From Candidatus Nitrotoga sp. CP45 (GTDB lineage: Bacteria; Pseudomonadota; Gammaproteobacteria; Burkholderiales; Gallionellaceae), in contig CAMCFJ010000005.1 in assembly GCA_945874105.1 (NCBI GenBank), positions 1 to 64,000 of the forward strand: 64,000 bases of DNA. Reading direction: 5' to 3'. Below the pieces are notes generated by a model. That model was not told where the DNA came from and searched no databases. It saw only the letters and a program-made list of their open reading frames with translations. Positions 1-64,000 of the stretch are shown here, in pieces. Each line of letters begins with the position of its first letter. Positions within the stretch are counted from its first letter, which is position 1. A program made the translations under genes and the position numbers.

Positions 1-1946
1 GTATCGGTATCAGTGTCCGTATCGGTGTCCGTATCAGTGTCCGTATCGGTATCAGTATCCGTATCAGTGTCCGTATCAGTGTCCGTATCAGTGTCCGTAT
101 CGGTGTCCGTGTCGGTGTCGGTGTCGGTATCCGTGTCGGTGTCGGTATCAGTATCCGTATCGGTGTCCGTATCGGTGTCCGTGTCGGTGTCGGTGTCCGT
201 GTCGGTGTCGGTGTCGGTATCGGTATCCGTGTCGGTGTCGGTATCAGTGTCCGTATCGGTGTCCGTATCGGTGTCCGTATCGGTGTCCGTATCAGTGTCC
301 GTATCGGTATCGGTATCGGTATCGGTATCGGTATCGGTATCGGTATCGGTATCAGTATCCGTATCAGTGTCCGTATCAGTGTCCGTATCGGTGTCCGTGT
401 CGGTGTCGGTGTCGGTGTCGGTATCAGTATCCGTATCCGTATCCGTATCGGTATCAGTATCCGTATCAGTGTCCGTATCAGTGTCCGTATCGGTGTCCGT
501 GTCGGTGTCGGTATCGGTGTCGGTATCGGTATCGGTATCGGTGTCCGTGTCGGTATCGGTGTCCGTGTCGGTATCAGTGTCCGTATCGGTGTCCGTGTCG
601 GTGTCGGTGTCGGTATCGGTATCGGTATCGGTATCGGTATCGGTATCGGTATCGGTATCGGTGTCGGTGTCGGTGTCCGTGTCGGTGTCGGTATCAGTAT
701 CCGTATCGGTGTCGGTGTCGGTGTCGGTATCGGTATCGGTATCGGTATCAGTATCCGTATCAGTGTCCGTGTCCGTATCAGTGTCGGTGTCGGTATCCGT
801 GTCGGTGTCGGTATCAGTATCCGTATCGGTATCAGTATCCGTATCAGTGTCCGTATCGGTGTCCGTATCGGTGTCGGTATCAGTATCCGTATCAGTGTCC
901 GTATCGGTGTCCGTGTCGGTGTCGGTGTCGGTATCGGTGTCGGTATCGGTATCGGTATCGGTATCGGTATCGGTGTCAGTATCCGTATCGGTATCAGTGT
1001 CCGTATCGGTGTCCGTATCAGTGTCCGTATCGGTATCAGTATCCGTATCAGTGTCCGTATCAGTGTCCGTATCGGTGTCCGTGTCGGTGTCGGTATCGGT
1101 ATCAGTATCCGTATCCGTATCAGTGTCCGTATCGGTGTCCGTGTCCGTGTCGGTGTCGGTGTCGGTATCGGTATCGGTATCGGTGTCCGTGTCGGTATCA
1201 GTGTCCGTGTCGGTATCAGTGTCCGTATCGGTGTCCGTGTCGGTGTCGGTGTCGGTGTCGGTATCGGTATCGGTATCGGTATCGGTATCGGTATCGGTAT
1301 CGGTATCAGTGTCCGTATCAGTGTCCGTATCGGTGTCCGTATCGGTGTCCGTATCGGTGTCCGTGTCGGTGTCGGTGTCGGTATCGGTATCGGTATCGGT
1401 ATCGGTATCGGTATCGGTATCGGTGTCGGTGTCGGTATCGGTATCGGTATCGGTATCAGTGTCCGTATCTGTATCCGTATCCGTATCCGTATCCGTGTCC
1501 GTGTCCGTGTCGGTATCTGTATCCGTGTCCGTGTCCGTGTCCGTGTCGGTATCTGTATCCGTATCCGTATCCGTATCCGTATCGGTATCCGTATCGGTGT
1601 CGGTGTCGGTATCAGTGTCCGTATCGGTGTCCATATCAGTGTCCGTATCGGTATCGGTGTCCGTATCAGTATCCGTATCGGTATCGGTGTCCGTATCAGT
1701 ATCCGTATCCGTATCGGTATCAGTGTCCGTATCGGTGTCGGTGTCGGTATCAGTGTCCGTATCAGTGTCCGTGTCGGTATCAGTGTCGGTATCAGTGTCC
1801 GTATCGGTATCGGTATCGGTATCAGTATCAGTATCAGTATCAGTATCGGTATCAGTGTCCGTATCGGTATCAGTGTCCGTATCAGTGTCCGTATCAGTAT
1901 CGGTATCGGTATCAGTATCAGTATCGGTATCAGTATCAGTATCCGT
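1..1946 (-). repeat. Six-base tandem repeat coding (Asp-Thr)n
   Basis: On the minus strand each unit reads GAY-ACN. There are 324 dipeptide units without a single indel or stop. Both Asp codons and all four Thr codons occur, in short blocks of identical units, so the DNA is far more varied than the protein. The only amino-acid change seen is one Thr codon turned into ATG at 1632-1634. The array runs past position 1, so its true length is unknown and assembly collapse is possible. Confidence 0.95.
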
Positions 1947-2849
1947 GTCGTCGTCGTCATCATCATCAGAAGTTGGACTTGTTGGCGACGTTGGACTCGT
2001 TACCGTTGTTGCCGTAGTTGGTGTAGTCGCAGACGTGACCGTAGTTGGTGTAGTCGCAGACGTGACCGTAGTTGGTGTAGTCGCAGATGTGACCGTAGTT
2101 GGTGTAGTCGCAGATGTGACCGTAGTTGGTGTCGTGGCGGATGTGACCGTAGTTGGTGTAGTCGCAGACGTGACCGTAGTTGGTGTCGTGGCGGATGTGA
2201 CCGTAGTCGGCGTAGTCGCGGATGTGACCGTAGTCGGCGTAGTCGCAGACGTGACCGTAGTTGGTGTAGTCGCAGACGTGACCGTAGTTGGTGTCGTGGG
2301 GGTAGTCAGAGCCGTGGGGCGGACCAGTGGCGTGGGGATAGTCGGTAGTGGGGGGCGAATCGGTTTATCAACAATTTCTACACCAATAGGCGTTACAACA
2401 TTCGGTGCCAATGGCCCTGGAGGCTCATTATGTGCTTCGGGTGGGTTGGTCACCTCCACGTCGTCTTGGGGAAGCGGCTGGTCAACAAGTGGCACGGGAA
2501 TTTGGAACCCTTTGCTGTTGGAATCTATGAATGGGACGTCTTTTCCAGTATCCACAGCCTGGCGATTTATACCTAAACCCTCGTCATGAATGCCGCCTTC
2601 AGCCACTGTACGATGATCTCGATTGTTGTCTAACGTTTTGGCGTCGGACTGAATATTTTCGGTGCCAGCACCTTCAACCTGTCCCGGTACTCCGGTTTTG
2701 ATGTCGGCCGCACCCATGCTCTCTTTGACTTCCTCGTGGCCAAGCACAGTCAAATCGTCCAACAAAGCAGCCTGATGCTGCTGATTCAGTCCAGCACCTT
2801 CGTTGGCTGGCTGTGCTTGATTTGGAGTATTGTGTTCGTGGGTAGCCAT
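1..2849 (-). CDS. Giant Asp-Thr repeat surface protein, probable type I secretion substrate (partial, 3' end outside window)
   Basis: The gene starts at ATG 2849 with a good ribosome binding site (GAGGAG about 9 bases upstream) and is open to the left edge: 949 codons are visible and no stop. Residues 1-182 are low-complexity and polar, begin [10 protein letters not shown] and have no signal peptide. Residues about 183-279 are ten near-perfect copies of a 9-residue Thr/Pro/Ser/Ala unit. Seven consecutive Asp follow at 295-301, then 324 Asp-Thr dipeptides to the window edge, with one Thr-to-Met exception near residue 406. Lack of an N-terminal signal fits a type I substrate with a C-terminal signal, and genes for all three type I secretion parts lie next to it. 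A matrix or adhesin role, with metal or calcium binding by the acidic repeat, is inference. The family is not recognised. The overlapping plus-strand Val-Ser frame is an artefact of the same repeat. Confidence 0.8.
2014..2301 (-). repeat. 27-bp tandem repeat, ten copies plus a partial one
   Basis: Ten full 27-bp copies lie at 2014-2283, then a partial one. On the coding (minus) strand each copy gives a 9-residue unit rich in Thr with Ser, Ala, Pro and Val. Copies differ by only a few bases (for example GTC/GTG-type changes at the Ala and Thr codons). It forms a Thr/Pro-rich linker between the N-terminal part of the giant protein and its Asp-Thr tract, like stalk or linker segments in other surface proteins. 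Confidence 0.95.
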
Positions 2850-3496
2850 GATTCCGATCTCCTCGATTAAACGCCTTATTGACTAAACGAGCTGATTCAG
2901 CTAATTTCTAATGACACCATAATATAGTGGTTGATTGCAAGGTTATAGACAGCCAGAAGTTATAGGGCACTTTTATAAATCCATCGTCAGAGCGTTGAAT
3001 TCGCGGTGATTCGGTCAGTTTTCTGTTTCTCTGAATTCGAACGAAATTTTGCGATATTTTAGTCAATTTTTTGCTCAATTCATTTTTTGTGCCTCCTGAC
3101 ATTACTCCCAGCGGTGTCGCGATTTTGGGTATACTGATGTGCTCAAAGCCAAGCGAAACGATCCTGAGTCTTCATGCCATTCACTCTTACGTACGGTGGC
3201 AGTTAGTGATGTTGTGCAGGCAGGCCAATGTCGTGATTTTTGCAGGTGAGGTATTGATTTCAGGCCGCGTTCGAGAGGGTGTTCAGGCGCATGATGTGGA
3301 CTTGACTCATGATTTTGCTCTGTAATGAATCAAAAAGGCCTCGCGCCAACTGGCTGGTTCTGAAATTGCAACCAGCTACTGATCGCGATATAGTTATGTG
3401 CGGTAGGACACATAGTGATCGATGCACGGCACATGCTCAGAATTAGACATTATTTGACAAAGCTGAACTATTTTTGTTATTACTATTAACAATGTT
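2850..3496. other. Intergenic region, divergent promoter area of the giant repeat gene
   Basis: This AT-rich stretch carries the 5' leader and presumably the promoter of the minus-strand repeat gene. Short ORFs at 2908-3102 (minus) and 3071-3325 (plus) show no recognisable domain, poor start contexts and no homologous-looking motif. The right part may be the decayed 5' portion of the GGDEF pseudogene that is recognisable from about 3497 on, but I could not read any domain in it. I see no convincing -35/-10 pair. Confidence 0.4.
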
Positions 3497-3775
3497 TTGA
3501 TTCATGCACCTTTAGGCGGGCGCAGTTTTGACGATCTTAACTGTCAGTACCTGGCTATGCTAACCTACCAGCTTGAGTTGGTGATATTGTTACTGACATT
3601 CAATTGCGAAGGTGAGACGGATGAAGCTGTCGAGCACCATTTTTTTGCTGCGAGTATCGGCATGGCGCTATTCAGTAGCGAAGTCGGTACGGAAAACATA
3701 ATCAAGTGGGCTATAATATGGTGATGTATCAGGCAAAAAATAGCGATCGAAATTCATATGGCTTTATATAAATTG
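3497..3775 (+). pseudogene. Decayed GGDEF-domain (diguanylate cyclase) remnant
   Basis: Only the C-terminal half of a GGDEF domain can be read, in two frames. The first frame gives an LGGRSF stretch where LGGDEF is expected and then AASIGMALF, which matches the ASIG-A-F block of GGDEF domains. It stops at 3724 (IIKWAIIW, stop). The next frame gives MVMYQAKNSDRNSYGFI and a stop at about 3774, which is the usual MYQAK...GRN-Y ending of the domain. So at least one frameshift and loss of the catalytic Asp-Glu are visible, and no 5' part is recognisable. The end overlaps the start of the tolC-like gene, so that gene's 5' end was built on or next to this relict. Function is surely lost. Confidence 0.75.
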
Positions 3776-6700
3776 GCGTGTCCAGAATACTATCGGCTTC
3801 AATATGGGCGAAAAATTGTGTTTTCTGCCGTGTGTTTTTTTCTATTGGCTGGTTGCGTGACAAAACGCAAGAACTACGATGTCCCAGCACTTGAACTTCC
3901 CAAGCAATATGCAAAAGCACCGGTGGTTGCCGATCCGCTGGTTGTCGATATTCTCAAACTCAAAAATACTCCAAACCATTTATCTGCAACTTCAACTGCA
4001 CCTGCGCCTTCGCTAACACCAGCGTCTTCATCGCCTTTGAATGCTGTGCTGGCGGAATGGTGGCATCTTTTAGGGAGTCATGAGCTGGACGGCTTGATGG
4101 ATCGCGCGCTGGCCAATAATCCAGACCTGCGGATCGCGGCATTGCGGATCGCACAAAGCAAGGCGCGACTCAACCAAGCGGGAGCCAATAAGCTACCGAC
4201 GATCACCATGCCGGTGCAGACTAATAACATTTATCCGCAGTTCGGTATTGGCAGGGGTAACCCGGACGGCAATAACCGGTCGTGGACTACCCACCAAATT
4301 AGCATCCGGGGTGATTGGCGTCCCGATATTTGGGGGGACGCCTATTCATTATATGAAGCCACCGAGATGCAGTTGTTGCGCGCAACTTACCAGCGCGACG
4401 ATATCCAGAGAAATGTGGTTGCCGATGTGGTCGCCAATTACATGGAATACCTGTCGCTCAATGACCGTTTGATGGTTGCGCGCTCGACTGAAAAATCTCT
4501 GGGCGAAATGCTTGCATCAGTGAGTGCGCGCTTGGAGGTAGGCGATACCACCATTACAGAAATGGAACAGCAGAAGACAGCTGTTTATCAGGTTCGAGCC
4601 ACGATCCCCGTGCTAGAGCAGCAGCGCGAGGTAGTGCTTAATCGCCTTGCATCGTTGGTAGGTTCGGCTCCTGTGGCGATGAAACTCTCTGGTAACGGGC
4701 TGGATTCGGCAAAATTTCCGCTGGTGCTTCCCGGAGTGCCCTCGGCATTGTTGTTGCGCAGACCTGATGTGCGCGCTGTGGAAGCGCGGTTGTTGGCGGC
4801 TGATGCTGATATCGACGTTGCTCGTGCGAGGGTGTTGCCGCCTTTGGATTTGACTACGCAGGCTGGTTATGGCACCACCTCGATATCAAAGTTATTTTTG
4901 CCACAGGCGTTGTTCTGGAATGCTGTTGCCAATCTTGCGGTGACATTGTTCGACAGTGGCAGGCGTAACAGTGAGGTGGAATTTTCCCAAGCTGTACATG
5001 AGGAGATGGTGGCAACATATGTGCGGGTAATTTATGACGCGGCACGAGAGGTCGATAACTCGCTGAGTGCGGTCAGTCTTATGAAAAAGCGATTGGGAGC
5101 GCAGACTGTGGCCACCGACTCTGCGTTGCGCGCGTGGAATTTCAGCCGGGAAGCTTATATGACCGGTGCAGTGGATTATCTGGTTGTGTTGGACACGCAA
5201 CGCACTTATCAGCGGAACCTTGATGATTGGTACAGCGTTCGCATGGAGCGCTACCGGGGCTTGATTGGCCTGTTTAGCGCGTTGGGCGGGGGCGTGCCTG
5301 GCGGCGATGCCATGCCGGGGAATGGTGCGCGGCCTGCGCCGCTGGCAGATGAATCCGACTATGGCACGGCTTTGGCGGAGACAATGGAATCACCCAAAGC
5401 TGAAAACGATGCGGCGCATAAGCAACTGGATAACAAATTGAGTAGCAATGCCGCCAAGGTTGATGCTGCATCGCACAAAAAGGTAGAAGTCGAAGGGGTT
5501 GATTGGGCCGGAAATGCCTTGCGTGATGGTAAAACTCCTTGGCTGGTGGAGCTTTCTGGCGTGTATGACCGTGGCGCCGTAATGCCTGCATGGCGAGACT
5601 TGCACGCCCGGTTTTCCCAACTAGTCAAACTGCGGACTTTGCTCCCTCACCGGCAGGGACAAGTCAATGCGGCTGGCAAGGAGCGCGCTTCCTGGTATCG
5701 GTTGTACGTCGCCTCATTCACCGACAAGAATGAGGCCGCAGAATTCTGCGCTACATTGGGTGCCGGACAGCAACGTTGCGATGTTGTATCGTCGCAATCG
5801 CTCGCGGGGAAAGGCGAGTTTGACAAAACATCGGTTTCAGCGCAGTCAGGAGGTATTGCCGCCGGGATAGTGCCAGCAGAGGCCAAGCAAGGCATAAAAG
5901 CAGCTGAAGCTGAAGCGACACCGGTCACGATAGCAGTTTCTGAGCCTGAGCCAGTGGTTGCCAAAGCGCCCGAACCGGTGGTTGCCAAAGTGCCCGAACC
6001 ACCGCCAACGGTTGACGCGAGCCTAGAGGCCGACGTGCTGCAAAGCGTGCGAGGTTGGGCTACGGCCTGGTCGAACAAGAATGTGCGCGACTACCTGGCT
6101 GCTTACACACCCGACTTCAAGAAAAGCGGCATGAATAATGATGCCTGGAAAAAAAGGAGCACGAGGCTTATTGGTGCTCCAAAGGAGATTAAAGTCGTCT
6201 TGAGCCATGTGAATGTTATCGTGCATGACAACAGCCATGCGACGGTTTCGTTTGTGCAGGACTACCGCTCAGACACTCAGCACAGCCAAGTCAATAAAAC
6301 ATTGCGGCTAATCAAGCAGTCAGATCGTTGGCTGATTGCCGAAGAGCAAGTCGTCAAACCGGCAAAAACTCAAAAAAAGACGCAAGCGGCACTGGTAGAT
6401 GCTAATCAAACAGTCAATACAGCGCTTGAGCCAATTTCGCCGGGCAATAGGCGCTTTGACGGCGTGGACTGGTCCGGCCAGCCGTTCTGGCTGGTGGAGC
6501 TGTATGATACGCATTTCCGCGAAGCTATAACCATTGTATGGCTCGACTTGATCAACCGCTTCCCCACGCAGATGAAGAGCCGGTCGATTCTTCCGCGACG
6601 TCAAGTCATAGAGAGTGATACGGGCGAAAATCGCCCCTCCCGGTATCAGATATTCATTGCCAATTTCATCAATAAACAAGAGGCCGAAGCGTTCTGCGCG

Positions 6701-6823
6701 TTGTTGCGCGCAGATCAGCAACTTTGTGGCGTAGTGCCGTCTAAATCACTCGCGCAGAGAAATGACTTGAACGCATCTCCAGCGATTGATAATGGCGGTT
6801 TGGCTCTAGATACACCCAGTTAA
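3758..6823 (+). CDS. TolC/NodT-type outer membrane efflux lipoprotein with SPOR-like and Cds6-like C-terminal extension
   Basis: This is the outer membrane channel of the type I secretion locus. An N-terminal lipobox (LLAG-Cys, Cys near residue 33) predicts a lipoprotein. Residues about 90-520 form the outer membrane efflux protein (OEP) repeat pair, including the LRRPDVRA motif typical of NodT-like channels. Unlike normal TolC homologues (about 450-500 residues), it continues to 1021 residues. It has a SPOR-like module at about 582-680, a Pro/Val/Ala-rich linker, a SnoaL-like module resembling the C-terminal domain of L,D-transpeptidase Cds6 at about 757-865, and a second SPOR-like module at about 900-997. 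The two SPOR-like modules are clearly related to each other (both start D-W-x-G and have WLVEL and AxFC). Binding to peptidoglycan is inferred. The start is uncertain: no good ribosome site is seen, and the 5' end overlaps a GGDEF relict. Confidence 0.85.
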   Translation: MALYKLACPEYYRLQYGRKIVFSAVCFFLLAGCVTKRKNYDVPALELPKQYAKAPVVADPLVVDILKLKNTPNHLSATSTAPAPSLTPASSSPLNAVLAEWWHLLGSHELDGLMDRALANNPDLRIAALRIAQSKARLNQAGANKLPTITMPVQTNNIYPQFGIGRGNPDGNNRSWTTHQISIRGDWRPDIWGDAYSLYEATEMQLLRATYQRDDIQRNVVADVVANYMEYLSLNDRLMVARSTEKSLGEMLASVSARLEVGDTTITEMEQQKTAVYQVRATIPVLEQQREVVLNRLASLVGSAPVAMKLSGNGLDSAKFPLVLPGVPSALLLRRPDVRAVEARLLAADADIDVARARVLPPLDLTTQAGYGTTSISKLFLPQALFWNAVANLAVTLFDSGRRNSEVEFSQAVHEEMVATYVRVIYDAAREVDNSLSAVSLMKKRLGAQTVATDSALRAWNFSREAYMTGAVDYLVVLDTQRTYQRNLDDWYSVRMERYRGLIGLFSALGGGVPGGDAMPGNGARPAPLADESDYGTALAETMESPKAENDAAHKQLDNKLSSNAAKVDAASHKKVEVEGVDWAGNALRDGKTPWLVELSGVYDRGAVMPAWRDLHARFSQLVKLRTLLPHRQGQVNAAGKERASWYRLYVASFTDKNEAAEFCATLGAGQQRCDVVSSQSLAGKGEFDKTSVSAQSGGIAAGIVPAEAKQGIKAAEAEATPVTIAVSEPEPVVAKAPEPVVAKVPEPPPTVDASLEADVLQSVRGWATAWSNKNVRDYLAAYTPDFKKSGMNNDAWKKRSTRLIGAPKEIKVVLSHVNVIVHDNSHATVSFVQDYRSDTQHSQVNKTLRLIKQSDRWLIAEEQVVKPAKTQKKTQAALVDANQTVNTALEPISPGNRRFDGVDWSGQPFWLVELYDTHFREAITIVWLDLINRFPTQMKSRSILPRRQVIESDTGENRPSRYQIFIANFINKQEAEAFCALLRADQQLCGVVPSKSLAQRNDLNASPAIDNGGLALDTPS

Positions 6824-6858
6824 GATGCACCTGCTCGGAATGTAAAAGGAGGCAAGCC

Positions 6859-8520
6859 ATGAATGGGATCAGGCAAGTCGGACTTCAGCCAGAACTCAGC
6901 CAGCGACAGCATCAGATACTTAAATTATTGCAGGCAGGCAAGGTAAACAAGGAGGTCGCGCAGGAGTTGGGTATCGGCCTCGGCACGGTCAAACAGCATA
7001 TTGTTGCGATTTTCAGAAAACTTAATGTCAGTAATCGGACTATGGCGGCTTCTCAAGGCATGGAGGTTTTGCATGGGCAGGAGACCCGTGACACTATGTC
7101 GCCGATGGCCGATGTGCTGGAATGCCGCCCCTGCGTGGTACTCAGCATTGCATTGCCGCAAGAGGCAAGCCGTATGGCGGTGAAGCTCATGTATGGTGGC
7201 ATGGCGGCTATGGCATCCGCTAACGATGCTATTTTTCTGGCGCGTAACGGTAATGCCGGAGATGTTATCTTTGGTATTCAACGGGTCACAGAATACGATT
7301 TGGCAGTTGCCTTGAAAACTGCTGTTGTGATTTTCGACGACATGTTGTTGATGGATGCAAAAATAGCTCAGGAATTACGAGGCTGCATAACGGCAGGGGT
7401 AGCTTTTGCGAGCATGAAACGGTTTGGCGGCTGGACCGGAGAAGCTATTGTCAGTGCCGCAATCGCATCTGCCCGCGAGTTGCTGAACAATATTCCTCCA
7501 GGTGGGTTCCTATTCAATTCGACTGCTTTGGATTTGATCGAGCTGTTTGGTGTCGGGGGAACGCAAGAAATAGTGCCGACAATGTTGTTGCAGAATCTTA
7601 AAAATTTGCAGTGGACCGGGGCGCGTCGGGCTTATCATCTGGTTGGGCGGGATGCCGAATTGACCCAGCTTTATGCTGCCTTGACCGAGGCCGCCAAAGG
7701 GAATGGCAGGTTAATTCTCGTGGAAGGTGAAACGGGTATGGGTAAATCCCGCCTGTGCGACGCAATTTCAAAGTTGTGTCTTAAGCAGGAGGGAAAGGTG
7801 TCGTTCTGCCGCAGCTTGCCCCAAATATTGGATAGATGCCTTTACGATACCGTGAAAAATGCAGCATGTTCCGTAGAGCAGGTCGCCTTAGCGCTGAGAG
7901 CACAGCCTGCATGTTTCCCGGAGCTTGTAGTTGTCGACGACTTTGATTTATTAACCAATGAGCAGCAGATTCTACTGGCTGCAGCTGGGATGGAGGCGAT
8001 CGGGATGGGTAAGCTGGTTATCTTTTCGGGGCGCAAGGGGATGCGCAAAATCGTCGGCCATTCAGCTGGGGAGACTACACTTGAAACGGTTAGCCTGAGG
8101 CGTCTGTCCGCACAAGCCATTCAGGTGTTGGTGCGCAACGCATTGGGCAAAGGTGCGATAAAGGGGCGAGCGAGCAAGGTTCAACGTATTACCAGTGCGG
8201 CAGCTGGTGTGCCGCTGTTTGCAGTCGAGCTGGCGCGGCATCATCAAACAGAGCAACTGTCGTTATCGTTACGGGTGGCGATTAATGCACGTCTTGACAG
8301 CCTGCATCTGGATCGCAATTTGTTGCGCGAGGTGGCCAAAAAATCCGTAGGAGCAAATCTAATTGATGTGGTGGCGGCTCTGGGCGAGAATGTTGAGGCC
8401 TTGCACCTGCAGATGGAGCGTGCGGTAGCGGCCGGGGTGTTGTCACGTAGCGCGGATGGTTGGCTTTCATTCAAACATCCGTTGCTTCGCAGGGTAATAA
8501 GTAATTTTGTTATGGAATGA
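6859..8520 (+). CDS. LAL-like ATP-binding regulator with N-terminal LuxR-type helix-turn-helix
   Basis: A perfect AGGAGG lies 6 bases before the ATG. Residues about 12-65 are a LuxR/GerE-type helix-turn-helix (LSQRQHQILKLL ... VKQHIVAIFRKLNV). Residues about 95-240 resemble a degenerate class III nucleotide-cyclase-like fold, which I hold weakly. From about 262 an AAA/STAND-type ATPase follows, with Walker A GETGMGKS (290-297) and a Walker B-like ELVVVDDFD. Large LuxR-family ATPases (LAL/MalT) normally carry the DNA-binding domain at the C-terminus; here it is at the N-terminus and no TPR array is seen in 553 residues. It lies between the channel and exporter genes on the same strand, so it is a candidate local regulator of the secretion locus. 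The signal it senses cannot be told. Confidence 0.75.
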   Translation: MNGIRQVGLQPELSQRQHQILKLLQAGKVNKEVAQELGIGLGTVKQHIVAIFRKLNVSNRTMAASQGMEVLHGQETRDTMSPMADVLECRPCVVLSIALPQEASRMAVKLMYGGMAAMASANDAIFLARNGNAGDVIFGIQRVTEYDLAVALKTAVVIFDDMLLMDAKIAQELRGCITAGVAFASMKRFGGWTGEAIVSAAIASARELLNNIPPGGFLFNSTALDLIELFGVGGTQEIVPTMLLQNLKNLQWTGARRAYHLVGRDAELTQLYAALTEAAKGNGRLILVEGETGMGKSRLCDAISKLCLKQEGKVSFCRSLPQILDRCLYDTVKNAACSVEQVALALRAQPACFPELVVVDDFDLLTNEQQILLAAAGMEAIGMGKLVIFSGRKGMRKIVGHSAGETTLETVSLRRLSAQAIQVLVRNALGKGAIKGRASKVQRITSAAAGVPLFAVELARHHQTEQLSLSLRVAINARLDSLHLDRNLLREVAKKSVGANLIDVVAALGENVEALHLQMERAVAAGVLSRSADGWLSFKHPLLRRVISNFVME

Positions 8521-8802
8521 TGTTGATACAACAAGTAGCATAGGGGCGGCTGTACCCATCATCGTACCTGCCCTGAGCATCTCGAAGAGGTCGGGCGCAG
8601 CCCACCTAGTATTAACGTAATGTTCATCGTAGAGTGAGATCCATGCGCAATAGTGCCAGGAATGTACCCTGTGAATCCATTGCCAGATTGAGGTTCATGG
8701 ATAGAGCTGAGAGGGAACAGGTATGGCGAGTTTCATTATCATAGGTGGCTACGGGCATGCCCGTTAGCTCCGATCCAAGGTTGACTGTAATACTGGAATA
8801 GC
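8521..8802. other. Intergenic gap before the ABC exporter, with a 14-bp palindrome
   Basis: No gene is seen. A perfect 14-bp palindrome, ACGGGCATGCCCGT, lies at 8751-8764, about 40 bases before the exporter start. No T-run follows, so a protein-binding site is as likely as a terminator. The gap separates the regulator gene from the exporter pair and may carry their promoter. Confidence 0.4.
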
Positions 8803-11800
8803 ATGAATAAAACTTATTTGTCACTTAAGCGGAATATTAGTGGTAGGTTAGCAGGGGAAGAGTTTGGTGGCATTTTGCGCCAGTTGCTCCGTACGCCTGA
8901 TTTGCACCGATTATTGCCGTGGCTGGGCTTTTCCACTATGTTGTCCAATGTTCTGGCGCTGGCGCTGCCTCTCGCGATTCTTCAGATTCTTGACCGCGTA
9001 GTATCCAACAAGTCCCTGGAGACTTTGACTTTGCTGGTTGTCGGGGTAATCATCGCGTTGATTCTGGAAGAAGTTTTGCGCTCCATCAATGTGCATATCA
9101 CTAGTTGGCTGGGTTCGCGCTTCGAGCACAATACCAGTATTGCTGCGCTCGAACGGTTGATGCATGTTCCGTTGCAACATTATCAGCGGGACGAGCCAAG
9201 CGTGCATGAGGAGAGAGTGCTGGCCACCACCATGGTGGCCAAGTTTTATTCTGACCAGGCGCTGTTGGTGTTATTTGATTTACCTTTTGTGTTTATCTTT
9301 TTGGTATTGATCTACATCATTGGCGGCTGGCTGGTCGCCTTGCCGATTTTGCTACTGCTGCTGTTCTCTTGCTTGATTTATTATTTCGGCAATTGGATGC
9401 GCAAGCAGGTTCAGCAACGCATTATTCAGGACGACCGCCGACAAGGATTTTTGACCGAGGTATTGTCCTGCATTTATTCGGTGAAGATCCTGGCCGTTGA
9501 ATCCCTGATGCTGCGTCGCTATGAGCGCTTGCAGGCGACGAGTTCTGGGCTGGGCGAGTCACTGATACGCGGTAATGCACTGGCTGGAAATATGGGCATA
9601 CTGTTTGCACAGATTATGACTGTGTCGGTGATTTTCGCCAGTGCGTGGTTGGTGATGAGCGGAAAAATGACTCCTGGTGGTCTGGCCGCATGTATGATGT
9701 TGTCGGTGCGCGCGCTGCAACCGTTGCGCCGTGGCTTGTCGGTGTGGATGCGCTACCAAATTTTTGTTGCGGCACATAACAGGCTTAACCAGGTGTTCGA
9801 GTTACCCTACGATCACGACGAGGAAAAACCGGTAATTCAGCCGGTTAAAAAAGGACTGGAACTGCGTAATGTTACCTTGAGCTACGAAGGTGAAAATAAC
9901 TTTCGGCTCGACCCGAACATGACATCGAGGGATTCGCGTAATACCCCTTTGGGCAAAGGGGAGGGCGCCGCGCTACTTTCCAACCTTTCACTGACGCTGG
10001 AGGCGGGACAGTGCATTGCCATTCTGGGGGTGAGCGGTAGCGGTAAAACCAGTTTGCTGTCGCTAATGGGCGGCTTGGTGTGTCCCGACTCGGGCGAAAT
10101 TCTGGTGGATGGACTGCCGTTGAACAGCTTTGCTACTAGCAGTGTCTCCAGGGAAATTGCCCTATTGCCGCAAACCGGCACGATTGTATCCGGCAGTATT
10201 CTTGAAAACCTGACCATGTTTGATACTAGCCTCAACGAGGAAGCATTAAGCATTTCGAGCAAATTGGGGCTAAATCAAATCGTGGCAGGCATGAAGTCTG
10301 GTTACGAAACAAATATCGGTGAGGGCGTGGCGGACACCCTGCCGGCTGGTGTGCGCCAGATTATCACCATTATCAGGGCACTGGTGTGTAAGCCCAGTGT
10401 CATCCTGTTCGACGAAGCCAATATTTCCCTGGATATTCACTCGGATCAGCTGCTGCGCGACTATCTGGCAGATCAGAAAGGGACTTGCAGCGTGGTGTTG
10501 GTGACCCACCGTCCGTCGCTTATCAGTATTGCCGACAAAATCTATTCGCTGGTCGATGGCCATTTGCATGAGGGCATCGTCGAGCCTCGTTTAGATGCTG
10601 CTGTCGCCCTATCAGCTTCGGCAGACCTGCTCAATTTGCCGGAGCGCCCAAAATCTGCCGAAGCGCTTTCTGCCATCATCCACCACCAGTTTGATGAGGA
10701 ATCCGATCTGTCGATATGTTTATTGCCGCTTTTGGATGCGGTTAAATGGCAGGGTCAACCACGGGGGTTGGCCGAAGCCATGCCACATTTAGTGAAACGC
10801 ATGGATATTACCGTGCTGTGCCACACCATGGCCAATCTTGGGCTTTTCCCCAAGCACCTTAACGGTCATCTGGCACAATTGGATTATCGCCTGATGCCCT
10901 GCCTTTTTGTGCCGCCCGCCAAGGCTGCTATGGTGATTTTGAAGCGCTTGCCTAACGGTAATTTATGGGTGTTTGACAGCTTCTTGCGCGCCGAAACAGA
11001 AATAAATCCAACCGCTGTCGAGTGGGGGGAAATCTACATGTTCCAAAAGGCGGATGTTTCGGACAAGTCGCGCCGCTCCGAATCAAGCTGGATCGGTGCG
11101 TTATTGTTACGCTTCCGCAGACATATTTTGTTGTCGTTAGTTATTTCGATGACGGGAGCGTTGCTCAGTTTGACCCCTCCTTTGTTTCTGCGGGCAATCT
11201 ACGATATGGTGTTGCCGTCCGGAGATATTATGCTGGGCGCTTTCCTGCTGGTCGGGGTGGTTGTCGCCATTACCGTCGATAGTTTATTGCGCAATCTCAA
11301 GAGCCATATCATGGCTTTTGTTGGTGGTCGTTTTGAATATATTTTGGGTAATACTCTGTTCCAGCGCATCGTCAACCTGCCCACCGCTTCTACTGATGGA
11401 GCAACGGTCAGCAATCAGGTGGCGCGGTTTAAGAACCTTGAGAATTTGCGCGATTTTTTTCTGGGGCCGGTTTCATTGTTGGTGTTTGAAATACCCTCGA
11501 CCCTAGTGTTGTTGCTGGCGATTGCCATTATTAATCCCTGGGTGTTATCGGTGATATTGGCGTCGGCGCTGTTTTTTGGTTTGCTGTTGTTTCTTACGCG
11601 AACATCCGGCGATCTTGCGGCGTCAAATTCCAGAATGTTGACTGCGAAACGCTGGGGATTTTTGAGCGAAGGTTTGACCGATATGAAATCTATTCGATCG
11701 GTGGGTGCGGATCAGACTTGGGTAAGCCGGTTTCGTGAATTGAGCGGCAAATCGGTAATGGCCAATTTCAAAAATAACCAAGTGCATGCCCGCATCAACG

Positions 11801-12774
11801 GCGTGGCGCATATAATAGGCTCGACTACCGGCCTGATGGGTTTAGCGGTATCCGCTTACCTGACGATACATGGCAATATAAGTGCTGGCACCATGGTGGC
11901 GACCATGATGATCCTGTGGCGTGTCACCGGTCCGATGCAGAATATATTTATGGCTGCATCCACGGTGGTGGATATCCGTTCCAGTCTCCGTCAGATCGAT
12001 AATCTGATACGACTCCGCAATGAATCGGATACCGGGGTGATGCAAACTGTTACTCCTGTTGTGGGTGGATCGCTCAGTTTTGCACGGGTTTCATTCCGTT
12101 ATGCCAATGATGCCGACCCGGTCCTGCTGGGAGTGTCATTTTCGGTGACGCCAGGGCAGGTAATCGTGATCGCAGGAAGTAATGGTTCGGGAAAATCCAC
12201 CGTGCTCAAGTTGATCGAGCGCATTTATATTCCGCAAGCCGGAACGGTTCGTCTCAATAGCATTGATATACGCCAGCTTACCATCGCCGATCTGCGCTCC
12301 AAAATCAGCTATATGCCGCAGCAATGCGAGCTATTTTACGGCTCGGTGATGCAAAACCTGCGCTTGGTTTACCCGGCTGCATCTGATGCGGAGGTGGAAT
12401 GGGCAGTTGAAATGGCTGGACTTACCGCAGATATAGCGGCACTTCCGCAGGGATTTGATACCCGTATATCCAACAACCGCTCGTCGCAGCAGCCGTATGG
12501 TTTTCGTCAGCGACTTTCTCTCGCGCGAACTATGCTCAAGCCGGCCAACATCGTGTTGCTTGACGAGCCTGGTACGGGTATGGATCAGTGCGGAGAAGAG
12601 GCGTTAATGCGCTGTATCGAATGGTTGCGTGGAAACTCTACGGTAATAATCGCTTCTCACCGGCCATCACACATGCGTCTGGCCGATAGCGTAATTCTGA
12701 TGCAGCGCGGCACCATGATCGCCATGGGGCCTTTTGAAAAAATAAAAGATAACATCATGTCGGAGTTAAGCTAA
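8803..12774 (+). CDS. Fused tandem type I secretion ABC exporter (two half-transporters in one chain)
   Basis: The 1323-residue protein consists of two complete export half-transporters. Half 1 has membrane segments from about residue 35 and a nucleotide-binding domain with Walker A GVSGSGKTS (409-417), Walker B LFDEA (Asp537, Glu538) and His569. Half 2 begins with a C39-peptidase-like domain (about 634-745) that lacks a recognisable catalytic Cys/His. It continues with membrane segments from about 772 and a second nucleotide-binding domain with Walker A GSNGSGKST (1125-1133), Walker B LLDEP (Asp1254, Glu1255) and His1286. Both ABC signature motifs are degenerate: LPAGVRQ (513-519) and QQPYGFRQ (1229-1236) instead of LSGGQ. 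Standard type I exporters (HlyB, LapB, RtxB) are single half-transporters of about 700 residues that dimerise. The adaptor gene starts directly after this stop codon. Export of the adjacent repeat protein is inferred from position. Confidence 0.9.
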   Translation: MNKTYLSLKRNISGRLAGEEFGGILRQLLRTPDLHRLLPWLGFSTMLSNVLALALPLAILQILDRVVSNKSLETLTLLVVGVIIALILEEVLRSINVHITSWLGSRFEHNTSIAALERLMHVPLQHYQRDEPSVHEERVLATTMVAKFYSDQALLVLFDLPFVFIFLVLIYIIGGWLVALPILLLLLFSCLIYYFGNWMRKQVQQRIIQDDRRQGFLTEVLSCIYSVKILAVESLMLRRYERLQATSSGLGESLIRGNALAGNMGILFAQIMTVSVIFASAWLVMSGKMTPGGLAACMMLSVRALQPLRRGLSVWMRYQIFVAAHNRLNQVFELPYDHDEEKPVIQPVKKGLELRNVTLSYEGENNFRLDPNMTSRDSRNTPLGKGEGAALLSNLSLTLEAGQCIAILGVSGSGKTSLLSLMGGLVCPDSGEILVDGLPLNSFATSSVSREIALLPQTGTIVSGSILENLTMFDTSLNEEALSISSKLGLNQIVAGMKSGYETNIGEGVADTLPAGVRQIITIIRALVCKPSVILFDEANISLDIHSDQLLRDYLADQKGTCSVVLVTHRPSLISIADKIYSLVDGHLHEGIVEPRLDAAVALSASADLLNLPERPKSAEALSAIIHHQFDEESDLSICLLPLLDAVKWQGQPRGLAEAMPHLVKRMDITVLCHTMANLGLFPKHLNGHLAQLDYRLMPCLFVPPAKAAMVILKRLPNGNLWVFDSFLRAETEINPTAVEWGEIYMFQKADVSDKSRRSESSWIGALLLRFRRHILLSLVISMTGALLSLTPPLFLRAIYDMVLPSGDIMLGAFLLVGVVVAITVDSLLRNLKSHIMAFVGGRFEYILGNTLFQRIVNLPTASTDGATVSNQVARFKNLENLRDFFLGPVSLLVFEIPSTLVLLLAIAIINPWVLSVILASALFFGLLLFLTRTSGDLAASNSRMLTAKRWGFLSEGLTDMKSIRSVGADQTWVSRFRELSGKSVMANFKNNQVHARINGVAHIIGSTTGLMGLAVSAYLTIHGNISAGTMVATMMILWRVTGPMQNIFMAASTVVDIRSSLRQIDNLIRLRNESDTGVMQTVTPVVGGSLSFARVSFRYANDADPVLLGVSFSVTPGQVIVIAGSNGSGKSTVLKLIERIYIPQAGTVRLNSIDIRQLTIADLRSKISYMPQQCELFYGSVMQNLRLVYPAASDAEVEWAVEMAGLTADIAALPQGFDTRISNNRSSQQPYGFRQRLSLARTMLKPANIVLLDEPGTGMDQCGEEALMRCIEWLRGNSTVIIASHRPSHMRLADSVILMQRGTMIAMGPFEKIKDNIMSELS

Positions 12775-14142
12775 ATGTTCTTTAAATCGAAAAAAACGCA
12801 TCATGAGTCGCAATCTTTGGGGCAAACTCCGCTGGGCAGCAGGGAACGCAGCCTTCTTTCCGAGAGCATTCATATCGAAGAGGAGCTGTTTCCCGTATTT
12901 GTCCGGCCTGTCATGTACCTGACTGGAGCATTGGTTTTAATTTTTCTCTTATGGGCGGGGTTAACCCGTATGAAGGAAGTTGCGCGCGCGCCGGGCGAAA
13001 TTATTCCTTCCGGCAGAGTCAAGGTGGTGCAGCATCTGGATGGTGGCGTAGTGGCGGAAATCGCGGTTAAAGAGCGCAAGTTGGTTGATCAAGGCGCAGT
13101 GCTGTTGCGTATTGATGGCACGCAAGCGTATGCCGATTATGGGCAAATGAAGGCGCACCTTGATTCATTGCTCCTGCGCGAGGAACGCTTGAAGGCATTT
13201 ACGGAAGACAAGCAGCCAGACTTTGTCGCACTTGGCATAGATCAGCCAGGCATGGTTTCTAACCAGCAGGAAATATATATCACTCAGTTGGCCACAAGAG
13301 ACTCGACCCTTTCAATATTGGATCGACAGATCGACCAGCGCAAGCAGCGTATCAATCAATTGGAAAAGGCAATGTCCGTCGCCAAAGAGCATCTAGCCCT
13401 GACTAGCGAGCTTTCCGATATGCGCGAAAATTTGGCCTCCCGGCAGTTGATAAACAAGACCGTGTTACTGGAAACAAGGCGGGCAAAAGTGACGGCTTTC
13501 GGTGAGATCGCACGCTTGACAGAAGAACTTGGTGTTTCCGGAAATGAGTTGGCAGAGATAAAAAACCGTCGTACCGACACTCTGAATCAATTGCGGAGAG
13601 ATGCGCTGGCCGAATTGGGGACTGTGCGTGCCGAGACGGCTGAGGTGAAGAAAACTCTCCAGCGCTTACAGGGTCGAGTAGATCGCCTCGAAGTGCGCGC
13701 TCCCATCCGTGGTTATATTTTGGATCTGCGTGTGCAGAACGTAGGCCAGGTTATACAGCCGGGCGCATTGCTCATGGAGGTCGTCCCCGACAAAGCCGTG
13801 CTTGAAGCCGAGGTGCGCATTACACAACGCGACATCGGCTTTGTCAGGGTAAATCAGCCAGTCCATTTGCGGGTAACAACCTACGATTATTCGAGATTCG
13901 GCTTTGTCGATGGAGTCCTGAAACGGGTGAGTGCTTCCAGCATTGTGGGCGAGGATAAAATTCCCTATTACCAGGGGCTGGTTGAGCTGAACAACCCTTA
14001 TGTCGGTGATACGCCTGGACGCAATCTCCTGCAACCCGGTATGAATGTGGAAGCGGAGATTCTAACGGGCCAGAAAACCCTGCTGGCATACTTGGTCAAG
14101 CCGTTGATCGATGCCGTCTCAATGTCGTTTATCGAGCGCTAA
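12775..14142 (+). CDS. HlyD-family periplasmic adaptor of type I secretion
   Basis: The ATG follows the exporter stop codon with no gap, so translation is probably coupled. A short cytoplasmic N-terminus, one membrane segment (about 47-65, LTGALVLIFLLWAG) and a biotinyl-lipoyl-like part (GEIIPSGRVKVVQHLDGGVV) are followed by a long coiled-coil region (about 120-300). The second lipoyl half comes next (VRAPIRGYILDLRV) and then the HlyD beta-barrel C-terminus (LLQPGMNVEAEILTGQKT). The 455-residue length and this order are standard for the family. It bridges the inner-membrane ABC exporter and the TolC-like channel encoded at 3758. Confidence 0.95.
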   Translation: MFFKSKKTHHESQSLGQTPLGSRERSLLSESIHIEEELFPVFVRPVMYLTGALVLIFLLWAGLTRMKEVARAPGEIIPSGRVKVVQHLDGGVVAEIAVKERKLVDQGAVLLRIDGTQAYADYGQMKAHLDSLLLREERLKAFTEDKQPDFVALGIDQPGMVSNQQEIYITQLATRDSTLSILDRQIDQRKQRINQLEKAMSVAKEHLALTSELSDMRENLASRQLINKTVLLETRRAKVTAFGEIARLTEELGVSGNELAEIKNRRTDTLNQLRRDALAELGTVRAETAEVKKTLQRLQGRVDRLEVRAPIRGYILDLRVQNVGQVIQPGALLMEVVPDKAVLEAEVRITQRDIGFVRVNQPVHLRVTTYDYSRFGFVDGVLKRVSASSIVGEDKIPYYQGLVELNNPYVGDTPGRNLLQPGMNVEAEILTGQKTLLAYLVKPLIDAVSMSFIER

Positions 14143-14234
14143 GACTATAGGGCACTTCTTAGGATGCGCCGAAGAAAAAATTTGATTATTTTTCAGCCTT
14201 TGAGTTCTGTGGCTAACCAGGAAAATATATTTAA

Positions 14235-14331
14235 CCTGGATAGTCCATTAGGAAATTTAACTAGCCTCCCCATTTTTTAAAGGGGGGGATGCGTCGTCAT
14301 CGCGCGAATCAGGCCTAATGGATTATCTAGG
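14235..14331. repeat. 97-bp inverted-repeat element (MITE-like or long hairpin)
   Basis: The arms at 14235-14252 and 14314-14331 pair at 16 of 18 positions, and matching weakens just outside them. The 61-bp centre contains a second possible stem (CCTCCCC against a run of seven G). It lies right after the adaptor gene and 12 bases beyond the stop of the IS30-type transposase relict. It may be an end of that element, a small non-autonomous element, or a terminator-like hairpin. No second copy was noticed in this window. Confidence 0.55.
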
Positions 14332-14343
14332 TTTAGTGCGGAT

Positions 14344-14637
14344 TCAAGTTGGAAGTGCAGCAGCCAGAGGTTGCTTGGCATAGAGTAATGCCACTCCGGA
14401 GATTTCCTCACTCGGGGTTCTAAATCCGAGTACTTGCGAGGTCGGTGGTTGATCCGCTCTTACCGCCTCCTGGAATTGTTCCTCATTGATGTCTGTCAGC
14501 TCCCATGCCTTCGGGGAAGTGCTACCTCAATAGCCCGTTACTATTCTCATTCACCCCCGCTCCCAAGAGCGATAGGGATAGTCAAAATAAATGTCCACTT
14601 TTGTTCTGCTGCCACTTTCCCATGTCGGTGATTGTCA
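14344..14637 (-). pseudogene. IS30-family transposase, 3' remnant
   Basis: Reading the minus strand across frames gives the C-terminal landmarks of IS30 transposases in the right order: YFDYPYRSWERG, then NENSNGLLR, then an in-frame stop and HFPEGM, then ELTDIN, and finally VLGFRTPSEE. These correspond to the family's DPxxxWERGxNENTNGLxRQYFPKGT and RPRKxLGFxTPxE blocks. At least two frameshifts and one stop codon are needed, so it is dead. The N-terminal helix-turn-helix and first catalytic Asp are not seen. It marks an old insertion between the secretion and cellulose loci. Confidence 0.75.
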
Positions 14638-14846
14638 AGCTAGCTCAATTTCGCCCCAATCCCATGCTGCAGATGGCGACAAGCGAGGATTCATATCCTA
14701 ATGTTGGCTACCGCACAGAGTTTGCAATGAGGTATGTCTATGCTGGCACTTGGTTGACGTTGGATTCGGCGCGAACGATGCATTAGACTAAACAACAATC
14801 GAGTGTCTTACTTCGAAATTGAATCCACAGCGTGAAATTCGTAAAT

Positions 14847-15224
14847 ATGACAAATGTGAACCCTCACAAAGCTACCGGGTTACGCCGGTTGGTAAATGCC
14901 CTGAGCTATTCCCTTTCTGGGCTACTACTTGCTTGGCAAGATGGAGCCGCCTTTCGTCAGGAAGTTATTCTCGCCATCGTTCTTGTGCCGGTGGCCTTCA
15001 TGGTCCCGGTAGATTTGACCCAGCGGGTGCTGCTGGTGGCTAGCGTCATGCTGGTGCTGTTGGTGGAAATGATAAACTCGGCGATAGAAGCCACCGTCGA
15101 TCGGATATCTTTGGATGTTCATCCATTGGCCAAGAGGGCAAAAGACATGGGCAGCGCTGCCGTTTTGTTGGCATTGACGAACGCCATGCTGACTTGGATC
15201 ATGATTCTTTGGCCACTGGGGTAA
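14847..15224 (+). CDS. dgkA: Diacylglycerol kinase (prokaryotic, membrane)
   Basis: DgkA phosphorylates diacylglycerol to phosphatidic acid in the inner membrane. The 125-residue protein has the family signature around residues 74-105 (EMINSAIEATVDRI ... AKDMGSAAV), including the catalytic Glu and the NxAIE/KDxGSAAV blocks, and three membrane segments. ATG 14847 gives the usual N-terminus; an in-frame GTG at 14832 would add five residues. The next gene, bcsE, starts 3 bases after its stop, so dgkA heads the cellulose operon. Diacylglycerol is released when head groups are taken from phosphatidylethanolamine, which is what BcsG does, so a recycling role for DgkA here is a reasonable inference. 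Confidence 0.93.
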   Translation: MTNVNPHKATGLRRLVNALSYSLSGLLLAWQDGAAFRQEVILAIVLVPVAFMVPVDLTQRVLLVASVMLVLLVEMINSAIEATVDRISLDVHPLAKRAKDMGSAAVLLALTNAMLTWIMILWPLG

Positions 15225-15226
15225 AG

Positions 15227-17020
15227 ATGAATATGCTCAGGCGATTCATTTCTTTGTTCTTGCGCCTATTTCGTAAAGACAGTGCTCTGACGGAAGCCAC
15301 GATCAATAAGGCCCGTCTGGGAGTGCTTGGTCTACCTGCTGAGGTTGGCCTCTGTGGCACCGGCTTGACAAGTGTTCTGCTGGTGCGGGACGAGGCGCTG
15401 GGTCAGCGTTGCGCACTCTCGTCAGCACGTAATTTCCGACAGGCAGGGCCGCTGGCCATACTGGCATCGGGAGAGTCTGGCCAGAAATTTATGGATCAGT
15501 TCGCCCGCAGCCTTGATAGCCCCGATGCATTCAGCCGCGAAGCACTTGTTTTTTTCCGTATTACCGATGCTTGTGCCGGGACCATGGGGCAACGGGGCGC
15601 TAAGCGCTTCTTTGATGAGATTGATGCTTGTGGTGTGACAGAACAATTCGCTGTGCTTGTTCAGGGGGGGCAGGCGATCTTCGATTGGCAGAACCCCGAC
15701 CGATTTATCAAACAGTGGCAAGCCTGGAAGGCTTGGGCTGCAAGTCGTCAGGCTCCCATTCTCCTGATAATCGAGGATATTAATGGAGCTCATGGTTTTT
15801 TGCCATTGCTGCAAGTTTTGCCGGAATTTGTGCCCAACCTTGCCGTGCTGGACGCGGATTACGGCGGTGGTTTGTTGACGGTTGAACGGTGGGCGGGGCA
15901 GGAAAAGGGTGTGCATCGGCAATTTGGCCTGAAATTGTCCGCGCAGGATAAATCGCTGCATTCAGATGGTTCGGAAATTGATGCTAGAGGACAGGTGGTT
16001 ATTGGTGCACCTGATCAAGGGCGAGTCATAGCGATGGCCGCTACCGTGGCCGGGGTAAAGGGAGTGCCCGCAGAATGGACACTGGTGAATAGTCTGTCTG
16101 ATATGGAAGTGGCTTGTAAAAATGCGGTGGCCGCTACCATTCTTTTGCATGCGGATGGTGACAAAGAGTTTGAAGCGCTATCGCGATTCGTTCATCGCAT
16201 GCGCCTGTCCCATCCCCGTTGTCTAAAAATCATCGTACGAGAGGTCGGCAATAAACTTCGTTATAACAACGAATTGATGCTCCTGCATTTAGGGGTCAAC
16301 TTAATGGTGTACAAGGAAATTTCGTTCTCTCGCTTATTGCAGGTTATAGATGACACGACTGCCCAGATATTCAGTCGCCCGGTTGAGAGTGATTATCTTC
16401 TTGCTGTGCAGGCCGCTGAGCCGAACCAGGTTGCCGGTTACCTGTCGCCATCCACCTTCTGCAGCGAAGTAACGGCAATGCTCAAGCGTTCCGAGCGTAT
16501 TAGTCTGAGCCACAGCTTGGTGCGTCTTCCAATTCTTGCCCGGGTAGCACATCTGGATGCTCTACAAGCCTGCCGGGCACGAAGGTTTGGCGACATCTTT
16601 ACTGCCGATCATAATAGTGTGTATTTGTTTTTGTTTGCTTGCCGGGAGCCGGATGTAGATTCGACGCTTGACCGGCTTTTTTCCGCGCCTGTGACTGAGC
16701 TATTTTCTTTCCATATCATTGAACCGACAGTGGAGCTGATATGGGAAACCCTGGGTCAGCTGCGACGAGACAATGAAAGTTTGCCTATGCCCGATTATTC
16801 GGCGATGCTGAAAGTCGATTTGCCGATTTTGAATGATAAAGTCGAACGCCCGGTCGCAACAGCTAACCTCCAGGAGGCGGGGGGGCAGATTTCCCCGCCT
16901 TCATTGACTGAAATCACTGAGCCCAGGTTGATAAGCCCCGAGATTAAGCACTGGACCATGCGACCTTTGCCTCTGCCTCGGCATGCAGCGACTGATATGC
17001 TTCCCACTTTGTTTGAATAA
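15227..17020 (+). CDS. bcsE: Cellulose biosynthesis c-di-GMP-binding protein BcsE
   Basis: BcsE is the cytosolic c-di-GMP-binding partner of the cellulose synthase complex in enterobacterial-type systems. The 597-residue protein matches it in the central degenerate receiver-like region (KIIVREVGNKLRYNNE) and in the C-terminal GGDEF-like domain with an RxGD I-site (Arg453-Phe-Gly-Asp456), which binds c-di-GMP. The start was set at ATG 15227, just after dgkA; an upstream ATG at 15194 lies inside dgkA and is unlikely. bcsF, bcsQ and bcsA follow on the same strand. Confidence 0.9.
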   Translation: MNMLRRFISLFLRLFRKDSALTEATINKARLGVLGLPAEVGLCGTGLTSVLLVRDEALGQRCALSSARNFRQAGPLAILASGESGQKFMDQFARSLDSPDAFSREALVFFRITDACAGTMGQRGAKRFFDEIDACGVTEQFAVLVQGGQAIFDWQNPDRFIKQWQAWKAWAASRQAPILLIIEDINGAHGFLPLLQVLPEFVPNLAVLDADYGGGLLTVERWAGQEKGVHRQFGLKLSAQDKSLHSDGSEIDARGQVVIGAPDQGRVIAMAATVAGVKGVPAEWTLVNSLSDMEVACKNAVAATILLHADGDKEFEALSRFVHRMRLSHPRCLKIIVREVGNKLRYNNELMLLHLGVNLMVYKEISFSRLLQVIDDTTAQIFSRPVESDYLLAVQAAEPNQVAGYLSPSTFCSEVTAMLKRSERISLSHSLVRLPILARVAHLDALQACRARRFGDIFTADHNSVYLFLFACREPDVDSTLDRLFSAPVTELFSFHIIEPTVELIWETLGQLRRDNESLPMPDYSAMLKVDLPILNDKVERPVATANLQEAGGQISPPSLTEITEPRLISPEIKHWTMRPLPLPRHAATDMLPTLFE

Positions 17021-17031
17021 GCCCTTTGATA

Positions 17032-17202
17032 ATGCTTGATAATTTTTTGTTATCCCTCCTTTGGGGCGTACTGTTAGCTGGCTTTGCCTATTATGTATTG
17101 AGGTACCGGTTGCTACGACGCTTGTTCTTGCGTCGGAATTTGCGTTGCATAGTGCCCTATAAGCCCAGTCACGCTGAACGGGTGCCTGGCACAAGGGTCT
17201 AA
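17032..17202 (+). CDS. bcsF: Small membrane protein, BcsF-like
   Basis: A 56-residue ORF lies between bcsE and bcsQ and begins MLDNFLLSLLWGVLLAG. It has one membrane segment (about residues 4-22) followed by a very basic cytoplasmic tail (RYRLLRRLFLRR). Size, topology and position match BcsF, which anchors BcsE to the membrane synthase and assists BcsG. Sequence identity to enterobacterial BcsF is low, so the name rests mostly on position. Confidence 0.8.
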   Translation: MLDNFLLSLLWGVLLAGFAYYVLRYRLLRRLFLRRNLRCIVPYKPSHAERVPGTRV

Positions 17203-17205
17203 CTC

Positions 17206-17979
17206 ATGTTCAAAATTGCCATTGTTTCAGCCGCAGGTGGGGTGGGTCGATCCACCCTGACGGCCAGTCTGGCCACTTTACTTGCCCAGCGCGGAATTGC
17301 CGTCCTGGCTCTTGACTTCGATCCGCAGAACCTATTGTCCACTCTGCTCGGTAGTGATGAAGCTAGCCTGGGCGGACTGCTGCCCGACTTCCTGACAAGG
17401 AAAGAGTTTGGCATGAGTGCGCTTGTTAATTCAAACGATGTGGCTTGTTTGCCATTTGGTCGATCTAGTGAAGCTAGTCTTGTCACTTTTGAACAACACC
17501 TGCATGCAGAACCCGAGTGGCTCAAGAAATGTATCGCTCAGATTAATTATCCGCCTGGTGCTTTCCTACTAATGGATACACCCCGCCTGCCTTCTCTCTA
17601 TGCACGTGAGGCCATGGTTGCAGCAGACCTTGTGTTAGTTGTGTTGGCGTCAGATGCTCGTTCCCTGGCATTGCTGCCAGTGGTAGAAGCTGCACTGTCC
17701 CGGTGCGCTCCAGGGCATCAGCCCATCTATGTGATGAACGGTCTGGATAGTACCCGAGCGCTGCAAAGCGATTTATTGGCACGATTCCGGGCGTCGTTAC
17801 AGATGCGGCTATCACCTTATCCCATTCATCGGGATGAAGCGATTCCACGTGCAGTCGCAAATCGGGCGAACTTACAGAACGTAAGCCCGGATTCCCTGGT
17901 CGCCCATGATTTGAACGGCTTGCTCAACTGGCTGCTTGCCGGGCCTGCAAGTAGTCTCGGCGGAAAGGCGCAAAGTTGA
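17206..17979 (+). CDS. bcsQ: Cellulose biosynthesis ParA/MinD-like ATPase BcsQ
   Basis: A SIMIBI-class ATPase of 257 residues starting 3 bases after bcsF. The deviant Walker A reads AAGGVGRST near residues 9-17, with Arg where ParA/MinD proteins usually have Lys (GGxGK[ST]); the upstream KGGxGK Lys is replaced too (AAGG). The Walker B-like region is FLLMDTP. BcsQ in Escherichia coli helps to place and assemble the cellulose secretion complex at the pole with BcsE. The stop overlaps the bcsA start by one base (TGATG). Confidence 0.9.
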   Translation: MFKIAIVSAAGGVGRSTLTASLATLLAQRGIAVLALDFDPQNLLSTLLGSDEASLGGLLPDFLTRKEFGMSALVNSNDVACLPFGRSSEASLVTFEQHLHAEPEWLKKCIAQINYPPGAFLLMDTPRLPSLYAREAMVAADLVLVVLASDARSLALLPVVEAALSRCAPGHQPIYVMNGLDSTRALQSDLLARFRASLQMRLSPYPIHRDEAIPRAVANRANLQNVSPDSLVAHDLNGLLNWLLAGPASSLGGKAQS

Positions 17980-20543
17980 TGCGCCATTTTCTGCTCTGGA
18001 CCGCTCGTCATTTGGGAGTGTCGCGGCCAGATCAACCAGGCCTGTGGCTGAAGCGACTGTTCTGGTTGCCAAAGGCTGATGAATTGGCTGCATCGGCTCG
18101 GCTGGAGGTTGGGTCGAGCCCTGATCCGCTTGGCTGGCTGGCTGAGGAACTGGGAGTGGTTGATAAACGTAGCGTCTGGCAGTGGATGCTGCGTTTATTT
18201 AGTTACCCTCCGGGTCTAGCCGCACACACTGAAACATCTTTATGGCGCACTTTTTTTGCCTTGTCGGGCCACACTATTGGCCTGCTGTTTTCCGCTGTGG
18301 TGTGGATTGTAATGGCAGCAGTTCGAGTCCTGCGCTGGCTTTTGCATCGGCTGCTCTCACTCCTGCCGGTGGTGAATCATGGAGCGGTCGGTCGCCGCAT
18401 GGAGGGCTGGCTGGAGATACATTCTTTTCACAATACTTGGCTACTCTGGTTGCTGGTTCTATGTTCAGTATTCTTTTTCTGGCTGGTGGTCACCACTCCC
18501 TTTACTTGGCCTGGGCAGCTTATATTCCTTGTCTGCTTGTGGGGAACTGCGCTGTTCGTGCGGCGCATTCCCGGTAATCTGCCCTCTTTGATATTGATGA
18601 TCCTTTCAGTGCTGGCTTCATTTCGCTACGGCTGGTGGCGATTGACCCAGACCATCCCGCTGGAATCCGGCTGGGAGACTTTTCTTGCCATCGGTTTACT
18701 CCTTGCGGAGATATATACCTGGCTGGCACTTCTGCTCGGTTTTATTCAGAACGCCTGGCCCCTTAAACGGAACATCTTGAAACTGCCAGCGGACACTGCC
18801 CTATGGCCCAGTGTCGATGTATTCATTCCAACCTACAACGAGTCGCTCAAGGTGGTGAAGCCGACGGTTCTTGCTGCCAAGCATATAGACTGGCCCAGAG
18901 ACAAGCTCAATATTTATATTCTCGACGATGGGCACCGGGATGAATTCCGTCACTTTGCCAAGGAAGCCGGGGTAGGCTACATAATTCGACCTGATAACAC
19001 CCATGCCAAGGCGGGTAATCTGAACCATGCACTAAAATTGACCAGCGGCGAGTATGTGGCCATTTTTGACTGCGACCACTTGCCTACCAGCTCCTTTCTG
19101 CAGTCGACCATGGGCTGGTTTTTCAAGGACAAGCGCTGCACCATGGTGCAGACACCCCATCACTTCTATTCCCCTGACACCTTCGAGCGCAACCTCGGTA
19201 CTTTCCGCCGGATCCCCAACGAGGGTGCCTTGTTCTATGGCTTGATCCAGGACGGCAACGATTTTTGGAATGCCTCCTTTTTCTGTGGCTCTTGTGCGGT
19301 GATGCGTCGGGGGCCAGTTGAAGAGGTGGGAGGGATGGCCGTTGAAACGGTGACCGAAGATGCCCACACCGCCCTGAAACTTCATCGGCAGGGCTACACT
19401 ACCGCCTACATTAATATTCCCTTGGCAGCAGGATTGGCTACCGAAAGCCTCTCTAGCCACATCGGGCAGCGCATCCGCTGGGCACGAGGCATGGCGCAGA
19501 TTTTTAGAATCGACAATCCATTCCTGGGTAAAGGGTTGGGCTTCTTCCAGCGCATCTGTTACAGCAACGCGATGTTGCATTTCTTTTATGGCATTCCGCG
19601 CCTTATCTTTCTGACCGCCCCCTTGACCTATCTTTATTTCGAAGTTCACATAATCAGCGCGGCATCCGCCATGCTCGCCCTTTTCGTACTGCCGCACATG
19701 CTGCAGGCCAATCTGGCCAATGGACACATCCAAGGGTTGCATCGGCACTCGTTCTGGGCCGAGGTATATGAATCGGTTTTGGCTTGGTACATCATTTTGC
19801 CCACTACTGTCGCCATCTTCAATCCGGGAGCCGGGAAATTCAATGTCACTGCCAAAGGAGGCTTGGTCGAGCACTCCTTCTTCGACTGGGTCATTTCCAA
19901 ACCGTATATCGTGCTAGCTATACTTAATTTGGCCGGGTTGATCATCGGCCTGGGGCGGCTTTTTTTCTGGAACACTTTTGAAGCGGGAACAGTGTTGCTC
20001 AACCTGAGTTGGACTATCTACAACATTGTGATATTGGGTGCAGCTATTGGCGTCGCTACTGAAGCCAGGCAGGTGCGAATAGCCCACCGAGTATCTTCCA
20101 ACTTGCTGGTGGCCTTGCATTTTAGGGATGGGAATACCAGGATGTGTCGCACCGAAGATTATTCCGTGACTGGCCTTGGCCTGATACTCGAGCGGGAATT
20201 AGAATTGCCGGTGCAAGAACGGGTTTGGGTTTCACTTTGGCATGGCGAGGTGGAATGCGCCTTTCCCGCAAGGGTAATTGCCAGTCATGGCAATAAGCTT
20301 GGAGTTCAGTTCGACAACCTGGACATAACGCAGGAAGAAAATCTGATTCAGTGTACTTTTGCCCGGGCCGATGCCTGGAGCAGGTGGGCTTGTGAGCTAG
20401 ACCCGGATCACCCGATGCAGAGCCTGAAAGAAATCGCCATCTTCGGATTCAAGGGCTACCGCAGTCTGTTGCATAACATGGGCAAGGGTTTGGCGAAGCA
20501 GCGTCAGCTAGTGCGGGGTTGGCTAGGGAGGCAGGTGATTTGA
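17979..20543 (+). CDS. bcsA: Cellulose synthase catalytic subunit (UDP-forming)
   Basis: BcsA polymerises UDP-glucose into beta-1,4-glucan and moves it through its own membrane channel. The GT2 residues are all present: DDG at 316-318, DCD at 364-366, TED at 459-461 and QRIRW at 497-501. A C-terminal PilZ domain carries RQVRIAHR (697-704) and DYSVTG (727-732), so c-di-GMP activation is expected. About eight membrane segments flank the catalytic loop. The length of 854 residues is normal. The start at ATG 17979 overlaps the bcsQ stop; a TTG one codon earlier is possible. Its usual partner bcsB is not downstream but on the opposite strand at 27373-29667. Confidence 0.97.
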   Translation: MRHFLLWTARHLGVSRPDQPGLWLKRLFWLPKADELAASARLEVGSSPDPLGWLAEELGVVDKRSVWQWMLRLFSYPPGLAAHTETSLWRTFFALSGHTIGLLFSAVVWIVMAAVRVLRWLLHRLLSLLPVVNHGAVGRRMEGWLEIHSFHNTWLLWLLVLCSVFFFWLVVTTPFTWPGQLIFLVCLWGTALFVRRIPGNLPSLILMILSVLASFRYGWWRLTQTIPLESGWETFLAIGLLLAEIYTWLALLLGFIQNAWPLKRNILKLPADTALWPSVDVFIPTYNESLKVVKPTVLAAKHIDWPRDKLNIYILDDGHRDEFRHFAKEAGVGYIIRPDNTHAKAGNLNHALKLTSGEYVAIFDCDHLPTSSFLQSTMGWFFKDKRCTMVQTPHHFYSPDTFERNLGTFRRIPNEGALFYGLIQDGNDFWNASFFCGSCAVMRRGPVEEVGGMAVETVTEDAHTALKLHRQGYTTAYINIPLAAGLATESLSSHIGQRIRWARGMAQIFRIDNPFLGKGLGFFQRICYSNAMLHFFYGIPRLIFLTAPLTYLYFEVHIISAASAMLALFVLPHMLQANLANGHIQGLHRHSFWAEVYESVLAWYIILPTTVAIFNPGAGKFNVTAKGGLVEHSFFDWVISKPYIVLAILNLAGLIIGLGRLFFWNTFEAGTVLLNLSWTIYNIVILGAAIGVATEARQVRIAHRVSSNLLVALHFRDGNTRMCRTEDYSVTGLGLILERELELPVQERVWVSLWHGEVECAFPARVIASHGNKLGVQFDNLDITQEENLIQCTFARADAWSRWACELDPDHPMQSLKEIAIFGFKGYRSLLHNMGKGLAKQRQLVRGWLGRQVI

Positions 20544-20583
20544 TGGTTTCAGGCGGTATAAATTTCGGGAGTCGATAGCACTC

Positions 20584-22152
20584 ATGGGTTACTGGAATAT
20601 TTATTTTTTTGCCAAGCTGGGTCTGTTTTACGGCGGGTTTATTGGTTTTCACTGGCTATCTAACCTGGCCTTCGCCATTTCACTTGCACTGCCCTTGGCG
20701 TCTGCCCGGCATCGCCTTATACGCGCGATTCTGGCGGTGCCAGTGGGGCTGGCCCTGCTTTATTATGACTCCTGGCTGCCACCAATTTCGCGCGTCCTTT
20801 CTCAAAGGGGGGCTCTGACAGGGTTTAGCGGTGAGTACCTGTTGGAACTCCTGGGCCGCTTTGTAAATATATGGGTGATTGTTGCTCTGGTGCTTTTGCT
20901 GGTGGTCTATCTGATGCTGCGTCGCCGTCTGCGATTTGCCACTCTGACTATTCTTGGCATCCTGAGCGTCCCCCTTGCTAGCTTGCTGAGTGGCCATCTC
21001 GCCCCAAGTGTTTCTCCCCGCCCGGAGCTGGCGGATAAAAACGCTCCAGTTTCGCAGATTAAGCAGGAGTTGGAGCCGACGGCCCAGCTGGAAGTTTTTT
21101 ACGTCGCTGAACAGGGCAAGCGGGTGAGCTTTCCATCCATGGCAAATTCTGCCGCGCCCTTTGATGTGGTGTTTCTGCATGTCTGTTCCCTTTCATGGGA
21201 TGACATGGACTACGTGGGCGAAAGCAACTCGACCCTGTTAAGCCATTTTGACGTAGTGTTTCGTCGGTTCAATACGGCTGCCAGTTACAGCGGCCCTGGT
21301 ACCTTACGCTTGTTTCACAGTAACTGCGGCCAACTGTTGCACCGCAAAATGTATGAAGCGGATGCAACCCAGTGCAACCTGTTCCACAATTTTGAGGCTG
21401 CCGGCTTTGAAGTACATGGCCTGCTCAATCATGACGGACACTATGAACAGTTCGCAAGTCTGGTACAGGGATCATCTGGTCTTGGGGTAAAGCTGGATGA
21501 TAATCGCTACGCGCCCGAAGCTATGCGCAGCTTTGACGACACGCCTGTTTACGAGGATTTGTCGCTACTCACGGAGTGGTGGAAGCGCCATGAGCCAACT
21601 GGCCGACCACGAGCCTTGTACTACAACACGACTACCTTGCATGATGGAAACCGTGTTCCTGGAGTCAAGTCGCGTTCTAGTCTGGAAACTTTCAAGCCGC
21701 GACTAGGTAAATTAATGTCGGATTTTGATCGCTTCATTACCTTTCTTGAGGAAAGAGGGAGGCCGGTGGTAGTGATTCTGATGCCAGAACACGGTGCTGC
21801 TTTACGGGGCGACAAGATACAGATATCCGGTATGCGTGAAATCCCCAATCCCAAGATTACCCTGGTTCCTGCCGCCATCAAGCTGGTAGGCTTCAAGGGT
21901 AAGCACGGGGAAGCTCCACACCAACCCTTGCAGGTGGACAAGCCAGTTAGTTACTTTGCGATTAGCACACTTCTGGCCGACTTTATTGCGGATAGTCCCT
22001 TTGCCGGGACTGGTGGCAAGCCCTTGGCGGAGCGGGTACAAAACCTGCCGGGTACACCTTTCGTGAGCGAAAACGAGGATGTTGTCGTAATTGGACGTGA
22101 GAAGGGTTACTTGATGCGCTCGGAGGGCACCTGGGTCGATTATCAGCCTTGA
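20584..22152 (+). CDS. bcsG: Cellulose phosphoethanolamine transferase BcsG
   Basis: BcsG moves phosphoethanolamine from phosphatidylethanolamine onto cellulose in the periplasm. The 522-residue protein has an N-terminal block of four or five membrane segments (about 1-145) and a C-terminal alkaline-phosphatase-like domain. The probable nucleophile is Ser236 in SYSGPG (matching Ser278 of E. coli), followed by SNCGQ; the zinc-side motif PEHGAAL lies near residue 402. It begins 40 bases after bcsA and ends 6 bases from the convergent bcsC stop. The product is therefore probably modified cellulose. Confidence 0.92.
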   Translation: MGYWNIYFFAKLGLFYGGFIGFHWLSNLAFAISLALPLASARHRLIRAILAVPVGLALLYYDSWLPPISRVLSQRGALTGFSGEYLLELLGRFVNIWVIVALVLLLVVYLMLRRRLRFATLTILGILSVPLASLLSGHLAPSVSPRPELADKNAPVSQIKQELEPTAQLEVFYVAEQGKRVSFPSMANSAAPFDVVFLHVCSLSWDDMDYVGESNSTLLSHFDVVFRRFNTAASYSGPGTLRLFHSNCGQLLHRKMYEADATQCNLFHNFEAAGFEVHGLLNHDGHYEQFASLVQGSSGLGVKLDDNRYAPEAMRSFDDTPVYEDLSLLTEWWKRHEPTGRPRALYYNTTTLHDGNRVPGVKSRSSLETFKPRLGKLMSDFDRFITFLEERGRPVVVILMPEHGAALRGDKIQISGMREIPNPKITLVPAAIKLVGFKGKHGEAPHQPLQVDKPVSYFAISTLLADFIADSPFAGTGGKPLAERVQNLPGTPFVSENEDVVVIGREKGYLMRSEGTWVDYQP

Positions 22153-22158
22153 CCGTGA

Positions 22159-25100
22159 TCAGAAACGGGAATAAGGCTTGACCGCTACCGGTGGGAAGCG
22201 CACTGCTTCTGAATGAGGCTGGAACAGGTAGCGCAGGTATATAAAAGTCAAATTTGGTGTATAGAAAGCGGTGCGATCCATGTTGTAGTGTCCACCAATG
22301 GCCAGGTGAGGCGTAAGTTGATATTCAGTTGCCAGCCGCAGGGAATAGCCCTTTCCGCCGCCGGGCCCGCCAGTGTAGATCCCGGAGTCAACGCCAGTGC
22401 CAATACTGACAGCAGCGTTTTGCAGAGCGCTGTCTGTAGGGTAAAAAGCCATACTCTTCTCATTGGTCTTGGCGTAAGAAGCTGAACCTCGCACTAAATA
22501 GGAAAGTTTCCCGTTACGGCCTGCCCACTCCACCGGCAGGTTCAGCGAAGTGTAGCTTTGCGGGCTGTAGTAACCGCCATGACCAAAAGTGTAGTAGGTC
22601 TCGTTTTCCTTGTAGCGCCAGTGGGTCAGGGTCAGCCCCAGATTGACCCACATTTGTTCACGGCGCAGCACATCCTTGTCCACGCCGGTACGCAAAGCGA
22701 GACGATTGTTATCGAGTACATTCTTGCCCCGTAATACGCCATATTCGGCGCTGGCGAAGGTATTGAGCTGATCAAAAGTGTGGGAGATTCGACCGTTAAC
22801 CCCGGTATAGACCACACCCCCCCAGATTTCACCTGTAGCCGGGTCACGCGCGCCGGCGTAGGAAAGCAGGCTATTGGTTTGCGCTCGACGGAAGATTTCA
22901 AGGGCGTAGTCCAACCTGTCTGTTTCCCAGCTTTTGCGGATGCCACCGACTATATTCTGGACCGGAAAACCCATGCCGACCATGCCCAAATCCCAGCGCA
23001 AATTATCACCCTCATAACCTGCGCCCACTGAGGTTCCCTCTACCTTTTGCGCAAATGGAGGCGGGAGTGCGGATGGCATCACTCCCAACTTGCCAAAGAG
23101 AGGTGCGTCGCTTGCGGCGAGATCGCCAGCATCGACAGTGACCCGATCCACATGGACGAAACCATGTCCGTCATAGCCCACCGGCCACCACCCGACCATT
23201 GGAGTCTCGGTTCCGCGATAGGTGGATGTGCCGCTTGAGGATTTCCTGTCGAGCTTTTCGTACCCTACTTCAATGCGGGGATCTCGTCTGGCTTCAATAC
23301 GGGCAATTTCCTCTTCTGCTCTGGTGGGGCGGCGAATTGAAGCTGCTTTCTCCAACTCTGGTGTAGACGAGATGAGGGGGATATCGGTGCCCAGATTGGT
23401 GACGCCCTCGGTCATGAGCAGGCCATGCAAGTTGGATTCCGCTACAGATACAGATTTTGGTTTGTCAGCGGCACCTGCACTCTTGCCTGCATCGGGCAAC
23501 CCCATGGAGTTGCCAAGTTGCAGTGCCAGGCCGGTCGGCGGGTGCTCATAGTCCAGATCGAGAAGAGGCACTGAGTCAGTGGCCGTTGCAGCGGTCGTCG
23601 TCGCGCCCGGAGCGCGCCCCTCCAGGGCCAGCGCTTGGCGGAAATAGGCCAGTGCAGCATGGTACTTTCGGTCACTACGTTCGATATTGCCTGCCTGAAT
23701 CAGAATGTCTGGATTGCCGGGATTGCTGGCGAGAAGTTTTGCAATTATCTTTCTAGCGTGAGCCATATGTCCAAGGCGAGTTTCCAGCCGGGTAATGGAC
23801 AATCTGGTATCCACATCATTCTCACGCACATGCGGCAGTAGCTGATCTATCGTCTCCTGGGCAGCCTGCTTTGCCCCTGTTTTGGCGTAAGCTTGTGCCA
23901 GGCTGAGACGTGTCTCCACGTCGTCCGGATGTTTTTCCAGTATCGTCTGCAAGATCGGCAGGGCGGCTTTCGCGTCGTTAGCCTCTTGCAGCAGGCGAGC
24001 CTGGGCTTTAAGGGTCGAAACCTCGCCTGCTCGCCCTGAAACCGGTGCCCGGGCGGCAAGGGTACGAGCCTGAGCTGTTTCGCCACGCAGCAGCAGATGC
24101 TCGATTTGCCGGGCAGCAAGGTCAGTTTCGATTACCAGAATGGCCTCCCGTTGCTCGTCATTCCAGTCGGGACGTTGCTGTAGTTCGGGCAGGAAAGCGC
24201 TTAGCGTGTCATCCTGTTTGGCCCGATTGAGTAACGAGGCGTAATAGAGCTGGGTGCTGGCCGGTGTGGTTATTGCGCCTGTCACATGTTTCTTCATCAG
24301 AGCGATGCCACGAGCCGGTTGGTCGAGGCTAAACCAGCCTTCCGACACTTGCTCGATGGCACTCAGCTTGTCCGCAGCACGTTGTTCGGCAGGGAGCAGC
24401 ATCCGGACTGCTGCGTCGCTCTTGCCGCCAGCTTGGAGCTTTAAGGCGTGACGGATACGCAACTTGATCCAGGTGCGCGTTTCCAGTTCGTTCATGGCGC
24501 TGGAACGCGCTGACTGGGGGATGCGAGCCAAGCGCTGGAGCGATTCTTCTTCCCGGTCCTGGGCAGTCAGCACCATGGCATAGGCATAGTTCATGCCGGA
24601 GTCGTCCGGAGCCAGCGCAGCACCCTCTGCCATAACACGGCGACCGAGGGTCTGCAATCCCAGACTTTCATACAGAATTGCCAGATCATGGCGAATCCAG
24701 GCATCACGAGGGGCGAGGAGTACAGCGGTCTCCAATGCCAGCAGGGCGTGACTGGGACGGCGAGCGCTAACGAATGTTTTGGCTTCATCCCGCAGCAGGC
24801 TGGCTTGGCTTTCGTTGAATCGGTTGGCTTCCTTGGGGTTTTTCTGACGGAATTCGGCGATCAATGCCTGGGCTTCATCGCGCCGTTCGCTACGGGAGAG
24901 AAGTGCAAGTAGGCCGCGCATAGCCGAAGCATTGCCCGCATCCCGTTTGAGTGCATCACGATAGATGGTTTCTGCACCAGCCGGATTCTGGCCTCGGGCG
25001 AGGATGTCACCCAACAGGGCGAGCCCATCGGCATTGTTCGGTTCGATACTCAGTGCTTGCCGTACAAACTGTTGCGCTTCAGCCAACTTTCCGGCTTCGA

Positions 25101-26187
25101 GTAACGCATCGGCCTGTTTCATTTGACTCCAGAAACTTGCAGTGCGAATCAGGCTCCGCCATTGATTGCTCGGTTCAACCTTGGCTGCACGCTGAAACCA
25201 GCTCTTGGCCTCGTCGTGACGCCCTTGGCGCAAGCGAAGCAAGCCGATGCTACCCAGCACTTTTGGATCCTTGGGGCGCTTTAATAGCGACTTTTGTAGC
25301 TCACGCTCGGCATCTTCCAGCTGCCCGTGTTCCAGAAAAGCGATTCCGGTTTGGCGGGCACGCACTGCAGGGTCTTTGGCAATGCGCAGCGCTTCTTCAT
25401 GCAATTTCTGTAGCTTCGCCAGATATTCGATGGCCTTCTGGTCACTCGGAAATTCTTTTAGAAAGCGGCGAACCCAGGGCAAGGTTGCGGGTGTTGCCGC
25501 GAGACTGTTTAGGGCATCCCACCAGCTTTCGCGCAGCTTTTGCCGGTTAACGTCGGGCGCTGCGGCCAAGGCTTCATAACCCTGCAGAACTTCTTGTTTG
25601 TTGCGCTGATTGCTCTGTAGCTTAAGCCAGGCAAGGCGGTAGCGTGCTTCTCCTGTTTCCCGGTAGAGCTTGTCGAGGGCGGATTTTGCCGCTTGCAGAT
25701 CTTTGGCAGTGTTACTCACGAGTTGGTAATACTCGAGTGAGAGTTCACCTGGTGGGGGGCCTTCCGGAAATAACCGGCGCATGATTTTGGCAGCTTCCGT
25801 GGTGTTGCCGGCTCTAGCCATCAGGCGTGCGTTTGCCAGAGCCTGCTTTTCAGTGGTGTTAACCCGATAAAGGCTGCGCAAGGCAAGGGTGTTGGAATGT
25901 TGAGGATAATGCTGTTCCAGGCGACGCAAATATTCACCGGCAAGTTTTGTATTTCCTGAGCGTAGTTCAATGCTTCCTAGCATAAACAGTACTTCTGAAC
26001 CGGGTTCGATTGCCAGTAACTTTTCCAGCATGACGCGTGCCAGATCCGTGCGATCCTTGGCTTCCCATAGGCGGGCGCTGCGCAGCACGTCTGCACTCGC
26101 GCTATTATTCGGACTGGCAAGGGCTGGCGCACTCAACAACCCGGCCAGAATCAGCGCGAAGGTAAGCGGGATGGGGCGGAGCTGCAT
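22159..26187 (-). CDS. bcsC: Cellulose export outer membrane protein BcsC
   Basis: BcsC carries cellulose through periplasm and outer membrane. The 1342-residue protein has a signal peptide (MQLRPIPLTFALILAGLLSA), a TPR superhelix over about residues 30-900, a low-complexity linker, and the BCSC C-terminal outer membrane beta-barrel over about 990-1342, ending in Phe as barrels often do (VKPYSRF). ATG 26187 was chosen since it begins the signal peptide; the longer TTG start at 26199 is less likely. Its 5' end overlaps the end of bcsZ by 37 bases. TPR and barrel are both complete. Confidence 0.95.
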   Translation of the reverse strand: MQLRPIPLTFALILAGLLSAPALASPNNSASADVLRSARLWEAKDRTDLARVMLEKLLAIEPGSEVLFMLGSIELRSGNTKLAGEYLRRLEQHYPQHSNTLALRSLYRVNTTEKQALANARLMARAGNTTEAAKIMRRLFPEGPPPGELSLEYYQLVSNTAKDLQAAKSALDKLYRETGEARYRLAWLKLQSNQRNKQEVLQGYEALAAAPDVNRQKLRESWWDALNSLAATPATLPWVRRFLKEFPSDQKAIEYLAKLQKLHEEALRIAKDPAVRARQTGIAFLEHGQLEDAERELQKSLLKRPKDPKVLGSIGLLRLRQGRHDEAKSWFQRAAKVEPSNQWRSLIRTASFWSQMKQADALLEAGKLAEAQQFVRQALSIEPNNADGLALLGDILARGQNPAGAETIYRDALKRDAGNASAMRGLLALLSRSERRDEAQALIAEFRQKNPKEANRFNESQASLLRDEAKTFVSARRPSHALLALETAVLLAPRDAWIRHDLAILYESLGLQTLGRRVMAEGAALAPDDSGMNYAYAMVLTAQDREEESLQRLARIPQSARSSAMNELETRTWIKLRIRHALKLQAGGKSDAAVRMLLPAEQRAADKLSAIEQVSEGWFSLDQPARGIALMKKHVTGAITTPASTQLYYASLLNRAKQDDTLSAFLPELQQRPDWNDEQREAILVIETDLAARQIEHLLLRGETAQARTLAARAPVSGRAGEVSTLKAQARLLQEANDAKAALPILQTILEKHPDDVETRLSLAQAYAKTGAKQAAQETIDQLLPHVRENDVDTRLSITRLETRLGHMAHARKIIAKLLASNPGNPDILIQAGNIERSDRKYHAALAYFRQALALEGRAPGATTTAATATDSVPLLDLDYEHPPTGLALQLGNSMGLPDAGKSAGAADKPKSVSVAESNLHGLLMTEGVTNLGTDIPLISSTPELEKAASIRRPTRAEEEIARIEARRDPRIEVGYEKLDRKSSSGTSTYRGTETPMVGWWPVGYDGHGFVHVDRVTVDAGDLAASDAPLFGKLGVMPSALPPPFAQKVEGTSVGAGYEGDNLRWDLGMVGMGFPVQNIVGGIRKSWETDRLDYALEIFRRAQTNSLLSYAGARDPATGEIWGGVVYTGVNGRISHTFDQLNTFASAEYGVLRGKNVLDNNRLALRTGVDKDVLRREQMWVNLGLTLTHWRYKENETYYTFGHGGYYSPQSYTSLNLPVEWAGRNGKLSYLVRGSASYAKTNEKSMAFYPTDSALQNAAVSIGTGVDSGIYTGGPGGGKGYSLRLATEYQLTPHLAIGGHYNMDRTAFYTPNLTFIYLRYLFQPHSEAVRFPPVAVKPYSRF

Positions 26188-27362
26188 GATTTTTGCCAAG
26201 AGGGAAGCAGGGTGCCATTTTTCGTAAAGTGGTAGCGCCCTTCCATCCAGCCATGGGCAAAGAGGGAAAGTACTTGTTCATAGTAGGCGTCCGGTCGCGG
26301 TGGGCGAGCCGTCAGTCGATCGCGTTGTCCCTGCAGGGCGACGCTGTCTCCCCGGGCGGCCAGGAAGGGTAGTAGTGCGGCGGAAAATCCTGATGGCCCC
26401 GGGCCATTGGCTACACCCGTGATTATATTGACAGACTCTGGCGGGTAGCCGTGGCGCGCGATAAAGCTGGCCATGGGGGCAAAAGCAGCAAGAAGTCGTG
26501 GTTGGGCAGGAGCGTCGGGCGCAAGCATGCCGGCCCACAGATAAACCCGGATGGCGTTATAGCCACCTGCGCCTTTTTCTGCTCCGGCACTGTCAATTCG
26601 GAATCCCTTGCTGTCCTCATAGACCGTCCAGTCAGGCGAGAATCCCTGTGGGGCAGATTCCAGGAGGATCCTCTGGGAGGATTCCGAGATCCGCTGCCAA
26701 GTGGGATCAGGACTACGGCTGCTTAACCAGTCCATTAGCTGCATGGGCAGGTAGCTGGGATTAAGACGCCAAGCATTCTTCCTCGTATGGAAGCCGCGCG
26801 GTGCAGGTAGCAGGGTTGGGCCTAAACCCGGAAGGTCTGCGGTTTCTTCGCGCAAAATGCGGCTGGCCAGCAGCGATGAAAGCGCAACGAAACGGCGCTC
26901 ACCCCAGAGCCGGCCAGCTTCACCCAACGCATAGACTATCCACAGATCGGCATCTGATGCCGAATTGTTGTCCAGCACCCCCCAGCTGCCATCATCTCTG
27001 CGACCCCATAGCCAAGCTGGCAGATGGCTGGTCAGATCGCCTTTTGCCAGGTTTTTTTCGGTCCATTCCAGGATTTTGTCAAAGGTTTTGCGATCGTTGG
27101 CTACCAAGGCGAAAAAAAGTGCATAGGCCTGTCCTTCCGATACGGTCTGTTTACGGGGGGTACTGCCATCCACTACCCGTCCTCCCTCGTTGAGGAGCCC
27201 AGACTTGAAGCTTTGCCAAGCAGGCCAGTCTGTCTGGCAAGTAGGTTCAACTGTTACTGCTTGAGCAGCCCCCAAACAGAAGTAGAGCGCAGCGAGAATT
27301 TGGCATCCCTGGCATAGCAAAATGCCTATCTTGCGTCTGGAATCCATAAATAAATATTCCAT
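26151..27362 (-). CDS. bcsZ: Periplasmic endo-1,4-beta-glucanase of GH8, BcsZ, with Asn at the expected catalytic base
   Basis: BcsZ trims cellulose in the periplasm. The 403-residue form starts at ATG 27362, ten bases after bcsB; MDSRRK at 27347 is an alternative. A signal peptide ends near AAQAV. The protein follows E. coli BcsZ closely (EGGRVVD, LPAWLWG, NSASDADLW, GFSPDW, GYPPE, GFSAALLPF). The catalytic acid is present: Glu76 in SEGQAYA, matching Glu55. The catalytic base Asp243 of E. coli, in SYDAIRVY, corresponds here to Asn269 in GYNAIRVY, read directly from codon AAC. So the enzyme may be weak, use another base, or act as a binding protein. Confidence 0.93.
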   Translation of the reverse strand: MEYLFMDSRRKIGILLCQGCQILAALYFCLGAAQAVTVEPTCQTDWPAWQSFKSGLLNEGGRVVDGSTPRKQTVSEGQAYALFFALVANDRKTFDKILEWTEKNLAKGDLTSHLPAWLWGRRDDGSWGVLDNNSASDADLWIVYALGEAGRLWGERRFVALSSLLASRILREETADLPGLGPTLLPAPRGFHTRKNAWRLNPSYLPMQLMDWLSSRSPDPTWQRISESSQRILLESAPQGFSPDWTVYEDSKGFRIDSAGAEKGAGGYNAIRVYLWAGMLAPDAPAQPRLLAAFAPMASFIARHGYPPESVNIITGVANGPGPSGFSAALLPFLAARGDSVALQGQRDRLTARPPRPDAYYEQVLSLFAHGWMEGRYHFTKNGTLLPSWQKSCSSAPSRLPSR

Positions 27363-27372
27363 TCCCAAGTGT

Positions 27373-29667
27373 TTATTTATTTTGCTGGCCGAGTCGTCTG
27401 GCAGCCCGACTACGCAGGGCACCAAAGGCAAGCAGGGCAATAAAAATACCGATTGCGATGCCGATGGCAGTCAGGAACAGTGGGTGGTGATGCAGGTGAA
27501 ACCAGATCCAGCGCCACCAAGGTAATTTGCCTACGTAATATATATCATTCACGCGGAAACTTTCGACACTTTCCCCACGAATTAAAGCGATATCGCCGCG
27601 GATGTATTGAACCTTCCCGCCATCATTCAGGGCGTCAAGAGCTGAGGTCAAAGCTGCGGGGGTAGTGGAAGTAAGGGCCACTACACTACGTGACGAGCTG
27701 AGCGGTGATTCGAAGCCGATGATGGCGGCCAAGGATCCGGAGCCAAGAAATACGATGTCTTTTTCGGATTTGACTATTTTTTTCTCACTCAGTCCAAACC
27801 AGTCATAAGCCATATCTATGGCTGTGGCCAAAGGCTTAAAGGTGTGGCTTCCTTGTTCCAGTAGGGCGGGAAGGGATTTGCCCCAACTGGCGAGAAGATC
27901 CTTGTTGGTACCACCGGCAATCACCAGCAGATCTGAATCTTTTGCAGATTGCACTGATTTTGTCTGGATGAGCTTGAAATGCAGGGCGGGAACGCCGGTG
28001 GAACGGCCCATGTGGCCTAGTAAGGCGAACATAGCTTCCATGTCAAAAGTGTTGGGCTGATCGGGGATGACGATTGCGGTCTCGGCGAGATCGGCGTACT
28101 TGGTGAAGGGGAATCCGCTATTAGCGAAAAATGCCAGGTTTGGCATTGCTGCGTAGTGGTAGAAATGGCTCAGATCTAAGGTTGAATCCGGGTCGATTGC
28201 AGCGTTCATGTTTCCTTGTGGTGAAGATTTGCAGTGACCGGTGTCACCAATCGGAATGGTAAATGAAAACTGTAGCTGGTTATTGCTGCCCAAGTTGAAA
28301 GCCGGGATTACCACTTCCCTTTGCCCCTGCAAGGAATCATTACTCAGAATAGGCACTATCAAGCGGTCTTTTTCTTGGGTTCCCGTGCTGGATAGTAGGG
28401 GCATGGCCTCGATAAACTGGTTATTTATTTCAATTTTCAGGTTGGCATCACCTTGTGCTGCCGGTGGCGTGTAACGGTATTTGAGGTCAAGCGGCACTCC
28501 CTTGACTTCCCAGGTAAACAGATCGGCTGGCAAACGGGCGTTGATGAGGATGGGTTCGAGGGTCGGGCCCTGTCCCTGACTCTGGCGCTGTAGGTCGGCG
28601 GGGCTGTTGACGAGTTGGCCCAATGGTATGGGACGGCCTGACTGCAGCCAGTTGGGCGCATCGTAAGCTACTCGGCGCGGTGGATATTCCAGTGTCTTGA
28701 CGGCAATTGAAGTACCAGTCATGGCAGCCTTGCCCAGAGCCAAGGCATCGGCGGCCAGTTGCAGGTCGGCAGCATTACGGCCAAGGATGAGGAGTAACTT
28801 GCCTGTTGGATTCTCCGGGTGCTGCATCAGGGAGATGGTCGGTGCGTCCACGTTGGGATATTGTGCAAGAAATTCCGGTCGTTCGTCATTGGTCGCGAAA
28901 ACCACGCCATAGCGTTCTGGCAGACGATTCAGATAGGTCGGAAAGCGGGCGCCGCGATAGCTCGCCAACGCACCAAACCAGGAGGCGAGACCGCCCGCCG
29001 CCCGCAGTGAATCCAGAGATGGCTTGGTGGAAAATACGAAAGGCAGGTTAAGCAAGCGATTGTCTCGTTGATCGAAGAAGGGCGCTGGTAACAGAGCAAG
29101 ATCGTTGCGTAACGCGATTGGTTGTAAATTTAATTCCAGCTTGCTCATGTTGCTAATGCTGGCCCACAAGCTGGAGTGGAGAGGAAATTCACAATCATTA
29201 GTGTAATGGCCGATCAATTGCAAATGCAGTTTGTTATAGTCAATGAAGAAACGGGGGGCTAAATCAAGATCAAGTTTTTGTGGGCCAGCCAAACTTTCCT
29301 TGGTCACTGGCAAGGTGACCAACACTTCATCGTTCAGGTATACCTTGAGGTGAGAGAGAGTCGGCAACAGTGCGGGGGATAGCGTGTAGGTTAGGTGCAG
29401 CCTGGCCTTGGTGACGACCTCGTCCAGCCGTACGCCCAAAGAAAGATAGGCGTTACCATTCACGCCTCTCAATTCGATTGGGCGGGAGGCGCCAATGTCC
29501 TTCATCGTTATCACTGACTGGCGGCTGGGAATTGGTGCGGCTTCTGTCTTTGGCACGAGAAGAGGCGCATTTGTTTGTGCGGCCGACGAAAGAGACGCAA
29601 AGCTTAAACAAAATACTGCGAACAGAACGAAGGATTTGTTGAGGTTGGCAATCACAGAAATTTTCAT
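27373..29667 (-). CDS. bcsB: Cellulose synthase periplasmic subunit BcsB
   Basis: BcsB is the periplasmic, membrane-anchored partner that is needed for BcsA activity. The 764-residue protein has a signal peptide (cleaved near SSAAQ), two jelly-roll/flavodoxin-like pairs over the body and a single C-terminal membrane anchor (about 728-750, FLTAIGIAIGIFIALLAFG) followed by basic residues. Length is normal. It heads the minus-strand unit bcsB-bcsZ-bcsC. No clear ribosome binding site is seen at ATG 29667. Separation from bcsA onto the opposite strand is odd, as the two are usually adjacent or even fused. Confidence 0.95.
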   Translation of the reverse strand: MKISVIANLNKSFVLFAVFCLSFASLSSAAQTNAPLLVPKTEAAPIPSRQSVITMKDIGASRPIELRGVNGNAYLSLGVRLDEVVTKARLHLTYTLSPALLPTLSHLKVYLNDEVLVTLPVTKESLAGPQKLDLDLAPRFFIDYNKLHLQLIGHYTNDCEFPLHSSLWASISNMSKLELNLQPIALRNDLALLPAPFFDQRDNRLLNLPFVFSTKPSLDSLRAAGGLASWFGALASYRGARFPTYLNRLPERYGVVFATNDERPEFLAQYPNVDAPTISLMQHPENPTGKLLLILGRNAADLQLAADALALGKAAMTGTSIAVKTLEYPPRRVAYDAPNWLQSGRPIPLGQLVNSPADLQRQSQGQGPTLEPILINARLPADLFTWEVKGVPLDLKYRYTPPAAQGDANLKIEINNQFIEAMPLLSSTGTQEKDRLIVPILSNDSLQGQREVVIPAFNLGSNNQLQFSFTIPIGDTGHCKSSPQGNMNAAIDPDSTLDLSHFYHYAAMPNLAFFANSGFPFTKYADLAETAIVIPDQPNTFDMEAMFALLGHMGRSTGVPALHFKLIQTKSVQSAKDSDLLVIAGGTNKDLLASWGKSLPALLEQGSHTFKPLATAIDMAYDWFGLSEKKIVKSEKDIVFLGSGSLAAIIGFESPLSSSRSVVALTSTTPAALTSALDALNDGGKVQYIRGDIALIRGESVESFRVNDIYYVGKLPWWRWIWFHLHHHPLFLTAIGIAIGIFIALLAFGALRSRAARRLGQQNK

Positions 29668-30599
29668 TTTTTTATTTTTCGGTTTTGTCTGGCATCAATT
29701 GGCAGGGGATTCGATTTTATTCTGTGACCATTAAATCTCTTGCAAAAGCCCCGACAATTTTTAAACGAGCCCCAGTAGTGCCGCAACAGCGTTGCCGCTA
29801 CCTGCGGGGTCAAGCTGGCCTAAAACCATACAAACGCCCGTTTGACACGATTGGATGTATTTGCAATTTTTTCCGAGTTTTGCGGAAGTTTAAAAAGAAC
29901 ATATCCCACATTCTAGCCATGTAAAATTGCTACCTTTTTAAGTATTTATCATCAAAAACAGTTTTGCAAGAGGCATTACTGTAGGTACATTTAATCGTTG
30001 ACGGATTTTTAGACTAGTTTGCTTTGTCAGATAAAACAATTCGGACAAGTTCAATCGCCAAGAATCAAATACTTCGATGATGTGACGCATAATAAAAGCG
30101 ATACTAAAGTTGGTCGGTGCGATACCGAACATAACCTGTCCATATCCGTAAACACCCGAATTTTCAGGGCGACCCGCTGAATGTCTTTATCTACCCAGTC
30201 TAATGCTTCAACATGACAATCCAGCCACTCGGAAATGGCCTTTTTTCCTATCTGATTGCGTGTTCTGCAAGTGTCTCGTATATACTGACTTGGTGCGTGC
30301 GTTTCGCGCGCATTTTGGATGCCAAAATTGTTTGGAGTTTTATTTATAATCAACTGCTTCACTGAAATCATACACATTTATATTGGGCTTTTCCATCAAT
30401 ATAATCTGCTTTTATTAAGCTAAATAAAATTGTTACGTTTCTGGATGAGAACGAGTCAAGAAAATGCAGAGCGGATGTGAAGAATTAATGAAGTTTTTGA
30501 ATCTGATTGACATAAAATCTCATTTGAATAAAAGTGCGCACGGAAGCAGTATTGCGGGCACAAATAATTAAATATTTATTGGATTAATCGAACTAAATA
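29668..30599. other. Long AT-rich intergenic region between bcsB and the carbon-uptake operon
   Basis: About 930 bases separate two divergent operons and must hold both promoters. Minus-strand ORFs at 29938-30132 and 30051-30377 overlap in different frames. Joined by a frameshift they would give about 150 residues, but I recognise no family, so they may be a relict gene or chance. No convincing promoter pair, hairpin terminator or known riboswitch was recognised. The first carbon-uptake gene has no good Shine-Dalgarno sequence. Confidence 0.4.
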
Positions 30600-32075
30600 A
30601 TGGGGATTTTAAGTGTAATTCTCTTGACTCCGGCGATTGGTGCCTTGGTGTTGGCGCTGCTCCCCGGCCGAAATCCAAGTGTCGCTCGCGGCATTGGCAA
30701 GCTGTTTACCAGCATCGTCTTTTTACTTACCTGCTACCTGCTCATCAGTTATGACTCGCATGATGCAGGCATGCAGTTCAATGAATATTTCTCGATCAAT
30801 CCCAAAATCGGTAGCTCTTATGCACTAGGTGTTGACGGTTTATCCGTGCCGCTGGTCGTCCTCGCATCACTGCTCACTTTACTCGCGTTACTAGCTTCTG
30901 CCGGTATTACCAAAAATGTCAAAGGCTATAACATTGGCATATTGTTGTCCGAATTTGGCATGCTGGGCGTATTTCTGGCTCAGGACTGGTCCCTTTTCTA
31001 CATTTTCTGGGAAATCACCTTAATCCCGATATTTTTTCTGATAGACCGCTGGGGTGGTGAACGGCGACAAACAGCAAGTCTTAATTTTGTGCTGTATACC
31101 ATGAGCGGTTCGGTATTTATGCTGGTCAGCTTGATCGCAGTATTTCAGTATGTGCCAGAACAGGTCTCTCTGATGAGCGCGATGACCCATGTATCAGAAA
31201 ATATGCCCAAAAACCAGCAAGTATGGGCATTTATCGGTTTTTTAATTGGCTTCGGCGTCAAGATGCCGATTTTCCCACTGCACGGTTGGTTACCGCTGGC
31301 GCACGTCGAGGCGCCTAGTCCAGTCAGTATCTTGTTGTCCGGTATTTTGATAAAAATGGGCGCTTACGGCCTGTTGCGGGTAGTGGTCATGCTGCCAACA
31401 GCTGCTCATACATTGCAACCGCTGCTGGTTTTTCTGGCACTGTTCGGCATAATTTACGGGGGGCTTTTGGCCTGGAGGCAGAGCGATCTTAAGGCCATGG
31501 TTGCCTATTCTTCAATTAGTCACATGGGCATTGTTTTGTTAGGTATTTCCACATTAAATGAGGCAGGACTCACAGGCGCCGTTTTGCAGATGAGTGCCCA
31601 CGGCTTGATTGCCGGCGGGATGTTTATGGTAGTGGGTATGCTGTATGAGCGCACCCATACCCGTAACATCCAGGATTACAGCTCACTGGTTCAAGTGATG
31701 CCTCGCTTCGCGTTTTTTACTACCATAATACTGCTGGCGGCGATGGGAATTCCGGGATCGATCGGGGCGGTGGCAGAGCTACATGCGATGGTCGGTGGAT
31801 TTCAGCAGTGGGGTGGTTTGATGGTGTTTTTTAGTATGGGGATTCTCATCAGTACCGCTTATGCGATTCGTACCATTGGCCTGTTATTCACCGGCCCAGT
31901 CAAGCCGCAGATGAAACAGATCGAAGACTTAAGACCGCCGGAGTTATTGGCACTTAGCGTTCTGGTTGGCGCAATTGTGTTATTTGGTTTGTTGCCTGCA
32001 TCGTTGGTTGAGCTGTCAGCAGCAACCATCTCGCAAATGAATGGCCTGATCAGGCTACGAATTTTGGAGGGTTAG
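30600..32075 (+). CDS. NuoM/MrpD-like proton-conducting membrane subunit, first gene of the DAB-like operon
   Basis: This is a 14-helix antiporter-like subunit (proton_antipo_M family, PF00361) of 491 residues. The residues thought to carry protons are present: Glu138 in the TM5-type motif FWEITLIPI, Lys221 in GFGVKMPIFPLHGWLP and Glu393 in AELHAM of the late helix. Further landmarks are EAPSPVSILLSGILIKMGAYGLLR and KAMVAYSSISHMG. No other complex I genes are nearby. Instead dabA follows after 2 bases, so I assign it to an inorganic-carbon uptake complex rather than to respiration. It starts with ATG but lacks a clear ribosome site. Confidence 0.9.
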   Translation: MGILSVILLTPAIGALVLALLPGRNPSVARGIGKLFTSIVFLLTCYLLISYDSHDAGMQFNEYFSINPKIGSSYALGVDGLSVPLVVLASLLTLLALLASAGITKNVKGYNIGILLSEFGMLGVFLAQDWSLFYIFWEITLIPIFFLIDRWGGERRQTASLNFVLYTMSGSVFMLVSLIAVFQYVPEQVSLMSAMTHVSENMPKNQQVWAFIGFLIGFGVKMPIFPLHGWLPLAHVEAPSPVSILLSGILIKMGAYGLLRVVVMLPTAAHTLQPLLVFLALFGIIYGGLLAWRQSDLKAMVAYSSISHMGIVLLGISTLNEAGLTGAVLQMSAHGLIAGGMFMVVGMLYERTHTRNIQDYSSLVQVMPRFAFFTTIILLAAMGIPGSIGAVAELHAMVGGFQQWGGLMVFFSMGILISTAYAIRTIGLLFTGPVKPQMKQIEDLRPPELLALSVLVGAIVLFGLLPASLVELSAATISQMNGLIRLRILEG

Positions 32076-32077
32076 CG

Positions 32078-35000
32078 ATGCATGAAGCACATTTAAAATC
32101 CGGCGATCAAGCAAGTAACTTACGCGAGCAAATCACGGCGGCAATACACCATCTGGATCATGTTTTGCCAGGGCAAGCACCTCTTCATGATTTCGTACAC
32201 CACAATACCCTGCATGGTTTTCAGCACCTTCCATTTGAAAAAGCATTGGCCGCAGGCGAAGCGTTAACCGGTATTCACGGTTATCTTCCCGAAACACTTA
32301 GCCGTAATTGCTATCAACAAGGCCGTATTGATGACAGCGATATTTTTGCGGCACTCGCGCATGACCCGCAATTACAGGCAGAGCAAATCGTCTGCCAAGC
32401 AAAGGATAGAGCCATCCGGCGCAAAGATATCTATCGCATCGCCTTGTTATTTGACCTGCAACCGTTAACTGTCAGCCAGTTTAATTGGCAGGTAGAAGAA
32501 TTAAATGCTATGGATGCGGTGCAAGCCGATGTCCCTGACCAAGTCCGTAACCAATTGCGGGCTGGTAGCAGCGTTTCGGATAATGTCATCCGGCAACTGT
32601 GGGAAGCCACCCTGACAAAGCTTGAAATGGAAGATGCGGGGCTGCACCCAGAGAATCTGCTGGATTTGTCACGGGAGCAAGCTGAAGAATGGCTTGAGCA
32701 CGCTCGTGACGGGAGCGTGTCTTCGATTCATGAGCGAATGCAACAGCAGGCAAGCGAGGCACTGAATAATTTGCTGGGTCAACTGGGCGATGGCATTACT
32801 TTGCGCGGATTTCTCCGTGCAATAAGCGGGATTGATATTCTTGACTCCGTACGTCCGCAGCTGATTCGTATTTGTGCTTCCTGCATGGACGAAGGCATAG
32901 CGGCATGGCAAGCGCCTGAGCGCAGCCGCTTGGGGCTTTATGCCTCGTGGCGAGCTACCGCCCGATATGATGCCAATCCCTATCTGGACGAGTTACCCAA
33001 TTGGCAAGCGATAATGGCTGAATTGCCGGTGGATGCGGTGGACACAATCATTCTGCAACTAACCCGGCTCGAGATTCCGCAAGAAAAATGGGAAGGATAC
33101 TTACAGCGACTGGCACTTGAACTTCCTGGGTGGTCAGGTTTTATCAATTGGCGCGAGCATAATCCCAAATACCATGCTCCGGATGATGCTAAACCTAAGC
33201 TTGCCGATTATCTGGCAATACGGTTAACGCTGGATCGACTCTGGTTAAATCAAGTTTGCCGTGAGAGCTGGCTGATCGAAGCCAAGCTGAGTAGCTTGCA
33301 GGCCTACTTCAAAAGAAACCTCTCGGAATTCATGGTGCGCAGTCAGCTGTATCAAGGCCATTTACCGGAATATCTGACAGAACGGGCAGAGTCGCTGATC
33401 AGGCTTGCGGGCTCGGAACGGCATGAGCGTGCGGATTGGCAGCAGCTTGCTGACCTGATTCAAACCTGGCAATCCAGCCCGCTCGCTGAACAGCAAGGCA
33501 CCACCCATACAATTTATGGCAGCGGCTGGCGATTGTTTCGTTTATGCCAGCACTTGGGGCTAAATGCGTCATATGCCCAAGAATTTCAAAAGCAGGATCT
33601 GTTGCAGATGCTGACATTATTGGATCAATTTACCTTGGCGGAGCGCGGCAAAGCTTGGCTGTACGCATATGAGCGTCATTATGCTGACAGTATTTTCCAA
33701 GCGATACGCGCTAACCACAAGCAGGGACGCTGGGAAAAACGCGATAACCGTCCCGACGCACAGATCATGTTCTGCATGGATGAACGTGAAGAAAGTGTTC
33801 GTCGCCATTTGGAGGAATTAAATCCTGCTATTGAAACACTGGGTGCTGCGGGGTTTTTTGGTGTCCCGATGAACTATAAAGGCCTGGATGACCATGAAGT
33901 AACGCCGCTATGTCCTCTTGGAGTCATTCCGACTAATGATGTTAACGAAATACCCCAGGAGGGTAGTGCTGAACAACTGGCTGCGCATAACAAAGGACGG
34001 AGCTTATACGGACGGCTTGTCTATCTGCTGCATCAAAACATCCGCCGTAACCTGTTGCTGTCGCACGTGGCTATTGATCTGCTGGCGCCATTCACGCTGC
34101 TGGGCCTGCTCGGTAAAGCAATCGTACCTAAACAGCAGCAGGCATTAGTGGATCGTTTACGCCAAGCGCTTATACCCAAAGTGGCGACCAAGCTTCAGTT
34201 TACTGCCGAGTATGACGTTGTGGCGGCAACGCCGGATCACCCCAGTCTGGGTTTTACCGATCAACAGCAGGCTGACCGCGTTGCGGGGCTTCTGCGCACT
34301 ACCGGTCTGACCTATGGGTTTGCTCACATTGTTTGTTTGATGGCGCATGGCTCTACCAGTCAGAATAATCCTCATGAAGCCGCCCATGATTGTGGCGCTT
34401 GCGGCGGGAAAAGAGGTGGACCCAATGCCCGTGTTTTTGCGGCAATGGCTAATCGCCCTGAAATACGCCAACTATTGGCGGAACGAGGCATTCTTATTCC
34501 CGAAGATTGCCGATTCGTCGGCGCCCAGCACGATACTGCCAGCGATAACATTATTTGGTACGATCTGGAGGGCATGCCGGCAAATCTGTTGGGCGCGTTT
34601 GATAACTTCAAGTCCTGTGTCCTCCAGGCTCGTGAGCTTTCGGCTCAGGAACGTTGCCGACGTTTCGTCTCGGCCAATAATCCCTCATCGCCTTCGGCTG
34701 CGTTGCAGCATGTGACACAACGCGCCCAGGATTTGAGCCAGGTTCGTCCTGAATATGGCCATGCTACCAATGCTGCCGCAGTTATTGGCCGGCGTGCGGT
34801 CACTCAGGGTATCTTCCTCGATCGCCGCATGTTTTTAATTTCTTACGATGCAACTCAGGATCCGGACGGAAAAATTATCGAAAATATCTTGCTGGTCGCA
34901 GGACCGGTAGGGGCAGGTATTAGCCTGGAATATTATTTCTCCACCATTGATAACGAACGCTTCGGTTGCGGAACAAAAGTACCGCACAACGTGACAGGGA

Positions 35001-35362
35001 TGTTCGGCGTCATGGAAGGTGCGTCCAGCGATTTGCGTACAGGCCTGCCTCGACAAATGGTCGAAATCCACGAGCCGATGCGCCTGCAGATAATAGTCGA
35101 AGCAAAAACCGAAATTCTTGGGCAAATTTATGCCCGGCAAGAAGGCTTGCGCGAATTGATTGCAGGTGGTTGGGTGCATTTGTCCGCGATAGACCCGGAT
35201 AGTGGCGACATATCTATCTTTGAGCGCGGGATTGGGTTTGTTCCCTGGCAGGCCGAAATCAGGGATTTACCTGTATGCAAAAAATCAACAGACTATTTCC
35301 GGAATCAGACCCAGCCGTTACCCCCTGCCTTGATAAGACAATCCCAACTGGTGGAAGCTTGA
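32078..35362 (+). CDS. dabA: Probable inorganic carbon transporter subunit DabA (DUF2309/UPF0753)
   Basis: DabA is a cytosolic, zinc-binding, beta-carbonic-anhydrase-like subunit that, with a proton-driven membrane partner, traps CO2 as bicarbonate. The four residues known from Halothiobacillus DabA2 (Cys351, Asp353, His524, Cys539) have clear equivalents: Cys566 and Asp568 in FCMDERE, His757 in MAHGSTS and Cys772 in DCGACGG, with the same spacing of 15 between His and Cys. A good GGAGG precedes the ATG. At 1094 residues it is longer than the roughly 830 of DabA2. It sits between a NuoM-like and a NuoL-like gene with gaps of 2 and 3 bases, so all are surely co-transcribed. Confidence 0.93.
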   Translation: MHEAHLKSGDQASNLREQITAAIHHLDHVLPGQAPLHDFVHHNTLHGFQHLPFEKALAAGEALTGIHGYLPETLSRNCYQQGRIDDSDIFAALAHDPQLQAEQIVCQAKDRAIRRKDIYRIALLFDLQPLTVSQFNWQVEELNAMDAVQADVPDQVRNQLRAGSSVSDNVIRQLWEATLTKLEMEDAGLHPENLLDLSREQAEEWLEHARDGSVSSIHERMQQQASEALNNLLGQLGDGITLRGFLRAISGIDILDSVRPQLIRICASCMDEGIAAWQAPERSRLGLYASWRATARYDANPYLDELPNWQAIMAELPVDAVDTIILQLTRLEIPQEKWEGYLQRLALELPGWSGFINWREHNPKYHAPDDAKPKLADYLAIRLTLDRLWLNQVCRESWLIEAKLSSLQAYFKRNLSEFMVRSQLYQGHLPEYLTERAESLIRLAGSERHERADWQQLADLIQTWQSSPLAEQQGTTHTIYGSGWRLFRLCQHLGLNASYAQEFQKQDLLQMLTLLDQFTLAERGKAWLYAYERHYADSIFQAIRANHKQGRWEKRDNRPDAQIMFCMDEREESVRRHLEELNPAIETLGAAGFFGVPMNYKGLDDHEVTPLCPLGVIPTNDVNEIPQEGSAEQLAAHNKGRSLYGRLVYLLHQNIRRNLLLSHVAIDLLAPFTLLGLLGKAIVPKQQQALVDRLRQALIPKVATKLQFTAEYDVVAATPDHPSLGFTDQQQADRVAGLLRTTGLTYGFAHIVCLMAHGSTSQNNPHEAAHDCGACGGKRGGPNARVFAAMANRPEIRQLLAERGILIPEDCRFVGAQHDTASDNIIWYDLEGMPANLLGAFDNFKSCVLQARELSAQERCRRFVSANNPSSPSAALQHVTQRAQDLSQVRPEYGHATNAAAVIGRRAVTQGIFLDRRMFLISYDATQDPDGKIIENILLVAGPVGAGISLEYYFSTIDNERFGCGTKVPHNVTGMFGVMEGASSDLRTGLPRQMVEIHEPMRLQIIVEAKTEILGQIYARQEGLRELIAGGWVHLSAIDPDSGDISIFERGIGFVPWQAEIRDLPVCKKSTDYFRNQTQPLPPALIRQSQLVEA

Positions 35363-35365
35363 AAA

Positions 35366-36928
35366 GTGGATAATTTAGTCGCTTTAATTCCATTGTTTCC
35401 GCTGATCGCCGCAGCCGTTATCGGCATCGGCCATTTATTGGGCCTGCTTAATGGCGAAGCCAGTGAAAAGACGACAGCGGCTATCGCCAGCTGGGCTATT
35501 AAACTGTCTTGCCTGCTGGCTTTGATCCTGCTCGGTGCAGATTTGCTGGGGAAAAATACCGGTTCATGGGCTCTTGGCCAATGGCTTGCCAGTGGCACGT
35601 TGAACATTCAGGTAAATTTTATTACTACCGGTTTCAGTGTGAAATTGGCAGCCCTATTCTGCATTCTGTTATTCATCGTTATTCGGTTTTCGATAAATTA
35701 CATGCACAAGGAAGCGGGTTTTCACCGTTTCTTCTTTATCTTGAGCCTGTTTGCTGCAGCAATGATGGTGCTAGTGCTATCAGATAACGCAGTGGGCACT
35801 TTTATCGGTTGGGAGATTGCCGGATTTTCCTCGTATTTGTTGATAGCTTATGCTTATGACCGTCCGGTTGCGGCCTCGAATGCGACGCGTGTATTTGTCG
35901 CTAACCGTATTGGCGATGCCGGATTTTTGTTGGGTATTGGATTTAGTTATGCGTGGATTCACAGCCTAGATTGGTCGCAGATAAATACCTTGTCAGCACA
36001 GCTATCTCCCCGACAGGCCAGTGTTATTGCATTCTGTTTTGCCATAGCAGCATTTGCAAAATCAGCGCAGCTACCTTTTTCCCCCTGGCTGGCAAGGGCA
36101 GCGGAAGGGCCTACGCCATCCAGCGCAGGATTTTACGGTGCGGTCATGGTGCATTCAGGCGTCTATCTTATGCTTTTATTGCAGCCCATTCTTGAGCGGG
36201 CACCGCTGATAATGATTTTGGTTGCAATCGTGGGTCTGTTAACAGCCGTGTATGGATTTTTCATCGGACTCACCCAGACTGATGTCAAGAGTTCGCTGTT
36301 TTTTTCGACGACAAGTCAATTAGGGTTGATGTTCCTGGAATGTGGACTTGGTTTTTGGCAACTGGCAAGCTGGCATCTTTGTGCCCACGCGATAGTTCGC
36401 GGTTATCTGGTACTAACTGCCCCCTCGTTAATGCACTATATACGGGGCAATCCGATCAAGCCTTTTCCTACTAAAATTGCAAATTTACGTTGGGCTTATA
36501 TTGCATCTCTGCAGCGTCTTTGGATGGATCAGATTGCTGACAGGATTTTGGTAAGACCGGTATGCAGGTTGGCTCGTGACTTGGCTTATTTCGATGATCA
36601 TGTCGTTGATCGTGCAATGGGGATTCCAATCCCCGCATTGCATACGATATCTTCACTGGCACAACTGGAAAAACAGAAAATTGACGGGAAGCTGAAGAGT
36701 CAAGATGAAGACTTTGCCCGAGGCAGCGGTTTGATTGGTAATCTTGCCCACCGGGTTACTGCTGCTCTGTACTGGTTTGAGGATCGCTTGGTGATACGCG
36801 GAATTGGCAAAGATATGATCAATTACGGTCGCCAGCTTGGTCATGCAACCAACAAAGTAGAGCAGTTGCTGCTGCAACCCGGCTATCTCGCATTGTTTGT
36901 GGCGATAATATTGCTGGTTGCACTGTGA
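35366..36928 (+). CDS. dabB: NuoL-like proton-conducting membrane subunit, likely DabB
   Basis: A 520-residue member of the antiporter family with NuoL character (NRIGDAGFLLG). Glu150 in GWEIAGFSSYLL and Lys232 in AKSAQLPFSPWL match the charged pair of TM5 and TM7. DabB of the Halothiobacillus pump belongs to this group and follows or precedes dabA directly, so this is the best dabB candidate. The start is GTG, 3 bases after the dabA stop. The C-terminal part (about 380-500) is a hydrophilic, helical stretch followed by a last membrane helix, as in NuoL. Confidence 0.87.
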   Translation: MDNLVALIPLFPLIAAAVIGIGHLLGLLNGEASEKTTAAIASWAIKLSCLLALILLGADLLGKNTGSWALGQWLASGTLNIQVNFITTGFSVKLAALFCILLFIVIRFSINYMHKEAGFHRFFFILSLFAAAMMVLVLSDNAVGTFIGWEIAGFSSYLLIAYAYDRPVAASNATRVFVANRIGDAGFLLGIGFSYAWIHSLDWSQINTLSAQLSPRQASVIAFCFAIAAFAKSAQLPFSPWLARAAEGPTPSSAGFYGAVMVHSGVYLMLLLQPILERAPLIMILVAIVGLLTAVYGFFIGLTQTDVKSSLFFSTTSQLGLMFLECGLGFWQLASWHLCAHAIVRGYLVLTAPSLMHYIRGNPIKPFPTKIANLRWAYIASLQRLWMDQIADRILVRPVCRLARDLAYFDDHVVDRAMGIPIPALHTISSLAQLEKQKIDGKLKSQDEDFARGSGLIGNLAHRVTAALYWFEDRLVIRGIGKDMINYGRQLGHATNKVEQLLLQPGYLALFVAIILLVAL

Positions 36929-36935
36929 GACTCTG

Positions 36936-38522
36936 ATGATTACCAACATCACTTTCTGGTCAGAGTCGCTAGCTTTTCCGCTGTTGACTACGCTGACTAT
37001 CGTGCCGCTGGCAGCCATGTCAGCTATTCTGTTTTCACGCTCTACCACTGTCGCTTTAATCCTCGGATTTGCTGGCACGCTGCTCAATTTATTTCTAAGT
37101 TTCTATTTGCTGTCCGTGTTTGATCCAGATAAAGCTGGAATTCAACTGGCCGAGCAGGAAAATTTCCTTGGTTTTATGAATTACAGTGTCGGTGTTGATG
37201 GCCTGAGCGTTCTGTTTATTCCGCTCACAGCAATCCTGGTGCTGCTGATTCTGGTTTATAAATTAATTACCCGTCAAGACACTGATTGGAAATTCATAGC
37301 CTGCCTGCTGGGCTATGAAGCCATCCTGATTGGCGCTTTTTCTGCGTTAAATGTGATGCAATTCTGGTTCTGGACCCTACTGGAATTACTGCCGGTTATC
37401 TTACTGACACACTATGCCGGAACCGGACAAAAAAAACGCTGGGCGATCACTTATCTAGTGCGGTACTGGGGTTGGGGTCTGCTAATGACTTTAGCCGGCT
37501 TTCTGCTGCTGAGCTTTGGCTTAATGGGCTCGGATGCCATCCCGAGTTTCGACTGGTCGACGCTGAAGCAAAACAAGGCGCTATTACAAAACGGAACATT
37601 GATTTTTATTTTGTTGTTTTGTGGCTTTGCGATTCGCATGCCCCTGTTTCCGTTCCATGGCTGGTTACCGGTTTTGGCAGAACAAGGCTCAGTCGCCAGT
37701 GCCACCGTTTTCCTGGTAGGTCTGAAACTGGGTATTTACGCCACCATCCGCTTTATCTTGCCGCTGGTTACGGAGGTTGCTGAACACTGGGCTGGATTTG
37801 TGGTGCTGCTGAGTCTGATAGGAATTTTTTACGGTGCGTTGTTGGCATTGATGCAGATTAATATTCGCCGCTTACTGGCTTTTGCCGTCATCAGCCATAC
37901 CGGGATGTTGGTTATCGGCATTTTCTGTTTTAACCCGCACGGATTGAATGGCAGTATATTCCTGTCGCTGGTATATGGTCTGGCATCGGCGGGTATGCTG
38001 TTAAGCATCGGTCTGATTTATAAGCGAACGCGCACGGCTTTCACTCCACGCTTGGGCGGACTTTTTGACAGCAATATTAGCGTCGCGCTACTTTTTTTTA
38101 TGGCTGCGCTGAGTACCATGGTCATGCCCGGCACACCAGGCTTTGACGCGGCACATCTCTTGATTGAAGGCACCATCGAGGAATATGGCTGGTTGACTGC
38201 GATCTCTATTCTGGTTGGCAACGTGCTGGCAGCCGCTTTCCTGCTGATAGCCTTTCAACATATATTTCTGACTAAAGCCAAACGCGTCATACAGCAACTC
38301 AGCAACAATCCTTATGCGGCCAAGATCGAACCCGTCATAGCCATAACGATTTGCTCGTTGCTTATAGGTATCGGCTTTAACACGCAACCTTGGTTACATT
38401 TTATTGAAAAAGCTCCGAACGCTATAACTGAGCACTCCCACAAACATGAAGAGAAACACGCTAGTAGTCCATCGCTTACACTCATCGATGGCAGGCCGAT
38501 AGGGAACGGTAAACATGATTAA
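36936..38522 (+). CDS. NuoM-like proton-conducting membrane subunit with Arg in place of the TM7 Lys
   Basis: A 528-residue antiporter-family protein, third such gene of the operon. Glu150 (LLELLPVILL) is present, but the Lys of the TM7-type motif is replaced by Arg234 (FAIRMPLFPFHGWLP). The helix-12 region keeps PGTPGFDAAHLLIEG. The C-terminal tail is His/Lys/Glu-rich (HSHKHEEKH, about residues 505-513) and cytosolic or periplasmic, possibly metal-binding. The start was set at ATG 36936, eight bases after the previous stop; the longer TTG start at 36918 is unlikely. The end overlaps the next gene by 8 bases. Confidence 0.87.
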   Translation: MITNITFWSESLAFPLLTTLTIVPLAAMSAILFSRSTTVALILGFAGTLLNLFLSFYLLSVFDPDKAGIQLAEQENFLGFMNYSVGVDGLSVLFIPLTAILVLLILVYKLITRQDTDWKFIACLLGYEAILIGAFSALNVMQFWFWTLLELLPVILLTHYAGTGQKKRWAITYLVRYWGWGLLMTLAGFLLLSFGLMGSDAIPSFDWSTLKQNKALLQNGTLIFILLFCGFAIRMPLFPFHGWLPVLAEQGSVASATVFLVGLKLGIYATIRFILPLVTEVAEHWAGFVVLLSLIGIFYGALLALMQINIRRLLAFAVISHTGMLVIGIFCFNPHGLNGSIFLSLVYGLASAGMLLSIGLIYKRTRTAFTPRLGGLFDSNISVALLFFMAALSTMVMPGTPGFDAAHLLIEGTIEEYGWLTAISILVGNVLAAAFLLIAFQHIFLTKAKRVIQQLSNNPYAAKIEPVIAITICSLLIGIGFNTQPWLHFIEKAPNAITEHSHKHEEKHASSPSLTLIDGRPIGNGKHD

Positions 38523-40017
38523 TGAAACTTTTCCCATATTAAGCCTCACTATTCTGCTGCCTGTGTTGGGCGCCATTGCAATTGGGATTACCCACAACGT
38601 TAATCTGGCTAAAAAGATTGCGTTATCAATTGCCGGGCTTGAGTTGATCGCAACGCTGGTTGTGGTATGGCTGTTTGATGCTGCCGCCAAGGGTAATAGT
38701 TTTCAACTTGTCGAACAGCATGCCTGGATACCGAGTCTGAATATTGAATTTTTGATCGGGATAGATGGTATTTCAATCTTGTTTTTACCAATGTCAGCAC
38801 TGTTGACATTGGTTGCCATTATCGCCTCGTGGAATTCGGTGCAAAATTTGACCCGCTTTCATTTTGCGCTGTTGCTGGCGCTGGAAGGCGGCACGATGGG
38901 CGTGTTTGTCGCGATGGATCTGATGTTGTTCTTTTTGTTCTGGGAATTGATATTGCCGCCGATTTTCTTTCTGATTGGTTTGTGGGGCGCAGGCCCCCAG
39001 CGGCGCAGCGCGGCGATGAAATATATGCTGTATATGTTATTCAGCGGAGTGCTATTACTGTTTGCCTTCGTCATGCTGGCGATGAATCATGCTACCCAGA
39101 TGGGTGGTAGCATTCCACAGAGCTTATCCTTCAGTTTCCCGGTATTGTTGAATACAGCCATGCCGGATAATATCCAAGCTATTGTTTTTTTGCTATTAGT
39201 TGTTGGATTTTCGGTCAAGATACCGCTGGTGCCATTTCATACTTGGCTGCCCACTACCGCCGTTGAGGCGCCGACACAACTGACAGTATTACTCGTTGGT
39301 CTGAAATTAGGTGCGTTTGGCATACTGCGCTTTGCTATGCCGCTGACCCCCAACGCATCTGTAAAGTATGCATGGGTGCTGGGTATCGTAGGCGCCATTA
39401 CTTTGATTTACGCCGCGATGATTGCCCTACAGCAGACCAATTTACGCCGTTTGCTGGCGTACGCCAGCATTAGCCATGTGGGTCTGGTGATAATCGGCAT
39501 TGCGACTCTCAATATACAAGGCGTTCAAGGGGCGATTTTTCAGCTGCTCAATTTTTCCTTGATTGCAAGTTGTCTGATGTTGATTGCAGGTTTTATCCAG
39601 CATCGTATTGGCAGCACTGAGGTTGCTCACCTTGGCGGTCTGGCGAAAGTGATGCCCAGACTGACCGCTTTTTTCTTTTTATTTGCCGCCGCTAGTATTG
39701 GCATGCCTGGAACCAGTGGCTTTGCAGCAGAACTGTTGTTGATTATCAGCGCGATAAATACGCATCCTGGCTTGGGTGCTGCTGCATTATTGGGGGCGAT
39801 TCTTGGCGCGGCTTATACGCTTTCCTTTATCCGCCGTGCTTTTTTTGGACCAGTTGTACATACTCACTTAAATCAAGTACAGGATCTGCGTTCTCGCGAA
39901 TTCGGGCTGTTATGCGTACCGGCATTATTGGTGTTGATTTGGGGATTCTTTCCCGATCTGGTTCTGGATATCAATAAGATGGCTGTAGAGTCATGGCTGA
40001 ATCGACTGGTTCATTAA
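38515..40017 (+). CDS. NuoM-like proton-conducting membrane subunit, last of the DAB-like operon
   Basis: A 500-residue NuoM-type protein. Glu144 (FLFWELILPPIFFLIG) and Lys235 (GFSVKIPLVPFHTWLP) are both kept, as are EAPTQLTVLLVGLKLG and PGTSGFAAELLLI. It resembles the NdhD-type subunits of cyanobacterial CO2-uptake complexes and the gene at 30600 in the same operon. The start overlaps the previous gene by 8 bases, which points to coupled translation. Confidence 0.88.
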   Translation: MINETFPILSLTILLPVLGAIAIGITHNVNLAKKIALSIAGLELIATLVVVWLFDAAAKGNSFQLVEQHAWIPSLNIEFLIGIDGISILFLPMSALLTLVAIIASWNSVQNLTRFHFALLLALEGGTMGVFVAMDLMLFFLFWELILPPIFFLIGLWGAGPQRRSAAMKYMLYMLFSGVLLLFAFVMLAMNHATQMGGSIPQSLSFSFPVLLNTAMPDNIQAIVFLLLVVGFSVKIPLVPFHTWLPTTAVEAPTQLTVLLVGLKLGAFGILRFAMPLTPNASVKYAWVLGIVGAITLIYAAMIALQQTNLRRLLAYASISHVGLVIIGIATLNIQGVQGAIFQLLNFSLIASCLMLIAGFIQHRIGSTEVAHLGGLAKVMPRLTAFFFLFAAASIGMPGTSGFAAELLLIISAINTHPGLGAAALLGAILGAAYTLSFIRRAFFGPVVHTHLNQVQDLRSREFGLLCVPALLVLIWGFFPDLVLDINKMAVESWLNRLVH

Positions 40018-40135
40018 TTAAATTCCCGCTTGCGAGAGCTAATGTCAATGCTAATAGATTCATCAGTATGTTGACTAATGGCCTCTCTATGGATTACTGT
40101 TTGAACTGGCGACTTATATTTACTTAAGGATGAAA

Positions 40136-40585
40136 ATGAACCCACAAAAAATAGTTATTGCCATGCCAACCGAAGATGAGTTTATGCCAAGTATTTCAAG
40201 GTGGGGGCATGAGTATATTTGGACCAAACAGGAAATTTATTTTGTTAATGTCGTCAGGACAGATGTTTACGTTAGTGAGATGGGCGTTGACGAAACCCCG
40301 AACAAGGCCGCACAAGAAAAAATTAAACAACATATGATTGATTTTATTAAAAATAAAGCAAGTGAGATGATGCCTTTGACGGCATTCAAAAAAGCGCATT
40401 TTGAAGTTTTATTTGCGCAATCTCCAGCAGATCGGCTGGCTGAGTTTGCTAAAGAAATTAATGCGGGGATGGTCGTGGTCGCAACAAGAAACAAGAGAGG
40501 CTTCTCAGGGATGTTTCTTAGTTCCTTTGCAGACCGTCTTTTAAGGCTGTCACCCTGTAATGTTTTAGTTTTAAGACCAATATAA
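40136..40585 (+). CDS. Universal stress protein (UspA) family
   Basis: A 149-residue single Usp domain. The N-terminus reads KIVIAMPTEDEF and the C-terminal part has the nucleotide-loop-like block VVVATRNKRGFSGMFLSSFADRLLRLSPCNVLVLRP, where the G-2x-G-9x-S pattern of ATP-binding Usps is only partly kept. AAGG lies 6 bases before ATG 40136, which I prefer over ATG 40130. It lies between the DAB-like operon and the SulP gene. Usp proteins near transporters often act as regulators, but nothing here proves it. Confidence 0.8.
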   Translation: MNPQKIVIAMPTEDEFMPSISRWGHEYIWTKQEIYFVNVVRTDVYVSEMGVDETPNKAAQEKIKQHMIDFIKNKASEMMPLTAFKKAHFEVLFAQSPADRLAEFAKEINAGMVVVATRNKRGFSGMFLSSFADRLLRLSPCNVLVLRPI

Positions 40586-40656
40586 AAATTTGTATGCCAG
40601 CTAACCAAGCGTAACAATTGAATTATTTATTGACCAAAAATTTCGGAGGCGGATAA

Positions 40657-42297
40657 ATGAACCATGACTCGGTGCAGTACTATTTCCGGCATTTAAAAGA
40701 CGATTTGCCTGCTGGTGTCGTGGTATATCTGGTGGCTCTGCCGTTATGTCTCGGTGTCGCTCTTGCATCTGGAGCACCTTTGTTTTCTGGATTGATAGCA
40801 GGAATGATCGGTGGTCTGGTTGTCGCTTGGTTAAGCGGTTCACAACTTAGTGTATCAGGCCCAGCGGCTGGTTTAACGGTGATTGTTTATAATGCAATTG
40901 AAACACTAGGTAGTTTCCAGGGATTTTTGGTTGCTGTTGTAATAGCAGGCGTGATGCAATTAGTAGCTGGTTTTCTTAAAGCGGGGGTCATCGGAGCTTT
41001 TTTTCCTTCAGCGGTCATTAAAGGGATGTTGGCTGCCATTGGCTTGATTTTAATTATTAAACAGATCCCTCATGCGACTGGTTATAGTGTGCTTTATGGA
41101 GGTCCTGAAGCCTATCGGGAAGAAGATGTGCATGAATTTTTGCTCCCAATATTAGATGCATTTAGTTCCATTTCACATGGTGTAATACTTATATGCACGG
41201 TTGCCCTGCTTATACTAATAATTTGGGAAAGGCCCTGGTTTAAACATCAGAAATTTTTAAAATTGGTTCCTGGCCCTTTGATCGCCGTAGTCTGGGGTGT
41301 TATCTATAATTTAGCTGCAGAACGATGGGCGCCGGATTGGGCGGTCAGTGCAGCACATTTGGTGAATGTTCCTGTCTCAAATAATGCAAGCGAGTTCTTG
41401 AATAATTTCTCATTTCCAGACTACAGTTATTGGACTAATCCACAGGTTTATCTTATTGCTGCAACGATAGCTATTATTGGTAGTCTCGAAACATTGTTAA
41501 GCCTTGAAGCAGTAGATAAGCTCGATCCTTTAAAACGCACTTCACCGACTAATAGAGAGCTGAAAGCACAAGGAGTTGGAAATATTATTTCCGGATTAAT
41601 CGGAGGATTACCGATTACTGCTGTAATTGTGCGCAGTGCAGGCAATATTAACGCGGGTGGTAAAACCCCAACATCCAGTTTTGTTCATGGCTTATGTATA
41701 TTGTTTAGCGTAATGTTCTTCGCAAATTACATAAATTATGTTCCGCTCGGTTGTTTGGCTGCTATCTTGTTGCATACAGGGTTTAAATTGGCTAAACCCG
41801 CCTTGTTTATGGAATTTTATCGCAAAGGCTGGAGTCAACTGCTGCCTTTTGTGATCACAATATCGGCAATTTTGGCAACGGATTTATTAAAAGGAATGGC
41901 AATCGGCCTCATAGTTGGTTTATTTTTCGTTATTAAGGCTAATTACCGTGCCGCCATTACGATGACTCAAAATGGCTCATCGTATAGATTAACGCTTAAT
42001 AAAGATGTTGCCTTCCTGAATAAGGCATTACTGAGAAAGCTTCTATTGCATGTCAAACCAAACAGTACACTCATAATTGATGCCAGCAGATCTCAATTTA
42101 TTGATCACGACATTGTAGAAACAATTGATGACTTTTTAATAACTGCACCCGATCATAATATTTCAGTTGAACTTTGCGATATATATGGCAAGGAAAGGTT
42201 AAAAAAACACGAGGAGTTTGTCATATTAGATGAGCAATATGACAAAGGCCCATCTGCCAAAAAGATCCTGATTCAGAACAAGATGGCCGGATTATGA
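40657..42297 (+). CDS. SulP-family anion transporter, probable bicarbonate transporter
   Basis: A 546-residue transporter with the SulP core (LPAGVVVYLVALPLCLGVALASGAP at the first helices; VSGPAAGLTV; IGSLETLLSLEAVDKLD) and a C-terminal STAS domain (about 450-530). A good GGAGG-type ribosome site precedes the ATG. SulP proteins such as BicA import bicarbonate with sodium, others import sulfate. Placement directly after a DabA locus favours bicarbonate, and the LEAVDKLDP motif is common in the bicarbonate-linked branch. Its last 6 bases overlap the end of the convergent sua5 gene. Confidence 0.87.
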   Translation: MNHDSVQYYFRHLKDDLPAGVVVYLVALPLCLGVALASGAPLFSGLIAGMIGGLVVAWLSGSQLSVSGPAAGLTVIVYNAIETLGSFQGFLVAVVIAGVMQLVAGFLKAGVIGAFFPSAVIKGMLAAIGLILIIKQIPHATGYSVLYGGPEAYREEDVHEFLLPILDAFSSISHGVILICTVALLILIIWERPWFKHQKFLKLVPGPLIAVVWGVIYNLAAERWAPDWAVSAAHLVNVPVSNNASEFLNNFSFPDYSYWTNPQVYLIAATIAIIGSLETLLSLEAVDKLDPLKRTSPTNRELKAQGVGNIISGLIGGLPITAVIVRSAGNINAGGKTPTSSFVHGLCILFSVMFFANYINYVPLGCLAAILLHTGFKLAKPALFMEFYRKGWSQLLPFVITISAILATDLLKGMAIGLIVGLFFVIKANYRAAITMTQNGSSYRLTLNKDVAFLNKALLRKLLLHVKPNSTLIIDASRSQFIDHDIVETIDDFLITAPDHNISVELCDIYGKERLKKHEEFVILDEQYDKGPSAKKILIQNKMAGL

Positions 42298-43302
42298 AAG
42301 AAATTTGTTTTTATTAGCCGTGCCTTGAGCGGCGCGCTGCATTCGGTCATTGATTGCAAGCCACTCTTGTGTTGTTGGAGGGGCTTCAGCCAAAATACGA
42401 TCGAAACTGGCGTGATCAATACGGTGCAGTGTCGCATAAAGCTCGCGTCCATATTCATCAGCTAATTGAGGCAGCTGAAAGCTGGTGATTCCCCCGCTGT
42501 CTACGTACTTGTTAACATCACTTAGATTAAGGACAGCCACTTTATAGCCCAGTTCAACCAGTTGATGCGCCCGATGCCACAATTCGTCTGCCGGATGGAT
42601 CTCAATTGGAGTTGCGGGGGCATAGTGTGAGTCCAGCATGCCAGAAGCTCGCACCTTAAAAGCAGCCGGTTGAGCCAGCAAAATTTTCTCATTAAGTGTG
42701 TCTTCAATAGCTTCGACGGAAAGTCCACCGGGTCGCAGTAACACAGCCTGTCCATGCATCAAGCTCACGATGGTGGATTCCACACCGATACGGCATGGAC
42801 CCCCATCTAAAATCATACCCACCTTGGATCCCATTTTGTCATGCACGTGTTGCGCTGTGGTTGGGCTTAGCTGCCCAAAACGATTGGCTGATGGTGCTGC
42901 AATTCCGCCGCCGAATGCACGCAGCAGGGCAGTCGCGACAGGGTGGTCGGGCACACGCAGGCCTACAGTATCTTGCCCACCAGTGACCTCATTCGGCACT
43001 TGGCTGGATCGTTGCAGAATCAAGGTCAGTGGACCCGGCCAGAATGCTGCTGCCAGTTGCCATGCTGCGTCGGGGATATTCTGCGCCCAAGCTGATAGTT
43101 GGGAGGCTGCGGCAATATGAACGATCAGAGGATGATAGTTTGGCCGACCCTTTATCTCAAAAATATTTTGCACTGCAAAGGGATTGGATGCATCCGCGCC
43201 CAATCCGTAGACCGTCTCAGTGGGAAAAGCTACAGTCTTGCCTGCCCGCAGTAATGCCGCAGCAGCTTGTATCTCGTCATCCGGGATCGTATGGGGACTC
43301 AC
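42292..43302 (-). CDS. sua5: L-threonylcarbamoyladenylate synthase, Sua5 type
   Basis: Makes threonylcarbamoyl-AMP, the first step of the t6A tRNA modification; TsaE at 50456 acts later in the same pathway. The N-terminal YrdC domain carries GKTVAFPTETVYGLGADA and KGRPNYHPLIVH; SAN (APSANRFGQLSPT) and the C-terminal Sua5 domain (about residues 220-336, MLDSHYAPATP) complete the long form. I set the start at GTG 43302, 14 bases after psiE, giving an N-terminus like its relatives (336 residues). A longer frame to 43386 exists but overlaps psiE. Confidence 0.9.
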   Translation of the reverse strand: MSPHTIPDDEIQAAAALLRAGKTVAFPTETVYGLGADASNPFAVQNIFEIKGRPNYHPLIVHIAAASQLSAWAQNIPDAAWQLAAAFWPGPLTLILQRSSQVPNEVTGGQDTVGLRVPDHPVATALLRAFGGGIAAPSANRFGQLSPTTAQHVHDKMGSKVGMILDGGPCRIGVESTIVSLMHGQAVLLRPGGLSVEAIEDTLNEKILLAQPAAFKVRASGMLDSHYAPATPIEIHPADELWHRAHQLVELGYKVAVLNLSDVNKYVDSGGITSFQLPQLADEYGRELYATLHRIDHASFDRILAEAPPTTQEWLAINDRMQRAAQGTANKNKFLS

Positions 43303-43315
43303 TGACAGTATCTTG

Positions 43316-43753
43316 TTAATCCTGCATTCGATCGGCTTGTCGCAGTTCCGTCGACGACTCATCGCCTGAATAGGGATAACGCACATGGCCCAAGCGAATC
43401 AGGAACACTGCCAGCGTTAGCATCAGGATAGATCCAGTTATTGCGAGCATGCGCCAGTCATCCATGGCTTTCATGTCCAGGATCAGATAGCGCGCAAGTG
43501 CAACCATGCCGATGTAAAGTGGGAAGCGCACTGGCAGTTTGCCTGAGTTGTAATACAGCCCGACCATGGCGAGTACTTCCAGGTAGAGGAAGAGCAGCAA
43601 CAGGTCGGTTAGTGTCACTTGTACTGCCCGTACCATAGTTATGGTCTCGCTCGCCATGGCGAACACTGTGGCAATGGCGATAACGAGCAAGCCGATATGT
43701 TCGACCAGAGAAAGAAGTCGTTGGTTGAATCTTTTAATGGTAATTTTTTTCAA
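43316..43753 (-). CDS. PsiE-family membrane protein
   Basis: A 145-residue protein with four membrane segments (about 20-38, 47-65, 75-95 and 104-122) and the PsiE-like features TLTDLLLLFLYLEVLAMV and RFPLYIGMVALARYLI. PsiE is induced by phosphate starvation in E. coli; its function is unknown. It lies between sua5 and purC on the same strand, where many betaproteobacteria have purK or nothing. Confidence 0.85.
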   Translation of the reverse strand: MKKITIKRFNQRLLSLVEHIGLLVIAIATVFAMASETITMVRAVQVTLTDLLLLFLYLEVLAMVGLYYNSGKLPVRFPLYIGMVALARYLILDMKAMDDWRMLAITGSILMLTLAVFLIRLGHVRYPYSGDESSTELRQADRMQD

Positions 43754-43813
43754 TCTGTTAGCCCGTTCATTGAACTTCAGCGTCGCACTAATGCCAATAA
43801 CTGAAGGAATGTG

Positions 43814-44698
43814 TCACGCGTCCATCAACATTTGCAAGGCTTGGTGATATTTTTCCGCAGTTTTTTCGATTATGTCAGCAGGAACTTTCGGTGCAGGAAT
43901 TTGTTTGTTCCAACCGGAAGTTTCCAGCCAGTCACGCACGAACTGCTTATCAAAGCTAGGCGGATTGCTACCCACATGGTATTGATCCGCTGGCCAGAAC
44001 CGCGAGGAATCGGGCGTCAGCGCTTCATCAATCAAATACATTTTTCCTGATGAATCCACACCGAATTCAAATTTTGTATCAGCGATTATTATCCCTTTAG
44101 TGGCCGCATATTCCGCTGCCTGGGTATACAGCGACAAGGCGGCGTGACGTACTGCATTGGCACGCGGCAAACCCAGTAATGTTACGGCCTGCTCGAAAGA
44201 GATATTTTCATCGTGTTCACCTGCGGCTGCCTTGGTTGAAGGTGTAAATAAGGGTTGCGGCAATTTTTGCGCTTCCTGTAAATCGGCGGGTAATTTAATG
44301 CCGCACACCATGCCAGTCTTCTGGTATTCCTTCCACGCGGAACCAGCCAGATAGCCGCGCACGATGGCCTCAATAGGTACGGGCCTCAAGCGTTTCACTA
44401 CGGAGGCACGGCCAGTCAGTTGCGCGCGTTCTTCATCAGTTTTGACTAACGATCCTGGCTGGATACCAGTAAGGTGATTAGGGACAACATGATTAAGCTT
44501 GCTAAACCAGAAATCGGACAGGGTAGTGAGTACTTGACCCTTTCCTGGCACTGGCGTCGGTAAAATGACATCAAAAGCGGACAGGCGATCAGTTTGCACG
44601 ATGAGCAGGCGATCATCATCCACTTCATAGATGTCACGCACTTTACCGCGGTGTAGTAATGGCAAGCTGGTTAAGTTGGATTCAAATAATGCAGACAT
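43814..44698 (-). CDS. purC: Phosphoribosylaminoimidazole-succinocarboxamide synthase (SAICAR synthase)
   Basis: Joins CAIR and aspartate in purine synthesis. The 294-residue protein has the family blocks [68 protein letters not shown] and [12 protein letters not shown]. It is of the longer SAICAR synthase type usual in betaproteobacteria. It follows purE with a 12-base gap on the minus strand, so both catalyse consecutive steps from one transcript. Confidence 0.97.
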
Positions 44699-44710
44699 AG
44701 GGCTTCCCTT

Positions 44711-45205
44711 TTAGTTGAGTGATGGCAGCTTGATCGCAGCAATTGCTTCGGCCTGCTGTTTGCGGAATGCGGTGAGGCGCTTGGCCAACTGTGTGTCGTT
44801 CAGTGCCAGCATGGCTATTGCGAACAGGCCGGCATTCGCCGCACCAGCTTCGCCGATAGCAAATGTGGCCACCGGAATACCTTTGGGCATTTGCACGGTG
44901 GATAGTAGCGAATCGATTCCCTTGAGGTATTTGGACGGAATGGGTACGCCCAGCACTGGCAGCGTAGTTTGGCCAGCAATTACGCCAGCCAGATGAGCTG
45001 CACCACCCGCACCGGCAATGAAGCACTGTACACCGTGCTCAATCATTTCCTGAACATAGGTTAATAACAGTTCAGGTGAACGGTGCGCAGAGATTACGCG
45101 TGCATCGTAGGCGATGCCAAAATCATGCAAAGGGCGCGCAGCCTGCTGCATGATTTCCCAGTCATTTGCACTGCCCATCAAGATGGCAACCAGTGGTTTG
45201 TTCAT
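44711..45205 (-). CDS. purE: N5-carboxyaminoimidazole ribonucleotide mutase
   Basis: Class I PurE of 164 residues. It carries the nucleotide site MGSANDWEIM, SAHRSPELL, and the GAGGAAHLAGVIA and GVPIPSKYLKGIDSLLSTVQMPKGIPVATFAIG blocks. A strong AGGAGG lies 3-8 bases before ATG 45205. It makes CAIR from N5-CAIR, which needs PurK; no purK is in this window. It starts the unit purE-purC-psiE-sua5. Confidence 0.97.
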   Translation of the reverse strand: MNKPLVAILMGSANDWEIMQQAARPLHDFGIAYDARVISAHRSPELLLTYVQEMIEHGVQCFIAGAGGAAHLAGVIAGQTTLPVLGVPIPSKYLKGIDSLLSTVQMPKGIPVATFAIGEAGAANAGLFAIAMLALNDTQLAKRLTAFRKQQAEAIAAIKLPSLN

Positions 45206-45598
45206 GTGCCTCCTTCTTTAAGGTTTTATTTAAACTTGCCTATGGTTTTTGTTATTTTATTTCTAATAGCCTGCTAGATTTCGCTCATATATCGGTCTGT
45301 AATAATCATTTTTTGTAAATCCAAAGTCGAAAGTCTCGCTGCCTGCCAGCAACGTATGGATAAATTAAATAAAATTGATTAGTGCAATTCAGCTACACAA
45401 GAAAGTAGAACAGCTTAAATGGATTGATTTTTGTATCGGTTGGAGATGCTCATACCGCAGTTAAAATGTAAGTGATTGATCAGAGTCCAGTCCTATTGCT
45501 TTTTAAGCGGGCATTTCGCTCAAGAGAGATTCTCAGATGTGTAGATACCTTGTGTTTGGGCTAACTTTAGATTTTAACGGCGTTTTTTGGGCTCACAA
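45206..45598. other. Intergenic region upstream of purE
   Basis: About 390 AT-rich bases between purE and the convergent-pointing end of the Cache-domain gene (both on minus). It should contain the purE promoter. I could read no PurR-like operator, clear hairpin terminator, riboswitch or small gene in it. Confidence 0.4.
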
Positions 45599-46081
45599 TT
45601 ATTTTTTAAATCCAATAAGATAGATACCGATAACTTTTCCGACTTTATCTTTAATTGGGTCATAACAAGTGTAGTAAGATTTACCTAAAATATCGATATC
45701 GCCACAATACACTTCCCCCTTGATTGCTGCATCATAAGCCTTGTTATGAGCAAGTTTAGTTCCAATCCCGCGTTCTCCTTTAGGCGTTAATACGTTTGTA
45801 CTAACCCGAATAAATTCGACGCCATCTTTAACGAAGACAGTAGAGTAAGCACCAGACGTTTTTTTAATTTCATCCACAACACTAAAATTATTATTTATTT
45901 TTTGGTTGCCAAAATAAATGACCGGAGCAATTATATTTCCAGACTTTTCTACTCCTTCAATTCTAGGTTCGCCCATTTTTATAAATTTCGCTTTAAGTTC
46001 GTCAACAGTTTTTCTGGCGTCATCTGCACTCGCAGTGGCCATAAACAGCAATGTTGTTAGAAATAGAATTGTTTTTTTCAT
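45599..46081 (-). CDS. Secreted single-Cache-domain protein
   Basis: A 160-residue protein with a signal peptide (MKKTILFLTTLLFMATASA) and nothing C-terminal of one Cache-type sensor domain. Typical Cache_3/Cache_2 blocks are seen: VIYFGNQKINNNFSVVDEI, FIRVSTNVLTPKGERGIGTKL and GEVYCGDIDILGKSYYTCYDPI. In most proteins this domain is the outer part of a chemoreceptor or kinase; here no membrane anchor or output domain follows, so it should be free in the periplasm. It has two Cys (about 124 and 139) that could pair. It stands alone between purE and the APS-kinase gene, is AT-rich compared with its neighbours, and has an AAGGG ribosome site. Confidence 0.85.
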   Translation of the reverse strand: MKKTILFLTTLLFMATASADDARKTVDELKAKFIKMGEPRIEGVEKSGNIIAPVIYFGNQKINNNFSVVDEIKKTSGAYSTVFVKDGVEFIRVSTNVLTPKGERGIGTKLAHNKAYDAAIKGEVYCGDIDILGKSYYTCYDPIKDKVGKVIGIYLIGFKK

Positions 46082-46351
46082 AAAAAAGCCCTTATTTTAA
46101 ATAAGTTGATTCAAATAATTGTGTTTATAGTTATTGAATTTGGGGTGTTGATTGTGTAATTGTACATTTTTAATAAGAATTATTTATTAAAAAAACCGAT
46201 CTATGTTGATTCGTGGATTCAAGTTTCAGCATTTTTAAATGTTTCGTTTTTCTTGCCATGATCGTTTTGGAGTTCATTTTAACCTTATGGCGGCACATCC
46301 CGTTCCCGGATTTACAGTGAAAATTGTGCCTTGAATGTGCCAAAGTCGGGC

Positions 46352-48073
46352 TTAATGCACGTATCCTTCGCGTTCTAGTTTGAGCAAAATTTGCTGCACC
46401 GCCTCTTCCACGCTAATGTTTGTAGTATCAATTACTAGTTCGGGGTTTTCTGGAGTTTCATAGGGATCACTGATGCCGGTGAATTCCTTAACTATGCCAG
46501 CACGGGCTTTAGCGTAAAGTCCTTTGCGGTCACGGCCTTCACATACGTGCAGCGGTGTGGCCACATGAATTTCAAAAAAGCCGCCCAATGGTTCGATCAT
46601 GACCCGTACGTCTCGGCGCGTGGCATGATAGGGTGCAATCGGTGCGCAAATGGCAATGCCGAGATTCTTGGTGATTTCGGAAGCTACGAAACCGATTCGC
46701 CGTACGTTGATATCACGATGCTCGCGCGAGAAGCCCAGTTCACTGGAAAGATGTTTGCGCATGATATCGCCGTCCAGCAAAGTAACTTGCCTGCCGCCTA
46801 TTTCCAGCAGCTTGGTCATTAGCACTTTGGCCAAAGTTGATTTCCCGGCACCAGACAAACCTGTAAAAAATATCGTAAGCCCCTGTTTATCTCGGGTTGG
46901 ATAGGCTATATGTAATTCATTCAATACTTCCGGGAAAGAAAACCACTCAGGAACTTTAAGCCCTTCCACCAGGCGATGTTTCAATTCCGTGTTGGTCAGA
47001 CTAACGCTAAGTGCACCTTCAGGCACTTCTTCCAGAGGGAGGTAATGTGCGCGTTCTTCTACATAGACCATACGTGGGAAAGGGATCAGTTCTATGCCTA
47101 CAGCGTTGCGTTTCGCTGCATTGGCGGGCAAAGAGTATTCCTGGAACAGATCCATGCCGCGTCGGGTACCCTCATTTCCCATGTGCTCGCCGCCAACAAT
47201 TAAATGAGAGCAGCCATAATTGCGTTGCACAATGGCTTTCCAAAAAACTTCACGTAAGCCCGACCCGCGAGGGTACAGGGGAAGTAAAGATAATGCCGTG
47301 GTCGCGGAAGAAAAACGCGGCATGATGGCTTGATAGCAGCGTATCAAGGTGAGGTGATCGTGATGATCAGGTTCTGCGTTGCCGATAATCGGGTGGATTA
47401 GCAAATTGGCTTCATGGGCCATGGCAGAACTCAACATGAATTCATATTGAACACGGTGCAATGGTTGGTGTGTTTGAAAAGCAATGATGCGATTCCAGCC
47501 GCGTTGCGCGAAAGATTTGCGTAATTCTTTCGGGGTAAGGTGGAGCGTCGGGTAGTCGTGGCGTAACGGTAAGGATAATCCCTCAAGACGTCCAGCAACA
47601 GCATGCTGGCCTTTTTGCTTTAAAAGATGGGCGACACCGGGGTGAGCGGGGTCAACGGAATTGAATAAAGCTTGTGCTTCCATTGTTCTGTCAGGATGCC
47701 AAAGCTCTGCTACTGTGATTACGGCCAGCATGAAGCCTTCCGGATCGCGCAACGCAAGACGACTGCCGGGCACAAGTTGTTGGGCAACTGAATCCGGGAT
47801 ATTTAGCGTAATGGGCATAGGCCAAAATGTGCCATCGGCGAGGCTCATGTCATTCAGCACGCTGTTGTAGTCGGCTTGGTTCATGAAACCGCGTAATGGA
47901 GAGTATCCCCCGTTAAGCAGCAACTCCAAGTCTGATAATTGCCGCCTGTCAAGATCCAGTGATGGAAAGTGCATGGCTTCGCGGCATAGGGTTTCCGCAC
48001 GTGTTCGGTCGATATTCAGATTGACCAAGTCACCACTATATGGCGTGATTAATTTATCTATTATGTGCGGCAT
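46352..48073 (-). CDS. ATP-sulfurylase-like/adenylylsulfate kinase fusion; sulfurylase half lacks key residues
   Basis: The N-terminal half (about 1-395) is an ATP sulfurylase fold and the C-terminal half (about 400-573) an APS kinase, which makes PAPS. The kinase has its P-loop GLSGAGKST (405-413) and LDGDIMRKHLSSELGFS, and looks active. The sulfurylase half does not keep the catalytic signature. QTRNPxHRxH of the family reads QTHQPLHRVQ (200-209), so Arg, Asn and the second His are lost, and GRDHAG reads GGEHMG (294-299). Surrounding sequence (HPIIGN, YQAIMPR, KAIVQRNYGCSHLIV) is well conserved. ATG 48073 was chosen; a longer frame to 48175 is unlikely. Its start overlaps the end of the broken DHH gene by 20 bases. 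Confidence 0.9.
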   Translation of the reverse strand: MPHIIDKLITPYSGDLVNLNIDRTRAETLCREAMHFPSLDLDRRQLSDLELLLNGGYSPLRGFMNQADYNSVLNDMSLADGTFWPMPITLNIPDSVAQQLVPGSRLALRDPEGFMLAVITVAELWHPDRTMEAQALFNSVDPAHPGVAHLLKQKGQHAVAGRLEGLSLPLRHDYPTLHLTPKELRKSFAQRGWNRIIAFQTHQPLHRVQYEFMLSSAMAHEANLLIHPIIGNAEPDHHDHLTLIRCYQAIMPRFSSATTALSLLPLYPRGSGLREVFWKAIVQRNYGCSHLIVGGEHMGNEGTRRGMDLFQEYSLPANAAKRNAVGIELIPFPRMVYVEERAHYLPLEEVPEGALSVSLTNTELKHRLVEGLKVPEWFSFPEVLNELHIAYPTRDKQGLTIFFTGLSGAGKSTLAKVLMTKLLEIGGRQVTLLDGDIMRKHLSSELGFSREHRDINVRRIGFVASEITKNLGIAICAPIAPYHATRRDVRVMIEPLGGFFEIHVATPLHVCEGRDRKGLYAKARAGIVKEFTGISDPYETPENPELVIDTTNISVEEAVQQILLKLEREGYVH

Positions 48074-49029
48074 TGTGACTGAATGTAGTGTTGAATATTT
48101 GATTGAACCGATCGAATTGATTTTCTGGCATGCAATTAATGCCGGCTGCACCTTTTCTTCCTCCGCCCGTTTCAAATTGCTCGCATACTTTATCGGCCCC
48201 GGTTTTTGTAGCCAATGGCGCTCGCACGCTAACCACGAATCCTCCGTCAGTGCGTTTGGTCAATATGGCATGGGCTTTTAAAGGGAATGCCGTGGCCAGA
48301 AGATTCCCGAATTCGCCGGAGATGCGACGACTCCATGGTGCATCAGGAAGAAAGTAAATCGCCCCGTGGTACTTTCCACTTCTGGTTCTATTTTTTTGGC
48401 GAGTGCCATATCTTCAAGATAGCCATTTTTCAAAGTTTCAAAGACTGGTTCTTCATGGATAAAGGTAAATGGGTCACGATAATGGTGCATGGCTTGATAA
48501 AGTTCGGCTGGATGAAAATATAAATCTTGTAATGATTCCCCATAAGCATTGTAGTTGATGCATTCCCCTAATTCTCGCAGTGTATCTAGCTGAGTAGAGG
48601 TAAGTTGCAGAGTTTTTGATGCATGCATAGCACTTTCATGCATATTGTCCCCCAATGCGCCGACTACTGCCCAGATTAAAAATTGTCCATTAAGGTAATA
48701 GTTAATCAGAAAACTAGTACAGATGTCGGGGCAGGTGTCGATAAAAGTGCTTAGTTGAGGATGAACGGGAATGTCGCCAGGGACGTGATGATCAAAATAT
48801 TGCACGTGCGCTCCGCGATCCAATGCTGACAGTAGAGCCTCTCGGTTTTTGTTCATGGCAATGTCCAAAACGGTAATTTGGCCACCGACTTTAGCCTGTA
48901 CTTTTGCCAGCAAGGAAATGTCCCGCTTGACACCCGTGACGAGAACGCTGTTAGTTGGCTGAGCGAGACGCAGTTGATGCAAGGCACAATTCCGTCCGCA
49001 TCGCCGTTAAATATATCGTAAATGGTCAC
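48054..49029 (-). pseudogene. DHH-family phosphoesterase broken by two single-base deletions
   Basis: Read in three steps the gene is complete. GTG 49029 gives TIYDIFNGDADGI, then near 48988-48991 one base is missing (ATTGT where ATTTGT would restore the frame to CALHQLRLAQ). The second frame carries the DHH motif (YFDHHVPG) and runs to 48278. Near 48306-48308 one G is missing in a GGG run, and the third frame gives LLATAFPLKAHAILTK and the DHHA1 end GGGRKGAAGIN. Both breaks lie in short homopolymers, so true decay or sequencing error are both possible. If intact it would be a DHH-DHHA1 hydrolase of about 325 residues. Some relatives (NrnA) hydrolyse pAp, the by-product of PAPS use, which fits the APS kinase downstream; this is inference. 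Confidence 0.8.
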
Positions 49030-49148
49030 ATTGAGCTTTATCGTTAATACTCATTGATCAAATAATATAGACGGTCTATGGCCTGGTGATTTTCGTTCTA
49101 CATGCAAATGCTGCGTTACATGGCACGCGAATTTATGGAAAACATGGG

Positions 49149-50480
49149 TTAAGTGGACGTTGACTTGTTCTGCACTAATTGGGGTTTTGAAAGCGCGGGT
49201 TTTTTCGCGAAATAGCTTTTGATACCACTGAGAATGGCGCGTGCCATTTTTTCCTGGTAGCCCTTGTCATTCAGGCGCAGCTCTTCACTGGGATTGCTGA
49301 TGAAAGCGGTTTCAATCAATATTGATGGGATGTCCGGTGATTTCAGCACGGCGAAACCAGCTTGCTGAACAGCGCTGCCATGTAATGTATTGATGTTGCC
49401 CATCTCCCCCAGCACATGCTTGGCCAGTTTCATGCTGTCGTCGATGGTGGCCGTTTGTGAAAGATCAAGCAATGTGCGCGCGAGATAGGGTTCTTTTTCT
49501 GCGAGGTTCACGCCGCCGATTAAATCAGCCTCGTTTTCTTTTTTTGCCAGCCAGCGCGCGCTGGCGCTAGTAGCACCGCGTTCGGACAGGGCGAATACTG
49601 AGGAGCCGCGTGCATGTGGTTTGATGAAAGCATCGGCATGAATAGAGATAAGTAAGTCGGCTCGTACTTGGCGCGCTTTCTGCACACGTCCGTTCAGTGG
49701 AATGAAATAATCGCCGTCGCGAATTAATACGCCTTGCATGTCCGCAGTCTTATCCATCAGTTCCTTAAGTTTGCGTGCGATCGCCAGCGTAACGTTTTTT
49801 TCGTATGTGTTATTGGATCCTTTCGCACCCGAGTCTTCGCCGCCATGTCCAGCATCGATGGCAATGATGAGCGTACGTGCGCGCATCTCAGGCCGGGGGC
49901 GCGACGTAGATTTGTTTGAGTTGATTGTCGGCTGTGGAATGGTCTGCGTACTTGCTATTTTATTTTTTGTTGATTCACTCTCTTGAGGTAATCGACTGTC
50001 GATGTTGGGGGCGGATTCCAGGGTGTGAGTTGCTGGCTCTTTTTGCAAGAGTGCCATCATCGGATCAAAGGGAATGGCGGGGTAGATATCAAGAATCAGG
50101 CGGTGGTTGTATTTTGCTACCGGCATAAGGTTGAACAATTGCGGCTTGACTTGGGACTTAAGGTCAAACACCAAGCGCACTATGCCGGGTTTGAAACGGG
50201 CCACACGTACACTTTTTATGTAAGGGTCGTCGCTGCGAATTTTACTGACGAGCTCATTAAGCGGACCGTTTATTTCGACATCTTTCAGATCAATCACCAG
50301 TCGATCTGGATTTCTAATGGAAAACAGTTCATAGCGGATTGGTTTGGCTGATTCCAACGTTAGGCGAGTGTATTCAAGTGCCGGCCAAACGCGAGCAGAG
50401 CTGATGGCAATAGCTGCCTGCGCGTGGGGGAGCCACAGCAAAAAGCCAATTACGACTAACTTTGAAGTACTTTTAAACAT
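49149..50480 (-). CDS. amiC: N-acetylmuramoyl-L-alanine amidase, AmiC type
   Basis: Cleaves peptidoglycan side chains during cell separation. The 443-residue protein has a signal peptide (MFKSTSKLVVIGFLLWLPHAQA), an AMIN domain (about 25-130), a low-complexity linker and a zinc-dependent Amidase_3 domain (about 205-425). The metal and catalytic residues are visible: His in DAGHGGEDSGA, Glu in YEKNVTL, His in SIHADAF and Glu in IETAFISNP. Its 5' end overlaps tsaE by 25 bases; tsaE-amiC is a common gene pair. Confidence 0.95.
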   Translation of the reverse strand: MFKSTSKLVVIGFLLWLPHAQAAIAISSARVWPALEYTRLTLESAKPIRYELFSIRNPDRLVIDLKDVEINGPLNELVSKIRSDDPYIKSVRVARFKPGIVRLVFDLKSQVKPQLFNLMPVAKYNHRLILDIYPAIPFDPMMALLQKEPATHTLESAPNIDSRLPQESESTKNKIASTQTIPQPTINSNKSTSRPRPEMRARTLIIAIDAGHGGEDSGAKGSNNTYEKNVTLAIARKLKELMDKTADMQGVLIRDGDYFIPLNGRVQKARQVRADLLISIHADAFIKPHARGSSVFALSERGATSASARWLAKKENEADLIGGVNLAEKEPYLARTLLDLSQTATIDDSMKLAKHVLGEMGNINTLHGSAVQQAGFAVLKSPDIPSILIETAFISNPSEELRLNDKGYQEKMARAILSGIKSYFAKKPALSKPQLVQNKSTST

Positions 50481-50947
50481 TCCCTGCCGGCCTGTGAAAT
50501 TGCACGAACTTCAATATTGCGACCATTGCATATTGTTTCACCAGATAATAATTCGAGTGTAATTTCAATATCTGCTTGTGGCACAGGATGTTGCGCTTTT
50601 TCTGGCCACTCCACCAGGCATACGTTCCGCCCGTCAAACTCATCGCGGAAGCCGGCGGCATCCCATTCATCTGCGTCGTGGAAGCGGTAGAGATCAAAGT
50701 GACGCAAGTGTAACCCACCTGCTTGATACAGCTCAAGCAAAGTATAGGTCGGGCTTTTCACCCGTCCCATATAGCCCATCGCATGCAGCAGTGCGCGAAC
50801 CAGAGTGGTTTTGCCGGCGCCCAAGTCGCCATGCAAATAAATCACCATGCCAGGCTTTATTCCCGTGGCGAGTCGTGCCGCAAAAGCAGCGGTAGCGACT
50901 TCATCGGCCAGCGGTAGACTTATTCGGCTATTATTCTGATTATGCAA
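50456..50947 (-). CDS. tsaE: tRNA threonylcarbamoyladenosine biosynthesis ATPase TsaE
   Basis: TsaE drives turnover of the TsaBD complex in t6A formation. It carries a P-loop (GDLGAGKTT), VKSPTYTLLELY, HFDLYRFHD and the LVEWPEKA block. The start is uncertain. The open frame reaches 51127, but family N-termini begin near SLPLADEVATAAF; I propose TTG 50947 (163 residues), since no ATG lies between it and the P-loop. That start overlaps the divergent queG start by six bases. It forms a unit with amiC. Confidence 0.88.
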   Translation of the reverse strand: MHNQNNSRISLPLADEVATAAFAARLATGIKPGMVIYLHGDLGAGKTTLVRALLHAMGYMGRVKSPTYTLLELYQAGGLHLRHFDLYRFHDADEWDAAGFRDEFDGRNVCLVEWPEKAQHPVPQADIEITLELLSGETICNGRNIEVRAISQAGRECLKVLQS

Positions 50948-52012
50948 ATCGGGACACCTCAAATTGTGGATCACACCGCACTGGCCACCAAAATAAAAGA
51001 ATGGGGTAAGGAGCTTGGATTTCAGGCAGTAGGTATCGCTGATATCAATCTTCATGATGCCGAGGAACGCTTGTTGGAATGGCTCGCGCAAGGCTTCCAT
51101 GGCGAGATGGATTATATGGCAAAACATGGCGTCAAACGTAGCCGTCCGGCGGAATTAATTCCGGGCACGCTGCGCGTCATCTCTGTGCGCATGGACTACT
51201 TTCCACCCAGTGTGAAAGACACTTGGGAAGTGTTGGAGGATGGCAGCCGTGCATTCATTTCACGCTATGCTTTGGGACGCGACTACCACAAAGTTTTGCG
51301 CAACCGTCTGGAAAAACTGACTGAAAAAATTCGCACAGAGGTGAGAGGTTTCAGTTATCGCGTATTCACCGACAGTGCACCAGTAATGGAAGTAGAGTTG
51401 GCATATAAAGCTCGGTTGGGCTGGCGTGGTAAGCACACGATGCTATTGTCTCGTGGCCATGGTTCGTGGTTTTTTCTGGGTGAGCTCTACACCGATCTGC
51501 CGCTTCCCGTTGATGAGCCGGAATCGGATCATTGCGGCACCTGCATGGCGTGTATTCAAGTGTGTCCAACGCAGGCTATCATCGCGCCATATAAGTTGGA
51601 TGCACGGCGCTGCATTTCCTACCTGACCATCGAGCTTAAAATTAGCATTCCTGTAGAGTTACGCCCGCTTATCGGCAATCGCATTTACGGTTGCGACGAC
51701 TGTCAAATGGTGTGTCCATGGAATCGTTTTGCGCACAAAAGCCTCGAACCGGATTTCGCTGCAAGACACGGGCTGGATGACGTCGCACTAACCGAATTAT
51801 TTGGATGGAACGAGGAAACGTTCAATCAGAAATTTTCCGGCAGTGCAATATATCGCATTGGCCATGAGCAATGGCTGCGCAATATCGCTGTGGCGCTGGG
51901 GAATGCGCCCAACAGCATTGAAGTGCTGGCCGCGCTGCAAGCCCGTGCTCAAGACGCGTCTCCGCTAGTGCGAGAGCATGTAGCGTGGGCACTAGAACGG
52001 CAAAGAGGCTGA
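50942..52012 (+). CDS. queG: Epoxyqueuosine reductase
   Basis: Last step of queuosine formation in tRNA; needs a cobalamin and two 4Fe-4S clusters. The 356-residue protein has CGTCMACIQVCPTQAI and CDDCQMVCPWNRF, the eight cluster cysteines, plus the N-terminal DUF1730-type region (GFQAVGIADINL ... FHGEMDYM) and a HEAT-like C-terminus. Tgt at 56735 acts earlier in the same pathway. The start ATG 50942 lacks a good ribosome site; GTG 50965 is another choice. Confidence 0.95.
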   Translation: MQIGTPQIVDHTALATKIKEWGKELGFQAVGIADINLHDAEERLLEWLAQGFHGEMDYMAKHGVKRSRPAELIPGTLRVISVRMDYFPPSVKDTWEVLEDGSRAFISRYALGRDYHKVLRNRLEKLTEKIRTEVRGFSYRVFTDSAPVMEVELAYKARLGWRGKHTMLLSRGHGSWFFLGELYTDLPLPVDEPESDHCGTCMACIQVCPTQAIIAPYKLDARRCISYLTIELKISIPVELRPLIGNRIYGCDDCQMVCPWNRFAHKSLEPDFAARHGLDDVALTELFGWNEETFNQKFSGSAIYRIGHEQWLRNIAVALGNAPNSIEVLAALQARAQDASPLVREHVAWALERQRG

Positions 52013-52122
52013 TCATTTGTTAACCCAAATAATCTATTCGAAATAATTGTATCTCGGGTATGGCCGAGCAGTCATTTGATGATTGGATACAGCCTCACCG
52101 AGGGTTGCTTTCACTCAAGTGC

Positions 52123-52761
52123 TCATTGGGACAGCACAAATGTCACCAACTTCTCGATATTTTCATCCGATACCCGAGGCGAGTACGGGGGCATGGCGAT
52201 TCCGCCAGTTACATCCGTCCAATTGCCCTTGCCGCCCGCCTTTACCTTGGCAATCAGACGCGCCTTGGCGTCAGAATCGCCCTTGTAGCGTTTGCTTACG
52301 TCGCTCCATGCGGGGCCAACTAACTTGGTTTCAATCTTGTGACAGACTAGGCAGCCGCTTTTGTTAGCTAAGGCCAGTCCCTCCTCTCGATTCAGCGCCC
52401 CACCCTCCACGCCATTTTTAACCGTAATTGGCATTTCGGTCTTCTCCGGAGAGGAGGGTTTGGAGGCAGCAGATTCTAGCGCTGCTTTTCCCGATAGCTT
52501 TTCCTTTGTGCCGTCATTCGTCTTCAGTGGTTTGCCTGTTTTTTCAGGAGCAGCTGGAGTAATGACCGTCGACGCTGGCAATGTCATTTCCGGCATCTTG
52601 TCTTTCATGGGGGAGGATATTGACGGATCGGTGCTAACGGTAGTGTTGTGTTCGGTTAAAGGTGGTGATACCGGGACTACAGCGGCCTCCTTTTCGCTCT
52701 TGTTTCCGCACGCCGATAACATCAGTATGGCAATAGCAATAACAAATCTTGACTGTTTCAT
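52123..52761 (-). CDS. Cytochrome c (class I) lipoprotein
   Basis: A 212-residue protein with a lipobox (LMLSAC, Cys near 18), a Pro/Ser/Thr/Lys-rich spacer of about 105 residues, and one C-terminal cytochrome c domain (about 130-212) with heme site CLVCH and a likely axial Met in GGIAMPPYSPRVSD. The domain resembles cytochrome c551/c552. The long spacer suggests a heme domain reaching out from the membrane. It is convergent with queG and divergent from lemA. Confidence 0.92.
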   Translation of the reverse strand: MKQSRFVIAIAILMLSACGNKSEKEAAVVPVSPPLTEHNTTVSTDPSISSPMKDKMPEMTLPASTVITPAAPEKTGKPLKTNDGTKEKLSGKAALESAASKPSSPEKTEMPITVKNGVEGGALNREEGLALANKSGCLVCHKIETKLVGPAWSDVSKRYKGDSDAKARLIAKVKAGGKGNWTDVTGGIAMPPYSPRVSDENIEKLVTFVLSQ

Positions 52762-52964
52762 ATTTCCCCCATTTTGTTGATGTACTCATTCCTTGCTTTT
52801 GGAAGCTGTGCTCGATTACAGCTATTAGGCGGCAAGGTGAACATTTTGAATATAAACACAATTGATGTGTATTGGCAATGCAGTAATCGCTAGCGTAAGA
52901 TGTGCCGCTTGGGATGGACAATTTGAACAGTTTATTTCCGTAATCATTTGATGAGGAGAGCATT

Positions 52965-53579
52965 ATGCGTATTTGGCTATTATTCCTGACTGTTATTTCC
53001 ACACTGGTTTTAAGCGGCTGTGGCTACAACACACTGCAATCCACCGATGAACAAATCAAGGCAGGCTGGGCTGAAGTACTAAACCAATATCAGCGCCGCG
53101 CCGACTTGGTGCCCAACCTGGTCAATACTGTCAAAGGCTATGCCGCACAGGAGCAGGCAGTGTTACTGGGTGTAACCAATGCGCGGGCCAAGGTCGGTAG
53201 CATCCAGGCTACGCCAGAGCTCGTCAATGACGAACAAGTTTTCGCCAAATTTCAAGCTGCCCAAAGTGAACTGACTTCGGCATTAAGCCGTTTGCTGGTA
53301 GTAAGTGAGAATTATCCGCAGTTGAAATCCGACGCTAATTTTCGCGATTTGCAAGCGCAGCTTGAGGGCACGGAAAATCGTATTACTGTGGCGCGTAACC
53401 GGTACATTAAGACGGTGCAGGATTACAACATCGTTGTACGCTCTTTCCCCAGCAACTTAACCGCGATGATGTTCGGGTTCAAGGTGAAGCCATCGTTCAC
53501 AGTCGAAAACGAGAAAGAAATTTCCAAGGCGCCGACAGTTGATTTCAGCGCGCCTGGCAAGCTAGTACCTGCCAAGTGA
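52965..53579 (+). CDS. lemA: LemA family lipoprotein
   Basis: A 204-residue LemA protein with a lipobox (VLSGC), the family blocks IKAGWAEVLNQYQRRADLVPNLVNTVKGYA and NRYIKTVQDYNIVVRSFPSNL, and a helical core. A clear GAGGAG ribosome site is present. LemA genes usually stand before a TPM-domain gene, as here. Molecular function is not known; envelope-linked roles have been suggested. Confidence 0.95.
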   Translation: MRIWLLFLTVISTLVLSGCGYNTLQSTDEQIKAGWAEVLNQYQRRADLVPNLVNTVKGYAAQEQAVLLGVTNARAKVGSIQATPELVNDEQVFAKFQAAQSELTSALSRLLVVSENYPQLKSDANFRDLQAQLEGTENRITVARNRYIKTVQDYNIVVRSFPSNLTAMMFGFKVKPSFTVENEKEISKAPTVDFSAPGKLVPAK

Positions 53580-53580
53580 C

Positions 53581-54420
53581 ATGATGCGTGTTTGGGCGCA
53601 CGCCCTGCTGCTTGCACTGATATGGTTAAGCGGTTTAGCGCACGCTGAAGTCGCGGTGCCGCCACTAAGCGCGCGCGTAACCGATTTAACCAGTACCCTC
53701 GATGCCGCCCAAAAGCAACAACTTGAAACACGCCTCGCCCAATTTGAAGCGAAAAAAGGCGCGCAAATTGCGGTGCTGCTGATTCCGACTACCCAACCGG
53801 AAACTATCGAACAATATGGTATTCGGGTTGTTGAAGCGTGGAAGCTTGGGCGCAAGGGAATTGATGATGGTGTATTGCTGCTCATTGCCAAGGATGATCG
53901 TACATTGCGCATTGAAGTCGGCTATGGCCTGGAAGGTGTGCTGCCCGATGCGATTGCGAAGCGCATTATTGCCGAGACAATAACTCCGCACTTTAAGCGA
54001 GGAAATTACTATGCGGGTATCTCAACGGGGATCGAACAACTGCTTGCAGTAATCGAAGGCGAATCGTTACCGCCTCCACGTGAGCGCAGTGCAATATCAG
54101 GAAGCTTTCAAAATCTTGAGTCATTGTTGTTTATCGGATTTATGCTGACGATTGTGGTGGGCGGCGTACTGCGCAAATTTTTAGGACGCTTACCCGCAGC
54201 GATTATCATTGGTTTTGTTATAGCTATGCTCGCTTGGTTCATCGTCGCGTCTATTTTAATTGCGGGAATTGTGGGCGTCATCGCGTTGATCTTCACTTTG
54301 GTAGATGGTGGACGCGGCACTTTTGGAGGAGGTGGCTTCGGCCAAGGAGGGTTTGGCGGGGGTGGATTTGGTGGCGGCGGTGGTGGTTTTGGCGGCGGTG
54401 GGGCATCGGGGCGATGGTGA
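53581..54420 (+). CDS. TPM-domain (YgcG-like) membrane protein
   Basis: A 279-residue protein with a signal peptide (cleaved near GLAHA), a TPM domain (about 28-145; GIDDGVLLLIAKDDRTLRIEVGYGLEG), membrane segments near 183-240 and a Gly/Phe/Arg-rich C-terminal tail (about 245-279). Starts one base after lemA and is joined to the next gene. The Gly-rich tail is typical of this family (YgcG/psb32). Confidence 0.92.
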   Translation: MMRVWAHALLLALIWLSGLAHAEVAVPPLSARVTDLTSTLDAAQKQQLETRLAQFEAKKGAQIAVLLIPTTQPETIEQYGIRVVEAWKLGRKGIDDGVLLLIAKDDRTLRIEVGYGLEGVLPDAIAKRIIAETITPHFKRGNYYAGISTGIEQLLAVIEGESLPPPRERSAISGSFQNLESLLFIGFMLTIVVGGVLRKFLGRLPAAIIIGFVIAMLAWFIVASILIAGIVGVIALIFTLVDGGRGTFGGGGFGQGGFGGGGFGGGGGGFGGGGASGRW

Positions 54421-54918
54421 ATGGCTATTCAGCGCATTATTAAGCATTTGATTGCTGGCAGCATGGCGGTGAAGGCCGCGTTCCCTGCACATTCGCTGCA
54501 CGCCATCGAGCAGGCGATTCATGAAGCCGAAGCCAAACATGCCGGGCAAGTCCGCTTTGCGGTTGAAGCGTCACTCGATTTCGCCGCTCTCTGGCGTAAC
54601 CAGACTGCAAGTGAGCGGGCTATCGATATGTTTTCGCAATTGAGAGTGTGGGACACCGAGCACAATAATGGAGTGTTGATTTACTTGCTGCTCGCCGATC
54701 GAGACGTGGAAATTGTTGCAGACCGTGGCATACACACGAAGCTTGGCAAGGCTGGCTGGGAAGAAATTTGTCTTGAAATGGAATCGGCATTTCGGCTGGG
54801 CAATTTTGAAGCTGGGGTAATCAAGGGAATTCATGCAGTAAGTAGCTATTTGCAGCAGCATTTCCCGAAAAAATCTACTTCAGTGAATGAATTGCCAAAT
54901 GAGCCAATAATATTATAA
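54421..54918 (+). CDS. TPM-domain protein, second copy
   Basis: A 165-residue TPM-domain protein without signal peptide or anchor. The core (NNGVLIYLLLADRDVEIVADRGIHTKLG) corresponds to the core in the gene before, and its ATG follows that gene's stop with no gap. It is the cytosolic-looking second member often found in lemA-TPM-TPM operons. Confidence 0.9.
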   Translation: MAIQRIIKHLIAGSMAVKAAFPAHSLHAIEQAIHEAEAKHAGQVRFAVEASLDFAALWRNQTASERAIDMFSQLRVWDTEHNNGVLIYLLLADRDVEIVADRGIHTKLGKAGWEEICLEMESAFRLGNFEAGVIKGIHAVSSYLQQHFPKKSTSVNELPNEPIIL

Positions 54919-55144
54919 GTGGCAGGTAATCCTACTTTAAATAAATGTGATTACCGTTTTTTTTACGGCTGCAAATGTACTGTGTTTATTGTCACTAATT
55001 CTATTGAGCCGCTTTGTTACGTTTGTTCCATAATTGGCCAGGTGGTAAATTTTTTTGTTGTTGCTTTAAGTCGTGTGCGGCAGGCCTAATATTTAATTTC
55101 CATGCGGTCTGTGCGCCACTGTTTCTAATACAAAGGAGAACACT

Positions 55145-55714
55145 ATGTTGAAACGAAATATCATTGCCGTATTATTGTTGGCAAGTTTGCCATTCGCTGC
55201 CCACGCTGCTGATTCTTACAGCATGGATCCTCAACATACCTACGCACATTTCAGCGTCAATCATTTGGGTTTTTCCACCATGCAGGGACGTTTCGATAAA
55301 AGTAGCGGCAAAGTAATTTTAAATCGTGCTGCAAAGAGTGGGTCGGTGGATGTCACCATTGAAGCGGCTTCAATCACCACTGGATTTGGCAAGCGCGATG
55401 ACCATCTGCGCTCACCAGATTTCTTCAATGTCGTCGAATTCCCTAATCTTACATACAAATCGAGTGCAGTAAGATTCAAGGGTGATACTCCGGTCAGTGT
55501 AGAAGGCAATCTCACTCTACTCGGTGTGACCAAACCGGTAACGCTGACCATTCTTGCCTTAAAGTGCGCCAATCACCCTATGAAGAAAAAAGAGCTATGC
55601 GGCGCGGATGCCAGCGCACAGATTAAACGCTCAGACTTTGGCATGAAATTTGGTCTGCCTAACATAGGCGATGACATAAAGTTGGTGTTCGAAGTAGAAG
55701 CATATAAAGACTAA
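55145..55714 (+). CDS. YceI-family periplasmic protein
   Basis: A 189-residue protein with a signal peptide (cleaved near AHAAD), the YceI pattern (YSMDPQHTYAHFSVNHLGFSTMQGRF, RDDHLRSPDFFNVVEFP, SDFGMKFGLP) and a lipid-binding lipocalin-like barrel as known from this family. AAAGGAG lies 7 bases before ATG. It stands alone with about 225 bases upstream. Confidence 0.93.
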   Translation: MLKRNIIAVLLLASLPFAAHAADSYSMDPQHTYAHFSVNHLGFSTMQGRFDKSSGKVILNRAAKSGSVDVTIEAASITTGFGKRDDHLRSPDFFNVVEFPNLTYKSSAVRFKGDTPVSVEGNLTLLGVTKPVTLTILALKCANHPMKKKELCGADASAQIKRSDFGMKFGLPNIGDDIKLVFEVEAYKD

Positions 55715-55792
55715 TTGCCCCGATATCAAATGTCATCGGTTTAGTGTGCTAGCGCGTTAAATTGTTATGGCTAACGAAAAAAGGATTCTAAA

Positions 55793-56212
55793 ATGAAACG
55801 TTTTCTATTTGCAGTGGCGCTGGTCACTATCACTGTTCCAGCATTAGCTGACGATGTCGGAGTGTCCGTTAGTATTGGTCAACCCGGCTTTTATGGTCGA
55901 ATCGATATAGGTAATTATCCGCAACCCCAGTTAGTTTACACAGCGCCTGTCATAATTCAGCCAATGCCAATGGGCGTGGCACCTCAACCGGTTTATCTGC
56001 GTGTGCCCCCGGGACACCGGAAAAACTGGCGCAAGCACTGCCAAAGATATGGTGCCTGTGGTCAGTCAGTCTATTTTATTCATGATAATTGGTATAACAA
56101 TGTTTATGTGCCTCGCTATCGTGCACATGGCAACTTCCAAGGGGATGGGCGGGGTGGTCATGATAGGGGCGGCCATGGCGGAGGCCATGATAGGGGTCAT
56201 GACAGAGACTAA
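55793..56212 (+). CDS. Small secreted protein with Gly/His/Asp-rich tail, function unknown
   Basis: A 139-residue protein with a signal peptide (cleaved near PALAD), a middle part with PPGHRKNW, HCQRYGACGQSVYFI and WYNNVYVPRY, and a tail with repeated Gly-His-Asp-Arg (about 118-139). The middle blocks recur in small betaproteobacterial secreted proteins of unknown function. Two Cys (about 83 and 88) may pair. A metal-binding role of the His/Asp tail is only a guess. Confidence 0.8.
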   Translation: MKRFLFAVALVTITVPALADDVGVSVSIGQPGFYGRIDIGNYPQPQLVYTAPVIIQPMPMGVAPQPVYLRVPPGHRKNWRKHCQRYGACGQSVYFIHDNWYNNVYVPRYRAHGNFQGDGRGGHDRGGHGGGHDRGHDRD

Positions 56213-57838
<1,626 letters not shown>

Positions 57839-57874
57839 AATTCGCCGCTGCAAAATTTTACTGGGAGAAGTGTC

Positions 57875-58198
57875 ATGTTGATTAACAACGCTTATGCACA
57901 AACCGCTGCACTTGCGTCCGGTTCCGGCTTCATGGAATTTCTGCCTGTGGTCGCAGTGTGCGCAGTGTTTTATTTTCTTTTGCTGCGCCCACAACAGAAG
58001 CGCGCCAAGGAACAAAAGGCCATGCTGACTGCCCTGCAAAAAGGTGATGAAATTATCACTGTGGGTGGAGAGTTGGGTCGTGTGTCCAAGGTGGGCGAAA
58101 ACTATATCAGCTTGGAAATCGCCGAAAACGTTACAGTTCTGATTCAGAAAAGTGCGGTTCAAACGGTGCTGCCCAAGGGAACAATCAAGTCGATTTAA
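57875..58198 (+). CDS. yajC: Preprotein translocase accessory protein YajC
   Basis: A 107-residue protein with one membrane segment (about 20-38, FLPVVAVCAVFYFLLLRPQQKR) and the YajC beta part (GDEIITVGGELGRVSKVGENYISLEIAENV). GGGAGAA lies 7 bases before ATG. It is the accessory subunit that joins SecDF and is in its standard place. Confidence 0.97.
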   Translation: MLINNAYAQTAALASGSGFMEFLPVVAVCAVFYFLLLRPQQKRAKEQKAMLTALQKGDEIITVGGELGRVSKVGENYISLEIAENVTVLIQKSAVQTVLPKGTIKSI

Positions 58199-58207
58199 GG
58201 TACTGCA

Positions 58208-60019
58208 ATGAACCGTTATCCGCTGTGGAAATATCTGCTTGTTCTCGTTGTATTTATTCTGGGTCTGATTTACACCCTGCCTAATTTTTATGGTGAATCT
58301 CCTGCTGTGCAAATATTGCCCTTACGTCCCAATCTTAAGGCGGATAGTGCATTGCTGCAGCGGGTAGGTGATGCGCTTAAAGCGGCAAATCTGAATGCAG
58401 AAGGGATCGCGTTGGATCCTACTAGTGTTAAAGCGCGCTTTAATAACACCGATAATCAGCTTAAGGCCAAGGATATTTTGCAGGCCAAGCTGGGCGATGA
58501 TTACATGGTTGCCCTCAATTTACTGTCACGCTCGCCGCAGTGGTTATCTGCTATGAATGCACGGCCCATGTACCTTGGATTGGACTTGCGTGGCGGGGTG
58601 CATTTCTTGTTGCAGATTGACATGAAGGGCGCGCTGGATAAGGCAGTAGAAACCGCTTCCGGCGATATGCGGAGCACTCTCCGTGATCAGAATATCGCAT
58701 ATTCTGGTGTCAGCCGTGATGGAAGATTGGTGACGGTTAAGTTCCGTGATGCGGAAACGCGTAACAAAGGTTCGGCAGAACTCAAACAACGTTTCGGCAG
58801 TTTGGCCTTCAACGACAAGAATGAAGGCAACGAAATTCTCCTGCTCGCCACCTTGAAACCTCAGGAAGAAAATCGCATTCAGGAATCCGCTGTGCAGCAG
58901 AATTTGGTTACTTTGCGTAATCGTATCAATGAATTAGGCGTTGCCGAGCCGATAATTCAGCAGCAAGGTGTAGATCGTATTGTAGTGCAGCTCCCCGGCG
59001 TGCTGGATACGGCACACGCGAAAGATATTCTTGGTCGCACCGCGACACTGGAAGTGCGTCTGGTGGATGATGAGCATAAGCCCATCGATGGTTCTGCCGC
59101 GCCGTTTGGTACTGAGATGTTCAAGGATCGGGATGGATCTATGCTGCTGGTGAAGAAAAGTGTGCTGCTCACCGGCGAGCGCATCAATGATGCGCAACCC
59201 GGTTTTGACAACCGCAGCAATGAGCCTGCAGTGCATATCAATCTGGATAGCGCGGGTACGCGTAAATTTAAAGAAGCAACGCGCGAAAATGTCGGCAAGC
59301 GCATGGCCATAATCTTATTTGAAAAGGGTAAAGGCGAAGTGATTACTGCTCCTGTGATCCGTGAGGAAATTGGCGGCGGGCGCGTTCAAATTAGCGGCCA
59401 GATGAATACCAAAGAAGCAAACGATATATCCTTGTTGTTGCGAGCTGGTGCGCTGGCGGCGCCGATGGAAATCATTGAGGAGCGCACGGTTGGCCCAAGT
59501 CTCGGCGCGGACAATATTGTGCGTGGCTTTCGTTCCACTCAGATCGGATTTGTCGCTATTGCGATATTTATGATTGCCTATTACCTGATGTTTGGCGTGG
59601 TTTCCGTTCTGGCACTGGGCGCTAATTTATTGTTGCTAGTGGCATTGTTGTCCATGCTGCAAGCCACGCTGACTTTGCCTGGTATGGCCGGTATTGCGCT
59701 GACACTGGGCATGGCGATTGATGCCAACGTTTTGATCAATGAGCGCATTCGGGAGGAGCTACGGAATGGCAATACGCCACAAGCATCCATCCATGCCGGA
59801 TATGAGAATGCGTTCCGTACCATACTCGATTCCAACATCACCACTTTTATCGCGGGTTTCGCGTTGTTCATGTTTGGCTCCGGTGCGGTACGAGGTTTCG
59901 CTGTTGTATTGTGTTTGGGCATTCTTACTTCGATGTTCAGTGCAGTGCTGATATCACGTGCACTGGTTAACCTGATTTACGGGCGCAAGCTGCGGTTGAC
60001 CAATATCTCCATCGGTTAA
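58208..60019 (+). CDS. secD: Protein translocase subunit SecD
   Basis: A 603-residue SecD with the N-terminal membrane helix, a large periplasmic domain (about 30-430, GLDLRGGVHFLLQID) and the RND-type membrane bundle (about 450-590). The proton-path Asp is present in LGMAIDANVLINERIREEL. Size and order are standard; SecD works with SecF to pull proteins out of SecYEG with proton-motive force. An AAGG ribosome site lies before the ATG. Confidence 0.98.
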   Translation: MNRYPLWKYLLVLVVFILGLIYTLPNFYGESPAVQILPLRPNLKADSALLQRVGDALKAANLNAEGIALDPTSVKARFNNTDNQLKAKDILQAKLGDDYMVALNLLSRSPQWLSAMNARPMYLGLDLRGGVHFLLQIDMKGALDKAVETASGDMRSTLRDQNIAYSGVSRDGRLVTVKFRDAETRNKGSAELKQRFGSLAFNDKNEGNEILLLATLKPQEENRIQESAVQQNLVTLRNRINELGVAEPIIQQQGVDRIVVQLPGVLDTAHAKDILGRTATLEVRLVDDEHKPIDGSAAPFGTEMFKDRDGSMLLVKKSVLLTGERINDAQPGFDNRSNEPAVHINLDSAGTRKFKEATRENVGKRMAIILFEKGKGEVITAPVIREEIGGGRVQISGQMNTKEANDISLLLRAGALAAPMEIIEERTVGPSLGADNIVRGFRSTQIGFVAIAIFMIAYYLMFGVVSVLALGANLLLLVALLSMLQATLTLPGMAGIALTLGMAIDANVLINERIREELRNGNTPQASIHAGYENAFRTILDSNITTFIAGFALFMFGSGAVRGFAVVLCLGILTSMFSAVLISRALVNLIYGRKLRLTNISIG

Positions 60020-60036
60020 GTATAAAGAGGCAATAA

Positions 60037-60966
60037 ATGGAATTTTTCAAGATCAATCGCAACATTCCGTTCATGAGCTATGGGCGGTATACCACCACAA
60101 TTTCCCTGGTGACATTTATTCTGGCGGTATTTTTTATCGCAACTAGAGGGTTGAATTTCGGTGTGGATTTCACCGGTGGAACGGTGATGGAAGTGCATTA
60201 CGCTCAGACTGCTGACCTGAGCAAGGTGCGTGGGCAACTGACTGACATGGGGCTGCATGATGTGTTAGTGCAAAACTTTGGTTCTAGCCATGATGTGCTG
60301 CTGCAAGTATCGCTTAAGCAGAATGTAGTGGGCGCGAAATTGAGCGAGCAGATTCTCGACAAGTTGCGCCAGCAGGATGCCAGTGTGGAAATGCGCCGCG
60401 TCGAATTTGTCGGTCCTCAAGTGGGCAAAGACTTGGTGGAGAATGGTGCGCTTGCTCTGTTGTTGGTGTCCATTGGTATCGCTTGCTACCTTTGGGCGCG
60501 ATTCGAGTGGAAGTTTGGCCTTGCTGCGATAATCGCCAATTTGCATGACGTAATTATTATTATCGGTTTTTTTGCATTCTTCCAGTGGGATTTCTCACTC
60601 ACCGTGCTGGCGGCGCTGCTAGCCGTGTTGGGCTACTCGGTAAATGAATCAGTGGTAGTGTTCGATCGTATCCGGGAAAACTTCCGTAAGATGCGCAAGA
60701 CGGAGGTTGCAGAAATAATCGACAACGCGATTACACGCACTATGTCGCGCACCATTATTACCCACCTTTGCACCCAGATGATGGTGACAGCGATGCTGTT
60801 TTTGGGTGGGGAGACATTACATTATTTTGCGCTGGCGTTGACTATTGGCATTCTGTTTAGTATTTATTCCTCGGTGCTGGTGGCCAGCCCATTGCTTATG
60901 CTGATGGGCGTTTCGCGCGAGGATTTCATCAAGACGGAAAAAGTGGCTGAAGAAGTTTTACCCTAG
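60037..60966 (+). CDS. secF: Protein translocase subunit SecF
   Basis: A 309-residue SecF starting 17 bases after secD, with FGVDFTGGTVMEV, six membrane segments and GYSVNESVVVFDRIRENFRK. The usual N-D-T in the helix motif is N-E-S here, a small change. A GAGG ribosome site is seen. It is the partner of the previous gene. Confidence 0.97.
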   Translation: MEFFKINRNIPFMSYGRYTTTISLVTFILAVFFIATRGLNFGVDFTGGTVMEVHYAQTADLSKVRGQLTDMGLHDVLVQNFGSSHDVLLQVSLKQNVVGAKLSEQILDKLRQQDASVEMRRVEFVGPQVGKDLVENGALALLLVSIGIACYLWARFEWKFGLAAIIANLHDVIIIIGFFAFFQWDFSLTVLAALLAVLGYSVNESVVVFDRIRENFRKMRKTEVAEIIDNAITRTMSRTIITHLCTQMMVTAMLFLGGETLHYFALALTIGILFSIYSSVLVASPLLMLMGVSREDFIKTEKVAEEVLP

Positions 60967-60969
60967 ACT

Positions 60970-61617
60970 GTGGAACTGCTCGCTTCTTTTATAGATATTG
61001 TCCTGCATCTGGACGTTCATCTATTAGCAATCATGCAGGCATATGGCATGTGGATTTATGTCATCCTGTTCCTGATTATTTTCTGCGAAACCGGGCTGGT
61101 GGTAATGCCTTTTCTGCCGGGAGATTCACTGTTGTTCGTGGTAGGTGCGCTGTGCGGGGTTGGCGCGCTGGAAATAAAGCTGGTTCTGCCGTTGCTGATG
61201 GCTGCATCGTTTTCAGGGGATAGCACCAACTACTGGATCGGTCGATTAGTAGGTATGCGTTTAGTTAAGCGTGCCAACTCGAGCTTTCTTAAACATGAGC
61301 ATTTGGAAAAGACGCATGCGTTTTACAAGAAGCACGGAGGCAAGGCTATCCTGTTTGCTCGCTTTCTGCCCATTGTGCGAACCTTTGCGCCATTCGTAGC
61401 CGGCATTGGTTTGATGCGCTATCGACTGTTCATGTTGTTCAGCGCGTTAGGGAGTATCGCCTGGATTAGCCTTTTCATCATGGGAGGCTTTTTTTTAGGC
61501 AATATCCCAGTGGTGAAAGATAATTTGACCCTGATGGTTATCGTTGTCATTGCAATTTCATTTCTGCCAGCATTGCGCGAGTTTATTCGACATCGTCGTG
61601 TATTTAATAGTGCATAA
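60970..61617 (+). CDS. DedA-family (SNARE-associated type) membrane protein
   Basis: A 215-residue DedA protein with the family signature FLPGDSLLFVVGAL, the GDSTNYWIGRLVG block, and FARFLPIVRTFAPFVAGIGLMRY with the two conserved Arg. DedA proteins move lipids such as undecaprenyl phosphate and keep proton-motive force. It starts at GTG 60970, 3 bases after secF, so it is likely co-transcribed. Confidence 0.95.
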   Translation: MELLASFIDIVLHLDVHLLAIMQAYGMWIYVILFLIIFCETGLVVMPFLPGDSLLFVVGALCGVGALEIKLVLPLLMAASFSGDSTNYWIGRLVGMRLVKRANSSFLKHEHLEKTHAFYKKHGGKAILFARFLPIVRTFAPFVAGIGLMRYRLFMLFSALGSIAWISLFIMGGFFLGNIPVVKDNLTLMVIVVIAISFLPALREFIRHRRVFNSA

Positions 61618-61673
61618 AGTAGCTATAGTTGTGTCGACAGTTGTTTGTGGCCGGATTGATGGTAAATTGAGCT

Positions 61674-63581
61674 ATGATTAATGTTGAGTTTGAGGCACTT
61701 AAGGCGAAAGATCACTTACCTTCCCCCAAAGGTTTGGCTCTGAAAATTATTCAGCTCACCTTGAAGGAAGATGTAACAACTCAGGAGATTGCCCATGCGA
61801 TAAAGGCTGATCCGGCATTGTCAGGTCGGCTAATTAAGATGGCCAATGTACTCATGTCCTACCAGACAAAACCTATTGTATCCATAACAGATGTGGTCAT
61901 GTCATTGGGTTTGAGCATTGTACGTAATGTGGTGTTGGGCATGTCGCTAGTGGATGGTAGCCGCGATGGTGGCTGCCGAAAATTCAATTACCAAAATTTT
62001 TGGTCGCAATCGTTGTTGACGGCTATTGCTGCAAAAAACTTTGTAGAAGGTCGTAGAATGGGGGCAGCTGAGGAAATGTTTATTCTCGGCTTGCTGAGTC
62101 AGGTCGGTTCATTAGGACTAGCGACGGCATATCCTCAAGAATATTCCCTCATTCTTGAAAAGGTAGGAGCAGAAGACACCGATACCATATTGATCGATCT
62201 TGAACGCACTGAATTCGGGCTTGATCATAATCAATTGACAAAAGAGATGTTAGCAGACTGGGGTCTGCCACAAGTATTCCAAACAGCCGTTTTATATCAT
62301 GAAAACCCAGCGCTGTCTGATCTTGCCGAAGGCAATCGGAACTGGAACATTTTAAACGCATTGCATATCGCAAGCTATTTTTCCAAGGTGTGTTTATCGC
62401 ACGAACGACAACGGCACAAGCTGGTGCAAAAATTGATTCTTAGCGCCGCCAGGCTGGGCTGGGAGGCGGATATTTTTACTGAGTTAGGTGATAAGACGGT
62501 GCAGGAATGGCGTGAATGGAGTAAGTTATTCGGCATTCAGTCGACAGAGATACCCCTCTTCAAGGAGATTTTGCAAGCTGCGCCACCAACCGAGCTGGAA
62601 ATGCTTGATGTCGGGGCACCGGAGATTAGCTTGGAAGCATTTTATCCATTGCGTATCCTGCTGGTGGAGGACGATTATGCAACGACGTTGGTGCTGAAAC
62701 TTTCGCTGACAAAGGCCGGGCATACGGTTGCTACCGCAAGCGATGGGGTAGAGGCGTTAAGCATGCTCGATCCATTTATACCTCAACTTATCATTACAGA
62801 CTGGTACATGCCTAAGATGAATGGCATCGATTTTTGCAAGGCGCTTAGATGCAATGAGCTATGGCGCAATACCCCTGTATTTGTCATGATGAACCAAGAA
62901 AATTTGGATAGGATAGGAGAGATATTTGAGGCTGGAGCCTCCGATTACTTACCCAAGCCAGTTAACTCAAAAGTATTGGGTGCGAGACTGTGTGTCACTC
63001 AGCGTATGGTGCAGTTGCAGGAAGAGCTGAAGTCTGAACATCTGCAGCTACGCAATGTTGCCGCGCAATTGGCGGCATCAAACCATAGGTTGCATCAAAT
63101 GGCGCTTACTGATGTACTCACCGAGTTGCCCAATCGTCGTCATGCCAATGATTATCTGGAGCAGCAGTGGGCGATGGCAGAACGCAGTGGCCGTTCGCTG
63201 TCGTGCATGTTGGTAGATGTAGATTTCTTTAAGAAGGTTAACGACACTTATGGTCATAAGGTCGGGGATGATGTGCTGAAGCAGGTGGCGCAAATCTTAC
63301 GCTCATCAGCGCGCAAGCAGGATTTGGTGTGCCGTTTTGGTGGGGAGGAATTCTTGGTGATTTGCCCGGATGCTCAAGCGGATCAGGCCTATCAGTATGC
63401 GGAAAGATTGCGCCAGAATGTAGCTGCGGGACAGAGTCCCCTGAACTTGACGGTCACTATTAGCATCGGGGTGGCCAGCAAAGCCCCTGCATTGTTAAAT
63501 GCTGAGATGTTACTGCAACTTGCAGATAAGTGCTTGTTTATGGCCAAGGAAATGGGACGCAACCGTACGGTCGCGAATTGA
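61674..63581 (+). CDS. HDOD-receiver-GGDEF signalling protein, probable active diguanylate cyclase
   Basis: The 635-residue protein carries an HDOD domain (about 1-290, LPSPKGLALKIIQL ... DPALSGRLIKMAN), a receiver domain (about 326-445) with acceptor Asp376 in ITDWYMP and Lys in LPKPV, a coiled linker, and a GGDEF domain (about 475-632). The active site reads GGEEF (556-560) and a product-inhibition I-site RKQD is at 547-550, so it should make c-di-GMP under feedback. The receiver has Met where Thr/Ser is usual (VFVMMNQ). It is a single gene, so its sensor partner is elsewhere. BcsA and BcsE in this window could be among the c-di-GMP targets. Confidence 0.95.
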   Translation: MINVEFEALKAKDHLPSPKGLALKIIQLTLKEDVTTQEIAHAIKADPALSGRLIKMANVLMSYQTKPIVSITDVVMSLGLSIVRNVVLGMSLVDGSRDGGCRKFNYQNFWSQSLLTAIAAKNFVEGRRMGAAEEMFILGLLSQVGSLGLATAYPQEYSLILEKVGAEDTDTILIDLERTEFGLDHNQLTKEMLADWGLPQVFQTAVLYHENPALSDLAEGNRNWNILNALHIASYFSKVCLSHERQRHKLVQKLILSAARLGWEADIFTELGDKTVQEWREWSKLFGIQSTEIPLFKEILQAAPPTELEMLDVGAPEISLEAFYPLRILLVEDDYATTLVLKLSLTKAGHTVATASDGVEALSMLDPFIPQLIITDWYMPKMNGIDFCKALRCNELWRNTPVFVMMNQENLDRIGEIFEAGASDYLPKPVNSKVLGARLCVTQRMVQLQEELKSEHLQLRNVAAQLAASNHRLHQMALTDVLTELPNRRHANDYLEQQWAMAERSGRSLSCMLVDVDFFKKVNDTYGHKVGDDVLKQVAQILRSSARKQDLVCRFGGEEFLVICPDAQADQAYQYAERLRQNVAAGQSPLNLTVTISIGVASKAPALLNAEMLLQLADKCLFMAKEMGRNRTVAN

Positions 63582-63805
63582 TTTCCCCTGCGTCCTGAGA
63601 AAAATTGCATACAAAATTGTGATGATAATTGCTGGCTTCCGTTAGTTATATGGATAGTGCATTGATTAAAATTTCAAGACAGCACCAGTTCGAATATCCA
63701 TATTTTCAATCGGCAGAGTCACAATATAAAGGTTCTCTTGCCTATTCTGCTTTGTGAGTCCGATGGCTGCTTGATTGCCAGCAACTAACGATGACATAGC
63801 AAAAA

Positions 63806-64000
63806 TTAAATAACAACGGCTTCTTCCGTAAATTCCAATTGCACCTTCTCGTCCTTATCTACCGTGACGGTCACTTTGCCACCGTTGGATAGTTTTCCAA
63901 ACAATAACTCGTCTGCCAGTGCGCTTCGTATGGAGTCCTGAATTAAACGCGCCATCGGGCGTGCGCCCATTAGTGGGTCGAAGCCAGTCTTGGCGAGGTA
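63806..64000 (-). CDS. clpA: ATP-dependent Clp protease ATP-binding subunit ClpA (C-terminal end only)
   Basis: The last 64 codons of a minus-strand gene run in from the right edge. The sequence reads KTGFDPLMGARPMARLIQD, then a D2-small-domain end (LADELLFGKLSNGGKVTVTVD) typical of ClpA; ClpB endings differ. The stop is at 63806. Nothing of the ATPase motifs is in the window. Confidence 0.85.
   Translation of the reverse strand, partial: YLAKTGFDPLMGARPMARLIQDSIRSALADELLFGKLSNGGKVTVTVDKDEKVQLEFTEEAVVI

Follow-up and report, generated by a model that had tools for sequence, protein, structure and literature searches.

A fused type I secretion ABC exporter of two-paralogue ancestry with altered signature motifs in both halves

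Results

Architecture of the exporter

A single gene of Candidatus Nitrotoga sp. CP45 encodes both halves of a type I secretion (T1SS) ABC exporter. It lies in the 64,000-nucleotide stretch of contig CAMCFJ010000005.1 that was analyzed here (“the window”). We consider it likely that the product is a dedicated T1SS exporter of fused paralogues, with asymmetric ATP sites, that probably exports a repeat protein encoded nearby. The ORF reading of the window gives one frame of 1323 residues that spans both exporter halves, and in it Pfam detects ABC_tran and ABC_membrane stretches, two of each; the preliminary description of two type I exporter halves in one chain is thus confirmed. The coordinates of all features are collected in Table 1.

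TIGR03375, the LssB-type T1SS permease/ATPase, was the best NCBIfam family for both halves. The second half aligns with profile positions 3–691, so that the C39-like part is covered and the order of C39-like domain, TMD and NBD is present. The alignment of the first half begins only at profile position 157, without the C39-like part; as had been proposed, this domain is confined to the second half. Each half scores below the cut-off of 693.1 bits (340.8 and 385.5), and the whole fused protein reaches 713.6. The borders of the C39-like domain were set by the TIGR03375 match from residue 636 and a PrtD-type match from residue 770. In 18 C-halves inspected, the three positions that precede the conserved V/I/L strand of this domain never include a His; this is where we take the catalytic His of C39 peptidases to be expected.

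LSGGQ is absent from both NBDs. The two signatures read TLPAGVRQ and QQPYGFRQ, bearing out the earlier view that both are altered, and phmmer pairs the former with the LSGGQRQ stretch of HlyB (7sgr). The exporter is asymmetric by construction of the fused chain, which agrees with the earlier proposal.

Table 1. Features of the exporter locus, in window coordinates
Feature	Coordinates	Strand	Remarks
Partner repeat protein, probable substrate, 949 aa read	3..2849	-	cut off by contig start
TolC-type outer membrane factor, SPOR and Cds6_C C-terminal domains, 1021 aa	3758..6823	+	
LuxR-type HTH and AAA ATPase regulator, 553 aa	6859..8520	+	between TolC and exporter
Fused T1SS ABC exporter, 1323 aa	8803..12774	+	TMD1-NBD1-C39-like domain-TMD2-NBD2
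NBD1 Walker A GVSGSGKTS	10027..10053	+	residues 409-417
NBD1 signature TLPAGVRQ, replaces LSGGQRQ	10336..10359	+	residues 512-519
NBD1 Walker B and D-loop LFDEANISLD	10405..10434	+	residues 535-544
NBD1 H-loop THRPS	10504..10518	+	residues 568-572
C39-like domain, second half	10696..11097	+	~residues 632-765, borders approximate
NBD2 Walker A GSNGSGKST	12175..12201	+	residues 1125-1133
NBD2 signature QQPYGFRQ	12487..12510	+	residues 1229-1236
NBD2 Walker B and D-loop LLDEPGTGMD	12556..12585	+	residues 1252-1261
NBD2 H-loop SHRPS	12655..12669	+	residues 1285-1289
HlyD-type periplasmic adaptor	12775..14142	+	TIGR01843 334.7 bits, cut-off 208.65

Fused and split relatives

Such an arrangement raises a question: did an assembly or sequencing error merge two genes? 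The window does begin at a contig end within a repeat. However, among 97 loci, the fused frame recurs in 55; it is split into separate frames in 36, and six are truncated by contig ends (L013, L048, L063, L097, L107 and L108). Three of the 55 (L066, L072 and L073) are second copies. The fused relatives share 31–81% identity, isolate genomes are included, and the frame is also found in G695, a one-contig genome. Because of this recurrence, sequencing error is excluded as the source of fusion for the family, the probability of an artifact is negligible, and the fused 1323-residue exporter is genuine. The doubt attached to the preliminary description, that close homologues might be two genes with an error here, also falls away: the close homologues are fused.

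In a tree of half-exporters, 89 N-halves form one clade and 88 C-halves another, each with fused and split members, and 30 canonical exporters fall on one side of a branch. The SH-aLRT values are 100, 100 and 94 (N-half clade, C-half clade and canonical exporters, respectively), with a warning from the tree tool that long branches meet where the C-halves join the rest. At the level of sequence, this topology shows a two-paralogue ancestry for the fused exporter: an N-half without and a C-half with a C39-like domain. Below, “main clade” denotes our own cut on the N-half tree, comprising 43 fused loci and the window; nine other fused loci stand apart.

Signature, Walker and H-loop residues across the family

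The signature Gln was present in none of the 89 N-halves and none of the 87 C-halves, as opposed to 30 of 30 control exporters, all of which have the S, G, G and Q of LSGGQ. The controls were the 30 best-ranked of 43 matching loci; the 13 omitted loci include two C-halves, in G143 and G084, from split pairs analyzed in this work. Motif readings have gaps at the fused C-half of L086 (cut by a contig end) and at one split C-half, and L126 has a broken C-half frame. The N-half signatures conform to the motif LPxG[VI]xQ, and their second Gly and last Gln are kept in 89 of 89. The N-half signature is evidently a replacement motif, not random decay. Since the separate-frame halves of the 36 split loci likewise have degenerate signatures, the alterations evidently predate the fusion; fusion as the origin of the signature loss was dismissed on the same ground. 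The second signature Gly of the C-halves differs between the two groups, being present in 48 of 52 fused and 2 of 35 split C-halves.

The Walker A Lys is found in 88 of 88 C-halves. For the Walker B Glu, the count is 86 of 87 C-halves vs. 82 of 89 N-halves. The H-loop His is retained in 51 of 89 N-halves and 75 of 87 C-halves (lost in 38 and 12, respectively), and its state changes at least 14 times on the tree among N-halves and at least three times among C-halves. Nine of the 52 fused exporters lack this His in both halves, and two of the nine come from the isolates Oceanospirillum linum (L079) and O. maris (L100). Thus, the earlier statement that Walker A, Walker B and the H-loops are intact holds for the window, but not family-wide, where the H-loop His is often lost.

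Gene neighborhood

The HlyD-type gene begins directly after the exporter’s stop codon, with no base between them. Neighbors were called at E 1e-8 against the window’s own proteins. Genes for both HlyD and TolC, which define a tripartite T1SS, lie beside the exporter in the window and in the main clade (TolC in 33/33 and HlyD in 36/36 loci with room). A homologue of the LuxR-type/AAA regulator occurs in 31 of the 33 main-clade loci whose upstream sequence reaches 4.5 kb or more. According to Pfam, the tails of 31 partner TolC proteins carry SPOR in at least 18 cases and Cds6_C in at least three, both lower bounds because L052 and L057, whose tails are encoded by ORFs of their own, were scanned without them. 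The position of the exporter next to HlyD and a SPOR-tailed TolC is supported. At a looser E of 1e-5, TolC-like and LuxR-type matches appear at one split locus each (L089 and L118, respectively); the partners of split systems may thus be more divergent. An APH-like neighbor had no match in the organism’s own genome in a search run without a positive control.

The partner repeat protein

The window’s partner protein comprises a conserved N-terminus, TTPTTVTSA repeats and then an Asp-Thr tract; its N-terminus places it in a family found beside the exporter in 33 of the 36 main-clade loci whose sequence extends 2 kb or more past the exporter (the exceptions being L076, L098 and L105) and in 0 of 33 split loci. 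The family model, A3, was built from 14 exporter-adjacent loci and matches 21 more in the main clade. One of the nine other fused loci has a match, a weak one (E 6e-5). Over all 52 fused loci, with the window not counted, the partner was found in 35. The isolates Pseudoduganella ginsengisoli (L065) and O. maris (L100) carry both exporter and partner. Of 399 genomes from the order, five have a close fused exporter, and a second search placed the partner family in exactly these five. On this evidence the partner is probably the exporter’s substrate.

The family is named by its N-terminus. Its members keep their ends, whereas the repeat tract varies almost without constraint, and the repeat unit differs from genome to genome. 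Some tracts are near neutral (STTAPV, TTATSA and NPTTPV units) and others strongly acidic (those with DT, DS and DA units); per 100 residues, the net charge past the N-terminus goes from roughly 0 down to roughly -48. L067 (+55 per 100 residues), which probably represents an out-of-frame reading of the same DNA repeat, was set aside. The link of the fusion to repeat proteins is supported in the main clade; given this range, tuning to a highly charged substrate is unsupported. RTX repeats (PF00353) were detected in the complete partners of L058 and L057 and not in that of L065; the partners of L079 and of the window are truncated, by a contig end and the contig start, respectively. A LapA/LapG-type retained adhesin system was considered and rejected: a search for the LapG-type protease (PF06035) gave no matches in the organism’s own genome, and its positive control matched in Caulobacter vibrioides.

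Discussion

Proposed mechanism and alternatives

What other lineages encode as separate half-exporter genes is a single chain here, so that the asymmetric pair would always form. Together with the adjacent HlyD and TolC, the exporter probably exports the repeat protein, which the C39-like domain would bind. Asymmetric ATP use is most likely. In the favored scheme, the C-half Walker motifs and the N-half LPxG[VI]xQ signature would make up the working site, and the N-half Walker motifs and C-half signature would serve mainly as an ATP-binding hinge. Part of the pull may come from extracellular folding of the C-terminal RTX repeats that some complete family members carry. The window alone shows no polarity, because neither half lacks any Walker or H-loop residue. 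Family-wide, the Walker B Glu and the H-loop His are kept more often in C-halves than in N-halves, which favors the polarity; it is weakened by the fused C-halves, which mostly keep the second signature Gly, unlike the split ones, and the nine fused exporters without either H-loop His make any fully active site awkward.

Those nine exporters, two of them from isolates, also fit a different reading, as do the universal lack of the signature Gln and the RTX repeats of the L058 and L057 partners: both ATP sites might be slow, forming a low-turnover ATP-bound gate, with secretion driven mainly by extracellular folding of the substrate. Yet the near-invariant Walker A Lys and Walker B Glu of the C-halves would be needless if hydrolysis did not matter, and we hold this reading to be doubtful. 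A slightly more tentative formulation is that of a lineage with its own consensus, LPxG[VI]xQ plus LPxx[FML]xQ, which has repeatedly dropped the H-loop His and would act as a slow ATP-bound gate for variable low-complexity tracts, pulled mostly by extracellular folding. Outright decay with loss of transport might account for the missing signature residues and, in relatives, the H-loop losses; it is very unlikely in view of the dN/dS of the window exporter against L051, L058 and L053 (0.18–0.21 by NG86 and 0.24–0.28 by YN00), the N-half Gly and Gln kept throughout, and the constant presence of TolC and HlyD in main-clade loci with room.

The pair could also be the two ABC proteins of a MARTX-type four-component T1SS (RtxB/RtxE), fused. 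According to the available part of PMC3034196, two different ABC proteins serve one MARTX secretion system and both are apparently needed for secretion; our split relatives likewise have two ABC proteins and HlyD. RtxB and RtxE, compared with the window by description only, are encoded by separate genes in another order and serve a toxin substrate (PMC3034196, same part). The window and split loci have the order N-half, C-half, HlyD, which does not match rtxBDE divergent from rtxHCA, and no toxin-like neighbor was found among the window proteins scanned. We consider this relationship improbable, and the dedicated exporter of fused paralogues preferable.

Comparison with known exporters

LssB/LapB-type exporters (TIGR03375) share the domain order of the C-half, and HlyD adjoins them; here, however, the halves are fused, the N-half has no C39-like domain, each half is below the cut-off and LSGGQ is lacking. 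The solved exporters HlyB (PDB 7sgr, 8dck) and the HlyB-subfamily transporter 5l22 align with both halves, but are half-size chains (707 and 572 residues), HlyB with LSGGQRQ. Full-length ABCB proteins, P-glycoprotein (ABCB1) among them, have both halves in one chain and align with the fused exporter; they presumably have no C39-like domain, no HlyD or TolC partner, and two consensus sites.

In some type I exporters one ATP site is degenerate; TM287/288, TmrAB, ABCC1 and CFTR are examples (PMC7756269 and PMC8277102, in the parts available). Like these, the fused exporter has two unlike NBDs whose ATP sites are expected to differ; whereas they keep one active consensus-like site, neither signature here is consensus, and no family member read has the signature Gln in either half. 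The literature examined, including the available portions of PMC8277102 and PMC7756269, contained no description of a fused or doubly degenerate T1SS exporter. No literature on Gallionella, stalk and type I secretion together was found, and the accessible part of PMC3770913 makes no mention of type I secretion.

The family offers a natural series, from canonical half-exporters through split degenerate pairs and fused degenerate exporters to fused exporters without either H-loop His, which makes the need of a type I secretion exporter for ATP hydrolysis directly testable.

Distribution

Eighteen sampled genomes of the same genus, several of them incomplete, gave no exporter match at E 1e-60, yet among the 80 top-ranked of 112 confirmed relatives, fused loci of up to 81% identity are in records named Gallionella sp. 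Spread by plasmids was rejected, as just four plasmids, all from Azospirillum, match the N-half at E 1e-50. The one of these that was read, from Azospirillum sp. B510, carries a fused copy, with a gene for a large Ig-like protein divergent to the exporter.

The fused exporter and its signatures

The exporter contains two ABC_tran and two ABC_membrane stretches by Pfam (see the table). TIGR03375, the LssB-type type I secretion permease/ATPase, was the top NCBIfam family for each half; the second half aligned from its C39-like start and the first half only from profile position 157. In its own genome, the sole full-length match was the exporter itself, the remaining 33 rows being partial matches to other ABC proteins. 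Against three related loci (L051, L058 and L053), dN/dS for the gene was 0.18–0.21 (NG86) or 0.24–0.28 (YN00).

Features of the window
Feature	Position	Strand	Remarks
Asp-Thr partner repeat protein	3-2849	minus	949 residues read, truncated by the contig start
LuxR-type regulator with AAA ATPase domain	6859-8520		kept within the secretion operon, in the interval between TolC and exporter
Fused T1SS ABC exporter	8803-12774	+	single frame, 1323 residues
Cellulose genes	15194-29667		directly after the T1SS genes
BcsE, BcsQ, PilZ-bearing BcsA-like synthase, BcsG	within 15194-29667		cellulose genes
BcsC, GH8 enzyme, BcsB	within 15194-29667	minus	cellulose genes
DabA-type inorganic carbon transporter subunit	32078-35362		downstream of an antiporter-like gene

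The preliminary description had held that both ABC signatures are altered, and indeed the protein reads TLPAGVRQ in its first half and QQPYGFRQ in its second; phmmer aligned the LSGGQRQ stretch of HlyB with TLPAGVRQ. As controls we took the 30 best-ranked of 43 TIGR03375 matches, all of which carried S, G, G and Q at the signature together with the Walker A Lys, Walker B Glu and H-loop His. The signature Gln was found in none of 89 first halves (N-halves) and none of 87 second halves (C-halves) of the family. In the N-halves, Ser was replaced by Pro (79/89) and Gln by Ile or Val (73/89), and the second Gly and the last Gln were invariant (89/89 each). Of the 87 C-halves, 65 had Pro and 83 had Phe, Met or Leu in place of Gln; the second signature Gly was present in 50 of them, comprising 48 of 52 fused and 2 of 35 split members. 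The family signatures form a replacement consensus rather than scatter.

Distribution and ancestry

The fusion of the exporter is genuine and has a wide, patchy distribution. In the same genus, 18 drawn genomes gave no match at E 1e-60, although records named Gallionella sp. contain fused loci with identities reaching 81%. At the order level, 8 of 399 genomes matched at E 1e-85, the exporter’s own included: G669, G575, G695 and G554 hold fused exporters at 49–58% identity, G432 and G476 hold fused exporters at 31–33%, and G482 holds a split pair. At the class level, 10 of 369 drawn genomes matched, namely the own genome and nine others whose halves lie in separate adjacent frames, with the C39-like domain in the C-half and not the N-half; the N-half is cut by a contig end in G138 and at one G103 locus. 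A scan of named genomes confirmed 112 relatives, and the best 80 of these 112 include Gallionella, Sulfuricella, Rhodocyclales, Pseudoduganella, Methylobacter, Thiohalocapsa, Oceanospirillum, Rhodospirillales and Magnetococcales, among others. The named loci were found by two peptide patterns, neither of which includes the signature. Classification of 97 loci gave 55 fused and 36 split; contig ends truncate the other 6.

In a quickly built tree of 207 rows, the 89 N-halves and the 88 C-halves each formed a clade of their own (SH-aLRT 100 for both), with 30 canonical exporters on one side of a branch (SH-aLRT 94), subject to the tool’s warning of long branches meeting between the C-halves and the rest. 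Fused and split members occur in both half clades, and at least two changes of state are needed within each; the L087/L090 pair is fused, yet is placed among split N-halves. The two paralogous halves therefore predate the fusion, which arose more than once or reverted. Which of the two states, fused or split, came first is inferred.

The secretion locus and its partner protein

The main fused clade, a cut of our own on the N-half tree, comprises 43 loci and the window. Within it, TolC was found in 33/33 loci and the LuxR-AAA regulator in 31/33 with at least 4.5 kb upstream, and HlyD in 36/36 with at least 2 kb downstream. Across all 52 fused loci, those with room had TolC (35/38), the regulator (35/38) and HlyD (44/45). 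At E 1e-8, the cut-off also applied to the fused loci, HlyD followed in 33 of 33 split loci, and a TolC or regulator of this type was found in 0 of 22 with at least 4.5 kb upstream; a looser E of 1e-5 yielded a TolC-like match in L089 and a LuxR-type match in L118. By Pfam, 18 of 31 TolC proteins bear a SPOR tail domain and 3 bear Cds6_C.

The partner beside the exporter has a conserved N-terminus of ~130 residues (LFDDLTVLSR ... GNENIQ ... S.G.QDPVP.VDQPLP) followed by a low-complexity tract; the contig begins inside this tract of the window’s member. Among members read through to their C-terminal end, the last residues are IDKIEW or IDKLQW in L058, L057, L036/L072 and L065; L082 ends in VDKMEY. 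Of the 36 main-clade loci with room, 33 had the partner (absent from L076, L098 and L105). One of nine other fused loci had a weak match (E 6e-5), and none of the 33 split loci had any. A model of the N-terminus matched exactly 5 of the 399 order genomes, those with a close fused exporter, and two of these five had contributed no row to it; in the same set, it matched neither the two distant fused genomes nor the split-pair genome.

The tract’s unit varies by genome (DT, DS, DA, STTAPV, SPTV, TEPAT, NPTTPV and others), and its net charge runs from ~0 to ~-48 per 100 residues, many tracts being cut by contig ends. The earlier proposal that the exporter is tuned to a highly charged substrate is not supported, as some tracts are near neutral.

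Proposed mechanism and relation to known systems

Given the observed gene content, ancestry, motifs and co-occurrence of exporter and partner, the best explanation as a whole is probably a dedicated T1SS with a fused asymmetric exporter and the partner as its probable substrate. Our confidence is slightly reduced because PF00353 RTX repeats, found by Pfam in L058 and L057, are missing from L065, one of the three complete partners scanned. The single chain would constitute the entire ABC dimer, with HlyD and TolC completing the export channel, and the C39-like domain may engage the partner. T1SS substrates exit C-terminus first, and the partner would presumably do likewise.

Judging from the motifs, the better-kept ATP site would pair the Walker motifs of the C-half with the LPxG[VI]xQ signature of the N-half. 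The Walker B Glu is retained in 82/89 N-halves and 86/87 C-halves, and the H-loop His in 51/89 and 75/87. Nine of 52 fused exporters, including those of the isolates Oceanospirillum linum and O. maris, lack this His in both halves; none of the 35 split pairs for which both halves could be read does. Such losses lend support to a slow gate at both ATP sites, an alternative we regard as less likely.

The portions of the literature consulted describe exporters with a C39-like domain, type I exporters in which one ATP site is degenerate (PMC7756269, PMC8277102) and MARTX systems employing two ABC proteins (PMC3034196); none of those portions describes a T1SS exporter that is fused, heterodimeric or degenerate in its signature. 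We class the fused, doubly signature-degenerate exporter as a new variant of T1SS, outside MARTX (compared by description) and outside the exporters with one consensus ATP site.

Additional genes at related loci

In two Magnetococcales loci, the fused exporter is flanked by two HlyD genes (L095, 5951-7276 and 11299-12657; L099, 8605-9930 and 13826-15148). A GlcNAc-type glycosyltransferase or homologue occurs in L060, L065, L075, L082, L087, L090, L092 and L095, and would fit glycosylation of the Thr/Ser-rich tracts; that of L060 and L065 is PF11397, genes for which lie on a different contig of the own genome. L058 also encodes (16509-18962) a protein of ~810 residues with an APH-type kinase domain, with homologues in L057, L068, L080 (a partial match), L081, L096 and L101. 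On plasmid pAB510c of Azospirillum sp. B510 (L166, 1-11879), a fused exporter of 1363 aa, annotated merely as “ATP-binding cassette domain-containing protein”, is encoded divergently from a very large Ig-like protein.
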